64,000 bases of DNA from Maricaulis sp. Its GTDB lineage: Bacteria; Pseudomonadota; Alphaproteobacteria; Caulobacterales; Maricaulaceae. The position numbers and the translations under genes are program-made. The notes under the pieces are model-generated. The model had not been told where the DNA came from, ran no database searches, and worked only from the letters and a program-made list of their open reading frames with translations. This document shows positions 1-64,000 of the stretch, in pieces. The stretch lies in assembly GCF_030149425.1 (NCBI RefSeq), contig NZ_JASBRQ010000078.1:1-64000 (forward strand). The letters run 5' to 3'. How positions within the stretch are numbered: the stretch's first letter is position 1; the number at the start of each line of letters is the position of its first letter.

Positions 1-389
1 TAGGCGCCCCAGGGGAAGGCCGCGATGGCGACTTCAACCTTGGCGGCCTTGCCGGGCATGACCCCGATCCCGCCATAGCCGAAGAAGGCGACCGGGCGCA
101 GATAGGCATCGCTGAGCCGGTTCGAGCGAACGACATGGCGACACGCCTCTTCCAGCTCCTCCTGGGTGTGGGGCAGGGGCATGCGATAGACCTTGGCGGA
201 ATCGAACAGGCGCCGGACATGGTCCTGCAGCCGGAAGATCTGCGGGCCCTGCGGCGTCTTGTAGGCGCGGATGCCTTCAAAGACCGAGGTGCCATAGTGC
301 AGGGCGTGGCTCAGGATATGGGTTTGCGCATCGTGCCAGTCGATCAACTCGCCATTGCGCCAGATGAAGTCAGTTTCCTGGATAGACAT
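1..389 (-). CDS. ilvE: Branched-chain amino acid aminotransferase, partial (N-terminal part)
   Basis: Translating the minus strand from the ATG at 387-389 gives an open frame of 129 codons that is still open at the window edge. It starts MSIQETDFIWRNGEL and contains HALHYGTSVFEGIRAY, the N-terminal signature of class IV PLP-dependent branched-chain aminotransferases. These enzymes carry out the last transamination to Leu, Ile and Val. The gene starts 9 bases after the leuA stop, so it is the last visible gene of the ilv/leu operon. The PLP lysine lies beyond the window. The family is certain; the symbol rests on the operon context. Confidence 0.9.
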   Translation of the reverse strand, partial: MSIQETDFIWRNGELIDWHDAQTHILSHALHYGTSVFEGIRAYKTPQGPQIFRLQDHVRRLFDSAKVYRMPLPHTQEELEEACRHVVRSNRLSDAYLRPVAFFGYGGIGVMPGKAAKVEVAIAAFPWGA

Positions 390-398
390 GATAAATCC

Positions 399-1957
<1,559 letters not shown>

Positions 1958-1976
<19 letters not shown>

Positions 1977-2248
1977 GATCGCTCTCCTGGAGGCATGGCG
2001 TGGCTGGCCATGTGGGCCGGCATCGGGGTGTAGACGTCCATGACGTCGAACAGGCGGGAAAGCTGGCGCGTGAGAACGTCCAGCGAGCGCTCGCCGCGTG
2101 GCGTGATACGGGCAGCGATATCGGTCACCCCGTCCTGTGCGGCGGTCTTGTCCAGGCTCTCGATAATGAAACCGCGGCGCTCGATATTGCTGAGCAGGCG
2201 CACAAGGGCACCCTCACGCTCGGCGAGTTGAATTCGAATATTGTGCAT
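1958..2248 (-). CDS. ilvM: Acetolactate synthase small subunit (IlvM-like)
   Basis: A 96-residue protein with a single ACT domain (start MHNIRIQLAEREGALVRLL, then NIERRGFIIESL). It is about the size of enterobacterial IlvM and much shorter than IlvN/IlvH of about 160 residues, so it is the short regulatory subunit type. It starts three bases after the ilvG stop behind a GGAGG ribosome site and overlaps leuA. It should bind and activate the large subunit encoded just upstream. The last 20 residues are poorly conserved and also encode the leuA start. Confidence 0.85.
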
Positions 2249-2251
2249 GGA

Positions 2252-3949
2252 TCAGTCCTCCATCATTTCTGCATTGGATTTGCCTGGCGGAACGAGCGGC
2301 CAGACGTTTTCGCGCGGATCGATCAGGCAGTGCGCCAGGATCGGTCCGGTGGCGTTGAGCAGTCGCTCGATGGCGCCGGGCACCTCGTCGCGACTGTGAA
2401 TGGTGAAAGCTTCGACGCCGAAGGACCGGGCAACCTCGGCAAAGTCCGGATTGTCGTAGAGATCGATCTCGGAAAAATTCTGGTCGAAGAAGTATTCCTG
2501 CCACTGCCGGACCAATCCCAGCGAGGCATTGTCCAGGAGCAGGATGCGCACCGGCACGCCATAACGCCGCGCGGTCGCCAGCTCCTGGATATTCATCATG
2601 ATCGACCCATCGCCGGTAACCGTGACGACCTTGGCGTCAGGACATTGCATCGCCGCACCGATACCGGCGGGCAGGCCATAGCCCATCGCACCCAACCCGG
2701 CGCTGGTCAGATGCGCTTCCGGGCGGGCAAAACGGCAATGCTGGGCCACCCACATCTGGTGCTGGCCGACATCGCAGGCAGCGATGAAATCATCGCCGGC
2801 CGCCTCGGAGAGCTGTTTCAACAAGGCTGGCGCGTAAACGCCATTACCCGGCGCGTCATAGTCGAAGGCATGCTCGGCGGCCCAGCCGCGGCAGGTCCCG
2901 CGCCAGTCATCGATCTCGAGATAGCCCGGTTCGATGCGTTGCAGGGCGTCGCTGATATCTCCGGCTATAGCCGCATCGACATGGCGCAGCTTGCCAATCT
3001 CGGCCGGGTCGCCATCAATGTGGATGATGCGGGCATCGGGAGCGAAACTGTCTGGACGGCCGGTGGCCCGGTCATCGAAACGGGCGCCGACACACATCAG
3101 CAGATCGCTGCCCTGCACCGCCATATTGGCGGCGCGCGTGCCGTGCATGCCCAGCATGCCGAGATAGTTTTCCGCATCGGGATGGGCACAGCCAATCCCT
3201 TTCAGCGTTGCCACCGCGACAATGCCGGTCCGGTCCATAAAGTCGCGCAGAGCATCGACCGCTCCGCCCAGGGCGACGCCGCCGCCGATATAGAGGACCG
3301 GCCGTTTCGCCTGGGCCAGCAAGGCCGCCGCTGCATCTACCGGGGGATGAGATGCAGACGGCGGCCCGGCCTCCTGCCGAGGCCCTGAGAGAGGGAGGGA
3401 TGTAGCCTCGGCCTGTAAGACGTCTTTGGGCAGATCCACCAGAACCGGCCCGGGACGGCCGCTTTCGGCGATATGGAAGGCTTCGCGCAGCAGCTCGGGA
3501 ATACGCGCGGGATCGCGGATGATGATGGAGTGTTTGACGACCGGCATGGACATGCCGAAGACATCGACCTCCTGGAAGGCGTCTGTGCCCATCAGTCCGG
3601 ACGGAACCTGGCCGGTCAGCACCACCATCGGGACTGAGTCCAAAAAAGCGTTGGCGATACCGGTCAGGAGGTTGGTCGCACCCGGCCCGGAGGTCGCCAA
3701 GCAGACGCCGGCCTTGCCGGTCAGGCGAGCCTGGGCATCGGCGGCAAAGCTCGCCGCCTGCTCATGGCGCACCAGGATGTGTTCCAGCTTGGAACCGGTC
3801 AGGGCGTCATACACCGGCATGATCGCCCCGCCGGGATAACCATAGATGCGGTGGACGCCGATCTCCTCGAGCGTCCGTACGACCCAGCGCGCCCCGGTCA
3901 TGGGGGGACAGGTTTCCGCGGCGGGCTGGGTCGCAGGCAGGGCGTTCAT
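2252..3949 (-). CDS. ilvG: Acetolactate synthase large subunit
   Basis: A 565-residue ThDP-dependent enzyme that joins two pyruvates, or pyruvate and 2-ketobutyrate, in the shared Val/Leu/Ile pathway. The N-terminal ThDP-binding domain carries GYPGGAIMPVYDAL at 37-50 and the catalytic Glu63 (RHEQAASFAADAQAR). The C-terminal domain has the GDGSIMMNIQELATA diphosphate-binding motif and LLDNASLGLVRQWQ, typical of acetolactate synthases. Pairing with a short ACT subunit supports the ilvG rather than ilvB/ilvI naming. It starts 21 bases after the ilvC stop. Confidence 0.93.
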   Translation of the reverse strand: MNALPATQPAAETCPPMTGARWVVRTLEEIGVHRIYGYPGGAIMPVYDALTGSKLEHILVRHEQAASFAADAQARLTGKAGVCLATSGPGATNLLTGIANAFLDSVPMVVLTGQVPSGLMGTDAFQEVDVFGMSMPVVKHSIIIRDPARIPELLREAFHIAESGRPGPVLVDLPKDVLQAEATSLPLSGPRQEAGPPSASHPPVDAAAALLAQAKRPVLYIGGGVALGGAVDALRDFMDRTGIVAVATLKGIGCAHPDAENYLGMLGMHGTRAANMAVQGSDLLMCVGARFDDRATGRPDSFAPDARIIHIDGDPAEIGKLRHVDAAIAGDISDALQRIEPGYLEIDDWRGTCRGWAAEHAFDYDAPGNGVYAPALLKQLSEAAGDDFIAACDVGQHQMWVAQHCRFARPEAHLTSAGLGAMGYGLPAGIGAAMQCPDAKVVTVTGDGSIMMNIQELATARRYGVPVRILLLDNASLGLVRQWQEYFFDQNFSEIDLYDNPDFAEVARSFGVEAFTIHSRDEVPGAIERLLNATGPILAHCLIDPRENVWPLVPPGKSNAEMMED

Positions 3950-3969
3950 CTTACTCGTCCTTCTCGCGC

Positions 3970-4998
3970 TCAGGCATTGGCGCCCGGCTGCAGCCAGGGC
4001 ATGTCGGCGCGCAGGGCGGCGCCGGTTTTCTCGATCGGGTGGTCCAGGTCCTTGCGCAGCAGGGCCGTGTATTGCGGCTTGCCGGCCTGGTTCTCGGTGA
4101 TCCAGTCGCGGGCGAAGGTGCCGTCCTGGATATCCTTCAACACCTCGCGCATGCGCGCCCGGGTCTCGTCATTGATGACACGCGGACCGGAACGCAGATC
4201 GCCGTAGATGGCGGTCTCGGAGATGAATTCATGCATCTTCTCCAGCCCGCCCTCATACAGGAGGTCCACAATCAGCTTGAGTTCGTGCAGGCATTCGAAA
4301 TAGGCGACCTCAGGCTGATACCCGGCCTCGGTCAGGGTCTCGTAACCGGCCAGGACGAGCTCGGTCGCGCCACCGCACAACACCGCCTGCTCACCGAACA
4401 GGTCGGTCTCGGTCTCCTCGGCGAAACTGGTCTCGATGACCCCGGCCGATGCACCACCGATACAGGCGGTGTAGGCCAGCGCCCGCTGACGCGCTTCGCC
4501 GGTGGCATCCTGGTGCACGGCAAACAGGCAGGGCACACCGCGGCCGCGCTCATATTCCCGCCGCACGAGATCGCCCGGCCCCTTCGGCGCGACGAGGACG
4601 ATATCGACATTGTCCGGGGCGTTGACCCGGCCGAAATGGACCGAGAAGCCATGCGCGAAGAGGACGGCATCGCCAGCGCTCAGATTGGGCGCAACATCTT
4701 CGCGGAAGACCGCTTCATGGCTCATATCCGGCGTCAGGATGGCGATCAGCGACGCGGTCCGGCTGGCTTCGGCCGGCGAAGCCGTCTTCAGGCCATCCGC
4801 CTGGGCCCGGGCCTCGCCCTTGCCGCCGGGACGCACGCCGACGATGACATCGCAGCCGCTCTCCTTGAGGTTCATGGCGTGGGCACGGCCCTGGCTGCCA
4901 TAGCCGATCACGGCAACCGGTCTGGCTTTGAACGGGGCCGTATCGACCTCGAAGGCGCTGCGGCGCGGGGCCGGCGTGGGCGCGGTTTCTGCGGTCAT
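3970..4998 (-). CDS. ilvC: Ketol-acid reductoisomerase (NADP-dependent, class I)
   Basis: Converts acetolactate or acetohydroxybutyrate to the dihydroxy acid. I use the ATG at 4996-4998, which gives 342 residues, the class I length. It follows an AGGAG ribosome site and overlaps the ilvD stop in an ATGA. An in-frame start at 5160 would add 54 residues that overlap ilvD and do not resemble the family. Residues 30-37 form the Rossmann motif IGYGSQG. VAPKGPG and the metal-binding helix [17 protein letters not shown] are in place. Position between ilvD and ilvG fits the pathway. Confidence 0.95.
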
Positions 4999-6728
4999 GC
5001 GTAAATCTCCTGGGAATTGGTATCCGGCTCGGATGCGTCCGGGTGTGGTGTGGATTGAGTTGGTGGCTGGCAGGTCACCGCGCCTTGGGCAGCGGAGGCG
5101 ACCAGGCGGGCATATTTGGCGAACACGCCGCCCATCGGATTGGGCGCTGGCGGGGTCCATCCGGCGCGGCGTTCGGCCAGGTCAGCCTCGGTATCGATGC
5201 GGCGTGCGGCGACATCGATCATGATGCGGTCACCGTCGCGGATCAGGCCGATCGGCCCGCCGGCCGTCGCTTCGGGGCTGACATGGCCGATGACAAAGCC
5301 GGTCGATGCGCCGGAGAAGCGGCCATCGGTGATCAGGGCGACATCCTCGCCCAGCCCCTGACCGACCAGCGCCGCAGTGACGCCGAGCATTTCGCGCATG
5401 CCGGGACCACCCTGCGGCCCCTCATTGCGGATGATGACAACATCACCGGCCTTGATCTGATTGGTTTCAACAGCCGCGAAGGCGTCCTCCTCGCGCTCAA
5501 AGACACGGGCCGTCCCGTCGAACCGCGTGCGCGAATGCCCGGACAGTTTCAGCACCGCCCCGTCAGGTGCCAGATCGCCATTCAGCACCCGGAAACCACC
5601 ATCGGGTTTCACCGGGTCAGCGACCGTTTTGATGACGCGCTGACCGCGGGATTCCTCTGCTGCGGCGCATTCCTCGAACAGGCTGTGCCCGGTGACGGTC
5701 GGGGTATCTTCGATCCGACCGGCCTGCATCAGCCGCTGGCCAAACAGCCGCGTGCCGCCGGCCAGGAACATGTGGTGCGCCAGGAAACGCCCGCCCGGCT
5801 TCAGGTCGGTGATCACCGGGGTCTCGCAGGCGACCTCGTCGAACGTGCTGATCGAGAAGGGAATGCCCGCTTCCGCGGCAATGGCGGCGACATGCAGGAC
5901 CGCATTGGTCGAGCCGCCGCTGGCGGAGGCGGCGATGGCGGCATTGCGCAACGATGCCGGCGTGATGAACTGACGCGGCGAAGTCTTGTTCCGGGCCAGC
6001 TCGACAGCGAGATAACCGCAACGCGCAGCGGCCGCCGGTTTTTCCGGATGCGGCGCCGGGATGTCATTCACCCCCATCGGCGACAGCCCCAGAAACGACA
6101 GGATCATGGCCATGGTATTGGCGGTAAACTGCCCCCCGCAGGCGCCGGCACCGGGACAGGCCGCCTTTTCCACTTCTGCCAGCTCGGCATCGCTCATCTC
6201 GCCGCAGGCATGTGCGCCAACCGCCTCGAACACATCCTGGATCGACAATTCCTTGTCACCCTTGCGTCCCGGCATGATCGTGCCGCCGTACAGAATGCAT
6301 CCGGGCACATCCATGCGCGCCAGGGCCATGGCGGCAGCCGGGATGGTCTTGTCGCAACCGACCAGGATCATCACCCCGTCGAGGCTGTGACCGCGGACCG
6401 CGAGCTCGATGGAATCGGCGATCACCTCACGCGAGATCAATGAGGCGCGCATGCCTTCCGTGCCCATGGAAATGCCGTCCGAGACGACAACCGTATTGAA
6501 ATCGACCGGCACACCGCCGGCCTCGCGGATCGCCTCGCGCGCCGGATCGGCCAGGGCCTGCAGGTGCATGTTGCAGGGCGTGACCGTGGTCCAAGTGTTG
6601 ATCAGCCCGATCATGGGCTTGTCGAAATCCTCGTCGGCCATGCCGGTGGCGCGCAACATGGCGCGCGCCGGCGCACGGGCGGCGCCGCGGGTTATCGTGT
6701 CAGAGGATTTTGCGTTCGGCTTGGGCAT
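4995..6728 (-). CDS. ilvD: Dihydroxy-acid dehydratase
   Basis: A 577-residue Fe-S dehydratase giving the 2-keto acids of valine and isoleucine. Three Cys regions match the family: [29 protein letters not shown], and a Cys in the N-terminal [28 protein letters not shown] is also typical. It is the first structural gene of the operon, starting about 22 bases after the attenuator hairpin. The ATG is preceded by a modest GACGGAAAA ribosome site. The stop overlaps the ilvC start by 4 bases. Confidence 0.95.
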
Positions 6729-6750
6729 CGGTTTTCCGTCGGCAAAACGA

Positions 6751-6782
6751 AAAACCCCGCTCCTTTTCGGGAGCGGGGTTTT
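6751..6782 (-). terminator. Attenuator (intrinsic terminator) of the ilv operon
   Basis: A perfect 13-bp stem (arms 6751-6763 and 6770-6782, GC-rich core CCCCGCTCC/GGAGCGGGG) with a 6-base loop. On the minus strand it is followed by a run of T. It lies between the leader peptide stop (6807) and the ilvD start (6728), so it is the 3:4 terminator of a classic amino acid attenuator. Bases 6768-6776 can instead pair with 6827-6835 inside the leader peptide gene, giving a 9-bp antiterminator. Confidence 0.9.
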
Positions 6783-6806
6783 CTCGGTCTGCCTGAGTAA
6801 GTGTGT

Positions 6807-6950
6807 CTACAAGGCAGGCGCGGTCACCGCTCCCGGTATGGAGGCGATAATAAGTACAAGTACGAGAAGAGTGAGGCCGAGCGCGCGCACGTCGACACCC
6901 GTCCGGGTGACGGCCAGAGCAACTGGCTTTTTACGCGTGTGGATCGACAT
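6807..6950 (-). CDS. ilvL: ilv operon leader peptide
   Basis: A 47-codon frame beginning MSIHTRKKPVALAV. Its C-terminal half holds the run LGLTLLVLVLIIASIPG, so Leu, Val and Ile are the controlling codons (CTC, CTT, GTA, ATT, ATC, ATA). GTA and ATA are probably uncommon codons in such a GC-rich genome, so they should sense charged tRNA well. It ends about 25 bases before the terminator hairpin. Leader peptides of this composition precede ilv operons in other proteobacteria. The exact start is uncertain because the ribosome site is weak (GAAGAGG about 11 bases upstream). Confidence 0.8.
   Translation of the reverse strand: MSIHTRKKPVALAVTRTGVDVRALGLTLLVLVLIIASIPGAVTAPAL
6827..6835 (-). promoter_or_regulatory. 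Antiterminator half-site inside the ilv leader
   Basis: On the transcript these bases read CGGGAGCGG. They are exactly complementary to CCGCTCCCG in the 5' arm and loop of the terminator hairpin (6768-6776). They overlap the last third of the leader peptide gene, just 3' of the Leu/Val/Ile codons. Ribosome position would therefore decide whether this strand is free to break the terminator. The pairing is read from the sequence; the regulatory role is inferred from known attenuators. Confidence 0.65.
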
Positions 6951-7269
6951 GACTTGCCGGGGCCTCTTCAATGTTGCGGCGCAGCGTGAAACCTGCGCAC
7001 GCGAAATGCAAGAATATTTTTTCGTGGATCGCATTTCGGCGCAACAAAGCTAACCCTGAGCAGAACTAAGACCATGAATGCGCAAGAATTTACCCCTAGG
7101 GAAAATATCAAAGAGGCCCGGCTTTCACGGCTCTGGGATTCACCTGACGCGCTAGGCAGGCCGGACACCCGCTCGCTCGCCAGGCGAGTTTGCCGATTCG
7201 GCGCGACTGATTGTCAGCCAGCATACCGGCCGCTAGCGTGATCCATCATAGGGAAAAAGGGGCAGGCTG
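6951..7269. other. Divergent intergenic region between ilv leader and DUF917 gene
   Basis: About 320 bases without a credible gene. It must hold the ilv promoter (minus strand) and that of the DUF917 gene. A plausible sigma70-like pair on the plus strand is TTGTCA at 7211-7216 and TAGCGT at 7234-7239, with a 17-base spacer. Short palindromes occur at 7176-7188 (CTCGCC-A-GGCGAG) and 7192-7202 (GCCGA-T-TCGGC). I could not identify a convincing ilv promoter. Confidence 0.35.
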
Positions 7270-8526
7270 ATGATTGGCAAGATGACACTGGGACGGCGGC
7301 AATTTCTTTCCGGAGCGGCGATCAGCCTGGGCTCGATAGCCACCGCCGCCTGCTCGCAAGCGCCCGCCCCAGCGGCTCCGGGACCTGCACCAGCGCCAAA
7401 TACGGGCCGCACCCTGTCGCCGGCGGACCTTGAAGACTCGCTGACCGGCTGCAGCTATCTCGGTTGTGGCGGTGGTGGCTCTCTTGCCGAAGCCCGCGAG
7501 CTGATCCGGGCCGATCTGGCGGCCGGACATGATTTCAGCCTGCTTGACGTAGAGGCGCTGGACGATGACGACCGGGTAGCCTGCCCTTACGCGCTGGCCA
7601 GTCTGGCCCCACTCAGCGCCGAGTTCGAACAGCGCCTGGCGGCTCTGGACGGGCGCATCGAGATGCCGGTTCTCAATGCTTTCTCACTGCTTGAACGCCA
7701 TCTGGAGACCCGGTTTTCCGGTGTGATCCTGGGTGAAATGGGCCCGCTCAGCATGGCTGAAGGCCTCTCCATCGCAGCACGCCTTGGCGTCCCTGCGCTC
7801 GATGCCGATACGGTTGGCCGCGCCACGCCGGAGATCAACCAACATTCCGTCCGGGTTGCCGGGCATTCGCTCATTCCCGCCGCTGCCGTCACACCCTTTG
7901 GCGATGAAATCGTCCTCACAGGACTGCTCGACACATCCCGGCAGGAAGACGTATTCCGCGCCCTGACTGTGGTCAGCGGCCTGGTCGGCGTTGCCGATGC
8001 GCCGATCACCGGAGCCGTGGCCAAGTCCGACGGCGTCCTGATCAAGAACAGTTTCAGCCTGGCCATGCGAATTGGCGCCGCCGTGCGCGAAGCCAAATCA
8101 GCAGGAACAGACCCGATTGAAGCGGCCCGGCTGGCCGGCGACGGATACCGCCTCTTCACCGGTCGCGTTGGCCCGTTCGACTGGGCTGACCGCGACGGTT
8201 TCCTGGCCGGCCATGTCGACATCGAGGGCGATGGAGCTTTCACAGGCCAAACCATGCGGCTGGACTATAAGAACGAGCACCTGGTCGCCCGTATCGGCAA
8301 TGACACCGTCGCCACCTGCCCTGACCTGATCACTTTGGTGGACCGGGCCAGCGCGGAAGGGGTCAACAATCCCGACTTCGTCGCCGGACAGGCCGTCGAA
8401 GTGCTCGGCTTCAAGTGTGACCCGGTCTGGCGCAGCGAGGCAGGCCTGGCCGTCTTTTCGCCGCGCTATTTCGGCTATGACGTGGACTACATTCCGATCG
8501 AAAGCCGGATGGCCCGGCGCCGGTAA
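7270..8526 (+). CDS. DUF917 family protein with Tat/lipoprotein signal
   Basis: A 418-residue protein of the DUF917 family, related to hydantoinase-like proteins and S-methyl-thiohydantoin desulfurase. GCSYLGCGGGGSLAEAREL near residue 58 and the C-terminal VLGFKCDPVWRS support the family. The N-terminus is unusual: GRRQFLSGAAISLG is a twin-arginine signal, and TAAC at about residue 27 is a lipobox, followed by an Ala/Pro-rich linker. Known relatives are cytoplasmic, so this copy seems to be folded, exported and lipid-anchored. It stands alone on the plus strand. The substrate is unknown. Confidence 0.75.
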   Translation: MIGKMTLGRRQFLSGAAISLGSIATAACSQAPAPAAPGPAPAPNTGRTLSPADLEDSLTGCSYLGCGGGGSLAEARELIRADLAAGHDFSLLDVEALDDDDRVACPYALASLAPLSAEFEQRLAALDGRIEMPVLNAFSLLERHLETRFSGVILGEMGPLSMAEGLSIAARLGVPALDADTVGRATPEINQHSVRVAGHSLIPAAAVTPFGDEIVLTGLLDTSRQEDVFRALTVVSGLVGVADAPITGAVAKSDGVLIKNSFSLAMRIGAAVREAKSAGTDPIEAARLAGDGYRLFTGRVGPFDWADRDGFLAGHVDIEGDGAFTGQTMRLDYKNEHLVARIGNDTVATCPDLITLVDRASAEGVNNPDFVAGQAVEVLGFKCDPVWRSEAGLAVFSPRYFGYDVDYIPIESRMARRR

Positions 8527-8703
8527 GCCGGGTCAGCGTGAGAACGGCCAGCACGGAATTCCCGCACCGGGCGCATGACCACCACAACACAATGCTTGAA
8601 TGCACATCCTGAAGGCGTATAGTTGCCCACACATCTACTTGGGTTGCGCGCCAACCTGTCCATTTTGCAGAACTGGCGCGCGTGCAACCAAGAGGGCATG
8701 CGC

Positions 8704-9489
8704 ATGACTGAGCCGAAGCGCCGCGAACTGAGCATCATCCTTCCCCGCTACCAGGAGGATTATGCTGTAATTGAGCGCTCCCTGCGCCGGATCGAGGCCT
8801 TGTTCAATCGGGAAACCTGCGAAGTTCTGGTCGTCAATGATGGCGGATCAGCCGGAGATATCGCGCGCGCACGACAAGTCTTTCCCGACGTCACCTTTCT
8901 CGAGAACGGGCGCAATTTCGGCAAGGGCAAGAGCATTGCCAATGGCGTCGACCGGGCCAGTGGGGATTTTGTTTTCTACTCCGATATAGATCTTCCAGCC
9001 GATCTCGATGGCCTACCCCAGCTGATCCAGCAAATGAAACGGGACCGCCACGAAATGGCGATTGGTACGCGACGCAAGCGTGGCACGCTCAAGTCGAACC
9101 CCTACCGGGCGGCAACGAGCAAGGCCTTCCTGTTTCTCTTCAACACCCTGATCGCGAGCGATGTGAAGGACAGCCAATGCCCGTTCAAACTGATGGAACG
9201 GGGCTATGCGAAATTCCTGTTCCAGCGCATGTCTTCAACCCGCTATGCCTTTGACGCCGAACTGATCCACATGGCCAAGCTGCAGGGCCAATCCATCCTG
9301 CAGGTCGATATACCCTGGTCCGACACACGGGCCCCCTGGGGACTTGCAAAAACGTCAGCCGTGTTCGGCGAAATGCTAGCCGACCTTGTACGTATCCGGC
9401 TCTACTGGCTGAGCCGGCGCGGATTGCTGCAGCGCCGCACGCAGACGTCCGGCCAATTGCCGAGCCTGGCCCAGCGCAGCCCCGGCTAG
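8704..9489 (+). CDS. Family 2 glycosyltransferase (polyprenyl-phosphate glycosyltransferase-like)
   Basis: A 261-residue GT2 enzyme. ELSIILPRYQED opens the GT-A fold, and YSDIDLPADL holds the metal-binding D-x-D motif at about residue 97. The pattern resembles dolichyl/undecaprenyl-phosphate mannosyl- or glucosyltransferases (DPM1/Alg5 type), but there is no C-terminal membrane domain. I chose the ATG at 8704 because AGAGGG at 8691-8696 sits 7 bases upstream; an ATG at 8698 is the alternative. It converges on the PhyH gene with a 4-base overlap. Donor and acceptor cannot be predicted. Confidence 0.8.
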   Translation: MTEPKRRELSIILPRYQEDYAVIERSLRRIEALFNRETCEVLVVNDGGSAGDIARARQVFPDVTFLENGRNFGKGKSIANGVDRASGDFVFYSDIDLPADLDGLPQLIQQMKRDRHEMAIGTRRKRGTLKSNPYRAATSKAFLFLFNTLIASDVKDSQCPFKLMERGYAKFLFQRMSSTRYAFDAELIHMAKLQGQSILQVDIPWSDTRAPWGLAKTSAVFGEMLADLVRIRLYWLSRRGLLQRRTQTSGQLPSLAQRSPG

Positions 9490-10319
9490 GGCATACCGAC
9501 AAGGCGCCGGCCCAGCTCTGTCAGGTGACAGTTGAACGTGATCTCGCGCGCATCGGGCGGTAATTGCGTCCCGCCCGGCGCAACCGGTGCTACGCCCCGC
9601 AAAATAGCCTCGAGTTGCTGGGCCTGAACAGCCGCCGGAATTTGGTTGGCCGGCTTCATGGTGATGTATTGCGCCAGACGTGGCCGGTCCGATCGATTGG
9701 GCGTATTGCCGTGCGGCAAGGCTGAATGCCAGATCAGGAAATCACCGGCTTTCAAAGGTACAAACTCGATTTCCATACCGCTGACATCGGGAAAACGCGT
9801 GGCATATCCCTCCGGCTGCGTATCAAGCCAGGCCTCGATCCGGCGATGGAACCCGGGGACACACTGGAAGCCGCCTTCCCCCGGCCCGCTATCGCTGAGA
9901 GCCAGAAGCCCCTGCAGGACAAAGGGTACAGGCCGCCGGGCCACATCGATGTCCCAATGAATGAACCCATCATAGGGCCAGTCCGCACGCACCGGCGGGT
10001 TCATATTGACCCGGTCGATACTCACACGCAGATCCTCGTCGCCGTATAGATCGCGAAAGGCAGCATAAAGCAGGGGCAATTGCCGGCAGCGCCAGAGCGG
10101 GGCGTCATGATAGATCGGGATCATGCCGCGTTGGTCAATCCCGGTCAGCGCCCGCAAACTCTCGTCATACCAGTCAGACGGATGGTCCGGGCGCATCCCC
10201 AGCGCCTGCCAGATCGTATCGCGGACCTCGGAGATGAGCCCCGGATCCGCTGCGCCTTCAAGAACGAGATAACCCTTCTCATCCCAGCTGCGCGCCTGTT
10301 TCGCATCAAAGCCCCGCAA
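9486..10319 (-). CDS. Phytanoyl-CoA dioxygenase (PhyH) family protein
   Basis: A 277-residue Fe(II)/2-oxoglutarate dioxygenase. The HxD iron ligands are in GFIHWDID at about residue 120. The distal His is probably in IWHSALPHGNTPN, and RPRLAQY supplies the Arg for 2-oxoglutarate. The start appears to be TTG at 10317-10319, supported by a strong GGGAGG/GGAGG ribosome site just upstream; there is no nearby ATG. It is the last gene on this strand after the aldo/keto reductase, with a gap of 105 bases, so it may have its own promoter. Substrate unknown. Confidence 0.8.
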   Translation of the reverse strand: MRGFDAKQARSWDEKGYLVLEGAADPGLISEVRDTIWQALGMRPDHPSDWYDESLRALTGIDQRGMIPIYHDAPLWRCRQLPLLYAAFRDLYGDEDLRVSIDRVNMNPPVRADWPYDGFIHWDIDVARRPVPFVLQGLLALSDSGPGEGGFQCVPGFHRRIEAWLDTQPEGYATRFPDVSGMEIEFVPLKAGDFLIWHSALPHGNTPNRSDRPRLAQYITMKPANQIPAAVQAQQLEAILRGVAPVAPGGTQLPPDAREITFNCHLTELGRRLVGMP

Positions 10320-10424
10320 GGTCCTCCACCTCCCGCTCTCCGGTTACGCACCAAGCTGACAACCAAAGATCGCATCTTGCGACCTGTATAACAAGGGCTG
10401 GCAATTCACCGCGCGGCGGCGGAA

Positions 10425-11396
10425 CTAGACGTGGCCGCTGACCGGGCGCGCGCGATAGGGCTGCTCCAGCGCATCGAACACAGACTGCCCAGGCTTGATT
10501 GCCAGCGCTGCGGCGGCTGCCGTTAGATGTCCCGGTCTCGAGGCACCGGCAAGGACGGCACTAATGGCCGGACGGTGCAGGGCCCAGGACAGAGCCAGTT
10601 GCGCCGGCGGAACGCCCAACTGGCCCGCGAGCCGGTGCAGCCCTGCGGATATGTCCGCATCCGCCGGAGCGTCAAAGAGCTGGGCGGTCAACGGATCGCT
10701 GCGCGACCGCTCAGATGGCGCTTGTAAACCCGCCAGCAGCTTTCCCCGGGCCAGGGCCGAATAGGCGATCACGCCGAGACCATGGTCACGGCAAGCCGGG
10801 ATCATCTCGGCCTCGTCTTCGCGATAGAGAAGATTGTATTGCACCTGCATGGAGATGAAGCGGGCAAGCGCATTGTCTTGCTGCAGTTTCAGGGCCCGCA
10901 GCAATTGCTCTGTCCAGATCGAACACGCCCCCAGATAGCGGACCTTGCCCGCCTTCACCGCCCGGTCGAGCGCCTCAAGCGTCTCCTCCACCGGAGTCAC
11001 AGGGTCCCAGCGATGGATTTGCAGAAGATCAATATAATCGCTCTGCAGCCGGCTCAGGGCCAGGTCGATATCCTCTGCGATACGTGCGGCACCAAGCAGA
11101 CCTCCGCGCGGCGCCATGGACCGCGTATCGCCACCGACCTTGCTGGCGATGACCATATCCTTGCGGCGCGGACGCAGGAACTGGCCTATCAAGCGCTCGC
11201 TACTGCCCCCGGCATAGACGCCGGCGGTGTCGAAAAACGTGATCCCGCAATCGATCGCCTCACCGAGCAGGACTTCGGCCTCGCGCCCATCACGGATCCA
11301 GCTGTGACGGCCCTGGCTGGGATCGCCAATACTCATGCCGCCAAAGCCAATGCGCGACACGGTCAGATCGCTGCTCCCAAGACGCTGATATTGCAT
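10425..11396 (-). CDS. Aldo/keto reductase
   Basis: A 323-residue NADP-dependent (alpha/beta)8 oxidoreductase. The catalytic tetrad is visible: Asp and Tyr in FFDTAGVYAGGSSERLIG, Lys in MVIASKVGGD and His in LLQIHRWDP. VIAYSALARGKL matches the cofactor-binding strand. Its ATG overlaps the stop of the shortened glcF gene by one base (TGATG), so it is translated in the same operon as the FAD oxidase. It may reduce or recycle a carbonyl product of that 2-hydroxy-acid oxidase; this is inferred from position. Confidence 0.85.
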   Translation of the reverse strand: MQYQRLGSSDLTVSRIGFGGMSIGDPSQGRHSWIRDGREAEVLLGEAIDCGITFFDTAGVYAGGSSERLIGQFLRPRRKDMVIASKVGGDTRSMAPRGGLLGAARIAEDIDLALSRLQSDYIDLLQIHRWDPVTPVEETLEALDRAVKAGKVRYLGACSIWTEQLLRALKLQQDNALARFISMQVQYNLLYREDEAEMIPACRDHGLGVIAYSALARGKLLAGLQAPSERSRSDPLTAQLFDAPADADISAGLHRLAGQLGVPPAQLALSWALHRPAISAVLAGASRPGHLTAAAAALAIKPGQSVFDALEQPYRARPVSGHV

Positions 11397-11785
11397 CAGG
11401 AGCGTCCGCCACCTGACCGGCGCAGCAAAGCCAGTCCATGCTTCAGCCGTGCCCGCCAGGTCGCCAGGAACTCGTTCAGGGAAGAGCGTGACCCGGTGTC
11501 CGCGGCGGCGAAATGATCAGCCAGCGCATCGACCACAATTACGCCGGTCGGGCAAGCCGGCTCGCAGGCCCGGCAGCGCAGGCAGCTATCAAGTGCGGGT
11601 GCCGCAGCCGCTGCAGATACCGCACCGGTCTTGACCGCCTGCATGAGCTGGATGCGGCCGCGCGGGCTTTCCATTTCTGACCCGCTGAGCTTGAAGGTCG
11701 GGCAGGTGGGAAGACACAGCCCGCAACGGCTGCAGCGCGCGAGATTGTCGGACAGCAGCGTTTCGGGCTGCAGCTCAAAGGGCAT
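11396..11785 (-). CDS. Glycolate oxidase iron-sulfur subunit, short form (two 4Fe-4S only)
   Basis: A 129-residue protein with two ferredoxin-type cluster motifs, [14 protein letters not shown] and [14 protein letters not shown]. It matches the first quarter of GlcF (about 400 residues) but lacks both C-terminal CCG (DUF224) domains that bind haem or a further cluster. No remnant of them follows; the aldo/keto reductase starts on the stop codon. The start at 11785 overlaps the flavoprotein gene by 11 bases and begins [11 protein letters not shown] as GlcF proteins do. It should carry electrons from the flavoprotein to an unknown acceptor. Confidence 0.8.
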
Positions 11786-13994
11786 GAAACGCCTCCGCCA
11801 AACGGTTGTCGCGGGTCGAGACAAGCGGCCGGTCGGCGCGCGCCCGGCCGAGATCGACGGCACGCAGATGCCGCGGGGGCGCGAACAGGGTCAGTTCCAA
11901 ACCATCGCCCGTCCGGTCCGGCGGGGCTGACGCCTCCGCTTCGCACGGCTGCAGGTAGATCCCCGCATCTATCCCCAGCGCGCTGTTGGCCCTGCCGTCC
12001 CAGGGTAGGAATTCCAGCCCGGCCCGGCTGGATACCCCCTGCGCCTTGAGCCAGCCGGATCGATCATCGGCATTGGCTTCGATCAGCGCCCCAACCTCGA
12101 TCCTGGAATCCGTCCGTTTGAGCCAGATCGAGCTGGTCAGCGCGTCCGGCTGCATCAGCGTGGCGATCAGAGCTTCCACGTCGCAGTCCGGATGCGGGCG
12201 AAGGCGGACGACATGACGGAAGCGCGGCCGCGGCTCGAGTTTGACGGCCAGGCGGTCAAGTTCGCCTAGCCGGGTCTGTGAGCCGAAAACGAGTTTGCGC
12301 AGATCGAAACCCGACACGTCCTTGGCGAACACGGAACCGAATTCGATTGCGCGCCCGGATCGCGCCGTCAGCACACCGCCAAGCAACAGATCGCGCGCCG
12401 GTCCAAAACGCATTTCGCGCAGATTTGGCGCCCCCGCCATGACGGTTTCACCCAGAGAGAACGCCTCGAAACACCCGATCGGATCATAGGGCAGCTCATA
12501 ACCCGTCTCCGACAGGGCCTCCCGCACATCGTTCCAGGATGTCTCGGCCGGGAAGACGGCATATCCATCGGCCGGACAAATATCCAAAGCATCAAATACG
12601 CCGCGCGGCGGCGCGGCCTGCGTGCTGGTACGCGGCGGCAGAAGCTTGCGATCGGGACCAGCTCCTGCTGGCTGAAACAGGTCCTGCACAGCATGCATGG
12701 TCTCCAGCGCCGCCGCCCCGAAGAACTCCCCCATCAGATGGGTCTTTTCCAGTCCGATCCCATGTTCCCCGGTAAGGGCTCCACCCAGATCGCGTACATG
12801 CCGCAAGATCCGGTCGCGGAAAATTTCCAACCGGTCCTGTATGCCCGGCTCCCGTGGATCATAGAATGGCGTTGGATGGATATTGCCGTCGCCGGCGTGA
12901 AACGTGTTGGCGACAATGAAATCGGCCGCCTTCGCCTCGTCCTCGATGCGCTCCATCATAAGGGCGAGGTCGCTGCGCTTCACCACGGCATCAAAGAGGA
13001 AGTAATTGGGCAAATTGAAGCTGCTGGCGACGCCACGCCAGCGTTCCCGCGTCACCTCATAGCGCCGCTTCATCAGATCCGACTTGCTATGAATTTCCGC
13101 GCGCCCGCCAAGACCTTCGACAACCGCTTTTATCGCCTGGCTTTGGTGCTCGACCTCACCGCCTGCCCCATGGACTTCAATGTAAAGCACACACGGATTG
13201 GCAAAGGGCAGCGGTGCGCCGCGCGGATGATAGACGCCCGCTGTCATATCCAGCGCGATCGGCTTCAAGCCCTTGGAGAACATGTCCATGATCGCGGCGG
13301 CACCAGCCGCATTGTCATCGAACTCGGCATAGAGCGTCTTGATCTCGCCCGGTTGGGGGATCAGGCGCAAGCGCGCACCGGTGATCAGTCCGAGTGCACT
13401 TTCCGCGCCGACCATCAGCCCGCGAATGTCCAGCCGGTCGGCACGAGATGAGCCCACCCATTCCAGCTCCCCCTGCGGCGTTACATACTCAATCTCGGTG
13501 ACGTAATTGCTGGTCACGCCATAGCCCAGGCAGTGCGGACCGCCCGCATTGGTCGCCAGATTGCCGCCAATGGTGCACACCGCGTAGCTGGACGGGTCCG
13601 GCGGATAATACAAACCCTGCCGTGCCACGGCAGCCTGCAGATCAGCGGTAACCACCCCGGCATCAACCTCAACCGTCCGGGCCAGGGTGTCAATGGCGCG
13701 AATGGTCTTGAGCCGGGTCGTGACAATCAGCACCTCACCACGCACGGCCACACATCCACCCGCATAGCCCGTGCCACTGCCGCGGGCGAGAAAGGGCTGG
13801 CCGGCGGCACGCAACGCCCTAACGACCTCCACCGCCTCGCCCGGCGTCGCGGGCAGGACGACCGCTCTCGGCACACCATGCACGCCGTAGGCATCATAAG
13901 AATAGCTGTAGCACTCAGCCTCACCCGTCAGCACAAAACCTGTGCCGACAATCGCTTCCAGCTGGGCCTGCAGCGACGTCTCGATCATGCCCAT
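11775..13994 (-). CDS. Fused GlcD-GlcE FAD-linked oxidase
   Basis: A 739-residue flavoprotein. Residues 1 to about 465 match Glc[14 protein letters not shown] and [19 protein letters not shown] bind FAD, and [12 protein letters not shown] and [11 protein letters not shown] belong to the catalytic C-terminal domain. From about 480 to 739 it matches GlcE ([34 protein letters not shown]). In E. coli these are separate subunits of glycolate dehydrogenase. An alternative start at 13988 would overlap the M20 hydrolase stop as ATGA. The natural substrate could be glycolate, D-lactate or another 2-hydroxy acid. Confidence 0.85.
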
Positions 13995-15163
13995 TGCCGC
14001 GCCAGCGCCCGGGGCAGTCGGGAGAGGAAGCGCTCACATTGCAGCACCTCGTCCACAGGAACGAATTCGTCCGGCGCATGGGCGTGCGCCAGGCTGCCTG
14101 CGCCGAAAACGATCGCCGGCGTGCCGACCCGGGCAAAATATCGGGCGTCTGAACCGCCATAGAAAAAGCTGGGCTCGAGCGCCTGTCCGAACTCATCAAG
14201 CCAGGCCGATTCAATTGTTCGCCGCAGGCTGGCGTCCTTGAGACCATGCGGCTCACAACCGCCGCCAGCGGCTTCACCAATGCCGATCCGGACATTGTGG
14301 CGGTCGCAAATCTGCGCCGCGGCTTGCTGCCACAAGGCGCGATAGTCTTCACGGTCCTCGTCCGGTCGCACGCGGATATCGCTCACGATACGGAGATGGC
14401 CCGCCACGGTGCCAGCATGACCGCCGCCCTCGAGGATGCGGATACCGACATCAGGATGGAAACGCACCGCCGGGTGCCGCTCGCGCTGGGCCACGGCTGC
14501 CTTCATGACCTCAATCAGCTCCAACCCGGCGGTCATTGCGTCTGCGCCGAGCCAGGGCATGCCGCCATGGCATTGCTCGCCCTCAACGGTGATATCGACC
14601 CAGATACTGCCCATTTGTTCGAATGAAACCCGGCCATCCGTCGGCTCGGCAATGACGGCGAAATCCGCCTCGAGGGCGCCGCTCTCGCACAAATGCTCAG
14701 CGCCGTAGAGACTACCATTTTCCTCATCCGCCACGCCCTGCCACTCCAAGGTCGGCATGTCGCGCGACCAGGTCTGGGCCAGCCGGATCATGGCGACCAG
14801 CTGAGCTGCGGCGCCGCCTTTTGTGTCGCACGCTCCAAGGCCATAGAGCCGGTCGCCTTCGCGGGTCGGATGAAAGGGCGGGCGGGTCCAGGCATCCGCA
14901 TCCGCTCCGGCATGAAAAGCCGGCTTGGTATCAAGATGGGCCTGGTAAATGATTTTGCGATCATTTCGCCCCTCAAGCCGGGCGATCAGATTGGGCCGTC
15001 CCGGCTGCACTTCGACGATTTCGCTGCTGATACCGTGGCGTTGCAACAGCGCCGCGCAGAAACCGACGATCTCCGCCTCCGACCCGCCCGGATTCTCGCT
15101 GTTGATGGCAATCAGATCAGCGAGCAGAGGCAGGGTGTCCGGCAATGTGGCTGTATCCAGCAT
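13985..15163 (-). CDS. M20 family amidohydrolase/peptidase (ArgE/DapE-like)
   Basis: A 392-residue zinc-dependent hydrolase. Metal ligands are recognisable: His/Asp in YQAHLDTKP, the bridging Asp in GACDTKGG, the catalytic/metal Glu pair in VADEENGS, and the C-terminal His in AHAPDEFV. CHGGMPW belongs to the dimerisation domain. The start at 15163 has an excellent GGAGGG ribosome site; an upstream in-frame start at 15205 has none. It is the first gene of the operon with the fused flavoprotein, so it may release an N-acyl or amino acid substrate. Specificity is not predictable. Confidence 0.85.
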   Translation of the reverse strand: MLDTATLPDTLPLLADLIAINSENPGGSEAEIVGFCAALLQRHGISSEIVEVQPGRPNLIARLEGRNDRKIIYQAHLDTKPAFHAGADADAWTRPPFHPTREGDRLYGLGACDTKGGAAAQLVAMIRLAQTWSRDMPTLEWQGVADEENGSLYGAEHLCESGALEADFAVIAEPTDGRVSFEQMGSIWVDITVEGEQCHGGMPWLGADAMTAGLELIEVMKAAVAQRERHPAVRFHPDVGIRILEGGGHAGTVAGHLRIVSDIRVRPDEDREDYRALWQQAAAQICDRHNVRIGIGEAAGGGCEPHGLKDASLRRTIESAWLDEFGQALEPSFFYGGSDARYFARVGTPAIVFGAGSLAHAHAPDEFVPVDEVLQCERFLSRLPRALARQWA

Positions 15164-15282
15164 GGAGCCCTCCGCAAAACACTCCCCGGCATTATGCAGC
15201 ACCAACCCACGCCCGCAACCCGAAGGGGATTTTCAGTCCTCACAAAACCTAAGCGTTGGCCGATCCAGCGCCGTCTGTCTGG

Positions 15283-15311
15283 TTGACGGCGTTGCTGGTT
15301 CTGACTACTAG
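15283..15311 (+). promoter_or_regulatory. Candidate sigma70-type promoter upstream of serS
   Basis: TTGACG at 15283-15288 and TACTAG at 15306-15311 are separated by 17 bases. The pair lies about 105 bases before the serS ATG in the region that diverges from the M20 operon. The -35 box is good and the -10 box poor, so confidence is limited. Confidence 0.35.
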
Positions 15312-15416
15312 GATTGGCGAAATCCGGTATCGGGGCACCCGGTTTCAGCCCTGTCGCGACGGCCCCGGATTGCAACCGCCCATCCGCTCTTACCTCCCAG
15401 ATCAGACCCTTATTTC

Positions 15417-16679
15417 ATGCTAGACCAGAAATTCATTTGCGCGAATGTCGACCTCGTCAAAGAGGCGGCCCGGAACAAAGGTGTCGATGTCGACATCGAC
15501 CGTATCGTCGAGCTCGACGGCATGGTTCGCAGCTTGGTCACGGCGACCGAGGGACTGCGCCATGAAAAGAAGTCCATGGCGAAACAGTTTTCCTCCGCCA
15601 GCGAGGATGAGCGCAAGGAATTGCAGAGCCGCTCAAAGAGCCTGTCGACAGATATTTCGGAGAATGAAGCCCAATTGCGCACCTGGCAGGGCGAGCTGCG
15701 TGAACTGCTTCTGATCACGCCGAACATTCCTTCCGAGGAAGCCCCTATCGGCCCGGATGCCGACGCCAATGAAGTCGTCAAAACGGTTGGCGAGAAGACG
15801 CAGTTCGATTTCGATCCACTCGATCATGTTGATCTGCTGGAAAAGAATGACTGGGTCGACTTCAAGGGTGCCGCAGCCACGGCCGGCAGCCGCACCTATT
15901 GCCTGAAGGGCGACCTGGTGATGCTGGAAATGGCCCTGATGCGCTTCGCGCTCGACCGCCTCATCAAGGAAGGCTTCAAGCCGATCACTGTACCGCCCTA
16001 TGCGCGCGAGCACGCTTTTGTCGGCACAGGTCATTTCCCGCTTCATACTGAAGAGGCGTTCAAGCTTGTCGACGACGACTTCTACATGATCGGGACGTCC
16101 GAGGTGGTGCTGAACAATCTGCACGCAGGGGACATCCTCAAAGACAGCGATCTGCCGATCCTCTATGCCGGTTATTCAAATTGCTATCGCCGCGAGGCCG
16201 GCAGCGGCGGACGCGATGTGCGCGGACTGCTCCGCGTACACCACTTCCAGAAGGTCGAGCAGTATGTGATCTGCCGTAATGATCCGGAAGAATCGCGCAA
16301 ATGGCACGACACCCTGCTGGGGATTTCGGAATCCCTGCTGAGCGCGCTGGAACTGCCCTATCAGATTGTTGCCTGTTCGACCGGCGATATGGGTCTTGGC
16401 AAGATCCGCATGCATGATGTGGAAACCTGGGTGCCCTCGCTCGACACCTATCGCGAGACCCATAGCTGCTCGACACTGCATGACTGGCAGTCGCGTCGCA
16501 CCAATACGCGCTATCGCGACGGCGATAAGAAGATCAATTTCGTGCACACGCTGAACAACACGGCGATCGCCACGCCGCGGGTTTTTGCACCGCTGCTGGA
16601 AATCCATCAGCGCAAGGATGGCCGCTTCAACGTGCCCAAGGCCTTGCGCCCTTATCTCGGCGACCGCGACATTCTCTAG
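15417..16679 (+). CDS. serS: Seryl-tRNA synthetase, divergent type
   Basis: A 420-residue class II synthetase charging tRNA-Ser. The N-terminal tRNA-binding coiled coil spans about residues 25-100. Residues 227-229 (TSE) bind substrate, NCYRREAGSGGRDVRGLLRVH from 255 is motif 2, and TLNNTAIATPR at 378-388 is motif 3. Most bacterial enzymes have LNGSG.AVGR at motif 3 and SCSNC.DFQARR before it; here these read LNNTAIATPR and SCSTLHDWQSRR. Catalytic arginines are kept, so it is probably active. It could be the only copy or a second, specialised one. The ribosome site is weak. Confidence 0.88.
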   Translation: MLDQKFICANVDLVKEAARNKGVDVDIDRIVELDGMVRSLVTATEGLRHEKKSMAKQFSSASEDERKELQSRSKSLSTDISENEAQLRTWQGELRELLLITPNIPSEEAPIGPDADANEVVKTVGEKTQFDFDPLDHVDLLEKNDWVDFKGAAATAGSRTYCLKGDLVMLEMALMRFALDRLIKEGFKPITVPPYAREHAFVGTGHFPLHTEEAFKLVDDDFYMIGTSEVVLNNLHAGDILKDSDLPILYAGYSNCYRREAGSGGRDVRGLLRVHHFQKVEQYVICRNDPEESRKWHDTLLGISESLLSALELPYQIVACSTGDMGLGKIRMHDVETWVPSLDTYRETHSCSTLHDWQSRRTNTRYRDGDKKINFVHTLNNTAIATPRVFAPLLEIHQRKDGRFNVPKALRPYLGDRDIL

Positions 16680-16712
16680 CACGGCCCGCCCGCCGGAAAG
16701 GCGTCACACCGG

Positions 16713-17774
16713 ATGGCCAGAACGCAGACAGACCCGGTACGGATCGGCCTGGTAGGACTGGGCTGGTTCGGGCGTCTGCACCGTCAGGTCTGGGACAGCT
16801 GCCCCGGCGCAGAGGTGGTGGCGATCTGTGATGTCGACGCGGCAGCGGCCCGCGGCGAGGGCGAAAGCGCGCAGGATGCGTTTCATACGACCGCCGGCAC
16901 CGGCGGCGCCGCCAGATCCGTTCAGGACATCCCGGCCTTCAGCGATATCACGCAAATGCTGCAGGCCTGCGAGATCGACCTGGTCGATATCGCCACGCCC
17001 GAAGCCCTTCACGCCGGTCATGCTCAGACCGCGCTGACCGCCGGCAAACCCGTGATCATCGAAAAACCCTTCACGACCAGTGGCGCCGATGCCCGCGAGT
17101 TGGCCCGCATGGCGCAAGCTGCCGACCTCCCGGTTTGCGTCGGAAATATCCTGCGCTTTGACCCGCGCTACATGCATGTGATGGCGCAGTTCAAGGCACT
17201 CGGACAAAAGCCGCAACACCTGTCCCTCCAGCGCCATTTCCAGCGCAGCGCCCTGGCCGTATACGGTCGTGTTGATCCGTTCTACGGCGCCTGTATCCAC
17301 GATATTGACTTGGCGATCTGGAGTCAGGGAGCCCGCCCTACCCGCGCCCTCGGCCATATCTCGCGCCATCAGCAGAGCGGTGAAGTGATCGCGGCGACGG
17401 GCATGCTGGAATGGGCGAGTGGCCATACCGCTGTGATTCAAAACGCCTGGATCATGCCCGCGGCAACGCCGGCCGGCTTTGCCTTCGAGAGCACATTCCT
17501 GGCGCGGGACCAGGCGCTCACGGTGCGCAGCCAGCCTGTGGTCGAACAAATAGGTGCCGCAAGGTCCGACTGGCCGGAATTCTTCTTCTGGCCGGAGATC
17601 GGTGGCGACATTGATGGCGCGCTGCGGCGTGAGCTAACTCATTATCTCGACTGCGCCCGCGACCGGAAACCAAGTGATCGCCTCCCCCTGGATGAGGCCG
17701 TCTGGGGCATTGAAACCGCCGACGCGCTCGTGCGCTCGGCCATGACGGGCCATTGGCAGGACGTCGGCGTTTAG
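16713..17774 (+). CDS. Gfo/Idh/MocA family oxidoreductase
   Basis: A 353-residue NAD(P)-dependent dehydrogenase. The Rossmann motif is GLVGLGWFGRLH at the N-terminus. The catalytic Lys lies in VIIEKPFTTSGADA, and the C-terminal domain carries HDIDLAIW, typical of sugar, inositol or scyllo-inositol-type enzymes. It starts 33 bases after serS on the same strand and may be cotranscribed. It converges on the PaaK-like gene with a 4-base overlap. The substrate is probably a polyol or sugar derivative, but nothing in the sequence fixes it. Confidence 0.85.
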   Translation: MARTQTDPVRIGLVGLGWFGRLHRQVWDSCPGAEVVAICDVDAAAARGEGESAQDAFHTTAGTGGAARSVQDIPAFSDITQMLQACEIDLVDIATPEALHAGHAQTALTAGKPVIIEKPFTTSGADARELARMAQAADLPVCVGNILRFDPRYMHVMAQFKALGQKPQHLSLQRHFQRSALAVYGRVDPFYGACIHDIDLAIWSQGARPTRALGHISRHQQSGEVIAATGMLEWASGHTAVIQNAWIMPAATPAGFAFESTFLARDQALTVRSQPVVEQIGAARSDWPEFFFWPEIGGDIDGALRRELTHYLDCARDRKPSDRLPLDEAVWGIETADALVRSAMTGHWQDVGV

Positions 17775-19126
17775 AGCTTCCAGGTTCCGCCGGTCGACAG
17801 GGTCTCAAGGGGTTGCGCCCGCACCTCGAGCGGCAGATCCGGCAGTCGGTCCAGAATACGATCGACGATGGACTGCATGCGCGCGCTGTCGCTATTGGCG
17901 CCAAATGTCGGTGCAATGTCGAGATAAGCCTTATCGCCCACCTCATTGGAACTCAGCTTCATCCAGGGAAACTCGCCGCACGTCCGGTCACCATCGATCT
18001 CGATATTGTTCTCCGGCCGGTGTAATTCCGCCTCGTCGAACAGGGCCGAGGCTACCGGGATCGACCCCACCCAGCCCCCATCTGCCAGGCGAACGGCATT
18101 GCGCTTGCGGCCAAGCAGGCGGATCGCTTGCCCTCCACGCTTGCAGATGGATTTGAAGCGGACGGCGAGATCACCGGTGCGATAGCGCAGCAGGACAAAT
18201 CGCTGGGCGAAGGGAAACAGCGGTGTGATCGTCAGTTCACCAACTTCACCGTCAGCCACCGGCCGGTCTTCGTCGGTATCAAGTACCTCATCCCAGATGA
18301 AAGGCGCCATGTGATAGCCATCGCATTCATCGCAATAAGCGGCTGAGCCGAAGGCCTCGGTCATGGAGTAGTTGTCGTGCAGACGGGTGCCAAAACGGCC
18401 TTGAAGATAATCACGAGCCGCCGGAGGGATCGGCGAAGCAAACGCCACAGCGGACAGTAATTGTCCGTCCTCCAGCTCATAACCGTGATGATCCATATAG
18501 CGCGCCAATCGGTAGAGGCATGAGAAGGACCCGTTCAGCGACCCGATACGGCGCTCCCAGCCGGGCCAGGTGAAATCCTGGGTCAACAGATTGGCCGCAG
18601 TCGCATAGCCGGTGGCGACATACAAATTGACCGGAAAACTATAGCCGCTGCTGCCCCCGGCCGAGAGCAGGTCCCCATGATTGATATTGACGGCTTGCAG
18701 CCCCAACCCTTTCAACGCCGGCTGTGGCCGCCGCGCCTGCATGACAGCGAAGAAATTGCGGATGTAGAGCGCTTCTTCGCGTCCTCTCTCGATCAGCAGC
18801 GAGCGGCCCGTCGAGGTGCTTGAGGTAAAAGAGCAAAAGGCGAAGGTAGAGCGGGGCGACAAGAAATCCTGTCGCTGCCGGTCGAGATCGTCGCGCCGCA
18901 CGGACGGTATCTTGGCCAACCAGTCGAGTGGCGCCAGATCGCCCTCATCAGGCATGCGCTCGGACCAGTAGGGTACGTCTTGGGCGTGATGCAGGGTGGC
19001 CCACACCAACGGCGCCAGAGCGTGCGGCCGCAGTTCTCCGACACCATTGGGCGCATACAGCAGGGGCCCGAGGGTCTTGGCCAGCTCGCCCGAAGCAAAC
19101 GGGGCGAGCTCCGCTTCACTCAGCAT
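17771..19126 (-). CDS. PaaK-like adenylate-forming enzyme
   Basis: A 451-residue member of the phenylacetate-CoA ligase superfamily (ANL fold). The phosphate loop reads TSSTSTGRSLLIERG, NYSMTEAFGS is the aromatic/TE motif, and LLRYRTGDLAVRF holds the ribose-binding Asp. The Cys pair CDECDGY lies where PaaK-type enzymes carry a small metal site. It should activate an acid as the adenylate, for CoA or another acceptor. It starts 28 bases after the 22-residue repeat protein on the same strand, so the two likely form a unit. The carboxylic substrate is unknown. Confidence 0.7.
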   Translation of the reverse strand: MLSEAELAPFASGELAKTLGPLLYAPNGVGELRPHALAPLVWATLHHAQDVPYWSERMPDEGDLAPLDWLAKIPSVRRDDLDRQRQDFLSPRSTFAFCSFTSSTSTGRSLLIERGREEALYIRNFFAVMQARRPQPALKGLGLQAVNINHGDLLSAGGSSGYSFPVNLYVATGYATAANLLTQDFTWPGWERRIGSLNGSFSCLYRLARYMDHHGYELEDGQLLSAVAFASPIPPAARDYLQGRFGTRLHDNYSMTEAFGSAAYCDECDGYHMAPFIWDEVLDTDEDRPVADGEVGELTITPLFPFAQRFVLLRYRTGDLAVRFKSICKRGGQAIRLLGRKRNAVRLADGGWVGSIPVASALFDEAELHRPENNIEIDGDRTCGEFPWMKLSSNEVGDKAYLDIAPTFGANSDSARMQSIVDRILDRLPDLPLEVRAQPLETLSTGGTWKL

Positions 19127-19154
19127 GCAAACTTCTCACGCTTTTCAGCCCCGC

Positions 19155-20174
19155 CTAGTCCTTGAGACCGGCAAGCATTTCCTTGGCCTGCGCCGGACGT
19201 TCCAGCTGCAGCGCCGGGCCACCGACCAGCTCGCGAACTTCCTCGACCGCCCCGGCCAGCGAATTGAAGCGCTGCACCATTTTCGACAGCGCATGCCCGA
19301 TCATGCTGGGCTCGGCCATCATCATATGTTCCAGCGCCTTGCCGTTTTTGGTCAAAGCCTGACCGAGAGCGGCGGCCTCCATGACGACGATATGGTCCAT
19401 GGCAGCGGATTCATTCGCCAGCGCGCGCCCGACGGCAGCCGCTTCCATCACCACAACATCGTCCATGGCCGCGCCTTCCATGGCCAGAGCCTGGCCAACC
19501 GCTGCAGACTCCATCACCACGATTTCATTGAGGGCGGAGGCTTCGTTGGCGAGGGCCCGGCCGACGGCAGCGGCTTCCATCACCACTAGGTCATCCATGG
19601 CCGCGCCTTCCATGGCCAAGGCCTGGCCAATGGCCGCGGACTCCATGGTCACAATCTTGTTCAGGGCAGAGGCTTCATTGGCGAGAGCCCGGCCGACAGC
19701 AGCGGACTCCATCACCACGAGATCATCCATGGCCGCACCTTCCATGGCCATGGCCTGTCCGACGGCGGCGGATTCCATCGTGACGATCTTATTCAAGGCA
19801 GAGGCCTCGTTCGCCAAAGCGCGGCCCACGGCGGCAGATTCCATGGTCACGACATGATCCATCGCTGCCGACTCCATCGCCAGAGCCTGCCCGACAGCGG
19901 CCGCCTCCATTGTCACCACCTCATTCATGGCGGCATTTTCAGTGGCCAGCACACGCCCCACTGCAGCAGCCTCGGTCGTAACGACATGCTGCAGAACGGT
20001 CTCATCCGAGGCGATAGCCTGGGCAACATAAGTAGGTTCAGCGGCGAATAATCGCCCGAGGATGTCCGGATCCGACGCCAGCAGTTTGTTGAAGTCAGCC
20101 GCCTCGGCCACGACCCATTTTTCAAGCAGGCTAGAGTCTTCCTTGAGTGCCTTCGCGAAATCCTTGCTGTCCAT
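19155..20174 (-). CDS. Protein of thirteen 22-residue repeats, unknown function
   Basis: A 339-residue protein starting MDSKDFAKAL after a GGGAGG ribosome site. After 20 residues it divides exactly into 13 units of 22 residues (21-306). The central ten (65-284) are nearly identical, for example VTMESAAVGRALANEASALN followed by KI. Units alternate between a GRALANE and a GQALAME form, giving a 44-residue higher repeat. Each 22-mer is two 11-residue blocks with hydrophobic positions as in hendecad helices. It is rich in Met, Ala and Glu and has no Cys, signal peptide or membrane segment. I do not recognise the family; a long helical rod or scaffold is a guess. Confidence 0.75.
   Translation of the reverse strand: MDSKDFAKALKEDSSLLEKWVVAEAADFNKLLASDPDILGRLFAAEPTYVAQAIASDETVLQHVVTTEAAAVGRVLATENAAMNEVVTMEAAAVGQALAMESAAMDHVVTMESAAVGRALANEASALNKIVTMESAAVGQAMAMEGAAMDDLVVMESAAVGRALANEASALNKIVTMESAAIGQALAMEGAAMDDLVVMEAAAVGRALANEASALNEIVVMESAAVGQALAMEGAAMDDVVVMEAAAVGRALANESAAMDHIVVMEAAALGQALTKNGKALEHMMMAEPSMIGHALSKMVQRFNSLAGAVEEVRELVGGPALQLERPAQAKEMLAGLKD
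19323..19982 (-). repeat. 66-bp tandem coding repeat (10 units; 132-bp higher-order period)
   Basis: The DNA for repeat units 3-12 of the preceding gene. Ten copies of 66 bp are in frame, and alternating copies are more alike than neighbours, so the array probably grew by duplication of 132-bp blocks. Copy number could vary between strains by recombination or slippage. Confidence 0.85.
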
Positions 20175-20216
20175 CTTGACCTCCCGGGACAATATTCTTA
20201 ACGCTGAACCACCATA

Positions 20217-20237
20217 GATAGTGTGTCAATCACTATC
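20217..20237. promoter_or_regulatory. Inverted repeat between divergent genes
   Basis: Perfect 7-base arms GATAGTG (20217-20223) and CACTATC (20231-20237) with a 7-base centre. They lie midway between the start of the repeat protein (20174) and that of the NTase-like gene (20278). The symmetry and place fit a dimeric repressor or activator controlling both directions. No regulator gene adjoins it. Confidence 0.45.
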
Positions 20238-20277
20238 ACGCCTAAGCGGGTAACATTCTTATGAGCGGGAGGGCTTC

Positions 20278-21234
20278 ATGGATAACCCTGAAGTTGCAAC
20301 TCGGCCGGACCTGGCCTGGACAGAAATCATCGATGACATCCTTCTGGCTTCGATCGTTGAAACCTGCGAACGCAATCCCGACCTGGCTGAGCTCGCCTTT
20401 CTCACCGGCAGTTATACCCGCGGTCTGCACAATCCCGACCGTCCCAACGTCAACGCTTATTTGATCGCCAAGCCTGGCCGCGCTGCCGATCTGCGCCTCG
20501 CCGCTGCGCGCAACTGGGCACGGATACGCGAGCGATTGTCCGCCTTGGGCATCGCCTTTCGTGTTGACTGCCACCCCTACACAGTAGCCTGGCGCCCGGA
20601 AGCCGACCGCGGCAAACCGGTCCTGGAACTGACCACCAAAGTGCTCGACGGCGGCCAAGCCGACAGCCGTTTCTCGCTACCGCCCTCGATTGGGATCGGT
20701 TGGCTTGGCGGGTATAAGGTGCTTTGGGGTGAAGCGGCCCTGCTCGACAAGCTGCACCTGCCGGATCCACTGCCCTCACGCACTGAATGGATTGCTTCGA
20801 TCCACGAGGCATTGAGCCATTATCGCAATGTGCTCGACCACCTCCCCAATGCCGTGCCGGTGTCGCAACGGCCGGAAGTTTTCGCGGAAGAGGCCTGTTT
20901 TTACGCTCTGGAGGCGATCAAGGATTGCATCAGCCTGTCCTTCGGCTGGGATGATCTCTTTGCCGGCAATCACCTCCAGGTCCTGCTTCAGAAGCGAGAA
21001 AAAGAGCATCTCCAGGCCGCCGGATGGTCGGACATGATTGAGCACAAGGCCGCGCTCAAGGCAGCCGAGCTGCGGGTCTTCCGCGGTGAAGTCACGAGCG
21101 AAGCGGAAGCGGTGCAGATCTGGCGCCTGGCGCTTCGGGTCTGGGACGCGGCCTGGGCCCGTTATCGCGATTGGGCCGCGGAAGAGCTGGACGGGGCCTG
21201 CCCCTGGCTCCTCCGGGTCAATGCTTTCGTCTAG
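20278..21234 (+). CDS. Nucleotidyltransferase-like protein without the metal-binding aspartates
   Basis: A 318-residue protein. Residues 41-63 read FLTGSYTRG, then NPDRPNVNAYLI, which has the spacing of the Pol-beta nucleotidyltransferase signature (GS, about 11 residues, D-x-D). The D-x-D is N57-V-N59, so both metal ligands are changed to Asn. The rest is mostly helical with aromatic stretches (FFALEAIKD-like, SFGWDDLFAG). It begins an operon with a methyltransferase and a carbamoyltransferase. It may be a binding or regulatory pseudoenzyme. The family assignment is from motif spacing only, so it is tentative. Confidence 0.5.
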   Translation: MDNPEVATRPDLAWTEIIDDILLASIVETCERNPDLAELAFLTGSYTRGLHNPDRPNVNAYLIAKPGRAADLRLAAARNWARIRERLSALGIAFRVDCHPYTVAWRPEADRGKPVLELTTKVLDGGQADSRFSLPPSIGIGWLGGYKVLWGEAALLDKLHLPDPLPSRTEWIASIHEALSHYRNVLDHLPNAVPVSQRPEVFAEEACFYALEAIKDCISLSFGWDDLFAGNHLQVLLQKREKEHLQAAGWSDMIEHKAALKAAELRVFRGEVTSEAEAVQIWRLALRVWDAAWARYRDWAAEELDGACPWLLRVNAFV

Positions 21235-21247
21235 GCCGGTGCGTTCT

Positions 21248-22051
21248 ATGAGTGTTGACGACACCGACGTCGAGACCCGGATCGCCGATGCCTGGGACCG
21301 GATTTCATCGGCCTACCAGGACCGCTATGAAATCAGCCCGGAGCATTTCCACTACGGCCCGATGTGCCCGGACGAAAGTGAGCTCGGCCTGATCGGCGAT
21401 GTCACTGGGCTACGTGTCCTCGACCTCGGCTGCGGCGGCGGGCAGAACACGATCTGGTTGGCAGAACGCGGAGCGGAACAGGCTCTGGGCCTTGACCCCT
21501 CCGCCTCCCAGATCGGGTTTGCCCGCAAACTCGCCGAGAGCCGCAAAGCCAGGGCCCAGTTCGCGATTGGCGACAGCCGGGCCTGCCGCGACATGCCGGG
21601 TCAATTCGATCTCGCGGTATCGATCTATGCCCTGATGTATGCCGCAGACCTGCGCGCAGCGCTGACGGATATTCACCTCGCACTGGCACAAGGCGGACGC
21701 CTGGTGCTGGCCCTCGACCATCCCTGGCGGATCGCCGGCGCATGGAAGGGAGGGCAACTGATTGTCGGTGACTATTTTGCCGAGGGTTGGGACAGCTGGG
21801 ATTACGATTTCCCGGAGCAGGAGGTCAGCTGCCGGCTACACCGGGTCAAGCGCCCGCTCGATGCGATCCTTACCGACTTTCTCGCTGCGGGCTTTCGCCT
21901 TGACGGCATGCTGGAGCCGCGACCGCCGGCCCGTGACGACATGTTCGCCCGCCGTTCAAAACACGGGGAGAATTCCCCGCTCAACGTCTACAGCCGGGAC
22001 AAGCTGGAACGAGTTCCCAGCACCTTGATCCTGTGGGGAAGCAAGGCATGA
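21248..22051 (+). CDS. SAM-dependent methyltransferase (class I)
   Basis: A 267-residue methyltransferase. Motif I is VLDLGCGGGQNTIWL at about residue 58, followed by an acidic end of strand 2 (ALGLDPSASQI). Motif IV-like FDLAVSIYALMY and LALAQGGRLVLAL fit the Methyltransf_11/25 fold. The ATG at 21248 lies 14 bases after the NTase-like stop, and its own stop overlaps the carbamoyltransferase start (ATGA). It probably methylates the same small molecule that the next gene carbamoylates; that link is inferred from position. Confidence 0.82.
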   Translation: MSVDDTDVETRIADAWDRISSAYQDRYEISPEHFHYGPMCPDESELGLIGDVTGLRVLDLGCGGGQNTIWLAERGAEQALGLDPSASQIGFARKLAESRKARAQFAIGDSRACRDMPGQFDLAVSIYALMYAADLRAALTDIHLALAQGGRLVLALDHPWRIAGAWKGGQLIVGDYFAEGWDSWDYDFPEQEVSCRLHRVKRPLDAILTDFLAAGFRLDGMLEPRPPARDDMFARRSKHGENSPLNVYSRDKLERVPSTLILWGSKA

Positions 22052-23727
22052 CCGAACACCTCTTGGGCATTCACTGTTCCTATCTGGACGGCCAGTTTCT
22101 CGCCGACGGAAATTGCGCCCTGGCGAGCGATGGAGAGCTGGTATTCGCGATCGCGGAAGAGCGCGTCAGCCGGATCAAGTATGATGGCCGCTTCCAGGCC
22201 GGGCTCGCCTATCTATTGCGGCGCAAGGGTTTGCAGGCCAGCGATATCGCCGCCATTGCCGTGTCGACATTCGGATTGGAAAATCCACCCACAGCATCGG
22301 AAACGGATGCGGTCGAGCGTGTCATTCGCGATGCCTTGCCGGGCTTTCGCGGCGAAATCCGCTTGATGGGCTCGCACCATGAGGCACACGCCTATAGCGC
22401 ACTGGCGCTGGCCGGGGTGACGGATGCGCTGGTCGCTGTGATCGACAATGAGGACAGCCTGCTTGCCCCGCGCACCTCCAAGGTGGTCGGCTTCAACGCA
22501 GTCGAGCGGACGAGCTACTTCCTGTGGCGCGGTAATACCCTTGAATTGGTCGCCCGCGATCACGCCGGGCCGGGCCATGTCGGCTATGGCAAGGCTTATT
22601 CCAAACTCACCCGCTATCTCGGTTTCGGCAATTATCACGCCTCGGGGAAAACCATGGGCCTGGCTGCTTTCGGCGATCCGGCACGGTTTGGCGAGCTGAC
22701 CCTGTTTGAGCGTTGCGAAAACCCGGAAACGCGCATGCGCAATAGCGCCGACGGCGTTCAGGATGTGATCGACTGGTTTACCCAGCAGGAATGCCCGCTC
22801 CCCGAACCACGCGGCGACAAGCCGCTCCGACGGATTGACGCCGATATCGCCGCCTGGATTCAGACCGAACTGGAGCAATCCGTCGAACACCGCATGCAGG
22901 GCCTGTGCGCCCAGCACAAACCGGTCACTGCCGCACTGGCCGGCGGGGTTGCCCTCAATTCGGTGATGAACGCCGCCCTGCGCCGGAACTTGCCAGTAAG
23001 CGATGTGTTCGTCCCGCCATCTCCGGGAGATGCCGGCCTGTCGATAGGCGCGCTGGCCTGGCTGATCCACCAGCGCCACGGCTCCTTGCCAGACTGGACA
23101 CCGCAAATCGCCCTGGGCGGCCACTACAGCAATGAAGAGATATCCGACGTGCTGCAGGCACATAACGGCATCCGCTGGGAGGCATGCGATGACCCGGCGG
23201 CCAGCGCCGCGGAGGCGATCGCAGCAGGCGCCATCATCGGTTGGCATCAGGGCGCCAGCGAATTCGGACCTCGCTCGCTGGGTCAAAGGTCCATTCTCGC
23301 CAATCCCGGATCGCCATGGGGTCATGTCACCCTAAATGGCGCCGTCAAACACCGCGAATGGTTCAGACCCTTTGCACCGGCGGTGACGCATGAGGCCATC
23401 TCGACCTATTTCGACGACCCGCGCGGCTCGCCCTTCATGATGCAGACCTCCGGCGTAACACGAGCCGGCAGAACCCGCATCCCGGCCGCTACCCACGTCG
23501 ATGACAGTGCGCGGCTGCAAAGCGTCAGCGCACAGGCCTCGCCTGACTTTCACCGCCTCCTGACCCATCTGGGCGAAGCGACGGGAACACCGGTCTCTCT
23601 CAATACGAGCTTTAACGATAATGGCGAACCGATCGTCGAAACACCGGCGGATTCCCTGGCCAGTTTTCTGCGCATGGACTGGATCGACACGCTCTTTGTC
23701 GGCAATTGGCGCGTCCGGCGAAGCTGA
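22048..23727 (+). CDS. NodU/CmcH-type O-carbamoyltransferase (copy 1)
   Basis: A 559-residue enzyme of the family that moves a carbamoyl group from carbamoyl phosphate to a hydroxyl via carbamoyl-adenylate. SHHEAHAYSAL holds the metal-binding HxxxH, and GGVALNSVMN and FVPPSPGDAGLSIGA form the ASKHA nucleotide site. The C-terminal domain has SEFGPRSLGQRSILANP and LNTSFNDNGEPIVETP. The ATG at 22048 overlaps the methyltransferase stop. Acceptors known in the family are sugars, antibiotics and toxins; which applies here is open. It converges on the enoyl-CoA hydratase gene. Confidence 0.88.
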   Translation: MTEHLLGIHCSYLDGQFLADGNCALASDGELVFAIAEERVSRIKYDGRFQAGLAYLLRRKGLQASDIAAIAVSTFGLENPPTASETDAVERVIRDALPGFRGEIRLMGSHHEAHAYSALALAGVTDALVAVIDNEDSLLAPRTSKVVGFNAVERTSYFLWRGNTLELVARDHAGPGHVGYGKAYSKLTRYLGFGNYHASGKTMGLAAFGDPARFGELTLFERCENPETRMRNSADGVQDVIDWFTQQECPLPEPRGDKPLRRIDADIAAWIQTELEQSVEHRMQGLCAQHKPVTAALAGGVALNSVMNAALRRNLPVSDVFVPPSPGDAGLSIGALAWLIHQRHGSLPDWTPQIALGGHYSNEEISDVLQAHNGIRWEACDDPAASAAEAIAAGAIIGWHQGASEFGPRSLGQRSILANPGSPWGHVTLNGAVKHREWFRPFAPAVTHEAISTYFDDPRGSPFMMQTSGVTRAGRTRIPAATHVDDSARLQSVSAQASPDFHRLLTHLGEATGTPVSLNTSFNDNGEPIVETPADSLASFLRMDWIDTLFVGNWRVRRS

Positions 23728-23738
23728 CGACTGACGGA

Positions 23739-24533
23739 TCAACGCCGTTTGAAGTCAGGTTGGCGCTTTTGCAGGAAGGCGGCGATGCCCTCGCCGAAGT
23801 CCTCGGATGTGGCGGTCAACAGGAATTCATCGACCTCGTTCGGGTTGCGCGGGGTCTGACAGGCCTGCACCGCCCGCTTGGTCAAGCCGACGGGAAGCGG
23901 CGGCAAACGCTGCAGCCGGGCGGCCCAGCCCAGCGCTGTGGAGTGTGCTGCCCCCTGCTCAACGCACGCATTGATCACGCCCCATTGCAACAGTGTCTGC
24001 GCGTCTACCGCGTCGCCGAACATCACCCACTCCTTGGCCAGGGCGGGCCCGATATGGTCGACCAGCCGGGGAATCGTGTCCCAGCTCAACGTGATGCCCA
24101 GAGGAACCTCCGGAAAGCGCATCATGGCGCCGGATCCGAGAATGCGGAAATCACAGGCCAGCGCCAGCGCCGCACCCGCGCCGATACAGGGACCTTCAAC
24201 CGCGACGATCGTGACGGCGGACAAAGCTTCCCAGGCAGCACACATCTCCCCGCCGGCGCGGGCGATCCGGCGCAATTCCGCCTGATCTGGCGCTTCATCG
24301 CCGCGCTGCTGGAATACGCCCGCCGCAGAGAGGTCAGCACCGGCGGAAAAAAACTTCTCGGCGCCGCATAGCACGATTGCATGCCAATCAGTTTGGTCGC
24401 GGTATTGGCGCGCCAGCGCTGTCAGCTCGGCAATCATCGTCAGATCAAAACTGTTGCGCGCCGTCTCTCGATTAAGCTGAACGGTGAGCACGCCATCGGT
24501 CTCGCTGGTGTGCAGAGTTTGATAATCGGTCAT
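23739..24533 (-). CDS. Enoyl-CoA hydratase/isomerase family protein
   Basis: A 264-residue crotonase-fold protein for beta-oxidation. The oxyanion-hole segments are GAEKFFSAGADLSA and VEGPCIGAGAALALACDF. A Glu in MMRFPEVPLGITL may be one of the catalytic acids. I use the ATG at 24533, behind AAAAAGG; it starts 22 bases after the acyl-CoA dehydrogenase stop, so the two form a dehydrogenation/hydration pair under the divergent TetR gene. Confidence 0.85.
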   Translation of the reverse strand: MTDYQTLHTSETDGVLTVQLNRETARNSFDLTMIAELTALARQYRDQTDWHAIVLCGAEKFFSAGADLSAAGVFQQRGDEAPDQAELRRIARAGGEMCAAWEALSAVTIVAVEGPCIGAGAALALACDFRILGSGAMMRFPEVPLGITLSWDTIPRLVDHIGPALAKEWVMFGDAVDAQTLLQWGVINACVEQGAAHSTALGWAARLQRLPPLPVGLTKRAVQACQTPRNPNEVDEFLLTATSEDFGEGIAAFLQKRQPDFKRR

Positions 24534-24554
24534 GCTGGAGCCTTTTTCACACAT

Positions 24555-26351
24555 TCAAAATGCGAAATGCGCCTCTTCGAGCGCCATTATGCTGGCGCCA
24601 CCATTACCTATCGCAGCCGCATGAGCCCGCGAGCGCGGCAGGAGGTGGTTGAAATAGAAATCCGCCGATTTCAGCTTGGCCTGGTAGAAGCTGGCCCCAT
24701 CCCCGCCCGCCCGGGCCTTTGACAGCGCCGCGCCGGCCGAACGGGCCCAGAAATAGGCGAGGCAGACATAGCCGGAATACATCAGGAAATCGACCGAAGC
24801 CGCACCCATTTCGTTGGCGTCGGTCGCGGCCCGTTGACTGATTTGCCTCGCAAGCGCCTGCCATTCAGTGGTCAGCTCTGAGAGCGCACGACAGTGTTCA
24901 ACCAATGCGGAGCGCACTTGCGATGTCTCTCGGAAGGCGTCGATCTCATCGCAAAACTCGCGCAGCGCTGCCCCCTGGTTGGCCAGCACCTTGCGGCCGA
25001 TCAGATCGAGGCCCTGAATACCGGTGGTGCCCTCATAGAGCGTGGCGATGCGGGCATCGCGGACATTCTGCTCCACACCCCATTCGCGGATGTATCCATG
25101 CCCGCCAAAACACTGCAAAGCGAGATTGGCCGCCTCAAAACCGGTTTCGGTGGCAAAGCCCTTGGCGATCGGGGTCAGAAGGTCGAGACGGCGCTCGGCA
25201 CAGCGGCGCTGGGCATCATCAACTCCGTGCTCAACCACATCCAATTGCTGCGCCAGATAGTGCAGCATAACCCGGTTGCCCTCCGCAAAAACTTTCTGGG
25301 TCAGAAGCATTCGCCTGACATCGGGATGGACGATGATCGGGTCGGCCGGACCCTCGGGGTTTGTGGGCCCGGATAGCGACCGCATCTGCATCCGGTCTCG
25401 GGCATAGGACAGGGACTTCTGGAAGCCGAGCTCTGCGTGGGAGACGCCTTGAAACGCCGCCCGGACCCGCGATGCGTTGATAAACCGCAACATGGCGGAC
25501 AGACCGCGATTGGGCTCACCGAGCATATAACCACGGGCCCGATCGAAGTGCATGACACAGGTCGCGCTGCCCTTGATGCCCATCTTGTGCTCGATCGAGC
25601 CGCAAGAAACGCCATTGGGTTCCAGCGCTTCACCTACCGGCAGCAACTTTGGCACGATGAAGAGGGAAATCCCCTTATTGCCCTCGGGCGCATAGGGTAG
25701 ACGAGCCAACACCAGGTGGATGATATTCTCGGCCAGGTCATGCTCACCGCCGGTGATGAAAATCTTGGTCCCGCTGATTACAAACTGGCCATCGTCGGCC
25801 GGCTCGGCGCGTGTCTTCAACAGCCCCAGGTCGCTACCACAATGCGGTTCGGTCAGGCACATGGTGGCATTCCAGCGCCCTTCAATGAGGGGCGGTTCGT
25901 ACACCGCGCGTTGCTCTTCCGTGCCGAAAACCGCGAGCGTCTCAATGGCGCCGGCCAGCCCTCCGGTATAGAGCGTGAAAGCGATATTGGCGGAGCCTGA
26001 CATCTCACCCAGGATCAGGGCCAGGGATCTCAGCAAGCCTTGGCCTCCATGGACCGGGTCACAAGCCAGCCCCGGCCATCCGGCTGCAACAAACTGGTCA
26101 TAGGCGGCTTTGAAGCCAGGCGGTGTATGCACCTGCCCTCCCTCCCAGCGACAACCCTCCTCGTCTCCAGTGCGATAGAGAGGAGCAAGGACGTTTTCGC
26201 AAAAGCGGGCGTATTCACCCGTGATCGCTTCGACCAGGTCCGGGCTTGCATGGTCGGCGCCAAACAGCCGCTCATAATGCGCCTGATAATCGCAGACTTC
26301 ACTCATCGCAAAGGCGATATCTCGCAGCGGCGCCTTGTAATTGGTCATCAT
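24555..26351 (-). CDS. Acyl-CoA dehydrogenase, long form (DmdC/FadE-like)
   Basis: A 598-residue FAD enzyme, about 200 residues longer than ordinary acyl-CoA dehydrogenases, as in the 3-methylmercaptopropionyl-CoA dehydrogenase (DmdC) type group. CLTEPHCGSDLGLL and TGTKIFITGGEHD-like segments bind FAD and substrate. The helical C-terminal half carries QCFGGHGYIREWGVEQNVRDARIATLYEGTTGIQ. The natural acyl-CoA cannot be read. Two ATGs are adjacent (26351, 26348). It diverges from the TetR gene across a likely operator at 26404-26426. Confidence 0.88.
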   Translation of the reverse strand: MMTNYKAPLRDIAFAMSEVCDYQAHYERLFGADHASPDLVEAITGEYARFCENVLAPLYRTGDEEGCRWEGGQVHTPPGFKAAYDQFVAAGWPGLACDPVHGGQGLLRSLALILGEMSGSANIAFTLYTGGLAGAIETLAVFGTEEQRAVYEPPLIEGRWNATMCLTEPHCGSDLGLLKTRAEPADDGQFVISGTKIFITGGEHDLAENIIHLVLARLPYAPEGNKGISLFIVPKLLPVGEALEPNGVSCGSIEHKMGIKGSATCVMHFDRARGYMLGEPNRGLSAMLRFINASRVRAAFQGVSHAELGFQKSLSYARDRMQMRSLSGPTNPEGPADPIIVHPDVRRMLLTQKVFAEGNRVMLHYLAQQLDVVEHGVDDAQRRCAERRLDLLTPIAKGFATETGFEAANLALQCFGGHGYIREWGVEQNVRDARIATLYEGTTGIQGLDLIGRKVLANQGAALREFCDEIDAFRETSQVRSALVEHCRALSELTTEWQALARQISQRAATDANEMGAASVDFLMYSGYVCLAYFWARSAGAALSKARAGGDGASFYQAKLKSADFYFNHLLPRSRAHAAAIGNGGASIMALEEAHFAF

Positions 26352-26403
26352 TTCCGGTCCGTCTGACGCTCCAATTCCCGGAGCAGGCCGGAGCCTATTC
26401 ACT

Positions 26404-26426
26404 TATTTGTTTGCGTCAAGCAAATA
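26404..26426. promoter_or_regulatory. Candidate TetR operator
   Basis: A near-perfect palindrome with arms TATTTGTTTG (26404-26413) and CAAGCAAATA (26417-26426), one mismatch, around CGT. It lies between the divergent acyl-CoA dehydrogenase and TetR genes, about 50 bases from the former start and 70 from the latter. This is the size and setting of an autoregulated TetR-type site. Confidence 0.65.
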
Positions 26427-26498
26427 GCATTCGCTTGCCTGGAAGGGGCGTGCTAGAGATCTTCCCGGGCGCACTTCTTTGGAGTGGAGACGGCGGCA

Positions 26499-27146
26499 AT
26501 GGCAATACAAGCAGGCGGTGACGCCGGGGCGGATAAGGGTCGCCAGTCGGGACGGAGATCCCAGCAGGAACGCACCGAAACATCCGATCAACGCATGCTC
26601 GATGCGGCTCGCGACATGATCCTGGCGGTCGGCACCCAGCGCACGACGCTGAAGGAAGTCGGCGAGCGCGCCGGATATAGTCGCGGGCTAGCCAATGCGC
26701 GTTTCGGTTCCAAGGACCAGTTATTCCTGCGATTGGCCGACCGGGCCCGGCAATACTGGATCACCGCACTGGAAGACTCCCAAGGCAGCACCAACGGTCT
26801 TGCCGCACTGATCTCAAGGCTCGATGCGATTGTGGGCTTTGCCGAGGCCCAACCAGCGGAAGCCCGGGTCATGTATACGCTTTGGTTTGAGAGTGTCGGG
26901 ACACCGTCTCCGATCAATGCCAGCCTGGCACGCTTCCACGAACAGGCGCGTGCCGACATCGCCGACCTGGCACGGGCTGCCGGTCTCGCCAGGTCAGAAG
27001 ACGAAGCCGGGCGCTTTGCCACCCGTTTCATCGGCACGGTGTTCGGGCTCTGCTATCAGTGGCTGGTCAATGAAGAAGCGGTCGACATCGCCAGCCACAT
27101 GGATGACCTGAAGCGGGACTTGCTGGACCGGGCCGGCCGGTCCTAG
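26499..27146 (+). CDS. TetR family transcriptional regulator
   Basis: A 215-residue regulator. After a charged 30-residue tail, the helix-turn-helix spans about 35-80 (MLDAARDMILAVGTQRTTL, then KEVGERAGYSRGLANARFGS). The C-terminal ligand domain has the helical YTLWFESVG segment of the fatty-acid-responsive group. The ATG at 26499 follows GGAGTGGAGA; a GTG at 26484 is possible but has no ribosome site. It most likely represses the divergent acyl-CoA dehydrogenase/enoyl-CoA hydratase pair. It converges on the alcohol dehydrogenase with a 4-base overlap. Confidence 0.85.
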   Translation: MAIQAGGDAGADKGRQSGRRSQQERTETSDQRMLDAARDMILAVGTQRTTLKEVGERAGYSRGLANARFGSKDQLFLRLADRARQYWITALEDSQGSTNGLAALISRLDAIVGFAEAQPAEARVMYTLWFESVGTPSPINASLARFHEQARADIADLARAAGLARSEDEAGRFATRFIGTVFGLCYQWLVNEEAVDIASHMDDLKRDLLDRAGRS

Positions 27147-28189
27147 ACCAGCGAAGCCATATCGATGACAAAGCGATACTTCACATCGCTTTTCAGCATC
27201 CGCTCATAGGCGGTGTTGATATCGGACATGGCGATGATCTCGATATCCGAGGCGATGCCGTGCTCGGCACAAAAGTCGAGCATTTCCTGGGTCTCCGCGA
27301 TCCCGCCAATCAGTGAACCCGCCAGCGAGCGGCGCTTCATGATCAGCGGCCCCATACCCGGAGAGGGGTGCGGCTCGTCCGGCAAACCGACCATGACCAT
27401 CGTCCCGTCCAGCTTGAGGGCGTTGAGATAGGGGTCGAGCTTGTGCGGCGCGGCAACCGTGTTGAGGATCAGATCGAACTGACCGCGCACAGCCTTCATC
27501 TGATCGCGATCCTTGGAAATGACCACATGGCTGGCACCAAGGCGGCGCGCATCGTCGGCTTTGCCCGGCGAGGTGGTGAACAGCGTCACTTCAGCGCCCA
27601 TGGCCGCCGCTATTTTCACACCCATATGGCCGAGGCCGCCGAGACCGACAATGCCGACCTTCTGACCCGGGCCCACCTTCCAGTGGCGAAGCGGGGAGTA
27701 GGTCGTGATACCGGCACACAGGAGCGGCGCTGCTGCCGCGGGATCCATCCCCTCCGGGATGCGCAGCACAAATTCCTCACGCACCACGATATGGCGGGAA
27801 TAGCCGCCATAGGTCACCGAACCATCTGGCAGCACCTTGTCATAGGTGCCGGTCATGCCCTTTTCGCAATACTGTTCGAAGCCACCCTGGCAAGGCGAGC
27901 AGGACTGGCAGCTATCGACCATGCAGCCGACGCCAACCCGGTCCCCCGGCTTGAATCCCTTTACTTCGGATCCGACAGCGCTGACGCGTCCGATGATCTC
28001 GTGTCCGGGAACAATGGGATAGGTCGTGCCGCCCCAATCATTGCGCGCCGCATGCAGGTCGGAATGGCAGACCCCGCAATACTCGATATCGATGGCGATA
28101 TCATTGGCTCGCGGGTCTCGGCGGTCGATGGCGATCGGCGCCAGCGCGCTGGTTTCCGACTGGGCTGCGTAGGCGCTGACATTCGGCAT
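27143..28189 (-). CDS. Zinc-dependent alcohol dehydrogenase (YahK/CAD-like)
   Basis: A 348-residue medium-chain dehydrogenase that should reduce aldehydes with NADPH. The catalytic zinc ligands are C in CGVCHSDLHAARNDWG and the GHE of VPGHEIIGRV, and the structural zinc site is CQSCSPCQGGFEQYC. The cofactor motif is VGIVGLGGLGHMGVKIA. The pattern matches the broad-specificity YahK/YjgB aldehyde reductases. A perfect 17-base palindrome lies just upstream (28205-28221), overlapping a plausible promoter, so the gene is probably repressed until an inducer appears. Confidence 0.9.
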   Translation of the reverse strand: MPNVSAYAAQSETSALAPIAIDRRDPRANDIAIDIEYCGVCHSDLHAARNDWGGTTYPIVPGHEIIGRVSAVGSEVKGFKPGDRVGVGCMVDSCQSCSPCQGGFEQYCEKGMTGTYDKVLPDGSVTYGGYSRHIVVREEFVLRIPEGMDPAAAAPLLCAGITTYSPLRHWKVGPGQKVGIVGLGGLGHMGVKIAAAMGAEVTLFTTSPGKADDARRLGASHVVISKDRDQMKAVRGQFDLILNTVAAPHKLDPYLNALKLDGTMVMVGLPDEPHPSPGMGPLIMKRRSLAGSLIGGIAETQEMLDFCAEHGIASDIEIIAMSDINTAYERMLKSDVKYRFVIDMASLV

Positions 28190-28204
28190 GATGATTTCCC
28201 CGGC

Positions 28205-28221
28205 TAAGTGTTTGACACTTA
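28205..28221. promoter_or_regulatory. Palindromic operator upstream of the alcohol dehydrogenase
   Basis: Perfect 7-base arms TAAGTGT and ACACTTA around a 3-base centre, 15 bases before the start codon. It covers the presumed transcription start and touches the -10 box. No regulator gene lies next to it. Confidence 0.55.
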
Positions 28222-28247
28222 TCTAGCGCAGCCGGGCGGCACAGCAA
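28220..28247 (-). promoter_or_regulatory. Candidate promoter of the alcohol dehydrogenase
   Basis: On the minus strand TTGCTG (28247-28242) and TAGATA (28225-28220) are separated by 16 bases. They lie directly upstream of the palindrome at 28205-28221. Confidence 0.4.
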
Positions 28248-28256
28248 AATCGCGGC

Positions 28257-29087
28257 TCAGCCGGCCTGGGTGACCTTGACCCAATCGATCTGGATGGCAA
28301 CGCCCTCGCGCTGGATCAACTCGGCCGCTGCCGCCGGCAATCCATAACCCGGCTTGTCGATCGCATTGGTCTTGCGCGGATACTCACCGCCGAGGGCGAG
28401 GTTGAGGATCATGTGTTTCGGCGTGTCGAATTTCCAGTCGCCGTAAACCCCGACCATTTCCCGTGTCACCCGGTAGATGACCCGGTCATCAATGGTGAAG
28501 ATGATCTTCTCCTCATCCCACTCCACGGCATAGACATGCCAGTCGGTCGCATCGGTTTCAGGCGGGAAGAAATACTTGTTCACCAGGGGCGTATCGCCGG
28601 AATATCCGGGCCCGTGCACGGCGACGCCTGTCCAGTCCTTCTCGCCGACATATTCGAGAATATCGATCTCGCCGGTATCCGGCCATTCGCCATTCCCCAG
28701 CAGCCAGAAGGCCGGCCAGACCCCTTCAAGCGCCGGCATGCGGACACGGGCCGCCGCCCGGCCATGGGTGAAATCGAACTTGTCGCGCGTATCAATCCGG
28801 CCGGACACGAAATCGGTCAGCCGTCCGCTCGGTGTTTTGAAGCCGGGCTGATAGACCGTGCGCAATTCCAGCACGCCACCGCTCGCCCCGTCGACACTGC
28901 CGGCCGGCAAAAGGCGGATCGTCTCGGCGCTGTCGACATAGGCCTGGACCTCATTATTCACCCAGAAGGCGGGGCCTTCGACATTCCACTTGCTGCGATC
29001 AAGCGTCGCCGCATTGAATTCGTCCAGAAAGACAACCTTGTCATACAAGGCCGAAGCGGCAGGGTCTGAGTGGGACATGGCGGTCAT
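28257..29087 (-). CDS. Glycoside hydrolase family 16 protein
   Basis: A 276-residue beta-jelly-roll glucanase/galactanase. The catalytic motif GEIDILEYVG (E-x-D-x-x-E) and preceding WPAFWLLGNGEWPD are diagnostic. NNEVQAYVDS and IHWDW-type substrate strands fit laminarinase/carrageenase-like GH16. I use the ATG at 29087; a further-upstream start (29150) has no better ribosome site. No signal peptide is visible from any start, which is unusual for GH16, so the enzyme may act inside the cell or leave by another route. Polysaccharide target unknown. Confidence 0.85.
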   Translation of the reverse strand: MTAMSHSDPAASALYDKVVFLDEFNAATLDRSKWNVEGPAFWVNNEVQAYVDSAETIRLLPAGSVDGASGGVLELRTVYQPGFKTPSGRLTDFVSGRIDTRDKFDFTHGRAAARVRMPALEGVWPAFWLLGNGEWPDTGEIDILEYVGEKDWTGVAVHGPGYSGDTPLVNKYFFPPETDATDWHVYAVEWDEEKIIFTIDDRVIYRVTREMVGVYGDWKFDTPKHMILNLALGGEYPRKTNAIDKPGYGLPAAAAELIQREGVAIQIDWVKVTQAG

Positions 29088-29328
29088 GGCAGAGGCTCCG
29101 TCACAGCTGACCGGGCCGGCCGGGATCAATCTCGCGGCGCCCGTTAGCAATGCCGGGAAACTAGTTCGCCAGCCCCCTCGATGGCAAGGCCCCAGTGATG
29201 CCGCATGCGCGTTGGCAGGGCACTGGCGGCCCGCTGGCGGGGCTGTGGCGCAGGGCTGGCGTGGCCTCTCACCGGGGATTTTGGTGTTTTGCGATCAATC
29301 CCGATACAAGACCGACACGGAGATAATA

Positions 29329-29769
29329 ATGGCCTTCAAGGCAGACGCAGAGAAGATCAAACGCTGGCGCGAAGAACGCCATTGGTCGCAGGAACACCTG
29401 GCTGATCTGGCCGGTATCGGCCTGCGCACCGTGCAGCGAATCGAGAATGGCGAACCGGCCTCACGCGAAACCCTGATGGCGTTGGCGGCGGCCTATAATG
29501 TCGACACCATGGCGTTATGCATCGATCCGGATGCGGAAGCGGCGCAGATCATCCAGGCGAAGAACACCAAGGTCCGCGCGGCCCTGCGCCTGAGCTTCTG
29601 GATTCACCTGGCCAGCTTCCTGCTCGGAGCCCTCGTCTTCGCCGGGATCAGCGTCGGCGTGGGCGGATTTGTGATGTTCTGGCCGCTGGCCTGGTGGACG
29701 ATGGGTCTGGCCGCTCACGGCGTTACCGTCATCATCGTCTACCTGGTGACCCGCTTTAACGAACAATAG
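29329..29769 (+). CDS. HTH (XRE) regulator with C-terminal 2TM domain
   Basis: A 146-residue protein. Residues 7-60 form a Cro/C1-type helix-turn-helix (KIKRWREERHWSQEHLADLA, then GIGLRTVQRIENGE). Two membrane segments follow at about 86-107 and 112-135 (SFWIHLASFLLGALVFAGI; MFWPLAWWTMGLAAHGV). GGAG sits 8 bases before the ATG. Such 2TM-linked regulators are common but little studied; membrane tethering suggests response to a membrane or envelope signal. It converges on the S41 protease gene with a 14-base overlap. Confidence 0.8.
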   Translation: MAFKADAEKIKRWREERHWSQEHLADLAGIGLRTVQRIENGEPASRETLMALAAAYNVDTMALCIDPDAEAAQIIQAKNTKVRAALRLSFWIHLASFLLGALVFAGISVGVGGFVMFWPLAWWTMGLAAHGVTVIIVYLVTRFNEQ

Positions 29770-30826
29770 CTTCATCGCCATGACGTGCCTCGGCAATCAG
29801 GGCCAGAGCCCGATCCAGCGCGGCATCAGCATCGGCGGGGACATCCGGGGTGATCGGCTGGCCCTCGATGCGGCCGGTATGGCGCGAATAATAATCGGCA
29901 ATCGGCAGGAAGAGCAGCATGCCGCCGGGCAGGTCGAAGGGCTGCTGGGACAGCATTTCACCTGCCGTCGCTTCCCCGACCACCTCGACCCGCCCCGCTG
30001 ACTGCAGCGCTTCGACTGCCATTTCGGCGGCACTGGCGGTCTGGCCGCTGGTCAGCACATAGACCGGTCCGCCAAACACCGCCTCGCCCGGCTGGAACCG
30101 CACCCGGATCACAGCGCGCTCGACGATATCGGCCCAGAAAGCCCGCACCGACCAGCCGGACCAGGGCTCCAGCTCCGCCAACTCGGTCGCGCCGGGAAGC
30201 TGCGCATTATGATCCGTCCAGCGGCGCGATATAAAGAAGCCAGCATCGAGCGGCTCATCGATCAGCCCCGACACGATCGGACGCATGGCAAAGGCGCCCC
30301 CCTCATTTTGCCGCAGATCGATGATCACCGCCTCCGCATCCTGTGCAGCGATGTCCCGGAAAGCGGTCTCGATAGCCGCGATCGTGTCCTGCCCCATCAT
30401 GGTGTGAACGCTGAGAATGGCGGTCCGCCCGTTCCAGGACAGATCGGTGGCTTCGGCGCCGGCGTTCATGCTGTCAAAATAGGCGCTCATCGACGCTGCA
30501 TCGGCGTCACTCGCGGTCAGATTGACGTGCGAGAACGGCCCATCCGCCCAGATGGCGCGGAATCCATCGAGAAAAGCCTCACGCGAGGATGCCGTCTCTC
30601 CCAGCTCGCGCAGGGCGGTCATAGTCCGGCGATATCCCTCGCCCTCCAGCTCCTCAGCATTGAAATGATGCTCTTGGATCAGCGCTTCGATCTCTTCCAC
30701 CACAGGCCGGAAATCGGATTGCGCCGATTGCGCGCTAGCGGCGGCAATCATGGCCCCCAGCCCCACCGCGGCGAGCGCGGCCTTTACGGCCGGCACCAGC
30801 ATCCCAACAAGTCTTTTGAGCGGCAT
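29756..30826 (-). CDS. S41 family peptidase, secreted
   Basis: A 356-residue protein with a signal peptide (MPLKRLVGMLVPAVKAAL and an Ala-rich run to about residue 33). The S41 core is recognisable: IIDLRQNEGGAFAMRPIVSGL, the nucleophile region VLTSGQTASAAEMAVEAL, and VVGEATAGEMLSQQPFDL. It resembles the shorter S41 group (tricorn core/retinol-binding-protein-like) without a PDZ domain. The ATG at 30826 has an optimal GAAGGAG. It probably acts in the periplasm on peptides or proteins of unknown identity. Confidence 0.82.
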   Translation of the reverse strand: MPLKRLVGMLVPAVKAALAAVGLGAMIAAASAQSAQSDFRPVVEEIEALIQEHHFNAEELEGEGYRRTMTALRELGETASSREAFLDGFRAIWADGPFSHVNLTASDADAASMSAYFDSMNAGAEATDLSWNGRTAILSVHTMMGQDTIAAIETAFRDIAAQDAEAVIIDLRQNEGGAFAMRPIVSGLIDEPLDAGFFISRRWTDHNAQLPGATELAELEPWSGWSVRAFWADIVERAVIRVRFQPGEAVFGGPVYVLTSGQTASAAEMAVEALQSAGRVEVVGEATAGEMLSQQPFDLPGGMLLFLPIADYYSRHTGRIEGQPITPDVPADADAALDRALALIAEARHGDEAIVR

Positions 30827-30926
30827 GATCATCTCCTTCTTCGGTGTGTCGCTCGGCATCTGCCTTGCGGTCATCCCTAGAGACGCTGGGCCGGGTGTTT
30901 CGACCTGAATCGCGATTTAGAACTTT

Positions 30927-32012
30927 TTATCGGTCTGATTTTTCAGCCGCATCGGACAGCGCGGCCTTGCGGTAGGCGAGCGGTGTCGCGCCGGTTTCCT
31001 GTTTGAAGGAACGGTTGAAATTGGACTTGGTATTGAAGCCCGAGGCCAGCATGACATCGAGGACGGTCTGATCGGCCTGCTCCGGATCGCCGAGCATCTT
31101 GCAGGCATGCTTGACGCGCAGGCTGTTGACGTAATCCGAAAAATTCCGCCCCCGGCCGGCATTGATCGCCTGCGAGACGGTGACCGGATTGACCAGGAGC
31201 TGGCGCCCGAGGCTTTTCACGGTCAGTCCCGGCCGCAAATAGGCCGCGCTGACCTCCATATGGGCATCGATCTTCTCCATCAGCTCCGCCAGGTCAGCAT
31301 GGTCCGCCCGCGCCGGCGGCTGGGCGATGTCGCGGTCCTCCTGTCCGACGCCCTCGAACAATTCCGGATATTGCATCCCATGAAAGATCAGCAGGCTGAC
31401 CATGGCCAAAAGGCCGGCAAACAGGACGAGCTCGACCGCGCGGCTTGCCTCGGCATACCCCATCGCACCCAGGGCCACGCTGACGACATTCAAGGTCAGC
31501 AACCCGAATTGCACCGCGACGAGGCGCGACAGCCAATTCAGCTCGACCGGCTCGAAGTCCGCCCGGGTTTGCGCGAGGATGTAATGAAACCGGCTCAGCC
31601 GACGCCAGGTCAAAACCGCGTAGACCCCCAGGCTGATCAAGATACCCGCCGCGAGGAGGAAAATGCTGATCGAGGTCGCCAGGGCGATCAGCGTCGCCAG
31701 TCCGGCCGGGACGGCATGCCAGAGCGACCCGATGGATATTGCGACCTGTTTTTCCGCCAGGCAGCGCCCATAAAGCCAGATCAGGGGCCCGTAGGCGTAT
31801 CCCATACCGACCGCGACTGCGTTGAGCAGTCCCAGATTCACCAAGGGCCCGAGCAGGTTGATCGCCATATGGCCGGCCAGCACCAGCACCAACCCGGCCA
31901 GAAACCGGTTGGGCAGCTGAGCCAGCCGCCCGTTCAAACTCAAGAACAGAATGAACAGGGCCGACTGGATAATGATGAAGTATTGGATCGACTGGATAAG
32001 CCCGTCCACCAT
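30927..32012 (-). CDS. Membrane-anchored AraC family regulator
   Basis: A 361-residue protein. Residues 1 to about 230 hold seven hydrophobic segments, starting IQYFIIIQSALFILFLSL, and the C-terminal 110 residues hold an AraC double helix-turn-helix (VKSLGRQLLVNPVTVSQAIN; VLDVMLASGFNTKSNFNRSF). ATPLAYRK is the usual end. Such proteins sense an external or membrane signal directly. It stands 100 bases upstream of the S41 gene on the same strand and may control it; this is a guess from position. Confidence 0.85.
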   Translation of the reverse strand: MVDGLIQSIQYFIIIQSALFILFLSLNGRLAQLPNRFLAGLVLVLAGHMAINLLGPLVNLGLLNAVAVGMGYAYGPLIWLYGRCLAEKQVAISIGSLWHAVPAGLATLIALATSISIFLLAAGILISLGVYAVLTWRRLSRFHYILAQTRADFEPVELNWLSRLVAVQFGLLTLNVVSVALGAMGYAEASRAVELVLFAGLLAMVSLLIFHGMQYPELFEGVGQEDRDIAQPPARADHADLAELMEKIDAHMEVSAAYLRPGLTVKSLGRQLLVNPVTVSQAINAGRGRNFSDYVNSLRVKHACKMLGDPEQADQTVLDVMLASGFNTKSNFNRSFKQETGATPLAYRKAALSDAAEKSDR

Positions 32013-32218
32013 TCGCCTGCCCGCCTCCGTTTGACCCCGATGCAGCCTGCCGAGTTATCTAGCCGATCAGACCGCCCGGCACCACTTGCGCCGCATGCCC
32101 AAGCTCTACGCGCATCGCGTCAATCTGCGCTCTGGAAGGACATGGCCGGATGGCTCTACTGTGTTAGCGAACCTCCCTATTCTCCGTTCCCGGAGAGCTC
32201 GCCGGACAAAGGCCCGTC

Positions 32219-33829
32219 ATGGACTTCCAGTGGATCGCAATCGCCCTCGGCGACGTTGTTTGGATCTTCATTGCCTTTGTGCTCGGCCTGCTCGCCCGCT
32301 TCGCCGGCCTGCCGCCCCTGGTCGGGTTCCTGGCCACAGGCTTCCTGCTTAACGCCTATGGCATCGCCAGCGGCGAGATGCTGGAGAAACTCTCTGATCT
32401 GGGGATCACGCTTCTTCTCTTCACCGTCGGGCTGAAACTCAATCTGCGCACGCTGGCTCGTCCGCAGGTTTGGGCCGTGACCAGCCTGCACACCTCGGTC
32501 ATCGTCGTGGCATTCGGCTTCGCCATTTATGGGCTCGCCTTGGCCGGAGTCCCCTTCCTGTCCGATCTCGATCTGCCGCGCGCCCTCCTGATCGCCTTCG
32601 CACTGAGCTTTTCCAGTACTGTCTTCGTCGTCAAAGCGCTGGAAGAACGCGGTGAGATGACATCGATGCACGGCCGCATCGCTATCGGCATTCTGGTCAT
32701 GCAGGATATCGCGGCCGTTGTCTTCCTTGCGGTCTCCACCGGCGCCCTCCCGTCAGTCTGGGCCGTTTTCATCGTCCTGCTGATCCCGCTGCGCCCGCTC
32801 CTGCACCGGCTGCTCGAACGTGTCGGCCATGGCGAACTGCTCGTACTCTACGGCTTCCTACTGGCGATGGGCGGAGCGGAATTATTCGAACTGGTAGAGA
32901 TGAAGGGCGATCTGGGCGCGCTGGTGCTGGGTCTGCTGATGGCCAACCATCCCAAGGCGGACGAGCTGGCCAAGACCATGCTCAGTTTCAAGGACCTGTT
33001 CCTCTTGGGCTTCTTCCTGTCGATCGGCCTCGCCGGTCAGCCCACCCTGGAAACGCTGGCCATCGGCGCCCTACTTGCGCCCGCAGTCCTGCTCAAATCC
33101 GCGCTGTTCTTCTATCTCCTGACCCGCTTCAAGCTGCGCGCCCGCACCGGACTGCTCGCCTCTCTCAATCTCAACACATACAGCGAATTCGGTCTTATCG
33201 TTGCGGCCATCGGCGTCGCCAATGGCTGGATCGACAATCAGTGGCTGATTGTCATAGCCATCGCCTCAGCGCTGTCCTTCGCCATGGCCGCAGCCCTGAA
33301 CACGTTTGCGCACCGGCTCTACACCCGCCACCGCGATCTCTGGAAGCGACTGCAGCGCGAAGACCTGATCACGGACGACCAGTCACTGGACACAAGGGGC
33401 GCCACGATTGCGATCATCGGCATGGGCGGCGTGGGCACGGGCGCGTTCGACAAGATGCGCGAGATCCATGGCGATGTTGTTATCGGCATCGATATCGACC
33501 CGATTACCGCCGGCAATCAGTGTGAGATCGGCCGCAATGTGCTGCATGGCGACCCCAGCGATGCGGATTTCTGGGACCGCATCCAGGCGGCGCACAAACT
33601 CGATCTGGTGCTGCTGGCTCTGCCCAAGGTGACCACCAATCTTGCCGTCGTGCGCCAGCTGAAAATGGCCGCTTTCAGTGGTGAGATCGCGGCTATAGCC
33701 AAATTCCCCGACGAGGTCGCAGCGCTGGAAGACGCGGGCGCCGCAACCGTATTCAATATCTACACCGAAGCAGGAGCTGGATTTGCCGGGCATGTGATGG
33801 CTCAAAAAGGCAAGCAACCCTCCTCCTGA
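32219..33829 (+). CDS. CPA2 cation:proton antiporter with RCK domain (Kef/YbaL-like)
   Basis: A 536-residue inner-membrane protein with about 12 hydrophobic segments in residues 1-370 and a C-terminal RCK/TrkA-N nucleotide-binding domain (TIAIIGMGGVGTGAFDKM, then GIDIDPITAGNQ). FALSFSSTVFVVKALEERGE and RIAIGILVMQDIAAVVFL match the transport core. It should exchange K+ or Na+ for H+ under NAD(H) control. Single gene, with the next gene 420 bases away. Confidence 0.88.
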   Translation: MDFQWIAIALGDVVWIFIAFVLGLLARFAGLPPLVGFLATGFLLNAYGIASGEMLEKLSDLGITLLLFTVGLKLNLRTLARPQVWAVTSLHTSVIVVAFGFAIYGLALAGVPFLSDLDLPRALLIAFALSFSSTVFVVKALEERGEMTSMHGRIAIGILVMQDIAAVVFLAVSTGALPSVWAVFIVLLIPLRPLLHRLLERVGHGELLVLYGFLLAMGGAELFELVEMKGDLGALVLGLLMANHPKADELAKTMLSFKDLFLLGFFLSIGLAGQPTLETLAIGALLAPAVLLKSALFFYLLTRFKLRARTGLLASLNLNTYSEFGLIVAAIGVANGWIDNQWLIVIAIASALSFAMAAALNTFAHRLYTRHRDLWKRLQREDLITDDQSLDTRGATIAIIGMGGVGTGAFDKMREIHGDVVIGIDIDPITAGNQCEIGRNVLHGDPSDADFWDRIQAAHKLDLVLLALPKVTTNLAVVRQLKMAAFSGEIAAIAKFPDEVAALEDAGAATVFNIYTEAGAGFAGHVMAQKGKQPSS

Positions 33830-33892
33830 CACCCCACGCCGGTTTCAAAAAACTCCTGAATTCAGAGAATTACACCTATTGCGAGCGCACCC

Positions 33893-33922
33893 GATGCGTT
33901 ACTCGCATCATGCGTTTTTTTC
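33893..33922 (+). terminator. Possible weak terminator after the antiporter gene
   Basis: GATGCG (33893-33898) pairs with CGCATC (33904-33909) over a 5-base loop, and a run of T follows at 33915. The stem is short and the T run is offset by 5 bases, so this is uncertain. Confidence 0.3.
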
Positions 33923-34060
33923 TACCTATTCGCGATCTACATCTGGGAGCGGGCAGCCCGAGCGCATCACTCTCAGCGAAAAATTTTCAGAAACCCCTAA
34001 GATTTCGAGTGCTTGCACCGATTCGAAATGTCTTGAAGTTTTGAAATGAATACCCGCAAC

Positions 34061-34078
34061 ATACTGCTTTTGCAGTAT
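34061..34078. promoter_or_regulatory. Inverted repeat upstream of the tail-collar genes
   Basis: Arms ATACTGC (34061-34067) and GCAGTAT (34072-34078) are perfectly complementary over a TTTT loop. No T run follows, only TTAAAA, so an operator or RNA hairpin is more likely than a terminator. It lies about 170 bases before the first tail-collar start. Confidence 0.35.
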
Positions 34079-34248
34079 TTAAAATGAACCACGACGACCG
34101 TCGACATCTTGTCCCGGACAAATTTCCACAATCGGATTCTGTTTTCTTGACCGTGTCAGCCCGTATTCGCTGGACTTAGCCTTAAAGTTGTGAGCTGATT
34201 GGCGCGCCTTAAATACCGTTTAACGCAACCAAATTGAGGGGGAACGCC

Positions 34249-34863
34249 ATGTTACCAACGCTGAAACGCGCGATTGGTGGCCTTGCCATACTGCTATCAA
34301 CAACCGTCGCCGCTACCACGCCAACCCAGGCTGACAGTAATCCGTATCTCGGCGACGTCATGCCGGTCGGGTTCGGGTTTTGCCCGCGTGGCTGGGCCCC
34401 AGCGGAAGGCCAGCTACTGTCGATCGCACAGTATGATGCGCTCTTCTCACTGCTGGGTACGACCTATGGCGGCGATGGACGCTCGAGTTTTGCCCTGCCG
34501 GACCTGCGCAGCCGGGTTGTCGTCGGCGACGGACGCGCGCCGGGACTTCGCAATTGGGGCTGGGGTGCCCGATTTGGCACCGAAACCGTAACGCTGATCT
34601 CCAACAACCTGCCATCACACAGTCACTCGGTGAATTTGACCCCGGCTACGACCAATCTGTCCAACTCCCCGGTCAATGCCATGATCTATGAGCGCAATGC
34701 GGGCGCTATCGACGGCTTCACCGATCAGCCCAATAACCTGGTGGCTATGCGTGCCGGGTCGATCAGCAATACCGGCGGCGGTCAGTATCTCGACATCCGA
34801 CAGCCGACGCTGGCCATTCACTGGTGCATTGCGCTCCAGGGCATCTATCCCTCGCGCAACTGA
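34249..34863 (+). CDS. Exported tail-collar domain protein 1 (MdpB-like)
   Basis: A 204-residue protein with a signal peptide (MLPTLKRAIGGLAILL, cut near residue 29). The Tail Collar domain follows: GDVMPVGFGFCPRGW, GQLLSIAQYDALFSLLGTTY, FALPDLRSRVVVGDGRAPGL. Only two Cys are present, in FCPRGW and IHWCIAL, placed to form one disulphide outside the cytoplasm. It ends GIYPSRN. The domain was named from phage tail fibres but occurs in many non-phage microcystin-dependent-protein-like genes. No phage genes are nearby. First of three paralogues in tandem. Confidence 0.8.
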   Translation: MLPTLKRAIGGLAILLSTTVAATTPTQADSNPYLGDVMPVGFGFCPRGWAPAEGQLLSIAQYDALFSLLGTTYGGDGRSSFALPDLRSRVVVGDGRAPGLRNWGWGARFGTETVTLISNNLPSHSHSVNLTPATTNLSNSPVNAMIYERNAGAIDGFTDQPNNLVAMRAGSISNTGGGQYLDIRQPTLAIHWCIALQGIYPSRN

Positions 34864-34889
34864 TCAGCTCGGAAACCGGAGATAAAGTT

Positions 34890-35480
34890 ATGAAACTCAA
34901 ATCTGCACTTCTCGCGGCCGCGCTGATGGGCGCCGGCCTGGCCACAGCTCCGAGCGCATCGGCCCAGGAACCCTTCGTCGGTGAACTGCGCCTGTTCGGG
35001 AATAATTTCTGCCCGCGTAGTTGGGCCATGGCTCAGGGCCAGCTGCTGCCCATTGCTCAGAACACGGCCTTGTTCTCCTTGCTGGGAACCACCTATGGCG
35101 GCGATGGCCGCACCACTTTCGCCCTGCCGAATTTCGAAGGGCGCACACCCGTCGGCGTTGGCCGGGGCCCAGGCCTCAGCAATTACGTCTGGGGCGAACG
35201 TTCAGGTGCCGACATGCGTGTTCTAAGCAGCACGCAAATGCCGAGCCACAGCCACACGATGCGGGCATCGAACAACGTTATCGACACGCATGATGGTGCG
35301 GGTGACCTGTTCGGCGATTTCGGCGGCTTCCTGGCCTATGGCAGTAACACGAATGGCGGGCAGATGAATAATGCCACGATCGCCAATACGGGTGGCGGCC
35401 AGTCCTTCTCGGTGCAGCAGCCGCAAATCGTCATGAACTGGTGCATCGCACTCGCTGGCGTCTATCCGTCGCGCAACTAA
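34890..35480 (+). CDS. Exported tail-collar domain protein 2
   Basis: A 196-residue paralogue of the preceding gene, 26 bases after it, behind CGGAG. The signal peptide MKLKSALLAAALMGAGLA is followed by a cut after ASA, giving mature QEPFVGELRLFGNNF. The core FALPNFEGRTPVGVGRGPGL and the two Cys (FCPRSW, MNWCIAL) are kept, as is the GVYPSRN end. The central part (about 115-165) diverges most, as expected for a ligand or contact region. Probably a secreted or surface protein; function unknown. Confidence 0.8.
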   Translation: MKLKSALLAAALMGAGLATAPSASAQEPFVGELRLFGNNFCPRSWAMAQGQLLPIAQNTALFSLLGTTYGGDGRTTFALPNFEGRTPVGVGRGPGLSNYVWGERSGADMRVLSSTQMPSHSHTMRASNNVIDTHDGAGDLFGDFGGFLAYGSNTNGGQMNNATIANTGGGQSFSVQQPQIVMNWCIALAGVYPSRN

Positions 35481-35518
35481 CCGCCACTTGTTTCGACCCA
35501 GATTGGGAGATTTTTTTC

Positions 35519-36100
35519 ATGCTTAAAGCATTAACGAGACTTTCAGTGGCCGCAGGCGCTGCCGCTACCCTCGCCGGAGCTGCACAGGCCGCTCCGGGTA
35601 CGTTCCTCGGCGACATTCAGCTTGAGGGCTTCAACTTCTGTCCGCGCGGCACGCTCGAAGCTGCCGGCCAGCTTTTGCCGATCAACCAGAACCAGGCCTT
35701 GTTCTCGCTCTACGGGACCACCTATGGGGGCGATGGACGCACGACCTTTGCCTTGCCGGATCTGCGCGGCAGGGTCGCTGTGGGCTACGGTGCAGGACCG
35801 CGGCTGGGAACGCGCACGGGCGAAGAAACCCGCACGCTGACCGTCGCCAACATGCCGGCACATAATCACCGGGTAAATACGGGCACCAGCGGCGTTGTGA
35901 CCAATCCGACCAATGCTTCAATCACCGAATTGCCCGTGGGCGTGGATGTTTTCAGCGTCCCGGCCAACCCGACCGGCAGCACCATGAACAGCGCGATGAT
36001 CGCCAATACGGGGGGCGGCCAAGCCTTCGATATCATCATGCCGACGCTGGCGATGAAATGGTGTGTCACCACACAGGGCACATTCCCGCCGCGCAACTAG
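35519..36100 (+). CDS. Exported tail-collar domain protein 3
   Basis: A 193-residue paralogue, 38 bases after the second and behind a GGGAG site followed by a T run. The signal peptide (MLKALTRLSVAAGAAATLAG) ends at AQA. It keeps GTTYGGDGRTTFALPDLRGR, the Cys pair (NFCPRG, MKWCV) and a PPRN end. It is followed by a strong terminator at 36131. The three genes form one unit and are perhaps made as a set of related surface subunits. Confidence 0.8.
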   Translation: MLKALTRLSVAAGAAATLAGAAQAAPGTFLGDIQLEGFNFCPRGTLEAAGQLLPINQNQALFSLYGTTYGGDGRTTFALPDLRGRVAVGYGAGPRLGTRTGEETRTLTVANMPAHNHRVNTGTSGVVTNPTNASITELPVGVDVFSVPANPTGSTMNSAMIANTGGGQAFDIIMPTLAMKWCVTTQGTFPPRN

Positions 36101-36130
36101 CGCCGGGGACCATTGCCTTATGCACAAGAG

Positions 36131-36166
36131 CAGCTGCCGTCCCCAGTGACGGCAGCTGTTTCTTTT
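36131..36166 (+). terminator. Intrinsic terminator of the tail-collar operon
   Basis: Perfect 11-bp stem (CAGCTGCCGTC at 36131-36141 and GACGGCAGCTG at 36148-36158) with a 6-base loop, followed by TTTCTTTT. It separates the tail-collar trio from the acyl-AMP ligase operon, which must have its own promoter in 36167-36262. Confidence 0.9.
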
Positions 36167-36262
36167 GACAGGAACTTAACTTGCGCCTGAACCCGCTACG
36201 ATACTAGCTTTCGCAACAGGCCGTGGCGCGTTGGGGGAAGGCGTGCCCGCCCGGGGAATAAA

Positions 36263-37903
36263 ATGAGCAGTTTCATACGGCACCTTGTGGACACCGCACC
36301 GCAATCCCGGCTGGGGCAGAGCGGGGCGGCGGCCATTTCCTTCGCGGGCCGCGGCGGCGTAGTTGCGACGCAGCACACGCTGGACGACCTGCTGCAGCGT
36401 TCGGCCGGCATAGCGTCGTCCATTGTCAGCGAGATCAAAGCCGATCGCGTTGCCCTGGCCTTTCCGACAGGTATCGATTTTGTCTCGACCTTCCTGGCCT
36501 GCCTGATGGCCGGCAAGCTGGCCGTGCCGATCCCGACACCTCGGCACGGGCCGCAGAGCCAGCGCATAGCAACAATCCTGGCCAATGCGCAGACAGAAGA
36601 CGTGATCTGCCAGAGCGCTGACCTGGCCGTCTTTGCGGATATGGTCAGCGCTGGCGGTGCGGGCGCCATGCGCAGCTGGGCCGTCGAGGACCTGAGCCGT
36701 TCCGGCCAGGCGACTGACATCGAGGCTCTGCCGGGCTTTGACCGCCCGGCCTCTGACCTGGTTTTCCTGCAATATACCTCCGGCTCGACACAGGACCCGA
36801 CCGGGGTGGGCATCAGCAATGGCAATGCGCTGGACAATGCAGCCAAGGCGAAGCGGGCCTATCTCATGGGCTCCGAGCAGTTCGTGAACTGGATGCCGCA
36901 TTTCCACGATATGGGCCTGGTAGGCGGCATACTGATACCGCTGGCCCTGGGCATGCCGAGCGTACAGATGGCGCCCTTCAGCTTTCTGCAAAGACCGGTC
37001 GACCTGCTCAAGCTGATCGCATCCCTGCCGGAAGTGGTCTGCGGCGGCCCTGCCTTCTCCCTCAACATCCTGATGGACCGGGTGCCGCGCGATGTCGCCG
37101 ATGAACTCGACCTGTCGAGCTGGCGCCGCCTGTTTTGCGGCGGCGAGCCCATTCCCGCCGGCCTGTTCGATCGTTTCCGCGCCCATTTCCGCAACGCCGG
37201 CTTCCGCCCCGAAGCGCTCTACGCCACCTATGGCATGGCAGAGACCACGCTCTATGCCGCAGGCGGCTACGTTCCGGAACCGCTCAGCGCTGGCGCGGAA
37301 TTATTCGAAGCGTGCAGCCTCTCGCTCGAGGATCAGAGCCATCTGTGTATCGTCGATCCGGACAGCGGCGAAAGCGTCGCACAAGGCGATACCGGTGAGA
37401 TCTGGATGACCGGCGCCTCGATCGGCCAGGTCTTCAAGGCGGGCGAGGCGGCAGGCACGACGGGACAGGGCGAGCTCAATGGCCGCCGCTATCATCGTAC
37501 CGGCGATCTCGGGAAAATCATCGGCGACCGTCTCTATGTCACCGGCCGGATCAAGGATGTTCTGATCATCAACGGCCAGAACATCATGGCCAGCGAAGTC
37601 GAGTGGGCCGCGGCGGAGTTGTCGGATGCGCTCAACCCGCTCGCCGCGGCGGCCTACCAGATGGATGACGATCAGTCCTGCTATCTCGAGATCGAGCTCA
37701 GGGGCAAAGCCGAGGCCGGCGCCGATCACAGCGCCCTTACAACGCGCATGCATGCCCGGCTGGCCAGCCAGTTCGGTATCGATTTCAAGCAAATCTGCAT
37801 CCGCAAACGCGGTAGCCTGCCCCGCACGTCCAGCGGCAAGATCCAGCGCTCGCGGGTCAAACAGGATCGCGGCGCTCCCCGCCTCGAAAGCGCCCATGAC
37901 TAA
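36263..37903 (+). CDS. Fatty acyl-AMP ligase (FAAL)
   Basis: A 546-residue ANL enzyme. The P-loop is LQYTSGSTQDPTG at 169-181, and NWMPHFHDMGLVGGILIPL is the FAAL-type motif. ATYGMAETTLYAAGG, YHRTGDLGKIIGDRLYVTGR and the A10 Lys in RTSSGKIQR complete the core. FAALs load fatty acids as adenylates onto acyl carrier proteins and make little CoA ester. An ACP gene two positions downstream fits exactly. It is the first gene of a four-gene operon, and its stop overlaps the P450-like start by 8 bases. Chain length of the substrate is unknown. Confidence 0.9.
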   Translation: MSSFIRHLVDTAPQSRLGQSGAAAISFAGRGGVVATQHTLDDLLQRSAGIASSIVSEIKADRVALAFPTGIDFVSTFLACLMAGKLAVPIPTPRHGPQSQRIATILANAQTEDVICQSADLAVFADMVSAGGAGAMRSWAVEDLSRSGQATDIEALPGFDRPASDLVFLQYTSGSTQDPTGVGISNGNALDNAAKAKRAYLMGSEQFVNWMPHFHDMGLVGGILIPLALGMPSVQMAPFSFLQRPVDLLKLIASLPEVVCGGPAFSLNILMDRVPRDVADELDLSSWRRLFCGGEPIPAGLFDRFRAHFRNAGFRPEALYATYGMAETTLYAAGGYVPEPLSAGAELFEACSLSLEDQSHLCIVDPDSGESVAQGDTGEIWMTGASIGQVFKAGEAAGTTGQGELNGRRYHRTGDLGKIIGDRLYVTGRIKDVLIINGQNIMASEVEWAAAELSDALNPLAAAAYQMDDDQSCYLEIELRGKAEAGADHSALTTRMHARLASQFGIDFKQICIRKRGSLPRTSSGKIQRSRVKQDRGAPRLESAHD

Positions 37904-38975
37904 GCATGTCGATGTGCGCGACCCGGAGAACATCCGGCCCGCGCTGATGAGCCAGAGCCTCAGCGTCAACCGGATCGGCGATCTCTATAACGGCCTCGAC
38001 CGGCAGTTCGGCGTGCCTCTCGACGCGTTTCACGACTATGTCGCGCACTCGATCTTCTTTTCCGAAGGCGAGACACACAAGACGCTGAAACGCGCCGCTT
38101 CCATGGCCAGCCGGACCAGCCTGCTCAATACCCGGGTCGACTACCGCGCCATCGCCGGCAGCATCGCCGCCAGCCTGCCCACCGGTTCGCCCGTCAACCT
38201 CGCCGAGGCCTACAGCGCCGCCTTCGTCAATCGCGTCGTCGTCGAGGCCTATGGCCTTAACCCTCAGGCACTCGATGACTACGACCGCTGGCGCAATAAT
38301 CTGGAATATCTGCTCTCGGAACTCCCGCCCTGGCGCCAGGTCAAACAGTTCAACACCTCCGCCGCCGAGCTGCATGCCTCGCTGGAAGACTGGTTTTCCC
38401 GCGAACAGGGCCGCCATCTGCGCGCATCCAGCCTGGCCGAGGCCTGTGAAGGACTGAGCTTGAGCGAGACCGCTTATGTGGGCGCGGCCCTCCTGCTCGG
38501 CGGTATCGCCACCAGCTACACGCTGAGCAATGCGCTCCATCTGGTTCTGTCCGATGCCGGGCGATTTGCCGACTGGAAGGCGGCGTTCGCAGAGGATGCA
38601 GCCCTTGCGGCACGGAAAATGGTCGGCGTCTGCTCCGCTGTCGCCTCGGTCACCCGGCTCTGCGTGGACGAGGTGGAGATCGGCACTCACCGTTTTGATC
38701 GGGGCGACAGGGTTCGCATCCACCTGACGCCTGAGATCACACCGGCAGCGGCTTGTCCGCACGCCGCGAAGGCCAGCCATGTCGGCTTCGGCATAGGTCG
38801 ACATAAATGCGTCGGGGAAATGCTCGCTTACGAGATCATCGCGGCTGGCTTGCCGGTTTTCTTCGAGCAATTCACTCACTGCGAGTTAGACGCGGAGGCG
38901 GTCGTTCGCGACCAATCCCACCCGCTCGCCCGGCTCAAAACCCTGCCGGTCGTTCTGGGCCGGGCGGACGACTGA
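37896..38975 (+). CDS. Reduced cytochrome P450-like protein
   Basis: A 359-residue protein. HVGFGIGRHKCVGEMLAYEI holds the haem-thiolate loop with Cys305, a clear P450 signature. Several other marks are missing or changed. The I-helix reads LLLGGIATSYTLSN instead of AG.(D/E)TT. The expected K-helix ExxR reads LAAR, so the Glu is absent. The usual ANRDP..F..P..F stretch before the haem loop is cut to a few residues. It is about 40 residues shorter than usual. It may bind haem and act on the ACP-bound acyl chain, or be a binding pseudoenzyme. It starts inside the FAAL stop. Confidence 0.75.
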   Translation: MTKHVDVRDPENIRPALMSQSLSVNRIGDLYNGLDRQFGVPLDAFHDYVAHSIFFSEGETHKTLKRAASMASRTSLLNTRVDYRAIAGSIAASLPTGSPVNLAEAYSAAFVNRVVVEAYGLNPQALDDYDRWRNNLEYLLSELPPWRQVKQFNTSAAELHASLEDWFSREQGRHLRASSLAEACEGLSLSETAYVGAALLLGGIATSYTLSNALHLVLSDAGRFADWKAAFAEDAALAARKMVGVCSAVASVTRLCVDEVEIGTHRFDRGDRVRIHLTPEITPAAACPHAAKASHVGFGIGRHKCVGEMLAYEIIAAGLPVFFEQFTHCELDAEAVVRDQSHPLARLKTLPVVLGRADD

Positions 38976-39026
38976 CCCGGTATCACAGGCATCAAAGACA
39001 TCAACACACCCAGGGGGACGTAGAGA

Positions 39027-39272
39027 ATGGGCTTGGACGAGGTAAAGGCGCAGATCGAAAAGACGCTGGCGCAAAACACCAATATTGCAGCGGACGCCAT
39101 CCGCTACGATGAGGCCATGGAGGACATCGGAATACGCTCGGCCGATGCCGTCTATATGTGCGGTGTTCTGGAAGAAACCTTCGAGATCGAGATTGATCCG
39201 TCGATGATTTTTGAGTTGGACACGCTGGGCGATTTTGCCAACGAGATCATCAAGCTAATCGGTCAAAAATAA
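39027..39272 (+). CDS. Acyl carrier protein (stand-alone)
   Basis: An 81-residue acidic helical protein. MEDIGIRSADAVYMCGVLEE corresponds to the carrier-protein motif D-x-G-x-x-S, so Ser38 should receive phosphopantetheine. It follows the P450-like gene by 51 bases and its TAA overlaps the carbamoyltransferase ATG. The helix after the Ser contains a Cys (C45), unusual for an ACP. It is likely the carrier for the acyl group loaded by the FAAL. Confidence 0.85.
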   Translation: MGLDEVKAQIEKTLAQNTNIAADAIRYDEAMEDIGIRSADAVYMCGVLEETFEIEIDPSMIFELDTLGDFANEIIKLIGQK

Positions 39273-40969
39273 TGAAATGGTATGTCGGCCTGTCCAATAC
39301 CGGCCATGACCCGGCACTGGCGATCATTGATCCGGACGGCCGGGTAGCCTTTGCCGAGGCAACGGAGCGCTTCGTCCAGGTCAAACGGGCCTGGGGCATT
39401 TTGCCGGACCTGGCCGCGCATCTCGAGCACGCCATAGCGCATGTGGATTTCGATCCGGCGCGCGACCAGATCGAAGTCTGCACCAGCTGGTCGACGACCC
39501 ATAAACGGCCCAAGGACGAGCTCACCAATCCGTTGATGGCGCGTCATATGCTGGACAGCCTGTATGATTATCAGGGCTGCCAGTTCAACAATATCGGCGC
39601 GTCCTTCCGCCTGCTCGAGCTGACCGACCAGCCGATCGAGGTGCGGCGCTTTGAACACCATGCCTGCCACGCCGCCACCGGAGTTTACTTCTCCTCTGCC
39701 GAGGACGCGGTCTGCCTCGTTATCGATGGCGAGGGCGAGACCGGCGCCATCTCGGAATATGCTGTTTCCGGCCGCCGCCTGAAACGCAGATGGCGGGCCT
39801 GGAATGCCGGCGCCAGCCTGGGTCTCTATTATGGCTGGCTGACGCTGCGCTGCGGTTTCGATGGCATCAAGGGCGAGGAATGGAAAGTGATGGGCCTGGC
39901 CGCTTTTGGCGAGGTTCGTGACGATCTCGTCGCTGAGCTGAGCCGCGTTCTGGCCTTCGAGAACCATCGGCCGGTCAACCGCGATGATGAGGAAATCAGC
40001 GCGATACTGAGCGAGGTCGAGACCCGCATCGCCCATGCCACGCGGACACCGCAGGAACCGATCATGCAGGCCGCTGACCTCGCCGCATCGGGACAATATG
40101 TCTACGGCCGATTTGCCGACAATCTGATCGCCGGCTGCATGAAGCACGAGCCGTCCAGCCTTATCCTGACAGGCGGATGCGCGCTGAACTCCTCCTATAA
40201 TGGCACGGTGATGCAACGCTTCGGGCTCGACCAGGTCGATATCCCGCCCTGCCCAGCTGATGACGGCAATGCGATCGGCGCTGCCCTGCTCGCCTGGTGC
40301 GAGGACCAGGACGCGCCGATCGCCCGCTCCGACCGCTCGCCTTATCTCGGCTCATCCCCGAACCCGGCCAAGATCGCCGCCTGCATCGAGGCGTCCGCCC
40401 CCCATTTCAAAGTCAGCGAAGCGGGAGAGAATTCTGCCAATCTGGTTGCCCGCAAACTCGCCGAGGGCCAGATCATCGGCGTGATGCGGGGCCGCGCCGA
40501 ATTCGGCCCGCGCGCCCTGGGCAATCGCTCCATCCTGGCGGATCCGCGCCCGGCCGGCATGAAAGACAAGATCAACCGTCTCGTGAAAGGGCGCGAGGCC
40601 TACAGGCCTTTCGCCCCGGTGATCCCGGAAGACCGCCTCGCAGACTGGTTCGAAACCCCTCAGCCAACCCCCTATATGTCGAAAACCCTGCGCTGGCGGC
40701 CGGACAAGCTGACGCAAATCCCCGCCGTAGCACATGCCGACGACACCGGCCGGGCGCAATCGGTCACACCGGAGCTCTATCCCTGGCTGCATGATGTTCT
40801 GGTGGCCTTCGAGGCGGAAACGGGCGTCCCGATCATCCTCAATACGAGCCTGAATATTATGGGAAAACCGATCGTCCACTCGGTCGAGGACACGGTTGCC
40901 ATGCTGATGACGACAGGGCTCGATGCGATCCTGCTTGGCGACACGCTGATCGAGAAAGCCTCACGATAG
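39272..40969 (+). CDS. NodU/CmcH-type O-carbamoyltransferase (copy 2)
   Basis: A 565-residue carbamoyltransferase. FEHHACHAATGVYFSS bears the metal-binding His residues. VIDGEGETGAISEY, LTGGCALNSSYNG and DIPPCPADDGNAIGAALLAW form the nucleotide domain. AEFGPRALGNRSILADPRP and ILNTSLNIMGKPIVHS close the C-terminal domain. It is clearly diverged from the copy at 22048-23727. Start (TAATG) and operon position tie it to the ACP, suggesting carbamoylation of a hydroxyl on an ACP-bound chain. Its last 9 bases overlap the convergent hydrolase gene. Confidence 0.88.
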   Translation: MKWYVGLSNTGHDPALAIIDPDGRVAFAEATERFVQVKRAWGILPDLAAHLEHAIAHVDFDPARDQIEVCTSWSTTHKRPKDELTNPLMARHMLDSLYDYQGCQFNNIGASFRLLELTDQPIEVRRFEHHACHAATGVYFSSAEDAVCLVIDGEGETGAISEYAVSGRRLKRRWRAWNAGASLGLYYGWLTLRCGFDGIKGEEWKVMGLAAFGEVRDDLVAELSRVLAFENHRPVNRDDEEISAILSEVETRIAHATRTPQEPIMQAADLAASGQYVYGRFADNLIAGCMKHEPSSLILTGGCALNSSYNGTVMQRFGLDQVDIPPCPADDGNAIGAALLAWCEDQDAPIARSDRSPYLGSSPNPAKIAACIEASAPHFKVSEAGENSANLVARKLAEGQIIGVMRGRAEFGPRALGNRSILADPRPAGMKDKINRLVKGREAYRPFAPVIPEDRLADWFETPQPTPYMSKTLRWRPDKLTQIPAVAHADDTGRAQSVTPELYPWLHDVLVAFEAETGVPIILNTSLNIMGKPIVHSVEDTVAMLMTTGLDAILLGDTLIEKASR

Positions 40970-41992
40970 CCGAGGGACCACCATATCCACGCCCCGCTGG
41001 CGGGCCGCGGCGATATTGACCGGCCCGGCCCCTTCCAGCACCGGATAGAGGGTCAAATTCCAGATTCCCGGATCCGGCGCCTGCAGGTTCAGGAGGATGG
41101 ACGTTTCGTAGAGGCGTCCGGACACATCAATCAGCTCGTTTCGGGCGTCCAGACGCTCAAGACAGTGCCAGAAGGCGTACAATTTCAGGCCTTGCGGCGT
41201 CGTCCGTCCGGTATGCTGACGCGACGACAGGCGCACCGATACGAAGATTGAGCCGGCGATCGGCTGCGACATCACATGGCCAGACAGTTCGGCGACAATA
41301 TCTGACGGGTCGGGGCTGGCAGCCGGGTCCATTTTGTCGGCAATGTGCTCGGATATGATTTCAGCGAGCGCCCCAATCGTATCCGGTTCAAAATACCGGC
41401 CATGTTCGCCGGGCAAGGCACGGGCCTCAACCGACCGGAATATCGAGCCCCACGTATTCAGAAGCGCATCATCACTCAGACAGGGATTGAATTTGGCGCT
41501 CTGCTCACCATAGACCATGACCTGATCGCCGGCGAAGGGCTGCAGCGTCATGCTTTCCATGTGGAAGGCCCCGAGAACCGGGATACCGTCTACGGCGAAA
41601 CACTCCTTCAGTCGTGCTGCCGTATTGGCGCCCTGGCAATTGCCGCCGATAAAGAAACGGGCATCGGGAAAGTGCTCGCGGATCCGCTCGTAATAGATGT
41701 CAGCTATCTTGAAATCGAGGCGGGTTGACCGGTAGCCGCCACGGGCCACCATATGCCCCGACCGCAAGCCGATCAGTGGCTGCTCCGACCCCAAGGCCGC
41801 GGCCAGGCGCTCAAATTCATGGCTGGCGTTGAAACACCAGATCAAGGGCCGGCGCGTACCGGCTTCATTGGCGATATGGATCAATCCATCATCGTCAACG
41901 GCGCGGCCACTCCAATCCTGCTTGAAGTTTCTGATCACGGCCAAAGCCTTCTTCAAGGCCTTGGGTTCCAATACGGTCCGAGATTGCAACAT
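40961..41992 (-). CDS. Thioesterase-like alpha/beta hydrolase with Cys nucleophile
   Basis: A 343-residue protein. LIWCFNASHEFERLAAALG resembles the start of type I/II thioesterases of peptide and polyketide synthases, and FFIGGNCQGANTAARL is the nucleophile elbow. Residue 119 is Cys, where Ser is usual (G-N-C-Q-G). The C-terminal third (about 230-343) is an extra, mostly beta region that I do not recognise. It is convergent to the FAAL-ACP-carbamoyltransferase operon, sharing 9 bases. It may release or transfer the finished acyl chain. The assignment is by motif and context. Confidence 0.65.
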   Translation of the reverse strand: MLQSRTVLEPKALKKALAVIRNFKQDWSGRAVDDDGLIHIANEAGTRRPLIWCFNASHEFERLAAALGSEQPLIGLRSGHMVARGGYRSTRLDFKIADIYYERIREHFPDARFFIGGNCQGANTAARLKECFAVDGIPVLGAFHMESMTLQPFAGDQVMVYGEQSAKFNPCLSDDALLNTWGSIFRSVEARALPGEHGRYFEPDTIGALAEIISEHIADKMDPAASPDPSDIVAELSGHVMSQPIAGSIFVSVRLSSRQHTGRTTPQGLKLYAFWHCLERLDARNELIDVSGRLYETSILLNLQAPDPGIWNLTLYPVLEGAGPVNIAAARQRGVDMVVPRLS

Positions 41993-42160
41993 AACTAGAT
42001 CGTACTGAGCGCCGTCCCCTTGGCTTTTGTCACGACACGGCCCAGCCTACTGAAGCGGGCACCGGAATTGGCCACACGTAAGCGGTGAAACTGGCGTGTT
42101 TATAGCCCTATGGCAATCGCAAACTGGCAGGGCTGACGCAAGAAGAAACGATGACTGGCC

Positions 42161-43285
42161 TCAGCCCAGCAAGAGTTCCGCCAGAACCCGTTTATGGTGC
42201 GCTTCATCGCCGGTTTGCGCGCCGTGCCATATGGCGCGCCGCCGATGCAGCTGGGCGTCGCAGTCATAGGTAAAGCCAAACCCGCCATGGAACTGGATCG
42301 AGCGATCACCGGCCTGGCTATAAGCCTCCAGCGCCGCAACCTTGGCCATGCGCGTGGCGACTTCGCCTTCGCCCTGACGGTCGAAACAGTGCGCCGCGCT
42401 ATATACGTGTGACCGGGCCTGCTCATACAAAACATAGGCATCGACCATGGGGTGTTTGAGCGCCTGGTAGGCCCCGATGGGTTTGCCGAACTGGGTCCGG
42501 GTGCGCAGGTAATCCAGCGTGTAATCGATCAGGGACAGATTGGCGCCGGCCATATCTGCTGCGGCCAGGAGATTACCGCTCAGCTGGATGTGCGCCAGGG
42601 TCGCTGCCGCACTTGCATCCGGCATTAAACGGTCGGCCGGCAGCTCGATCCCGTCCAGCGTCAGTTCGAAGCTCCGGCGGGTTTCATCGACAATGGTCTC
42701 GCGCCGCAGCGCCCCATCGGGAATATCCCCGGCTTCCAGCAGGACCAGAGCCGGACCGCCCTCATGCGTCACTGACACAATAATCAAGGCGGCCTCTCCG
42801 GCATCCGCGACAAGACGCTTGCGCCCTGAAAGCGCAATCGCGTCACCGGCCGGCGCGGCCGTGGACACCGGCGCGCTGATATCCCAGTCGCTCTCGGCTT
42901 CGAGCAGGGCCAGCGTCGCCGCCTCACCGGCGGCCAGGCGCGGCAACCGGGCTTGTTTTTGCGCCTCACTACCACCACTCAGCAAGGCCTGGGCCGCCAA
43001 GGTTGTTGAGACGAAAGGCGTATTGAGCAGATAACGCCCCATGGCCTCGGCCACCGGCACCACCTCAGCCAAGCTCAGACCGACACCCCCGTAATTTTCC
43101 GGAATGGCAATACCGAGCCAGCCCATCTCGCCGATCTCTTTCCAGATATCCGGATCGTAGCCGCGCTCATCGGTCAAAAGCGCACGCACCTTGTCGATCG
43201 GCGACCGGTCGCGGCAGAAATTCATCGCCACATCGAGGAGATCACCCTGTTCCTCGGAGAAGCCGAGTTCACCAAGCTTGTCCAT
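42161..43285 (-). CDS. Acyl-CoA dehydrogenase
   Basis: A 374-residue flavoprotein. The N-terminal helical domain has GWLGIAIPENYGGVGLSLAEVV. The C-terminal domain has RTQFGKPIGAYQALKHPMVD and QFHGGFGFTYDCDAQLHRRRA, conserved in the FadE group. The middle domain is weakly conserved (no clear TEP..GSD). It lies 10 bases after a second dehydrogenase, and such adjacent weak/strong pairs often form heteromeric acyl-CoA dehydrogenases, as in actinobacterial and alphaproteobacterial steroid/terpenoid pathways. It is the last gene of the minus-strand Atu-like operon. Start 43285 is an ATG with AGGGG upstream. Confidence 0.82.
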   Translation of the reverse strand: MDKLGELGFSEEQGDLLDVAMNFCRDRSPIDKVRALLTDERGYDPDIWKEIGEMGWLGIAIPENYGGVGLSLAEVVPVAEAMGRYLLNTPFVSTTLAAQALLSGGSEAQKQARLPRLAAGEAATLALLEAESDWDISAPVSTAAPAGDAIALSGRKRLVADAGEAALIIVSVTHEGGPALVLLEAGDIPDGALRRETIVDETRRSFELTLDGIELPADRLMPDASAAATLAHIQLSGNLLAAADMAGANLSLIDYTLDYLRTRTQFGKPIGAYQALKHPMVDAYVLYEQARSHVYSAAHCFDRQGEGEVATRMAKVAALEAYSQAGDRSIQFHGGFGFTYDCDAQLHRRRAIWHGAQTGDEAHHKRVLAELLLG

Positions 43286-43294
43286 GATCAACCC

Positions 43295-44503
43295 CTATCC
43301 CTTCGGCAGGCCGAGCGCGTGCTCGGCGATAATATTGCGCTGGATTTGCGACGTGCCCCCACCGATCGTGGCGGAGAAGGCGTTGAGATAGGCACGCATC
43401 CACAAACCATCGTCGACCGCATTGGGATCGCCGACATAATAACCGCCATCCACCCCGGTTAGCGAAACTGCGAACTCGTTGATGCGCCGGGCAAATTCCG
43501 TCGTCATCAGCTTCGAGGCCAAGGGGATGCCAAAGGGTTTGTCCTGATTGAGCGGCGGCACGGCCAGGCGCTGACGGCACAGCGCGTTGGATTGGATTTC
43601 AATGATGAAATCGACCAGCTTGTCCTTGAGCACCGGATCATCGATGGCCGGTTTGCCGCCGCGTTTGACCCGGCGAGCCAGGTCGACGACGTCAAAGGCG
43701 TTCTGTTCGGTGATGATATAGCCCCCGGCCTGGCCACCACGCACGCCGCGCTCGTATTCGAGCAATTGCATGGCAAAGGTCCAGCCTTGGCCTTCCTGGC
43801 CCATCAAACCGTCCGCCGGAATGCGCGCTTCATCGAAAAAGGTCTGGGTGAACCCGTACTCGCCAGTGAGCTTTCGGATCGGCGTCGTCTCCACGCCCGG
43901 CACCCGCATCGGCGCCAGGAAGAAGCTCAGCCCGTCATATTTGCGCGGCGCATCCGGGTCTGTCCGGGCCAGAAGGATCATGTATTTGGCGTAATTGCCC
44001 TGGGTCGTCCAAATCTTCGACCCGGTGACAACATACTCATCGCCATCACGCACGGCGCGGGTCTGGGCATTGCCTAGATCGGACCCGTTTTCGGGCTCCG
44101 AGAAGCCTTGGCACCAGATATCTTCGGCCGAGAGAATGCCCTTGAGGTATTTCGACTTTTGCTCCTCGGTACCGATGTCCAGCAGCATCGGTCCGGTCCA
44201 GTTGAGACCGATCGCATTGAGCATGATCGGTGCATCATGCTTGCGCATGGCCGCGGTGGCCGCACGCTGGAACGCCTCGTCGAGACCGCCACCGCCATAG
44301 GCCTTGGGCCAGGCCGCTCCGAGATATCCGGCCTCCCAGACCTTGTTCTGCCAGTCGCGCAGAAACTCGAATTGCTGGTCTGTACCGACTTCCATGAAGG
44401 TGAGCGGCAGGCGGAAGCCCGGGTCCTTGACGGTATTCTCCGCGAACCAGGCCTCGGCCCCGGCGGCGAATTCTGCCAATTCCTTTTGATCAACGGCGCT
44501 CAT
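43295..44503 (-). CDS. Acyl-CoA dehydrogenase
   Basis: A 402-residue acyl-CoA dehydrogenase. IWCQGFSEPENGSDLGNAQT, VTGSKIWTTQGNYA and a long C-terminal helical domain (SATIGGGTSQIQRNIIAEHALG) show a full FAD-binding set; E..R of the last motif is in place. It resembles citronellyl-CoA or long-chain FadE-type enzymes. It is encoded 12 bases after the TIGR03084-type gene and 10 before its partner dehydrogenase. It likely performs the first oxidation of the substrate acyl-CoA of this cluster. Confidence 0.87.
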   Translation of the reverse strand: MSAVDQKELAEFAAGAEAWFAENTVKDPGFRLPLTFMEVGTDQQFEFLRDWQNKVWEAGYLGAAWPKAYGGGGLDEAFQRAATAAMRKHDAPIMLNAIGLNWTGPMLLDIGTEEQKSKYLKGILSAEDIWCQGFSEPENGSDLGNAQTRAVRDGDEYVVTGSKIWTTQGNYAKYMILLARTDPDAPRKYDGLSFFLAPMRVPGVETTPIRKLTGEYGFTQTFFDEARIPADGLMGQEGQGWTFAMQLLEYERGVRGGQAGGYIITEQNAFDVVDLARRVKRGGKPAIDDPVLKDKLVDFIIEIQSNALCRQRLAVPPLNQDKPFGIPLASKLMTTEFARRINEFAVSLTGVDGGYYVGDPNAVDDGLWMRAYLNAFSATIGGGTSQIQRNIIAEHALGLPKG

Positions 44504-44515
44504 CGCCCTCTCCTC

Positions 44516-45313
44516 TTAATGCTGGCTGGTCCGGGTGAAGCGCTCACCCGGCTTGGGCGGCGTCGCTGGTGGTCCGGCAAAACACTGCGCCTTGGACATC
44601 CAGTCGGTGGCGATCTCGCCGCTCACGTTCAGCCCTGTATCTTTGACATTGCGGGTCTGGGTGACGACTTGGCAGAAGTCTTCGGCCAGACCTTCGATCA
44701 GCCCGCTTTCGCCCGCCTCGCCATGGGTCCAGACCGCGCCGGACGGAGCGGTGAGCACGAGTTGCGGCATCGGACCGGGCGGTTCAGCGCCATGCGCCAT
44801 ATAGGTCCAGCGATAGGTATTGACCCCCAGCACGACGATACCGCGGATACGGTCGGCATTGGCCCGCACCACACCGAGCTCGTCGTATACCTCCTGGCCG
44901 TGGGCCCAGGTCTCCATCAGTCGCGCCGTGATGGACGAGCGCGCACTCATGCTCGGCCCGACCCATTTCAAACGCTGTTTCGGATCTGCCCCGGCAAAGG
45001 CATCGGCAAGGCTTTCCGCGCCCGCGATCCAGGCGGCCAGCAGCCCGGCCCCGCTCAACCCGTCCAGGAGCTCCGCTTCAAAAACTCGCAGCTTGCCTTC
45101 CAGCTCGATCAGGCTGGCGAATTGGCGCTCGATCTCTGCCTCATCGCTAAGCTGCAGAGCCGCCATCTTGTTCCAGACATGCAGGTGCTGGAGCACGTCA
45201 TTGATACTCCAGCCCTTGAATTGGGTCGGCGCAGTGAATCGCTCCGGGTCAATCGGCTCCAGCAGGGCATGCAGAGCGCGGGACTCGGCGCGGAAATCAT
45301 CAGCTTCCTGCAT
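44516..45313 (-). CDS. TIGR03084-type (DinB-like) metal-binding protein
   Basis: A 265-residue protein with the four-helix DinB/mycothiol-isomerase-like fold. The His residues in INDVLQHLHVWNKM (about 44-57) and in ARLMETWAHGQEVYDELGV are positioned as the three-His metal site of that fold. The GWSINDVLQHLH start is typical of TIGR03084. Members often sit in acyl-CoA/terpenoid catabolic clusters, but their reaction is unknown. ATG at 45313 with GGAGG; the gene overlaps the carboxylase alpha gene by 14 bases. Confidence 0.75.
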   Translation of the reverse strand: MQEADDFRAESRALHALLEPIDPERFTAPTQFKGWSINDVLQHLHVWNKMAALQLSDEAEIERQFASLIELEGKLRVFEAELLDGLSGAGLLAAWIAGAESLADAFAGADPKQRLKWVGPSMSARSSITARLMETWAHGQEVYDELGVVRANADRIRGIVVLGVNTYRWTYMAHGAEPPGPMPQLVLTAPSGAVWTHGEAGESGLIEGLAEDFCQVVTQTRNVKDTGLNVSGEIATDWMSKAQCFAGPPATPPKPGERFTRTSQH

Positions 45314-47294
45314 CATCAGCCTCCGTATCAATGGTCAGGATCAAATCCCCGGCCGCGAGCTGAGCGCCCTCCTGCGCCGCGACCGTCTTGACCACACCGG
45401 CGACCTCGGCGGTCAGCTGGTGCTGCATCTTCATGGCTTCCAGAACCGCCAGGGTGTCGCCGGGTTTGACCAGGTCCCCGGGCTTGGCCGACAGCGCGAT
45501 CAACACCCCATGCATGGCCGCCACCAGATCGCCGCTTCCAGCCTCGGCTGACCCGCTCTCCAGCAGGGCGGCGCGGTTTTCGAAAGCAAATGCCCGGGCC
45601 CCGGCCTGCAGAAAGACCCGGCCCGGTCCATCGGGCCGCCAGACCACAAGGCGCGGCGTGTCGTCGACACTGAGACGGACCTCCCCGGGCGCGCCATCCC
45701 GCAGAACGACCCGGTGATCACTATCCGGCCCACGAACCTCGTAGACACCGTCGCCGTGCGGAACGACCTGCAGGGTTCCGGCGCCGAAATCGGCGATCGA
45801 GGGCCGCGGCAGCGAGCTCGACCAGTCGAGCAGCTCATCGGGAATGTCGAGGGACGCAGAGCGCGCCTGATCACGCCCCGATACGCGCAGCAAGACCGCC
45901 GCAATCGCACTGTCCGCCGACGATGGCAGCACCGTATCAACACCGGTTTCGGACCAGTTTTCCGCAATAAAGGCCGTCGTGGCCGCGCCCTCGGCAAAGT
46001 CAGATCGGGTAATGGCATCGGCGAGAAAGGCCTGGTTGGTCGGGACACCGAACAGGGTGGTACGCTCAATCGCCCCGGCCAGACGCCGCAAGGCAATCTC
46101 CCGGGTTTCACCCCAGGCCAGGATTTTCGCCACCATGGCATCGAAATAGGGCGAAACCTCTCCGCCCGTTGCGATCCCGTCATCACAGCGCACCCCCTCG
46201 CCGGCGGGCGCTTGCCAGTAAGCGATGGGACCGGTTGCGGGCTGGAAATCCTGTGCCGGATCCTCGGCATAGAGGCGGGCCTCGATGGCATGTCCCTGCA
46301 GCGCCACATCCTCCTGGGCGAGCCCCAGCGGCGCGCCTTCAGCGACGCGTAATTGCAACGCCACCAGGTCGAGCCCCGTCACCATTTCGGTGACCGGATG
46401 CTCAACCTGCAAACGGGTATTCATTTCAAGGAAATAGAAGTTCTGCTCGGCATCGAGCAGGAATTCCACCGTACCGGCGCCGAGATAATCGACCGCCTGC
46501 GCCGCCTGGATCGCCGCTGCTCCCATGGCCGCCCGCAGCTCCGGCGTCATCACCGGGCACGGCGCCTCCTCGAAGACTTTCTGGTGCCGGCGCTGAACCG
46601 AGCAATCGCGCTCGCCGAGATGGATGGTGTGACCCTGAGCGTCGGCGAACACCTGGATCTCGACATGGCGTGGCCGCTCGACCAGCTTTTCCAGGATCAA
46701 CTCTCCGGACCCAAAGGCGTTTTCAGCCTCCGACCGGGCCAGGGCCAGGGCCGGGGCCAGATCGGTGTCACGGTCGACCCGGCGCATCCCCCGCCCGCCA
46801 CCGCCGGCGGCGGCCTTGACCATGACGGGAAATCCGATCGCCTTGGCCGCCTGGCTGAAACGCGCCGGGTCCTGGTCCTCGCCCTCATAACCGGGAATGC
46901 ACGGCACACCGGCCTCGATCATCGCCCGCTTGGCCCGGGCCTTGTCGCCCATGACTTCAATGGCGTGGGCCGATGGACCGATGAAAACCAGCCCGGCGGC
47001 GGCGACAGCCTGGGCAAAGGCCGCATTCTCCGACAGGAAGCCATAGCCCGGATGAATGGCATCGGCGCCCGACCGCTTCGCGGCCGCCAGGACCGCCTCG
47101 GCATTGAGATAGCTTTCCCCGACAGGGGCCGGCCCGATACGCACCGCGGTGTCTGCGAAAGCGACATGGGGCGCCTTGGCGTCGGCGTCGGAATAGACCG
47201 CTACCACCTGCATCCCCAATTGCCGCGCGGTCCGCATGATGCGCAGGGCGATTTCACCGCGATTGGCGACAAGCAGGGTCTGGATATTGGCCAT
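45300..47294 (-). CDS. Acyl-CoA carboxylase alpha subunit (biotin carboxylase + BCCP; AtuF/LiuD-like)
   Basis: A 664-residue protein with three parts: biotin carboxylase (about 1-450: MVKAAAGGGGRGMRRV, RDCSVQRRHQKVFEEAPCP, EMNTRLQVEHPVTEMVTGLDL), a linker domain, and a C-terminal biotinyl domain. The biotin Lys is residue 622 in VLEAMKMQHQ. It pairs with the carboxyltransferase at 48125 to carboxylate a branched or unsaturated acyl-CoA. Candidates are 3-methylcrotonyl-, geranyl- or propionyl-CoA; the AtuA-type neighbour argues for a terpenoid-derived one. It starts 2 bases after the hydratase stop. Confidence 0.9.
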   Translation of the reverse strand: MANIQTLLVANRGEIALRIMRTARQLGMQVVAVYSDADAKAPHVAFADTAVRIGPAPVGESYLNAEAVLAAAKRSGADAIHPGYGFLSENAAFAQAVAAAGLVFIGPSAHAIEVMGDKARAKRAMIEAGVPCIPGYEGEDQDPARFSQAAKAIGFPVMVKAAAGGGGRGMRRVDRDTDLAPALALARSEAENAFGSGELILEKLVERPRHVEIQVFADAQGHTIHLGERDCSVQRRHQKVFEEAPCPVMTPELRAAMGAAAIQAAQAVDYLGAGTVEFLLDAEQNFYFLEMNTRLQVEHPVTEMVTGLDLVALQLRVAEGAPLGLAQEDVALQGHAIEARLYAEDPAQDFQPATGPIAYWQAPAGEGVRCDDGIATGGEVSPYFDAMVAKILAWGETREIALRRLAGAIERTTLFGVPTNQAFLADAITRSDFAEGAATTAFIAENWSETGVDTVLPSSADSAIAAVLLRVSGRDQARSASLDIPDELLDWSSSLPRPSIADFGAGTLQVVPHGDGVYEVRGPDSDHRVVLRDGAPGEVRLSVDDTPRLVVWRPDGPGRVFLQAGARAFAFENRAALLESGSAEAGSGDLVAAMHGVLIALSAKPGDLVKPGDTLAVLEAMKMQHQLTAEVAGVVKTVAAQEGAQLAAGDLILTIDTEADDAGS

Positions 47295-47296
47295 GC

Positions 47297-48115
47297 TCAG
47301 CCCTCCTCAGCCCAGCGCGGCTTGCGCTTTTCAAGGAAGGAGGCAATGCCTTCGCGGCCTTCCTCGCCGAGCAGACGACCGGCGAAATTGCGCGCCGCAG
47401 CCTCGATCTGAGCCTCGCGGTCAAGCGTTGGAAGGTCGAGGATGAGACGCTTGATATCCGCCACCGCGCCCGGCGCACATTTGAGCACCTGACGGCGGAT
47501 ACCTGTTTCAATGTCGTCAAGCGCCTCGACGCCCTCAGCGACGAAGTCGGCGAGGCCGAGCGCTTCGGCACCGGAGCCGTCAAAACGGGCCGCGGTCAGC
47601 ATCAGGCGCCGCCCCGTCGAATAGCCCAGCTTGCGCACGACAAAGGGCGCGATCTGCGCCGGAGTGAGCCCGATAGCGGTCTCGGTGAACGCGAAACGCG
47701 CACCGGATTCGACCAGAACCACGTCCGCACAACAGGCCAAACCCAGCCCGCCGGCCATCGCAGCCCCCTCGATCGAGGCGATCACGACCTGGGGCATGGT
47801 ATCGACAAGGTCGAAAATCTCGGCGCCGGACTTCGACAGCGCAACCACGCCCTCCACCGGATCGTCGCTGGCCCCCGATTGGTGCCCGGACTGGAAAGCC
47901 TTGAGATCACCGCCAGCGCAAAAAACGCCACCGCGGCCGCGCAAGGTTATCCCGCGAACTGACCGGTCATCACGGACATCCTGGAGCACAGCTCGCAACT
48001 CCGCCGTCAGCTCTGCGCTGAGCGCATTACGGCTGTCGGGCTGGTTGAACCAGATAGTCAGCCAGCCCTTGTCGAAGTCCAGTTCCAGCGCCTGGGTCGG
48101 CGGAAAATCTCGCAT
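47297..48115 (-). CDS. Enoyl-CoA hydratase/isomerase (AtuE/LiuC-like)
   Basis: A 272-residue crotonase-fold protein. GRGGVFCAGGDLKAFQ and IEGAAMAGGLGLACCADVVL form the oxyanion hole, and FTETAIGLTPAQIAPFVVRKLG carries the likely catalytic Glu. It sits between the carboxyltransferase and biotin-carrier subunits, the order of the liu and atu clusters, where it hydrates the carboxylated enoyl-CoA (methylglutaconyl- or isohexenylglutaconyl-CoA). Operon gaps are 9 and 2 bases. Confidence 0.85.
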   Translation of the reverse strand: MRDFPPTQALELDFDKGWLTIWFNQPDSRNALSAELTAELRAVLQDVRDDRSVRGITLRGRGGVFCAGGDLKAFQSGHQSGASDDPVEGVVALSKSGAEIFDLVDTMPQVVIASIEGAAMAGGLGLACCADVVLVESGARFAFTETAIGLTPAQIAPFVVRKLGYSTGRRLMLTAARFDGSGAEALGLADFVAEGVEALDDIETGIRRQVLKCAPGAVADIKRLILDLPTLDREAQIEAAARNFAGRLLGEEGREGIASFLEKRKPRWAEEG

Positions 48116-48124
48116 CCTATCCCC

Positions 48125-49747
48125 CTACATCCGAGCAATGCCGAAGCTGTTCGGCCGCACCGATCGGTGACGAGCCTCCCAGACTGTCGCCAGCAGGAAA
48201 CCGAGTGCCTTGCGAGTGTCACGCGGGTCGATCATGCCGTCATCGGTCTCATGGCCGGAGGTGTAGAACGCGCCGGACTGGCCATCGAACATCTCCTTGA
48301 TGAAGGCTTCCTGCTGCGCCAATTGCTCGCGATCCGGTTCCACACCGGCGGCTTTCGCAGCGCCTTCGGCAACGATCGACATCACGGTTGCGGCCTGTGC
48401 CCCACCCATCACGCCGGTCGCTGCATTGGGCCAGGAATAAACGAAATCAGGACCGAAGCCCTGGCCGCACATGCCGTAATTGCCGGCACCAAAGCTTGCA
48501 CCGATCATGAAGGTCAGGCGCGGCACCTCGATATTGGTCACGGCCTGGATCATCTTCGATCCATGCTTGATCATCCCGGCCTGCTCATACTCGGTGCCGA
48601 CCATGTATCCGGTGGTGTTCTGCAGGAAGACGACCGGGGTGTCGGCCTGATCCATCAACTGCATGAATTGCGCAGCCTTGGTCGCCCCGTCCGGGTCGAT
48701 CGGCCCGTTATTGCCGATCAGGCCGCAGCGATAGCCCATGACGCTGGCCTGCATGCAGACCGTGGATACGCCATAGCGGGGTTTGAAATCGGAAAAGTCC
48801 GAGCCGTCGACAACCCGCGCCACCACCTCGCGAACATCATAAGGGATACGATAATCGACCGGGACAATGCCGGCGATCTCGTCCGGGTCATACAGCGGTG
48901 GATCGAAGTCGCGCTGCTCGGGCCGGGGGCAGCGGCTATTCCAGCGCAGGCGCTCCACCACCTCGCGGGCCATCAGCACCGCTTCGCCATCATTCTCGGC
49001 GAGATATTCCACCAGGCCGGATGTTTCAGCATGCATGTCCGCACCGCCCAACTCGGCCTCGGTCGCGATTTCCCCGGTGGCTGCCTTGAGCAGAGGCGGT
49101 CCGGCGAGGAAGGCCTTGCCGTTTTCTTTGACGGCGATGACGTAATCGCTCATCCCGGGCATATAGGCGCCGCCCGCGGTTGAAGACCCGTGCAAAATGG
49201 TGATGACGGGAATGCCCGCCTTGGACAGTTTTGCCTGACCGGCGAACAGGCCGCCACCGCGGACAAACCCCTCGACCGTGTAATTGATCAGATCGCCGCC
49301 GGCGCTTTCGACCAGATGCACGAAGGGCAGTTTCTGCTCCAGCGCAATCTGCTCGGCGCGCATGATCTTCCAACCGGTCCCGCCCATGATGGCACCGCCC
49401 TTAATGCCGCTATCATCGACCAGGATCATGCAACGCACACCGCGGATAAAACCGATCCCGGCAATCATGGTGGAGCCGGGAATGGAGCGCTCTTCGGGCT
49501 GTTTGTCGGCCAGATATCCGGTGAGGTTGCCCAGCGACATCCAGGGCATACCCGGATCGAGCAGGCGCGCGAGGCGTTCACGCGGGGTCAGCTGGCCGCG
49601 AGCCTCGAAGCGCGGCTTGCGCTTTTCCGATATCGCCCCGGCCCGGCTGTTGAGCTCGTCCAGCTTGGCGATCAGGCCAAGCATGTCGGCCCGGTTCTTC
49701 TTGAAACTCTCCGAGCTGGTGGAGATGCGGGATTTGAAGACACTCAT
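48125..49747 (-). CDS. Acyl-CoA carboxylase beta subunit (carboxyltransferase; AtuC/LiuB-like)
   Basis: A 540-residue carboxyltransferase. GFIRGVRCMILVDDSGIKGG, VESAGGDLINYTVEGFVRGG and LHGSSTAGGAYMPGMSDYVI belong to the N-terminal half; NTTGYMVGTEYEQAGMIKHG and IGASFGAGNYGMCGQGFGPD to the C-terminal half. GNYGMCG is typical of methylcrotonyl/geranyl-CoA carboxylases rather than acetyl-CoA carboxylase. Its start overlaps the AtuA-like stop (ATGA). Confidence 0.9.
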   Translation of the reverse strand: MSVFKSRISTSSESFKKNRADMLGLIAKLDELNSRAGAISEKRKPRFEARGQLTPRERLARLLDPGMPWMSLGNLTGYLADKQPEERSIPGSTMIAGIGFIRGVRCMILVDDSGIKGGAIMGGTGWKIMRAEQIALEQKLPFVHLVESAGGDLINYTVEGFVRGGGLFAGQAKLSKAGIPVITILHGSSTAGGAYMPGMSDYVIAVKENGKAFLAGPPLLKAATGEIATEAELGGADMHAETSGLVEYLAENDGEAVLMAREVVERLRWNSRCPRPEQRDFDPPLYDPDEIAGIVPVDYRIPYDVREVVARVVDGSDFSDFKPRYGVSTVCMQASVMGYRCGLIGNNGPIDPDGATKAAQFMQLMDQADTPVVFLQNTTGYMVGTEYEQAGMIKHGSKMIQAVTNIEVPRLTFMIGASFGAGNYGMCGQGFGPDFVYSWPNAATGVMGGAQAATVMSIVAEGAAKAAGVEPDREQLAQQEAFIKEMFDGQSGAFYTSGHETDDGMIDPRDTRKALGFLLATVWEARHRSVRPNSFGIARM

Positions 49748-51525
49748 AAATAGGCCTCCGCCAGATCCGCCGGAAGCGCGACGGGGATTTGCAGCAGGAT
49801 CTGGCCATAGGCCTTGCCCTGGGGATCATTACGCAGGCTGGCGACACCGCCGCCGCCGAGCACGTCGTGAAGCAACACATTCATGGCACCGGTCCCGGGC
49901 ATGAAATAGCGATCCACACCGCCCTCGAGATAATGTCCGAAGCGCGCCCGCAAGGTCTGATCGTCGAGCGCCGCCCAGATCCAGGGTGCCAGCGCCGGGT
50001 CGCGGGGCAGGACACCGATATTGGCCTTGTCTCCCTTATCCCCCGAGCGGGCCCAGGCGAGCCGGTGCAGCGGCAGCATCGTCGTGCCGGCCGCGCCAGG
50101 AGATGCCGGTTCGTAATGCGGGATATCGGTCGCGTTGATCGCCGCACCCCGCCCCATCCCCACAACAATGGACTCGCCTTCGAAATGCACGACCGGCGTC
50201 ACCTCATTGCGCGGCAGGAGGAAGGAAAACAGGCGCACCACCGGGGAGGGTTTTGGGCGGTTGCCGGAAAACCCTGAGAGCCCCGGCGGCGCTGCCAGCG
50301 CCAGGCCAATCGATTCCCGCAGCACCAGCCCGGCGGCCAGCGCGTCAGCATGTTTGACTGCCAGCTTCACCGCGACGTCCTTGGCGTCATCCCGGGTCAG
50401 AGCGTCGCCATACGCGCTGCCATCGCCGACGACTTCGATCAGGGTCTCGCTGTAATCCGGTGCGCCAAAGGCCTTCAGCTTGCGCCGTGCGCGCGCCAGG
50501 GCTGTTTCAGCAAAGCAGCGGGCTGCGCGGGCCGCCCCCTCACCGACGTAGAAAAAGGTCGAGCCGGCCCGCCAGCCATCCTGGAAGGTAACGGACACTT
50601 TGAGATGGTCTGGAGCCGCGCGCCCCTTTGTGCCCGAGACAGCGATACGGTCCGGCCCGATCTCATTCAGCTCGACCCGGGTGAAATCGCAGACCACGTC
50701 AGGCAGAATGTAGGCGCCGGGATCACCGATCTCATAGAGTATCTGCTCGCCGACCGTTGCGGTGGTAACCGCCCCGCCTGTGCCCTCGGGCTTGGTGATG
50801 ACGACCGAGCCATCCGCCGAAATCTCCGCGATCGGGTAGCCGATATCGAGCAGGGTTTCCGCCAGGTCTTCCCAATCGGTATAATTCCCGCCTGTCGCCT
50901 GCGGACCGCACTCAATGATGTGGCCAGCCAAGCTGCCGGCTGCCAAACGGTCCCAGTCCTGCAAATCCCAATTGAAAGCGTGCAGGCAGGCGCCCAGCGT
51001 CACGGCACTGTCCACACCCCGCCCGGTGATGACGATATCAGCGCCGCGGCGAAGCGCTTCGGCCACGGGTGCGGCGCCAAGATAGGCATTGATCGAGGCG
51101 ATCGATTTCGCATCCGGGAAGGCCTCGCCGGTGAACATCTCGACATGCCCGCTACCGGCCAGCTCTGCCGCGCGGTCCATCAGGTCATCACCGGTCACGA
51201 CCGCCACCTTGAGATCGACACCAGCCTCAGCGACAGCCGCCTCGACCGCCCGGGCACAGGCGAGCGGGTTCATGCCGCCAGCGTTGGAGATGATCTTCAC
51301 GCCCTGCCGGGCGATCTCGGGCAGGTTGGGTTTGAGCACAAAGTCGACGAAATCGGGTGCATAGCCTTTGCCAGGGTCCTTGGCCCGGGCCCGGGCCATG
51401 ATCGACAGCGTAATCTCGGCCAGGTAATCGAACACGATATAGTCGAGACCGCCGGCCTTGAGGAATTGCGGCAGCGCCATATCGGACTCGCCCCAAAAAC
51501 CGCTGGCACCGCCGATCCGGATCAT
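49744..51525 (-). CDS. AtuA family protein (DUF1446, acyclic terpene utilisation)
   Basis: A 593-residue protein of the AtuA family: MIRIGGASGFWGESDMAL at the start, DYLAEITLSIMARARAKDP, ISNAGGMNPLACA and VITGRGVDSAVTLGA. The last 100 residues (LAWARSGDKGDKANIGVL, FGHYLEGGVDRYFMPG) match the C-terminal part of the same family. AtuA is essential for citronellol/geraniol breakdown in Pseudomonas, but its reaction is not known. The ATG at 51525 is preceded by GGAAAAGG. It is the first gene of the minus-strand operon under the operator at 51571-51591. Confidence 0.87.
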   Translation of the reverse strand: MIRIGGASGFWGESDMALPQFLKAGGLDYIVFDYLAEITLSIMARARAKDPGKGYAPDFVDFVLKPNLPEIARQGVKIISNAGGMNPLACARAVEAAVAEAGVDLKVAVVTGDDLMDRAAELAGSGHVEMFTGEAFPDAKSIASINAYLGAAPVAEALRRGADIVITGRGVDSAVTLGACLHAFNWDLQDWDRLAAGSLAGHIIECGPQATGGNYTDWEDLAETLLDIGYPIAEISADGSVVITKPEGTGGAVTTATVGEQILYEIGDPGAYILPDVVCDFTRVELNEIGPDRIAVSGTKGRAAPDHLKVSVTFQDGWRAGSTFFYVGEGAARAARCFAETALARARRKLKAFGAPDYSETLIEVVGDGSAYGDALTRDDAKDVAVKLAVKHADALAAGLVLRESIGLALAAPPGLSGFSGNRPKPSPVVRLFSFLLPRNEVTPVVHFEGESIVVGMGRGAAINATDIPHYEPASPGAAGTTMLPLHRLAWARSGDKGDKANIGVLPRDPALAPWIWAALDDQTLRARFGHYLEGGVDRYFMPGTGAMNVLLHDVLGGGGVASLRNDPQGKAYGQILLQIPVALPADLAEAYL

Positions 51526-51569
51526 CGCCTTTTCCGCCACCACAGCCTCCCACGCCGATTGACAAAACA

Positions 51570-51598
51570 ATGAGATCATCTCAGCCTGAGACCGTCAA
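51570..51598 (-). promoter_or_regulatory. Candidate promoter of the Atu-like operon
   Basis: On the minus strand TTGACG (51598-51593) and TCTCAT (51575-51570) are 17 bases apart. The spacer is filled by the two inverted repeats of the operator. A TTGACA also occurs on the plus strand at 51559-51564 and may serve the divergent dehydrogenase gene, although no good -10 follows it. Confidence 0.55.
51571..51591. promoter_or_regulatory. Two overlapping 13-bp inverted repeats (TetR operator)
   Basis: TGAGAT-C-ATCTCA (51571-51583) and TCTCAG-C-CTGAGA (51579-51591) are both perfect and overlap by 5 bases, giving three TGAGA-type half-sites. They sit between the -35 and -10 boxes of the Atu-like promoter. 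From memory, AtuR of Pseudomonas, a TetR protein, binds two 13-bp inverted repeats at atuA. The TetR gene at 52780 is the likely partner. Confidence 0.7.
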
Positions 51599-51634
51599 CC
51601 GTCAATCATAGTGCAACGGCCGCAGGAGAGAGGC

Positions 51635-52777
51635 ATGGACAACCCGTTCGATACGGAAGAACGCCGCGCCTTTCGCGAGACCGTCCGGCGCTTCGTGGCC
51701 GAAGACATCACGCCCTTTGTCGATCAGTGGGACGAGCAGGGCGCAGTCCCGCAGGAACTGCATGAGAAAGCCGGTGCGCTAGGCGCATTCGGCTTCGGCA
51801 CCGAAGAAAAATGGGGCGGGCTTGGGTTTGATGATTGCTTCATGCGCGCAGCCTGGGGCGAGGAGATCGCCCAGTGCGGCGCGGGCGGTGTAGCCGCCTC
51901 ACTCGGTGCCCGCTCGATTTCGATCAAGCCTATTCGTGACCTGGCCCCGGATTCGATCCGCGAACGGGTGCTGCCTGAGATCATCTCAGGTCGTAAATCG
52001 TCCAGCCTGGCCATCACTGAACCTTCCGGCGGCTCCGATGTCGCCGGCATGCAGACCACGGCCCGGCGTGACGGCGATGATTATGTGCTCAACGGGCAGA
52101 AGACCTTCATTACCGGCGGCATGATCAGTGACTATTTCGTCGTCGGCGCGCGCACGGCACCAGGGCGGCTGGACGGTATTTCACTCTTCTTCGTCGAGGC
52201 GGATGCACCCGGATTTTCACGCACCGAGATCGACCGGAAGATGGGCTGGTGGTGCTCGGACCAGGCGACACTTTACTTCGAAGATTGCCGCATTCCGGCC
52301 AGCGCGCTGCTCGGACAAGAAAACCGCGGCTTCCTCTCCATTGTCGATAATTTCAACGGCGAGCGCATCGGCCTGATCGCCGGCATGCTGGGCGCCATGA
52401 AACTGTGCCTGAATGAGTCCATAGCGTGGGCCCGTGACCGTGAGACCTTTGGCAAGCCTCTGATCCAACACCAGGTTATCCGGCACAAACTGGCCGAAAT
52501 GTCGGCCCGCACCGATATGATAGAAGCCTATCTCAACACGATTTGCTGGCAGGTGAATGAGGGCCGCACTCCGGTCGCGGAGATTTCCAAGGCGAAATTC
52601 TCCGCATCCAAAGCGCTGGAATACTGCGCCTCCGAAGCGATGCAGATTCTCGGCGGTGCCGGATATCTGCGCGGGCACCCGGTCGAGCGCGTCTACCGGG
52701 AAGTGAAGGTCCAGGCGATCGGCGGCGGCTCGGAAGAGATCATGCGCGACCTCGCCGCGCGCCAGATGGGCTTGTAA
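51635..52777 (+). CDS. Acyl-CoA dehydrogenase
   Basis: A 380-residue enzyme of the ordinary acyl-CoA dehydrogenase family. LAITEPSGGSDVAGMQTTAR and LNGQKTFITGGMISDYFVVG bind FAD, and RDRETFGKPLIQHQVIRHKL is the C-terminal FAD site. QILGGAGYLRGHPVERVYRE is conserved. The ATG at 51635 follows AGGAGAGAGG. It is divergent from the AtuA-like operon and is followed by its probable regulator after 2 bases. It is the third dehydrogenase of the cluster. It encodes the extra operator-like palindrome at 51974-51990. Confidence 0.88.
   Translation: MDNPFDTEERRAFRETVRRFVAEDITPFVDQWDEQGAVPQELHEKAGALGAFGFGTEEKWGGLGFDDCFMRAAWGEEIAQCGAGGVAASLGARSISIKPIRDLAPDSIRERVLPEIISGRKSSSLAITEPSGGSDVAGMQTTARRDGDDYVLNGQKTFITGGMISDYFVVGARTAPGRLDGISLFFVEADAPGFSRTEIDRKMGWWCSDQATLYFEDCRIPASALLGQENRGFLSIVDNFNGERIGLIAGMLGAMKLCLNESIAWARDRETFGKPLIQHQVIRHKLAEMSARTDMIEAYLNTICWQVNEGRTPVAEISKAKFSASKALEYCASEAMQILGGAGYLRGHPVERVYREVKVQAIGGGSEEIMRDLAARQMGL
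51974..51990. promoter_or_regulatory. Intragenic copy of the TetR palindrome
   Basis: CCTGAGAT-C-ATCTCAGG is a perfect 17-bp palindrome containing the same 13-bp core as the intergenic site at 51571-51583. It spans codons 114-118 and part of 119 of the acyl-CoA dehydrogenase and uses TCA for Ser, which seems an uncommon choice here. It is about 400 bp from the main site, a distance suited to looping. Confidence 0.5.
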
Positions 52778-52779
52778 GC

Positions 52780-53448
52780 ATGACAGACAGCACAAGCCGC
52801 AACAGCCGGACAACAGAACGTCGTGACGCCATTTTGAGCGCGGCGCGCGAAGTTTTCATCGAACATGGCTTTGAGGATGCCAGGGTCGCCGAGATCGGCC
52901 GCCGCGCCGGTATCGCGGAAGGCACGGTTTATCTCTACTACAAGACCAAGACCGCCCTGATGGAAGCCGTTCTGGCGGATTTCTGGCAAGACCTGACCCA
53001 GGGCGCACGCGACACCACCGCCCGGCATAGCGCACCGCTTGAACGGCTGCGCGCGCTGGCAGACTACCATTTGACCGGCGTTATCCGCGACCTGCCCTTC
53101 CTCGACCTCGCCGCCAAGCTGCGCAAGGCCTACAGCGTCGACCCGCAAACCCGGGACCGGCTACGCGCCTATGTCGCCGTCTTTGATGATATCTACCAGT
53201 CCGGTGCGTCCACCGGCGTGTTCCGCGACGACCTTCCGCTGTGGATTCCGCGCGACATGTTCTACGGCACGCTGGAATATTCCGCCCGCACCATCGCCCT
53301 GCGTGAAGCCGAACGGCCAACCGGCGTGGTGGATAATCTGATCCAGGCCTTCCAGCGCACCTACGGTCCCGCGCCTGCAGAAAGCCTGAGCGCAGCCCTG
53401 ATTGAGCGGCTGGAACGCGCGGTGGAGAAAATCGAGCCAGAGCGGTGA
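52780..53448 (+). CDS. TetR family regulator (AtuR-like)
   Basis: A 222-residue TetR protein. The DNA-binding domain spans about residues 10-60 (ILSAAREVFIEHGFEDARVA, then EIGRRAGIAEGTVYLYYK). The C-terminal ligand domain is typical of acyl-CoA-responsive members of the FadR/LiuQ type (LDLAAKLRKAYSVDPQTR). It starts 2 bases after the dehydrogenase stop, so it is autoregulated if that promoter is controlled by 51571-51591. It probably senses an acyl-CoA of the pathway. Confidence 0.85.
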   Translation: MTDSTSRNSRTTERRDAILSAAREVFIEHGFEDARVAEIGRRAGIAEGTVYLYYKTKTALMEAVLADFWQDLTQGARDTTARHSAPLERLRALADYHLTGVIRDLPFLDLAAKLRKAYSVDPQTRDRLRAYVAVFDDIYQSGASTGVFRDDLPLWIPRDMFYGTLEYSARTIALREAERPTGVVDNLIQAFQRTYGPAPAESLSAALIERLERAVEKIEPER

Positions 53449-53524
53449 TGATTGAACCCGCGGCAGGCCATGGGCTTGATCCGGAGACGCCGGAAAGGCT
53501 CAATGCCGCGAAGGGGAGAACAAC

Positions 53525-55138
53525 ATGTATCAAGTCGAGCTGACGCAATCCTACTTTCCAGCCCAGGGCGGACCGGAACCGGCACCGCTGACGATCGGCG
53601 CCATGTTGCGCCAATCAACAGAGCGCGCACCGGACCAGGCAGCACTGGTCGAGCTCGGCTTTGACGGCCAGCCGGGCCGGTCCTGGAGCTATGCGCAATT
53701 GCTGGCCGAGAGCGAGCGCCTGGCCCGCGCCCTCGCTTCGCGCCATAGCGAAGGGGCCCGGATCGCCGTTTATGCCAATAATACGCCGGAATGGGTCCTG
53801 CTCGAACTCGCCTGCGGTCTCGCCGGCATCACCCTGGTAACGGTCAATCCGGCCTACCAGCCGCGCGAGCTGAAATATGTACTCGAACAGTCCCGGTCCG
53901 AGGCGATCTATTACGTGGCCGAATTCCGCGGCAATCCGATGCAAGAGATCGCCGACAAGGTTTGTGACGAGCTTCCGGCGATCAAGCATCGCATCCTGCT
54001 GACCGATCACGCCGCCATGTATGCGGGTGAGGATACCGGCGAGCTGCGCTCACCCAGCCCGCGCGATCCGGTGCAGATCCAGTACACCTCCGGCACGACA
54101 GGCTTTCCCAAAGGGGCCTTGCTGCACCATCACGGCCTGATCCAGAACGGCTTTGATGCGATGGCCCGCGGCGGCATGCGCCAGGGCGATGTCTTCGTTC
54201 ACCACATGCCGCTCTTCCACACCACAGGCTGCGCCATTCTGGTGCTCGGCGGTCTGGCGACAGGCTGCACCATGCTGCTCGCCCCGGTCTTCGATCCGGG
54301 CATGATCGTTGCGGTGATGGAACGCGAGAAAACCCGCTTTGTGCTCGGCGTACCGACCATGCTGGTTGCTCTGCTCGAGGAAGTGCGCCGCTCCGGCCGG
54401 GACGTGTCCTCGGTGGCCCACATCATGGCCGGCGGGGCCATGGTGCCACCCCAGCTCTGCCGTGACGCCAAGGAGGTGTTCGGCGCCTCGATCCAGATCG
54501 TCTACGGCCAGACGGAAACCTCTCCCGTGCTGACCCAGGCCTGGCATGATGACAGCCTGGAAGACCTGACCGAGACCATCGGTCAGCCGGTGCAGCACAC
54601 CGAGATTTCCATCCAGGACCTGCATACCGGCACCATCCTGCCGATCGGCGAACAGGGCGAGATCTGTGCTCGCGGCTACAGTGTCATGCTCGGCTATAAC
54701 GACAATCCAGAAGCGACGGCGGCGACCATCGACAAGGAGGGGTGGCTGCACACCGGTGATCTCGGGCGCATGGATGCGCGCGGCTATCTCAAGATCACCG
54801 GCCGGGTGAAGGAGATGATTATTCGCGGCGGCGAAAACCTCTTCCCGGCGGAAATCGAGAACGCCATGCTCGAACACCCCGCCATCGCCGAGATCGCCGT
54901 GGTCGGCGTGGCGGACGAAAAATGGGGCGAGCAGGTCGCCTGTTTCTTCCGCACAGGCGAGGACACCGCTCTCAGCGCCGCCGATCTCAAGGCTTTTGTC
55001 CGCGAGCGCCTGTCACCGCAGAAGACACCGGCCTACTGGATCCAGGTTGAGGACTGGCCCCTGACCGGCTCGGGCAAGATCCGCAAGTTCAAACTGGCCG
55101 AAAGCTTCGAGGCCGGCGAGTTTGAACCGCTGAGCTGA
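53525..55138 (+). CDS. AMP-dependent acyl-CoA synthetase (AtuH-like)
   Basis: A 537-residue ANL ligase. IQYTSGTTGFPKGALLHHHG is the P-loop, VYGQTETSPVLTQ is the TE motif, and GWLHTGDLGRMDARGYLKITGRVKEM and TGSGKIRKFKL (A10 Lys) are in place. It makes the CoA ester that feeds the dehydrogenases and carboxylase of the cluster. The family (short/medium-chain, FadD-like) resembles AtuH. It starts 76 bases after the TetR gene behind GGGGAGAA and may be cotranscribed. Confidence 0.88.
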   Translation: MYQVELTQSYFPAQGGPEPAPLTIGAMLRQSTERAPDQAALVELGFDGQPGRSWSYAQLLAESERLARALASRHSEGARIAVYANNTPEWVLLELACGLAGITLVTVNPAYQPRELKYVLEQSRSEAIYYVAEFRGNPMQEIADKVCDELPAIKHRILLTDHAAMYAGEDTGELRSPSPRDPVQIQYTSGTTGFPKGALLHHHGLIQNGFDAMARGGMRQGDVFVHHMPLFHTTGCAILVLGGLATGCTMLLAPVFDPGMIVAVMEREKTRFVLGVPTMLVALLEEVRRSGRDVSSVAHIMAGGAMVPPQLCRDAKEVFGASIQIVYGQTETSPVLTQAWHDDSLEDLTETIGQPVQHTEISIQDLHTGTILPIGEQGEICARGYSVMLGYNDNPEATAATIDKEGWLHTGDLGRMDARGYLKITGRVKEMIIRGGENLFPAEIENAMLEHPAIAEIAVVGVADEKWGEQVACFFRTGEDTALSAADLKAFVRERLSPQKTPAYWIQVEDWPLTGSGKIRKFKLAESFEAGEFEPLS

Positions 55139-55174
55139 CCGGCAATCACGATGCGCGGAAGGGCGGCTGACCCA

Positions 55175-55204
55175 TTGATCTTGCTGGCCTGACGCGGTCA
55201 ATAT
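55175..55204 (+). promoter_or_regulatory. Candidate promoter of the galactoside operon
   Basis: TTGATC at 55175-55180 and CAATAT at 55199-55204 are 18 bases apart. The -10 box lies inside the inverted repeat at 55188-55213. Confidence 0.35.
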
Positions 55205-55213
55205 CGCGTCAGG
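55188..55213. promoter_or_regulatory. Inverted repeat (operator candidate) before galT
   Basis: Perfect 9-base arms CCTGACGCG (55188-55196) and CGCGTCAGG (55205-55213) around 8 bases, ending 18 bases before the galT start. There is no T run, so it is not a terminator for the upstream ligase gene. It overlaps a possible -10 box and is a good repressor-site candidate for the gal operon, although no regulator gene is in the window. Confidence 0.5.
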
Positions 55214-55231
55214 TTCGGCAGGGGGTTGAAC

Positions 55232-56299
55232 ATGCAAAACCGGTTGGCCGGACGAGCGCGCGATTTCTTCCGCCGCGACCACGAGAAGCGCGATGGCCGC
55301 ACCCTCTCGCTCTACGGCTTCAGCCCCCATGAAGGCGAACCCGGTGAGGAATTTACCGATCCGGTCACGGCCAATGCCGAAATGCGCTACCACCCGCTGC
55401 GCCAGGAATGGACACTGTTCGCGCCGCATCGCCAGAACCGCACGTTCAAACCCTCCAAGGCCGCCAACCCGCTCGCCCCGGCCCGGCCCGGCGCACCGGT
55501 CACGGAAATCCCGTTTGCAGACTTCGAACTGGCGGTCTTCGGCAATCGCTTTCCCAGCCTGCACCCGCAAGCGCCTGAACCCGAAGCCGCACCCTGGACC
55601 GCGCGCCCGGCCAGCGGGCACGCCGAGGTCATCGTCTATTCGCCGGAAGATGAGGGCTCACTGGCTACACTCGGACAGGACCGCCGCGTCTTGCTGGTCG
55701 AAGCGCTGATCGACCGCTACCGGCAGCATTATGAGGCCGGCGCTGCCTATGTTCTGCCGTTTGAAAACCGCGGCGAGGCAGTCGGCGTGACCCTGCACCA
55801 TCCGCACGGTCAGATTTACGCCTTCCCGGAGATCCCGGCACCGCAGGCGCGCGCCGAAACCGCCTTTGCCGCCGGTTATGACCTGGAAGCCGAGCGCCGC
55901 GCATGGGGCGCGGATTATGCGGTGAGCGAAGCGGGAGGCCTCTTTGCCTATTGCCCGCCCTGGTCCCGCTTTCCCTTCGAGACCTGGCTGTCAGCAGCGT
56001 CGCGCCAGCCGGGACCATGGGCGTTTTCGGCGGAAGAGGTGGAAGGCCTGGCGCAGCTCCTCGGCGAGATGTCTGCGCGTTATGACACGCTCTTCGACCA
56101 GCCGATGCCCTATATGATGAGCTTTCAGGCCGCCCCCCGAAAGACAGCCGGCCGGTTCCAGTTCAGCGTTCAATTCTACCCGATCCTGCGTGCCGCAGGG
56201 CGGCTGAAATACCTGGCCGGCGTTGAACAATCGACCGGCATTTTCACCGTCGACATCGACCCGCTGACCGCGGCGAAATCCTTGCGCGAGGCGGGCTGA
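55232..56299 (+). CDS. galT: Galactose-1-phosphate uridylyltransferase
   Basis: A 355-residue HIT-superfamily enzyme of the Leloir pathway that exchanges UMP between UDP-glucose and galactose-1-phosphate. The active-site motif GVTLHHPHGQIYAFPEIP contains the uridylylated His of HPH. NRFPSLHP and QFSVQFYPILR are also conserved. The ATG at 55232 follows an AGGGGG site; a TTG six bases upstream is less likely. It is the first gene of a four-gene operon. GalE is not in the window. Confidence 0.92.
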   Translation: MQNRLAGRARDFFRRDHEKRDGRTLSLYGFSPHEGEPGEEFTDPVTANAEMRYHPLRQEWTLFAPHRQNRTFKPSKAANPLAPARPGAPVTEIPFADFELAVFGNRFPSLHPQAPEPEAAPWTARPASGHAEVIVYSPEDEGSLATLGQDRRVLLVEALIDRYRQHYEAGAAYVLPFENRGEAVGVTLHHPHGQIYAFPEIPAPQARAETAFAAGYDLEAERRAWGADYAVSEAGGLFAYCPPWSRFPFETWLSAASRQPGPWAFSAEEVEGLAQLLGEMSARYDTLFDQPMPYMMSFQAAPRKTAGRFQFSVQFYPILRAAGRLKYLAGVEQSTGIFTVDIDPLTAAKSLREAG

Positions 56300-57324
56300 T
56301 GGGCAGTAGCTGGACGCCCGGCCGGGTCAATCTGATCGGCGAATGGATCGATTTCAACGGCGGACACGTGCTGCCGGCTGCCTTGCCGCTGGGCGTTACG
56401 GTGACGCTCCGCGCGGACCATGGCGAGACCGACACGGTGACATCGGCCCAGTTTGACGGCGTCAGCGACGCTGCGCTCGATGCTCCGGCCCGCGGGGATT
56501 GGGCGGACTATGTCTTCGGAGCCCTGCAGGCCGCCCGGCGACAGGGCTGGCTCGATAGCGGGGCCACGGTTTGTCTGGACAGCGACATTCCTGCTGGCGC
56601 GGGCGTCTCATCCTCGGCGGCCGTGACCGTCGGCGTGCTCAAGGCCGCAGCACCGCCCGGCACTGATCCGACCCGTCTTGCCACCTTGGCCCGGGAGGTC
56701 GAGAACCAGTTTGTCGGCGTGCCCTGCGGGATCATGGACCAGATGGCAGTGGCCCATACCGGCCCCGGTGAAGCGCTGGCGCTGGACACGCGCAGCCTGG
56801 GCTTTGAACGCCTGCAGTTTCCGCCGGGCTGGCGCTTCGCGGTGCTTCACTCCGGCGTTGATCGCAAGCTGGCCGATGGCCGTTATAGCGCGCGCCGGGA
56901 TGCCTGCCTGGCAGCGGCCAACACCCTCAAGGTCGATTATTTATGCGACGCCCAGGATCTGACCGCACTGCCACTGGAACTCCAGCCCATAGCGCGCCAC
57001 GTCATCAGCGAGAACGCGCGCACCCTCGATGCCATCACCGCACTCAAGGCGGACGATCACACGCAGTTCGGCGCCCTGATGGAGCAATCGCATGCCTCCC
57101 TGCGTGATGATTTCCGGGTCTCCACACCGGAGATCGACGCACTGGTCGCCAATGCCATCGCCGAAGGCGCCCCCGGCGCACGCCTGACCGGAGCAGGGTT
57201 TGGTGGATGCATTGTGGCCTTCCTGCCCGAAGGTGCGGATGAGACCTGGACCAGAGACCTGCTGGCCCGACACCCCAAGGCCTGGCTTGTCGCCGCGGTT
57301 GGCGGCGCAAAGGAGCGAACATGA
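56299..57324 (+). CDS. galK: Galactokinase
   Basis: A 341-residue GHMP kinase phosphorylating galactose at C1. The substrate motif reads GRVNLIGEWIDFNGGHVLP (usual GRVNLIGEHTDYNGG; the Asp is kept while His-Thr is Trp-Ile). The ATP loop is PAGAGVSSSAAVTVGVL, and CGIMDQMA and LTGAGFGGCIVAF complete the fold. The protein begins only a few residues before the first motif, shorter than most GalK. Its ATG overlaps the galT stop by one base (TGATG). Confidence 0.9.
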   Translation: MGSSWTPGRVNLIGEWIDFNGGHVLPAALPLGVTVTLRADHGETDTVTSAQFDGVSDAALDAPARGDWADYVFGALQAARRQGWLDSGATVCLDSDIPAGAGVSSSAAVTVGVLKAAAPPGTDPTRLATLAREVENQFVGVPCGIMDQMAVAHTGPGEALALDTRSLGFERLQFPPGWRFAVLHSGVDRKLADGRYSARRDACLAAANTLKVDYLCDAQDLTALPLELQPIARHVISENARTLDAITALKADDHTQFGALMEQSHASLRDDFRVSTPEIDALVANAIAEGAPGARLTGAGFGGCIVAFLPEGADETWTRDLLARHPKAWLVAAVGGAKERT

Positions 57325-59381
57325 CCAAGTTGCAGCTGGACGGGGATATCAGCGCGGTGGTCCTGGAACAGGCCGAGACGGGCTCTGTCCACTTCAACTG
57401 GATCGCGCAAAAGGCCCTGGCCGGGATGACCCCGCCCGCGGTGTTCCAGCGCCTTCCGGCAAGTCCCGACATCCCCGCCGGGCCCAGCCTGATGCCCGAA
57501 CATGGGAGCGGGTTTCACGGCATCGCCCAGATCGAGGCGCATTGCACAGCCACGCAGCGGCGCGTGCGGCTGGGCCGGCCGGTGCTTGAAGACAAAGGCA
57601 GTAGCCTATGCGTTACCGCGCGCGACGCGGCGCTCGGGATCGAGGTCGCAACCGCGTTCAGCTTCAGCGGCGATGCGCTTGTTGTGAACACCACACTCAC
57701 ACACACCGGCAACAGCCCGATCGATATTCGCCGAGCCGCAAGCGCCTTGCTGCCGGCACCCGACTGGGCCGCTGAAATCATCACCCATTCGGGAGCCTGG
57801 GGCCGGGAAGGCCATGAAGAGCGGCGCAAATGGGATACCGGCCGGATCGAGCAACTCGGCCGTGGCGGACGCCCCGGTTTTGACGGCGGACCGACCCTCA
57901 GCCTCACAGAACCTGCGGGCTGCGAAATCCGGGGTCGCTGGCTCACCTTGCATCTCGCCTGGTCCGGCCCGTTCACCCTGGCCGCTGAAAGGGCGACCGA
58001 TGGCAGCGCCCAGATCCTGGCGGAGCGGCGTTTTGCGCCGGGCGAGATCCGGCTCAACCCCGGTGCCAGCATGGCGCTACCGGAGGCTATGCTGGCGCTC
58101 TCCGGGACCGGCCGCAATCAGATGCGCACGACACTGAACACGGCCCTGCGCAAGACCGGCCGCACCCTTGTCAGGCCAGTTCATTTCAACACCTGGGAAG
58201 CCCGTTATTTCGAGGTCGATGAAGCGAGCTGCATCGCCCTCGCGAAGGACGCCGCAGCGCTGGGTGCAGAGCGTTTCGTGCTTGATGATGGCTGGTTCAA
58301 GGGCCGCAGGAATGATCAGACCAGCCTGGGAGACTGGACGGTCGACACCGCCCAATTCCCCAACGGGCTTGGCCCGCTGATCGACGCAGTCAAGACGGCG
58401 TGCATGGAGTTTGGCCTGTGGCTGGAGCCGGAAATGGTCAGCCCCGATAGCGATCTTTACCGGGCCCACCCGGACTGGGTGCTGGGCTGGCCAGACGCGC
58501 CGCTGGCGACCGGGCGCAACCAGCTGGTGCTCGACCTGGCTTTGCCGGAGGTCTGCGACCATCTTTTTACCAGCATCGCCGCGCTGCTTGATACCTATGA
58601 AATCGGCTATCTGAAATGGGACTGCAATCGCGATCTCTATCCGGCCACGCGCGACGGCGTTGAACGTCCCGGGGCGCAAACCGAAGCGCTATACAGCCTG
58701 CTCGACCGGCTGCGGGCGGCCTATCCGGTGGAGATTGAAAGCTGCGCCAGTGGCGGCGGCCGTATCGATGCCGGAATTGCCCGCCGGACCGACCGTTTCT
58801 GGGCCAGTGACGCGACTGATGCCATCGACCGGCTCAGGATCCAGCGCGCCGCCGGCCTCATCATGCCGCAGGAGCGCCTCGGCTGCCATGTCGGCCCCAG
58901 CCCCAATCCGATGACCGGTCGCCAGCTCCCCATGAGCTTCCGGGTTTTGGCCGCCTTCTTCGGCCATTTCGGTATCGAGGCCGATCCGGCGCGTTTCAGC
59001 GACACCGAGCGCGCCATCCTGAAGCGCGGCATCGACCTTTACAAAGCCCATCGCCACTGGATGCATGCCGGTCAGCTCGTCATGGCCAGCGATCCGGCCG
59101 ATGATCCGGACGTGCAGATCGTAATCTCGGATGATCAATCCCGGGCGCTTGTCCGCATCATGCGGACAGACACGCCGAAACGCCCGCTGCAACCGCGCTT
59201 GCGCTTGACCGGGCTCGATCATGATACCTGCTACTCCCTGGTAGAATTTGCCCTCGAGGGCGAACCTGTTGAATGGCCATTAGGTGAATACAGCGGTCTC
59301 GGATTGATGACGGAGGGGCTTAACCTCGACCCGGGCCGAGCCTTGACCGGACGGCTGATCTATCTCGAAAGGACAGGCTGA
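57321..59381 (+). CDS. Alpha-galactosidase, GH36
   Basis: A 686-residue retaining glycosidase that releases galactose from alpha-linked galactosides such as raffinose or melibiose. The nucleophile Asp is in GYLKWDCNRDLYPATR and the acid/base Asp in RTDRFWASDATDAIDR. VLDDGWFKGRRNDQTSLGDW binds substrate. CASGGGRIDAGI is also diagnostic. No signal peptide, so it acts on imported oligosaccharides. It overlaps galK by 4 bases (ATGA) and the GH42 gene by one. Confidence 0.92.
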   Translation: MTKLQLDGDISAVVLEQAETGSVHFNWIAQKALAGMTPPAVFQRLPASPDIPAGPSLMPEHGSGFHGIAQIEAHCTATQRRVRLGRPVLEDKGSSLCVTARDAALGIEVATAFSFSGDALVVNTTLTHTGNSPIDIRRAASALLPAPDWAAEIITHSGAWGREGHEERRKWDTGRIEQLGRGGRPGFDGGPTLSLTEPAGCEIRGRWLTLHLAWSGPFTLAAERATDGSAQILAERRFAPGEIRLNPGASMALPEAMLALSGTGRNQMRTTLNTALRKTGRTLVRPVHFNTWEARYFEVDEASCIALAKDAAALGAERFVLDDGWFKGRRNDQTSLGDWTVDTAQFPNGLGPLIDAVKTACMEFGLWLEPEMVSPDSDLYRAHPDWVLGWPDAPLATGRNQLVLDLALPEVCDHLFTSIAALLDTYEIGYLKWDCNRDLYPATRDGVERPGAQTEALYSLLDRLRAAYPVEIESCASGGGRIDAGIARRTDRFWASDATDAIDRLRIQRAAGLIMPQERLGCHVGPSPNPMTGRQLPMSFRVLAAFFGHFGIEADPARFSDTERAILKRGIDLYKAHRHWMHAGQLVMASDPADDPDVQIVISDDQSRALVRIMRTDTPKRPLQPRLRLTGLDHDTCYSLVEFALEGEPVEWPLGEYSGLGLMTEGLNLDPGRALTGRLIYLERTG

Positions 59382-61321
59382 TGCGCCTCGGTGTCTGCTA
59401 CTATCCCGAACACTGGCCGCGCGAACGCTGGGCCGCAGATGCCCGCCAGATGGCCGAGCTGGGCATCAGCCATGTTCGCATCGGCGAGTTTGCCTGGGCC
59501 CGCTTCGAACCGGAACCGGGACGCTATGACTGGGGCTGGTTCGATGACGCCATCGCGACCCTGCACGCCGCCGGCCTGAAACTCATCCTTGGCACCCCCA
59601 CAGCGACCCCGCCGAAATGGCTGGTTGATCGCGACCCGTCCATGCTGGCGGTCGACGCCGATGGCCAGGTCCGCGGCTTTGGCTCGCGGCGGCATTATTG
59701 CTTCTCCAGCGCCAGCTATCGGGCCGAATGCCGGCGCATCGTCACGGCCATGGCGGAGCGCTATGGCGAACATCCCGCCGTGGTGATGTGGCAAACCGAC
59801 AATGAATATGGCTGTCATGACACGGTGGAGAGCTATTCCGGCAGCGCCCGTGAGGCCTTCCGCGACTGGCTGGCAGCCCGCTATGGCGGTGTCGCTACCC
59901 TCAACGCGGCCTGGGGCAATGTCTTCTGGTCGATGGCGTATCGCAGTTTCGACGAAGTCGACCCGCCTGTCGGCACCGTTACCGAACCCAACCCGTCTCA
60001 TGTCGTGGATTATCAGCGCTTTTGTTCCGACCAGGTCGCCAGCTTCAATGCCGAACAAGTCGAGATATTGCGCCGGCTCAGCCCGGGGCGTGAGATCACG
60101 CACAACTTCATGGGCGCCTTCACGGCTTTTGATCATCACAAGGTCGGCGGCGATATCGATCTGGCGACATGGGACAGCTATCCGCTGGGCTTCCTCGATA
60201 TGTCGCCCTTTCCTGAGGACATGAAGCAGCGCTATCTGCGCCAGGGACATCCTGACTTCCAGGCGTTTCACCACGACCTCTATCGTGGCTGTTCGGCCAA
60301 ATGGGGGGTGATGGAACAACAGCCCGGTCCGGTGAACTGGGCCCCGAACAATCCGGCACCGCTCGACGGCATGGTGCGGTTATGGAGCCTTGAAGCGTTT
60401 GCTCACGGCGCTGATCTGGTGAGCTGGTTCCGCTGGCGGCAATGTCCTTACGCGCAGGAACAGATGCATGCAGGCCTGTTGCGGGTCGATGCCGAGCCGG
60501 CTCCGGCATTCGCGGAAGCCAGGGCGGTGGCGCGCGATCTAGAAGCGATCAAGAATGAGGTAACGAAACCCGCCCGGGTGGCGCTGATCTGGTCCTATGA
60601 CGGGCAATGGATTCACCACGCCCAGCCGCAGGGCGCGGGGCTCGACCTTTTACGCCAGAGTTTTGAAACCTACGCGGTCTTGCGGCGTTTGGGCCTCGAC
60701 ATCGACATTGTCTCACCCAGCGCAGAGCTCGGCGATTACGGGATGATCATCCTGCCCGGCCTGCCTCATCTCCCGGATGCGCTGATGGCCAGTCTTAAAT
60801 CCAGTTCTGCGCAGATCGTGGCGCTGTGCCGGACAGGGTCGAAGACGCAGAGTTTCCAGATCCCGTCGAACCTCGCTCCGGGGGCCTTGCAGGACGTGCT
60901 CGACCTCAAGGTCACACGGGTTGAGAGCCTGCGCGAGGGGATTGTTGAACCGGTCGAGATGCACGGCGAGCAGCGGGGTGTGGAACGTTGGCGCGAAGCG
61001 GTGGAAACCACCCTGCCAGCACGGGCGCGCTATGCAGACGGCGAACCGTTCTGGATCCAGGATGGGACGGTGTCCTATCTGGCCGGCTGGCCGCAGACGG
61101 AGCTGCTGGGGCATATCCTCGCCACGCTCGCACTTGAGGCCGGTATCGAGCTGGTGCTCACCCATGAGGATGTACGCTTGCGCAACCTCGGCAATCTCCG
61201 TTTTGCCTTCAATTACGGGCCCGAAGCGGTCAGCCTGTCCGGCATGGCTCCGGACGGCGTCGATTATGTCCTCGGCGGACCGGACCTGGCGCCCGCTGGC
61301 GTGGCGGCCTGGCGCATCTAG
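59381..61321 (+). CDS. Beta-galactosidase, GH42
   Basis: A 646-residue enzyme. The acid/base Glu is in VMWQTDNEYGCHDT and the nucleophile Glu in GVMEQQPGPVNWAPNNPAP, both classic for GH42. The N-terminal MRLGVCYYPEHWPRERW starts the TIM barrel, and a trimerisation domain (about 390-590) and small C-terminal beta domain follow. No signal peptide. It hydrolyses beta-galactosides inside the cell, feeding GalK. TGATG overlap with the GH36 gene. It converges on the symporter gene with a 4-base overlap. Confidence 0.92.
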   Translation: MRLGVCYYPEHWPRERWAADARQMAELGISHVRIGEFAWARFEPEPGRYDWGWFDDAIATLHAAGLKLILGTPTATPPKWLVDRDPSMLAVDADGQVRGFGSRRHYCFSSASYRAECRRIVTAMAERYGEHPAVVMWQTDNEYGCHDTVESYSGSAREAFRDWLAARYGGVATLNAAWGNVFWSMAYRSFDEVDPPVGTVTEPNPSHVVDYQRFCSDQVASFNAEQVEILRRLSPGREITHNFMGAFTAFDHHKVGGDIDLATWDSYPLGFLDMSPFPEDMKQRYLRQGHPDFQAFHHDLYRGCSAKWGVMEQQPGPVNWAPNNPAPLDGMVRLWSLEAFAHGADLVSWFRWRQCPYAQEQMHAGLLRVDAEPAPAFAEARAVARDLEAIKNEVTKPARVALIWSYDGQWIHHAQPQGAGLDLLRQSFETYAVLRRLGLDIDIVSPSAELGDYGMIILPGLPHLPDALMASLKSSSAQIVALCRTGSKTQSFQIPSNLAPGALQDVLDLKVTRVESLREGIVEPVEMHGEQRGVERWREAVETTLPARARYADGEPFWIQDGTVSYLAGWPQTELLGHILATLALEAGIELVLTHEDVRLRNLGNLRFAFNYGPEAVSLSGMAPDGVDYVLGGPDLAPAGVAAWRI

Positions 61322-62757
61322 CGCGGCAGGCCGACAAACTCTTCCCGATTGCCCAACACCAGCCGGTTGTAGACGAGCGCGATGGTGATCGAGGCAATAA
61401 GCGTGATCAGCATCAGGTGGATGTAGTGCAAGGGCGTCCACAGGAAGGTGAAACCGGCATAAAGCACCGTACCCGACAAGACGCCTGTCATGGCCGCGCC
61501 GGCACCGACATTGCGGAAGACCAGCCCGACGATAAAGGCCGACAGGATCGGCATCGACAACAGGCCGAAGAGTTGCTGCACCAGGTTGATGATGCTCTCA
61601 GCGCTTTGATAGATCGGGACCAGCGCGATCGAGCTGGCGACAAAGCCCAGCGTGATGATCATGTTCATGCGGCCGACATTCGGTGTTGAATCGAAATAGC
61701 TCTCATGAATGTCGAGCACGTAGAGCGTGGTCGAGGAGTTCAGGACCGAGTTGAAACTGGTCAGGACCGCTGCAGCAATCATGGCGGCGAAGGCGCCGGA
61801 CAGCCAGGGCGGCAGCACTGCAGCGACAATCTGGCCGTAAGCCGCGTCACCGACATCGCCGAACAGCTTGTAGGCCGCAATGCCCGGGATCACCACGATC
61901 GCCGGGACGATCAGCAAGCGGATACCGGCCGCCGCGAGCACGCCCTTCTGGGCCTCTTTCAGGCTCTTCGCCGCCATGGCACGCTGGGTAATGGTCTGAT
62001 TGGTGCTCCAGTAAAAAATCTGGATGAAGATCATCCCGGTGAGCAGGGTATGCCAGGGAATGGGCGAGTCATTATCACCGACCAGGGTCAGCCGTTCGGC
62101 GGGAATGCCCGAGAAGTCAAAATCGATGGCTTTCAAGGCCAGGACCACCACCAGGACCGCGACACCAAGCACGCCAACGCCTGAAATCGCATCCGACACG
62201 GCGACCGCACGCAGGCCCCCGAAAACCGCATAGGCCGAGCCGATCAGCGCCAGGGGTATGGCGAAAGTGAGGATCGGCCAGTCCACTCCGAACATGGATT
62301 TGAGGAATAGCGAGCCGGTGTAGAGCATCACGGGCAGGAAGACGATGACATTGCCCGCAAGGAAGAGAAAGGCAATCAAGGCCCTGATATTCTTATCGTT
62401 ATAACGCTGCCCCAGAAGCTCCGTCGTGGTCCGGCAGTTATTCTTGTAATAGATGGGTAGGAAGACAAAGGCGAGGATGATCAACCCGGCGACGGCGGCA
62501 AGCTCCCACCAGGCGAGCAGCAGCATCTGATTGCCGTTCATGCCCACAAGCTGGTCCGTCGACAGATTGGTCAGCGTGATCGAACCCGCCACCAGGATCC
62601 AGCCCAGACTCCGGCCGGCCAGGAAATACTCGCTTTCATCGTCCGTCGCCGTCTTCTTCATCGCCGAGACCCGCCACCAGGTCAGCGCCCCGATGGCTAT
62701 GGTAAGCGCAGCGAAAATACCCAGCTGCAACGGATCGAGCGCGAATGAATCGGTCAT
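61318..62757 (-). CDS. Sodium:solute symporter (SSS family, probable sugar transporter)
   Basis: A 479-residue inner-membrane protein with about 12-13 hydrophobic helices. SLGWILVAGSITLTNLSTDQLVGMNG and VFGGLRAVAVSDAISGVGVL are SSS/SGLT signatures, and WSTNQTITQRAMAAKSLKEAQKG matches sugar symporters of the vSGLT type. It is convergent to the galactosidase operon and probably imports galactose or galactosides with Na+. The ATG has a GGGGGAG ribosome site. The 76-base gap before it carries its promoter, or it is cotranscribed with the upstream hydrolase. Confidence 0.87.
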   Translation of the reverse strand: MTDSFALDPLQLGIFAALTIAIGALTWWRVSAMKKTATDDESEYFLAGRSLGWILVAGSITLTNLSTDQLVGMNGNQMLLLAWWELAAVAGLIILAFVFLPIYYKNNCRTTTELLGQRYNDKNIRALIAFLFLAGNVIVFLPVMLYTGSLFLKSMFGVDWPILTFAIPLALIGSAYAVFGGLRAVAVSDAISGVGVLGVAVLVVVLALKAIDFDFSGIPAERLTLVGDNDSPIPWHTLLTGMIFIQIFYWSTNQTITQRAMAAKSLKEAQKGVLAAAGIRLLIVPAIVVIPGIAAYKLFGDVGDAAYGQIVAAVLPPWLSGAFAAMIAAAVLTSFNSVLNSSTTLYVLDIHESYFDSTPNVGRMNMIITLGFVASSIALVPIYQSAESIINLVQQLFGLLSMPILSAFIVGLVFRNVGAGAAMTGVLSGTVLYAGFTFLWTPLHYIHLMLITLIASITIALVYNRLVLGNREEFVGLPR

Positions 62758-62833
62758 GAAAATCTCCCCCGGGCGAACCGTGGAGAATTTCCGCGCCCTT
62801 CACAAGGTGATGCAGCAAGAGATCTGTTGGGCG

Positions 62834-63991
62834 TCAGCCGGAAAACAGCCCCGCTACGGCCTGGGAAAGGGCCTGGGCAGAGGCGGGCGCGGCTTCATCT
62901 CCGACCAATTGCACGATCACCTGCCCGGAGCCCGGCCGGCACACCAGCATTTGCCCGCCATCACCCTCAGCATAGAAGCCAATGGCCGAGCCGGCTGCGC
63001 GCCGGGCGTCCGGCAAGCCGCGGCGCCAGGTATTGTCATGCCAAAGCTCGATTGCGCCTTCACGGCCCGAGCTCGACAGGGGCAAGAGCGCATCGGTCGC
63101 AGCGGCCAGCAATTCCTCGACGCTGTACCCGCTTCCCATCAATCCCGACATGCGTTCCAACACGGCCTCGTCGAGAGGTGGATCGGCGCTTTTCCAGGCC
63201 CCGACGACCTCCTCATCAATGGCGAAGCGCTCATCGGCCGGGTATAGGAGCCACCACAGCAAGCCATAATCCAGACGGGTGCGATGCGGGTCATCCGCCG
63301 CCGCGGGCGGTATGGGAGTGGTGGACCGCGCGCGCCAGTCAGCCGCAAGCAAGCGCTGACCGTGCCAGTGTCCGTCCCCGTTTATCAGGCGGCCGATATC
63401 TGCCAGCGCGCGTGGCGACAGGCGGCATCCGCTCATCCCCAGAGGATTGCCGGCCAGGTCGCTCTTCCAGTCCCAATCCGAAATCTCCAGCGGATCGAAC
63501 AACAGTTCGCGTACAACATCGAGGAAGGGGGCCCCGGTCACGCGGCGAACGAATTCGGGCAAGAGATTGGTCGCAGCGTTGTTGTAGGCGAAACGCTGGC
63601 CAGGCTCCTCCACAAGATCGAGATCGAGCGCAAACCCAACCACATCTCCGGACGCGAAAACGGTTTCCGAATGTGCTGTGGCGTCGAGACCGGTCGTCTG
63701 GGCCATGAGTTGGCGCAGGGTTATGCCAGCCTTGGTCGTCTGCTTCCACTCGTCAAATATGTCACCAAGCAAAAGGTCGGCGTCACTGAGCAAGCCGGCA
63801 TACTCAAGCCGGCCAAGCAGGACGGAAATCACCGACTTGGTGACAGATCTGAGGTCGAACAGATCTGGTGCCCGCGGCGAACGCCAATCAACCACCAGTG
63901 CGTCATGCTCGAAGACGACCAGCGCGTCACACACCGGCGATGACAGGTCCTGTATGAAGGCTTCGATCTTGGAATCGCTGGGCTGAGGCAT
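62834..63991 (-). CDS. Serine hydrolase, beta-lactamase/class C fold
   Basis: A 385-residue protein. FDLRSVTKSVISVLLGRL holds the S-x-x-K nucleophile motif at about residue 49, and FAYNNAATNLLPE the Y-x-N motif. MSGCRLSPRALADIGRLI is typical of the esterase/EstB-like branch. No signal peptide is present, so it is more likely an intracellular esterase or peptidase than a drug-inactivating lactamase. It lies upstream of the symporter on the same strand. Substrate unknown. Confidence 0.8.
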   Translation of the reverse strand: MPQPSDSKIEAFIQDLSSPVCDALVVFEHDALVVDWRSPRAPDLFDLRSVTKSVISVLLGRLEYAGLLSDADLLLGDIFDEWKQTTKAGITLRQLMAQTTGLDATAHSETVFASGDVVGFALDLDLVEEPGQRFAYNNAATNLLPEFVRRVTGAPFLDVVRELLFDPLEISDWDWKSDLAGNPLGMSGCRLSPRALADIGRLINGDGHWHGQRLLAADWRARSTTPIPPAAADDPHRTRLDYGLLWWLLYPADERFAIDEEVVGAWKSADPPLDEAVLERMSGLMGSGYSVEELLAAATDALLPLSSSGREGAIELWHDNTWRRGLPDARRAAGSAIGFYAEGDGGQMLVCRPGSGQVIVQLVGDEAAPASAQALSQAVAGLFSG

Positions 63992-64000
63992 GGCCGATAG

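Follow-up and report, generated by a model that had tools for sequence, protein, structure and literature searches.

A recurrent acyl-ACP gene cassette in Maricaulis with putative fatty acid loading, oxidation, carbamoylation and interchangeable off-loading

Five packed genes and their genome setting

Five open, tightly packed frames make up the locus studied here within the window, by which we mean the whole 64,000-nucleotide stretch of Maricaulis sp. DNA that was analyzed (Table 1). The genes lie where the original prediction had placed them, with both overlaps that it reported (8 bp between the FAAL and P450-like genes, 1 bp between the ACP and carbamoyltransferase genes), and the convergent Cys thioesterase gene that it described is indeed found on the opposite strand, overlapping the carbamoyltransferase gene by 9 bp. 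A start at 37626 for the P450-like frame, taken from a mechanical ORF list and lying inside the FAAL gene, was rejected as spurious, and the ATG at 37896 was taken instead. The claim that no ketosynthase or NRPS module is present holds for this 94.9% complete assembly, because no Condensation domain was found in it and its four ketoacyl-synthase matches all sit on contigs other than the window's; with neither domain in the locus, this is not a PKS/NRPS gene cluster.

Table 1. Coordinates (window positions) and diagnostic features of the five genes.
Product	Position	Strand	Features
FAAL, 546 aa	36263..37903	+	Pfam AMP-binding 2.7e-46; NCBIfam FAAL models below cut-off
P450-like protein, 359 aa, single domain	37896..38975	+	haem-thiolate Cys305 at 38808-38810
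Acyl carrier protein (ACP), 81 aa	39027..39272	+	Pfam PP-binding 1.2e-09; predicted phosphopantetheine Ser38 at 39138-39140
NodU/TobZ-type O-carbamoyltransferase, 565 aa	39272..40969	+	Pfam Carbam_trans_C 1.9e-61, Carbam_trans_N 1.7e-23
Alpha/beta-hydrolase thioesterase-like protein, 343 aa	40961..41992	-	putative nucleophile Cys119 at 41636-41638; C-terminal beta-rich domain

Two other parts of the window were considered as members and set aside. The acyl-CoA dehydrogenase genes at 42161-44503 open into an operon that encodes biotin carboxylase, enoyl-CoA hydratase, carboxyl transferase and AtuA, and at no other cassette locus were the dehydrogenases, used as queries, a best match. A second carbamoyltransferase, at 22033-23727, falls outside the clade described below on a very long branch; it is adjoined by a methyltransferase gene of its own.

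Recurrence of the gene set and its off-loading enzymes

A single scan with the carbamoyltransferase, of which 80 of 258 matches were kept and form the basis of the locus counts, revealed at least 31 further loci in Alpha- and Gammaproteobacteria, Bacteroidota and one Verrucomicrobiota. The P450-like gene, the ACP and the carbamoyltransferase occur together in all 32 loci (window included), with a FAAL nearby in 30, and a set found again this often is more than a chance association. The original prediction had proposed a search for FAAL-ACP-NodU neighborhoods and had staked itself on their conservation, and it survives on this point because the set recurs and the carbamoyltransferases form one supported clade (SH-aLRT 100 by a quick tree method, with 31/31 placed rows and 0 of 50 others inside; L039, at the same place as L054, and L070, with its carbamoyltransferase in pieces, were dropped). 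The distance matrices obtained for the four proteins are correlated (r 0.75-0.89), a level reached by 0 of 2000 permutations; among the row sets, L086 was dropped from A4 and A5 and L049 from A3, where L045 and L050 were shortened at the start. Independent annotation of the plasmid record CP049029.1 lists a radical SAM protein, fatty acyl-AMP ligase, cytochrome P450, ACP and carbamoyl transferase, with MBOAT and SGNH annotated further along, though neither this record nor CP104105.1 enters any count. The cassette is rare, as 1 of 385 sampled class genomes held a carbamoyltransferase sharing >50% identity with the Sphingopyxis protein along most of its length. Five other related genomes have a carbamoyltransferase, and in the regions taken from four of them (L040-L043; G135 was left out) blastp found no FAAL, P450 or ACP.

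Evaluating what lies beside this conserved set, we found exactly one type of off-loading enzyme in 30 of the 32 loci, and each of the other two runs into the end of its contig on one side. A DltB-like MBOAT with an SGNH-like partner was present in 15 loci, a TPR protein that may have an LpxL-like domain in 8 (one weak) and a Cys-thioesterase in 7, the window among them; this exclusion pattern is post hoc because the profiles were built from the same loci after the recurrence was seen. The MBOAT profile matches DltB (9.7e-38), and the SGNH-like partner carries an N-terminal hydrophobic stretch and gave no informative Pfam or solved-structure match. The LpxL-like label of the TPR protein's C-terminal domain is weak: of four members, one matched Lip_A_acyltrans (E 0.12), and when the domain was compared by profile with 15 LpxL-type proteins a single pair matched (E 5.1e-05, probability 67%). 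The hypergeometric figure for this LPLAT type was computed without L070. The window's enzyme, for which Pfam gave no match, is by predicted fold and by C119/E146/H197 an alpha/beta-hydrolase thioesterase of putative activity: its model (pLDDT 81) has PKS/NRPS thioesterases as top Foldseek matches, GGNCQGA, E146 and H197 are invariant in 6/6 aligned proteins, and Cys occupies the nucleophile position in 7 aligned members.

Because 15 of the 32 loci combine an MBOAT with an SGNH-like protein, those relatives may work like Dlt, and because these loci also hold most deep branches of the carbamoyltransferase clade, the older arrangement may be one in which an O-carbamoylated acyl group is transferred in the manner of Dlt, perhaps to the cell envelope. 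The window's genome shows no MBOAT with a DltD-like partner beside a ligase and carrier; the MBOAT profile, which does find its Brevundimonas target, matched nothing there, nor did the SGNH profile in a search run without a positive control. Of the 31 relatives, 25 carry two P450 domains (in three of them the first is incomplete) as opposed to one in the window, and 13 of the 32 loci carry a B12 radical-SAM gene, which is why we view the window as a reduced version. That the reduction went as far as a decaying, non-functional remnant of a Dlt-like cassette, with MBOAT, SGNH and second P450 lost, seems improbable to us, since the five frames are open and packed, the haem Cys, ACP Ser, FAAL pocket residues and thioesterase Cys/Glu/His are all in place, the carbamoyltransferase shares motif blocks with that of Brevundimonas, and the same thioesterase type occurs in six other loci. 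Pointing the other way are the failed profile matches, the long branches (0.87 for WINDOW_CT in the carbamoyltransferase tree, 3.6 for WINDOW_P) and the single, divergent P450.

The putative loading, tailoring and carrier proteins

The window FAAL has an ANL adenylating fold with FAAL relatives, and NCBIfam FAAL models are among its best matches. Its best solved relative is 7r7g (E 2.5e-75), an entry named 'polyketide synthase' that we take to be the FAAL CylA, and 6 of its 16 solved matches bear AMP or adenylate ligase names. W210, M217 (+7) and F265 (+48) have the same spacing as W224, M231 and F279 of EcFAAL, which PMC8460268 describes as bulky residues plugging the CoA pocket, and by this sequence comparison a predicted preference for holo-ACP over CoA is supported. 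An SSGK motif was found in the window protein, and the GK motif of the last core is present in 30/30 FAALs; in L052 it reads SSGKIRR and does not coincide with the first match in the last 120 residues. In the putative FAAL-specific insertion region, the alignment with 7r7g has gaps of 10 and 6 residues.

The ACP has a PP-binding domain with its attachment serine, which is kept in 31/31 aligned ACPs (that of L057 was left out), and Ser38 is the predicted phosphopantetheine site; its best NCBIfam match, Pks13, falls far under that model's cut-off. The carbamoyltransferase has both the N- and C-terminal domains of its family and counts 9s2t (decarbamoylnovobiocin carbamoyltransferase), GdmN and TobZ as solved relatives, with common blocks in the 9s2t alignment; at 153 bits against a cut-off of 1000 for the NCBIfam equivalog it falls far short of NodU proper. 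As enzymes of this family, the three solved relatives included, also modify sugars or macrolides, and as MBOAT pairs elsewhere are known to acylate polysaccharides and teichoic acids, the carbamoyl group might go to an acceptor distinct from the chain, be it a sugar, a glycan unit or a small molecule, to which the MBOAT, LPLAT-like enzyme or thioesterase would join the acyl chain made by FAAL, P450 and ACP, giving a carbamoylated glycolipid or acylated polysaccharide. We consider this rather unlikely, given that no glycosyltransferase was found among the annotated recurrent neighbor clusters, which are part of all clusters, and that the ACP and carbamoyltransferase go closely together, with 1 or 4 bp shared between their genes in 24 of the 30 loci measured (L057 and L070 not among them) and their protein distances correlating at r 0.76.

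By profile and predicted fold, the P450-like protein is nearest to an acyl-ACP P450, P450BioI, an oxidative enzyme that acts on ACP-bound fatty acids. The profile of 54 P450 domains (incomplete first domains of L049, L070 and L095 left out) best matched the P450BioI:ACP complex 3ejb (E 3.5e-52), and the first six Foldseek matches to the window model (pLDDT 90.4) were all P450BioI:acyl-ACP, at 14-15% identity over the fold alignment. The window protein is very divergent, sharing no more than 24% identity with the set, and alone it reached 18.5 bits against Pfam p450 (cut-off 22.8), whose one match in the genome lies on another contig. The haem cysteine is kept in 54/54 domains, within an FGxGxHxC loop that reads FGIGRHKCVG in the window, and H61, R254 and H303 are nearly invariant. 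The helix K ExxR is kept in 2 of the 54 domains and lost in 52 (K..G in the window), and the I-helix acid/threonine pair is kept in perhaps one, with an acid in the aligned column of 0/54 and the window reading GGIAT, a threonine with no acid. Membership of the P450 fold stands despite the loss of ExxR because P450s lacking it are known. Oxidation, a step of the original prediction, retains the support of P450BioI kinship and of the haem cysteine and is graded only as likely because ExxR is mostly gone; as the acid/threonine pair is mostly gone too, ordinary monooxygenation is not secure and the protein may not be a monooxygenase.

It is possible, if doubtful in our view, that these proteins bind haem and acyl-ACP and do not hydroxylate, serving as a peroxygenase, lyase, isomerase or docking partner while the hydroxyl arrives with the FAAL's fatty acid (e.g., a 3-hydroxy acid). 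The pairing of conserved haem cysteine and near-invariant residues with lost motifs would suit such a role, as would the two copies in most loci and the location of the genome's Pfam p450 match on another contig, but P450BioI itself oxidizes acyl-ACP, and the P450 of L057, in the same kind of operon, keeps ExxR and a GGDT (one column off in the I-helix alignment), which suggests that ordinary oxidation fits the pathway.

A proposed route and its relation to known systems

Taken together, we judge it somewhat better than an even chance that the four co-directional genes form a conserved acyl-ACP tailoring cassette with FAAL loading, oxidation, carbamoylation and interchangeable off-loading, its chemistry being inferred. 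The FAAL would adenylate a fatty acid and then load the ACP, the P450-like haem protein would work on the chain while it is bound to the ACP, most likely putting in oxygen, and the NodU/TobZ-type enzyme would carbamoylate a chain hydroxyl using carbamoyl phosphate and ATP. What is directly seen is the co-conservation, the family assignments, the carrier serine, the haem cysteine and the way the off-loaders exclude one another; chain length, carbamoylation site and acceptor are, like the chemical steps, conjectural. The carbamoyloxy-acyl group would then exit the ACP via one of the three off-loading enzymes: in the window the Cys thioesterase might release the group as a free acid or lactone or join it to some acceptor as an ester or amide, and in about half of the loci the MBOAT and its membrane-anchored SGNH-like partner might pass it on, much as in Dlt, to an acceptor outside the cytoplasm. 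The complete route of the original prediction is partly supported: the set is conserved and free of ketosynthase or NRPS, the P450 has its nearest relative in an acyl-ACP P450, and the FAAL pocket residues favor holo-ACP. Two features lay outside the view of that prediction, the second P450 domain of most relatives and the modular off-loading. The route is less firm at oxidation and at thioesterase release, which is present in the window and is the minority form, at 7 of 32 loci versus 15 for MBOAT and SGNH-like pairs. Because of those 15 loci, the product may go to an acceptor and not be a free lipid.

Several observations count against this best explanation. No finding links the carbamoyl acceptor with the acyl chain, L057 pairs the same carbamoyltransferase and thioesterase type with a different P450 and ACP, and the lost ExxR and I-helix motifs, the post hoc exclusion pattern, the weak LpxL-like label, the FAAL insertion gaps, the divergent single-domain window P450 and the rarity of the cassette also weigh here.

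A broader and more tentative reading, which we hold to be conceivable and short of probable, is a Dlt-like envelope modification in Gram-negatives, in which an ACP-built acyl group would be oxidized by ExxR-less (often paired) P450s, O-carbamoylated and passed by MBOAT/SGNH to a surface acceptor, the system having spread across phyla and plasmids and its transfer end having been replaced by a Cys thioesterase or LpxL-like acyltransferase in some Alphaproteobacteria, including the window. If true, its products would be lipid carbamates of a new class, either on the cell surface or secreted. The tailoring cassette, if true, would mean that at least three phyla share a route to carbamate-bearing acyl groups that needs no polyketide or peptide synthase and is undescribed in the literature searched, and that brings the tailoring of natural products together with the carrier-to-MBOAT scheme of teichoic-acid D-alanylation. 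Small co-encoded proteins would make haem chemistry on acyl-ACP testable in a P450 family with a haem thiolate and few ExxR motifs, and the swappable off-loader would offer a natural experiment of one acyl cargo with different destinations. No description of the cassette was found in the literature searched, no paper naming Phaeobacter sp. G2 was among the matches listed, and the main text of the FAAL review PMC11837247 does not mention carbamoyl, MBOAT or P450.

Among known systems, we compared the cassette with five. FAAL-ACP starter modules (CylA, JamA and others) likewise have a stand-alone FAAL and ACP with on-carrier tailoring, whereas the cassette has no ketosynthase or Condensation domain. 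P450BioI (CYP107H1) is the best profile and fold match and acts on ACP-bound fatty acids (by entry titles), but the window P450 shares little identity with it, and the cassette P450s mostly lack the ExxR and I-helix motifs, mostly have two domains and lie in a FAAL/carbamoyltransferase operon. The window carbamoyltransferase has both Pfam domains and solved relatives in common with NodU, TobZ, GdmN and NovN and yet belongs to a separate clade, encoded beside an ACP, and scores far below the NodU equivalog cut-off, and the window thioesterase has the NRPS/PKS thioesterase fold but a nucleophile Cys, an extra C-terminal beta-rich domain and no Pfam family. The last comparison is with Dlt (DltA-DltB-DltC-DltD), in which a ligase loads a small carrier and an MBOAT with its partner transfers the group in D-alanylation of teichoic acid. 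The cassette likewise combines an adenylating ligase with a small carrier, followed in nearly half of the loci by the DltB-like MBOAT and SGNH-like partner; it differs in that its ligase is a FAAL and not a D-alanine-specific DltA, that P450 and carbamoyltransferase genes are encoded in between, and that the window has a Cys thioesterase in place of any MBOAT or SGNH match.

Gene layout and enzyme families of the window locus

In the source genome (3.3 Mb, 94.9% complete; the window is its contig C6), open frames bore out the five genes that the original prediction had read as a complete route of ACP-bound carbamoylation, along with its claimed overlaps of 8 bases between the fatty acyl-AMP ligase (FAAL) and P450-like genes and of 1 base between the ACP and carbamoyltransferase genes. 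A gap of 51 bases separates the P450 and ACP genes, and the carbamoyltransferase gene overlaps the convergent hydrolase gene by 9 bases. The P450 frame in the ORF list begins at 37626, within the FAAL gene, and a start at 37896 fits the tight gene packing.

Features of the cassette and of other loci in the window
Feature	Position	Strand	Remark
FAAL	36263-37903	+	open frame
P450-like	37896-38975	+	open frame
ACP	39027-39272	+	open frame
Carbamoyltransferase	39272-40969	+	open frame
Cys-hydrolase, thioesterase (TE)-like	40961-41992	-	open frame, convergent to carbamoyltransferase gene
Tail collar genes	34234-36100	+	three successive genes with phage tail collar domains, immediately 5' of FAAL
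Second carbamoyltransferase locus	20278-23727	+	includes a 318-aa ORF without Pfam match
Methyltransferase	21242-22051	+	in second locus
Second NodU/TobZ-type carbamoyltransferase	22033-23727	+	follows methyltransferase
Branched-chain amino acid gene region	399-20192		LeuA-like, TPP enzyme, KARI, IlvD-like

The window FAAL matched Pfam AMP-binding (2.7e-46), and the best of its 16 solved matches was 7r7g (2.5e-75; entry name 'polyketide synthase'), which we take to be CylA; six of the 16 carry AMP or adenylate ligase names. In EcFAAL, residues W224, M231 and F279 plug the CoA pocket (PMC8460268), and the window protein has W210, M217 and F265 as counterparts with identical spacing. A stretch that may hold the FAAL-specific insertion aligns to 7r7g with gaps of 10 and 6 residues. 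Across the set the W-to-M motif is present in 30/30 FAALs and the G-P-F motif in 29, with L057 the exception. The ACP matched PP-binding (1.2e-09), its closest NCBIfam model (Pks13) scoring well under cut-off, and the genome yielded a hit for the phosphopantetheinyl transferase family AcpS. Both Pfam domains were found in the carbamoyltransferase, whose solved relatives are 9s2t, GdmN and TobZ and whose score against the NCBIfam NodU equivalog was under cut-off.

The TE-like protein had no match in Pfam; its model (pLDDT 81) has a beta-rich C-terminus and fold matches to PKS/NRPS thioesterases. GGNCQGA, one Glu and one His are invariant across six aligned TE-like proteins, and a seventh (L049) has GACQGG within a 721-aa frame. 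Searching 385 genomes of the class returned TE matches in three, the source genome among them.

Elsewhere in the window, the 318-aa ORF beside the second carbamoyltransferase reads like a nucleotidyltransferase. The region of branched-chain amino acid genes, with neighbouring glycosyltransferase, aldo/keto reductase, 739-aa FAD-oxidase-like, M20 peptidase and seryl-tRNA synthetase-like genes and weak AMP-binding and hexapeptide matches under cut-off, could be another biosynthetic cluster.

Distribution of the set

The set is rare. Among 149 related genomes, seven had a matching carbamoyltransferase, and only two of these were of the cassette kind, the source genome and Brevundimonas alba of the same order (53%); the other five were at 30-37%. 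Gene order in B. alba matches the window: FAAL, double P450, ACP, carbamoyltransferase. With the Sphingopyxis (L053) carbamoyltransferase as query, 119 of 385 class genomes gave some match; among the matches listed, the source genome's own protein was far highest (52%) and the next full-length ones reached ≤43%.

Scanning genome contigs with the window and B. alba pair gave 258 matches, of which only 80 were retained, so locus counts are a sample, not a census. The proposed search for FAAL-ACP-NodU neighbourhoods in other genomes thereby found the set together in 31 further loci of the 80 examined (L044-L072, L086, L095). Counting the window, P450 and carbamoyltransferase are each present in 32/32 loci, ACP in all 32 (31 by phmmer, L057 from its ORF list) and FAAL in 30, with no match in L050 or in L070, a fragmented locus. 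Gene order is constant except in L071, where FAAL lies downstream. The set was absent from the other 49 scan loci. In seven of these, FAAL-like frames >2000 aa adjoined the carbamoyltransferase; L105 had an MBOAT, and six had a weaker radical-SAM match.

The 31 placed carbamoyltransferases formed one clade (SH-aLRT 100) with 0 of 50 other rows inside by a quick method, and the second window carbamoyltransferase fell outside it. For the four proteins, distances are correlated with one another (r 0.75-0.89; 0/2000 permutations as high), uncorrected for species relatedness.

Two more cassette-kind carbamoyltransferases lie on plasmids: annotation of CP049029.1 names the entire set, and that of CP104105.1 gives an AMP-binding protein, a hypothetical protein about as large as the double P450, ACP and carbamoyl transferase. 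The next-nearest carbamoyltransferases (L077, L094, L087, L090, L110, L121, L122; Nostocaceae, Bacteroidota) adjoin FAAL/adenylation-like frames >2000 aa. Histidine-degradation genes lie next to the cassette on a Phaeobacter sp. G2 plasmid (L165, 10977-17667), and L048 (11976-14640) has two downstream amidohydrolase genes with HutF- and HutI-like domains. In a Breoghania MAG (L070, 7709-15031) the P450, carbamoyltransferase and radical-SAM genes are fragmented, by sequencing error or decay.

P450-like proteins and putative exchangeable off-loaders

Alone, the window P450 scored 18.5 bits against Pfam p450, below the 22.8 cut-off. A profile of 54 P450-like domains from the 32 loci had 3ejb, the P450BioI:acyl-ACP complex, as top match among 659 solved sequences (E 3.5e-52), and the first six Foldseek matches of the window model (pLDDT 90.4) were P450BioI:acyl-ACP chains. 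ExxR in helix K and the I-helix acid are P450 motifs. The haem cysteine is kept in 54/54 domains and H61, R254 and H303 are almost invariant; ExxR is complete in only two, and an acid occupies the aligned I-helix column in none, L057 having GGDT one column away.

Two P450s per locus are usual: 17 loci have two fused domains, five have two adjacent genes, three (L049, L070, L095) have a pair of which the first domain is incomplete and seven (window, L057, L058, L059, L063, L066, L072) have a single domain. Second-position domains and two single-domain P450s form one clade (100/99); the window domain lies outside it on a long branch, at ≤24% identity to the rest. L057 (8489-9948) is a similar operon whose differing P450 (ExxR plus GGDT) and ACP (GADS motif) stand beside retained TE and carbamoyltransferase.

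Off-loading is modular. MBOAT and an SGNH-like protein occur in the same 15/32 loci, Cys-TE in seven and a TPR protein with a possibly LpxL-like C-terminal domain in eight (L070 a weak partial match). No locus combines two of the three types; L047 and L068 have none of them, and each ends at a contig edge on one side. At these counts, zero overlap has a chance of 0.006 for TE versus MBOAT; for the LpxL-like (LPLAT) type, with seven loci counted and L070 left out, versus both others it is 3.6e-05. Both figures ignore relatedness, and the families were chosen post hoc.

A profile built from 14 of the 15 MBOAT proteins matches DltB (9.7e-38), and 11/14 members match Pfam MBOAT. In the SGNH-like protein, Ser88, Asp315 and His318 are conserved in 14/14, and family searches gave no informative match; in the CP049029.1 record the two proteins are annotated as 'MBOAT family protein' and 'SGNH/GDSL hydrolase family protein'. 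Pfam found TPR repeats in three of four proteins tested (L044, L051, L064; not L052). The large proteins of L044, L046, L051, L052, L055, L064, L070 (part) and L095 share a C-terminal domain with a conserved TH or SH motif and a weak match to LpxL-type acyltransferases, an assignment of weak to moderate confidence. A B12 radical-SAM gene goes with the cassette in 13/32 loci.

Deep branches of the carbamoyltransferase clade (Verrucomicrobiota, Gammaproteobacteria, Bacteroidota), some forks weakly supported, are MBOAT loci except the truncated L068, and the Dlt-like form may be ancestral. The source genome had no match to the MBOAT profile, which finds its target in Brevundimonas, nor to the uncontrolled SGNH profile.

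Proposed route and comparison with known systems

Most likely, FAAL would load the ACP, the P450 would then act on the acyl-ACP, the carbamoyltransferase would act on a hydroxyl and the window product would leave the ACP via the TE. The strongest points favouring on-carrier chemistry are the closeness to P450BioI and the carbamoyltransferase/ACP packing (overlap of 1 or 4 bp in 24/30 loci); what weighs most against simple hydroxylation is the P450 motif loss. The enzyme families are known; all the reactions, as well as the chain length, the acceptor and the product, are inferred.

In the open-licence literature, no paper was found on FAAL with MBOAT, on carbamoyltransferase with MBOAT and ACP or P450, or on P450BioI with carbamoyl. 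Carbamoylated fatty acids gave unrelated papers only, and FAAL with carbamoyltransferase only a laxaphycin review. The main text of the FAAL review PMC11837247 mentions neither carbamoyl, MBOAT nor P450, and on broader topics the matches listed did not show the system in their titles or opening abstract lines. All the parts belong to known families, with less certainty for the SGNH-like and TPR ones; within the open-licence literature, what looks new is the combination of parts, together with the variant P450 and the interchangeable off-loaders.
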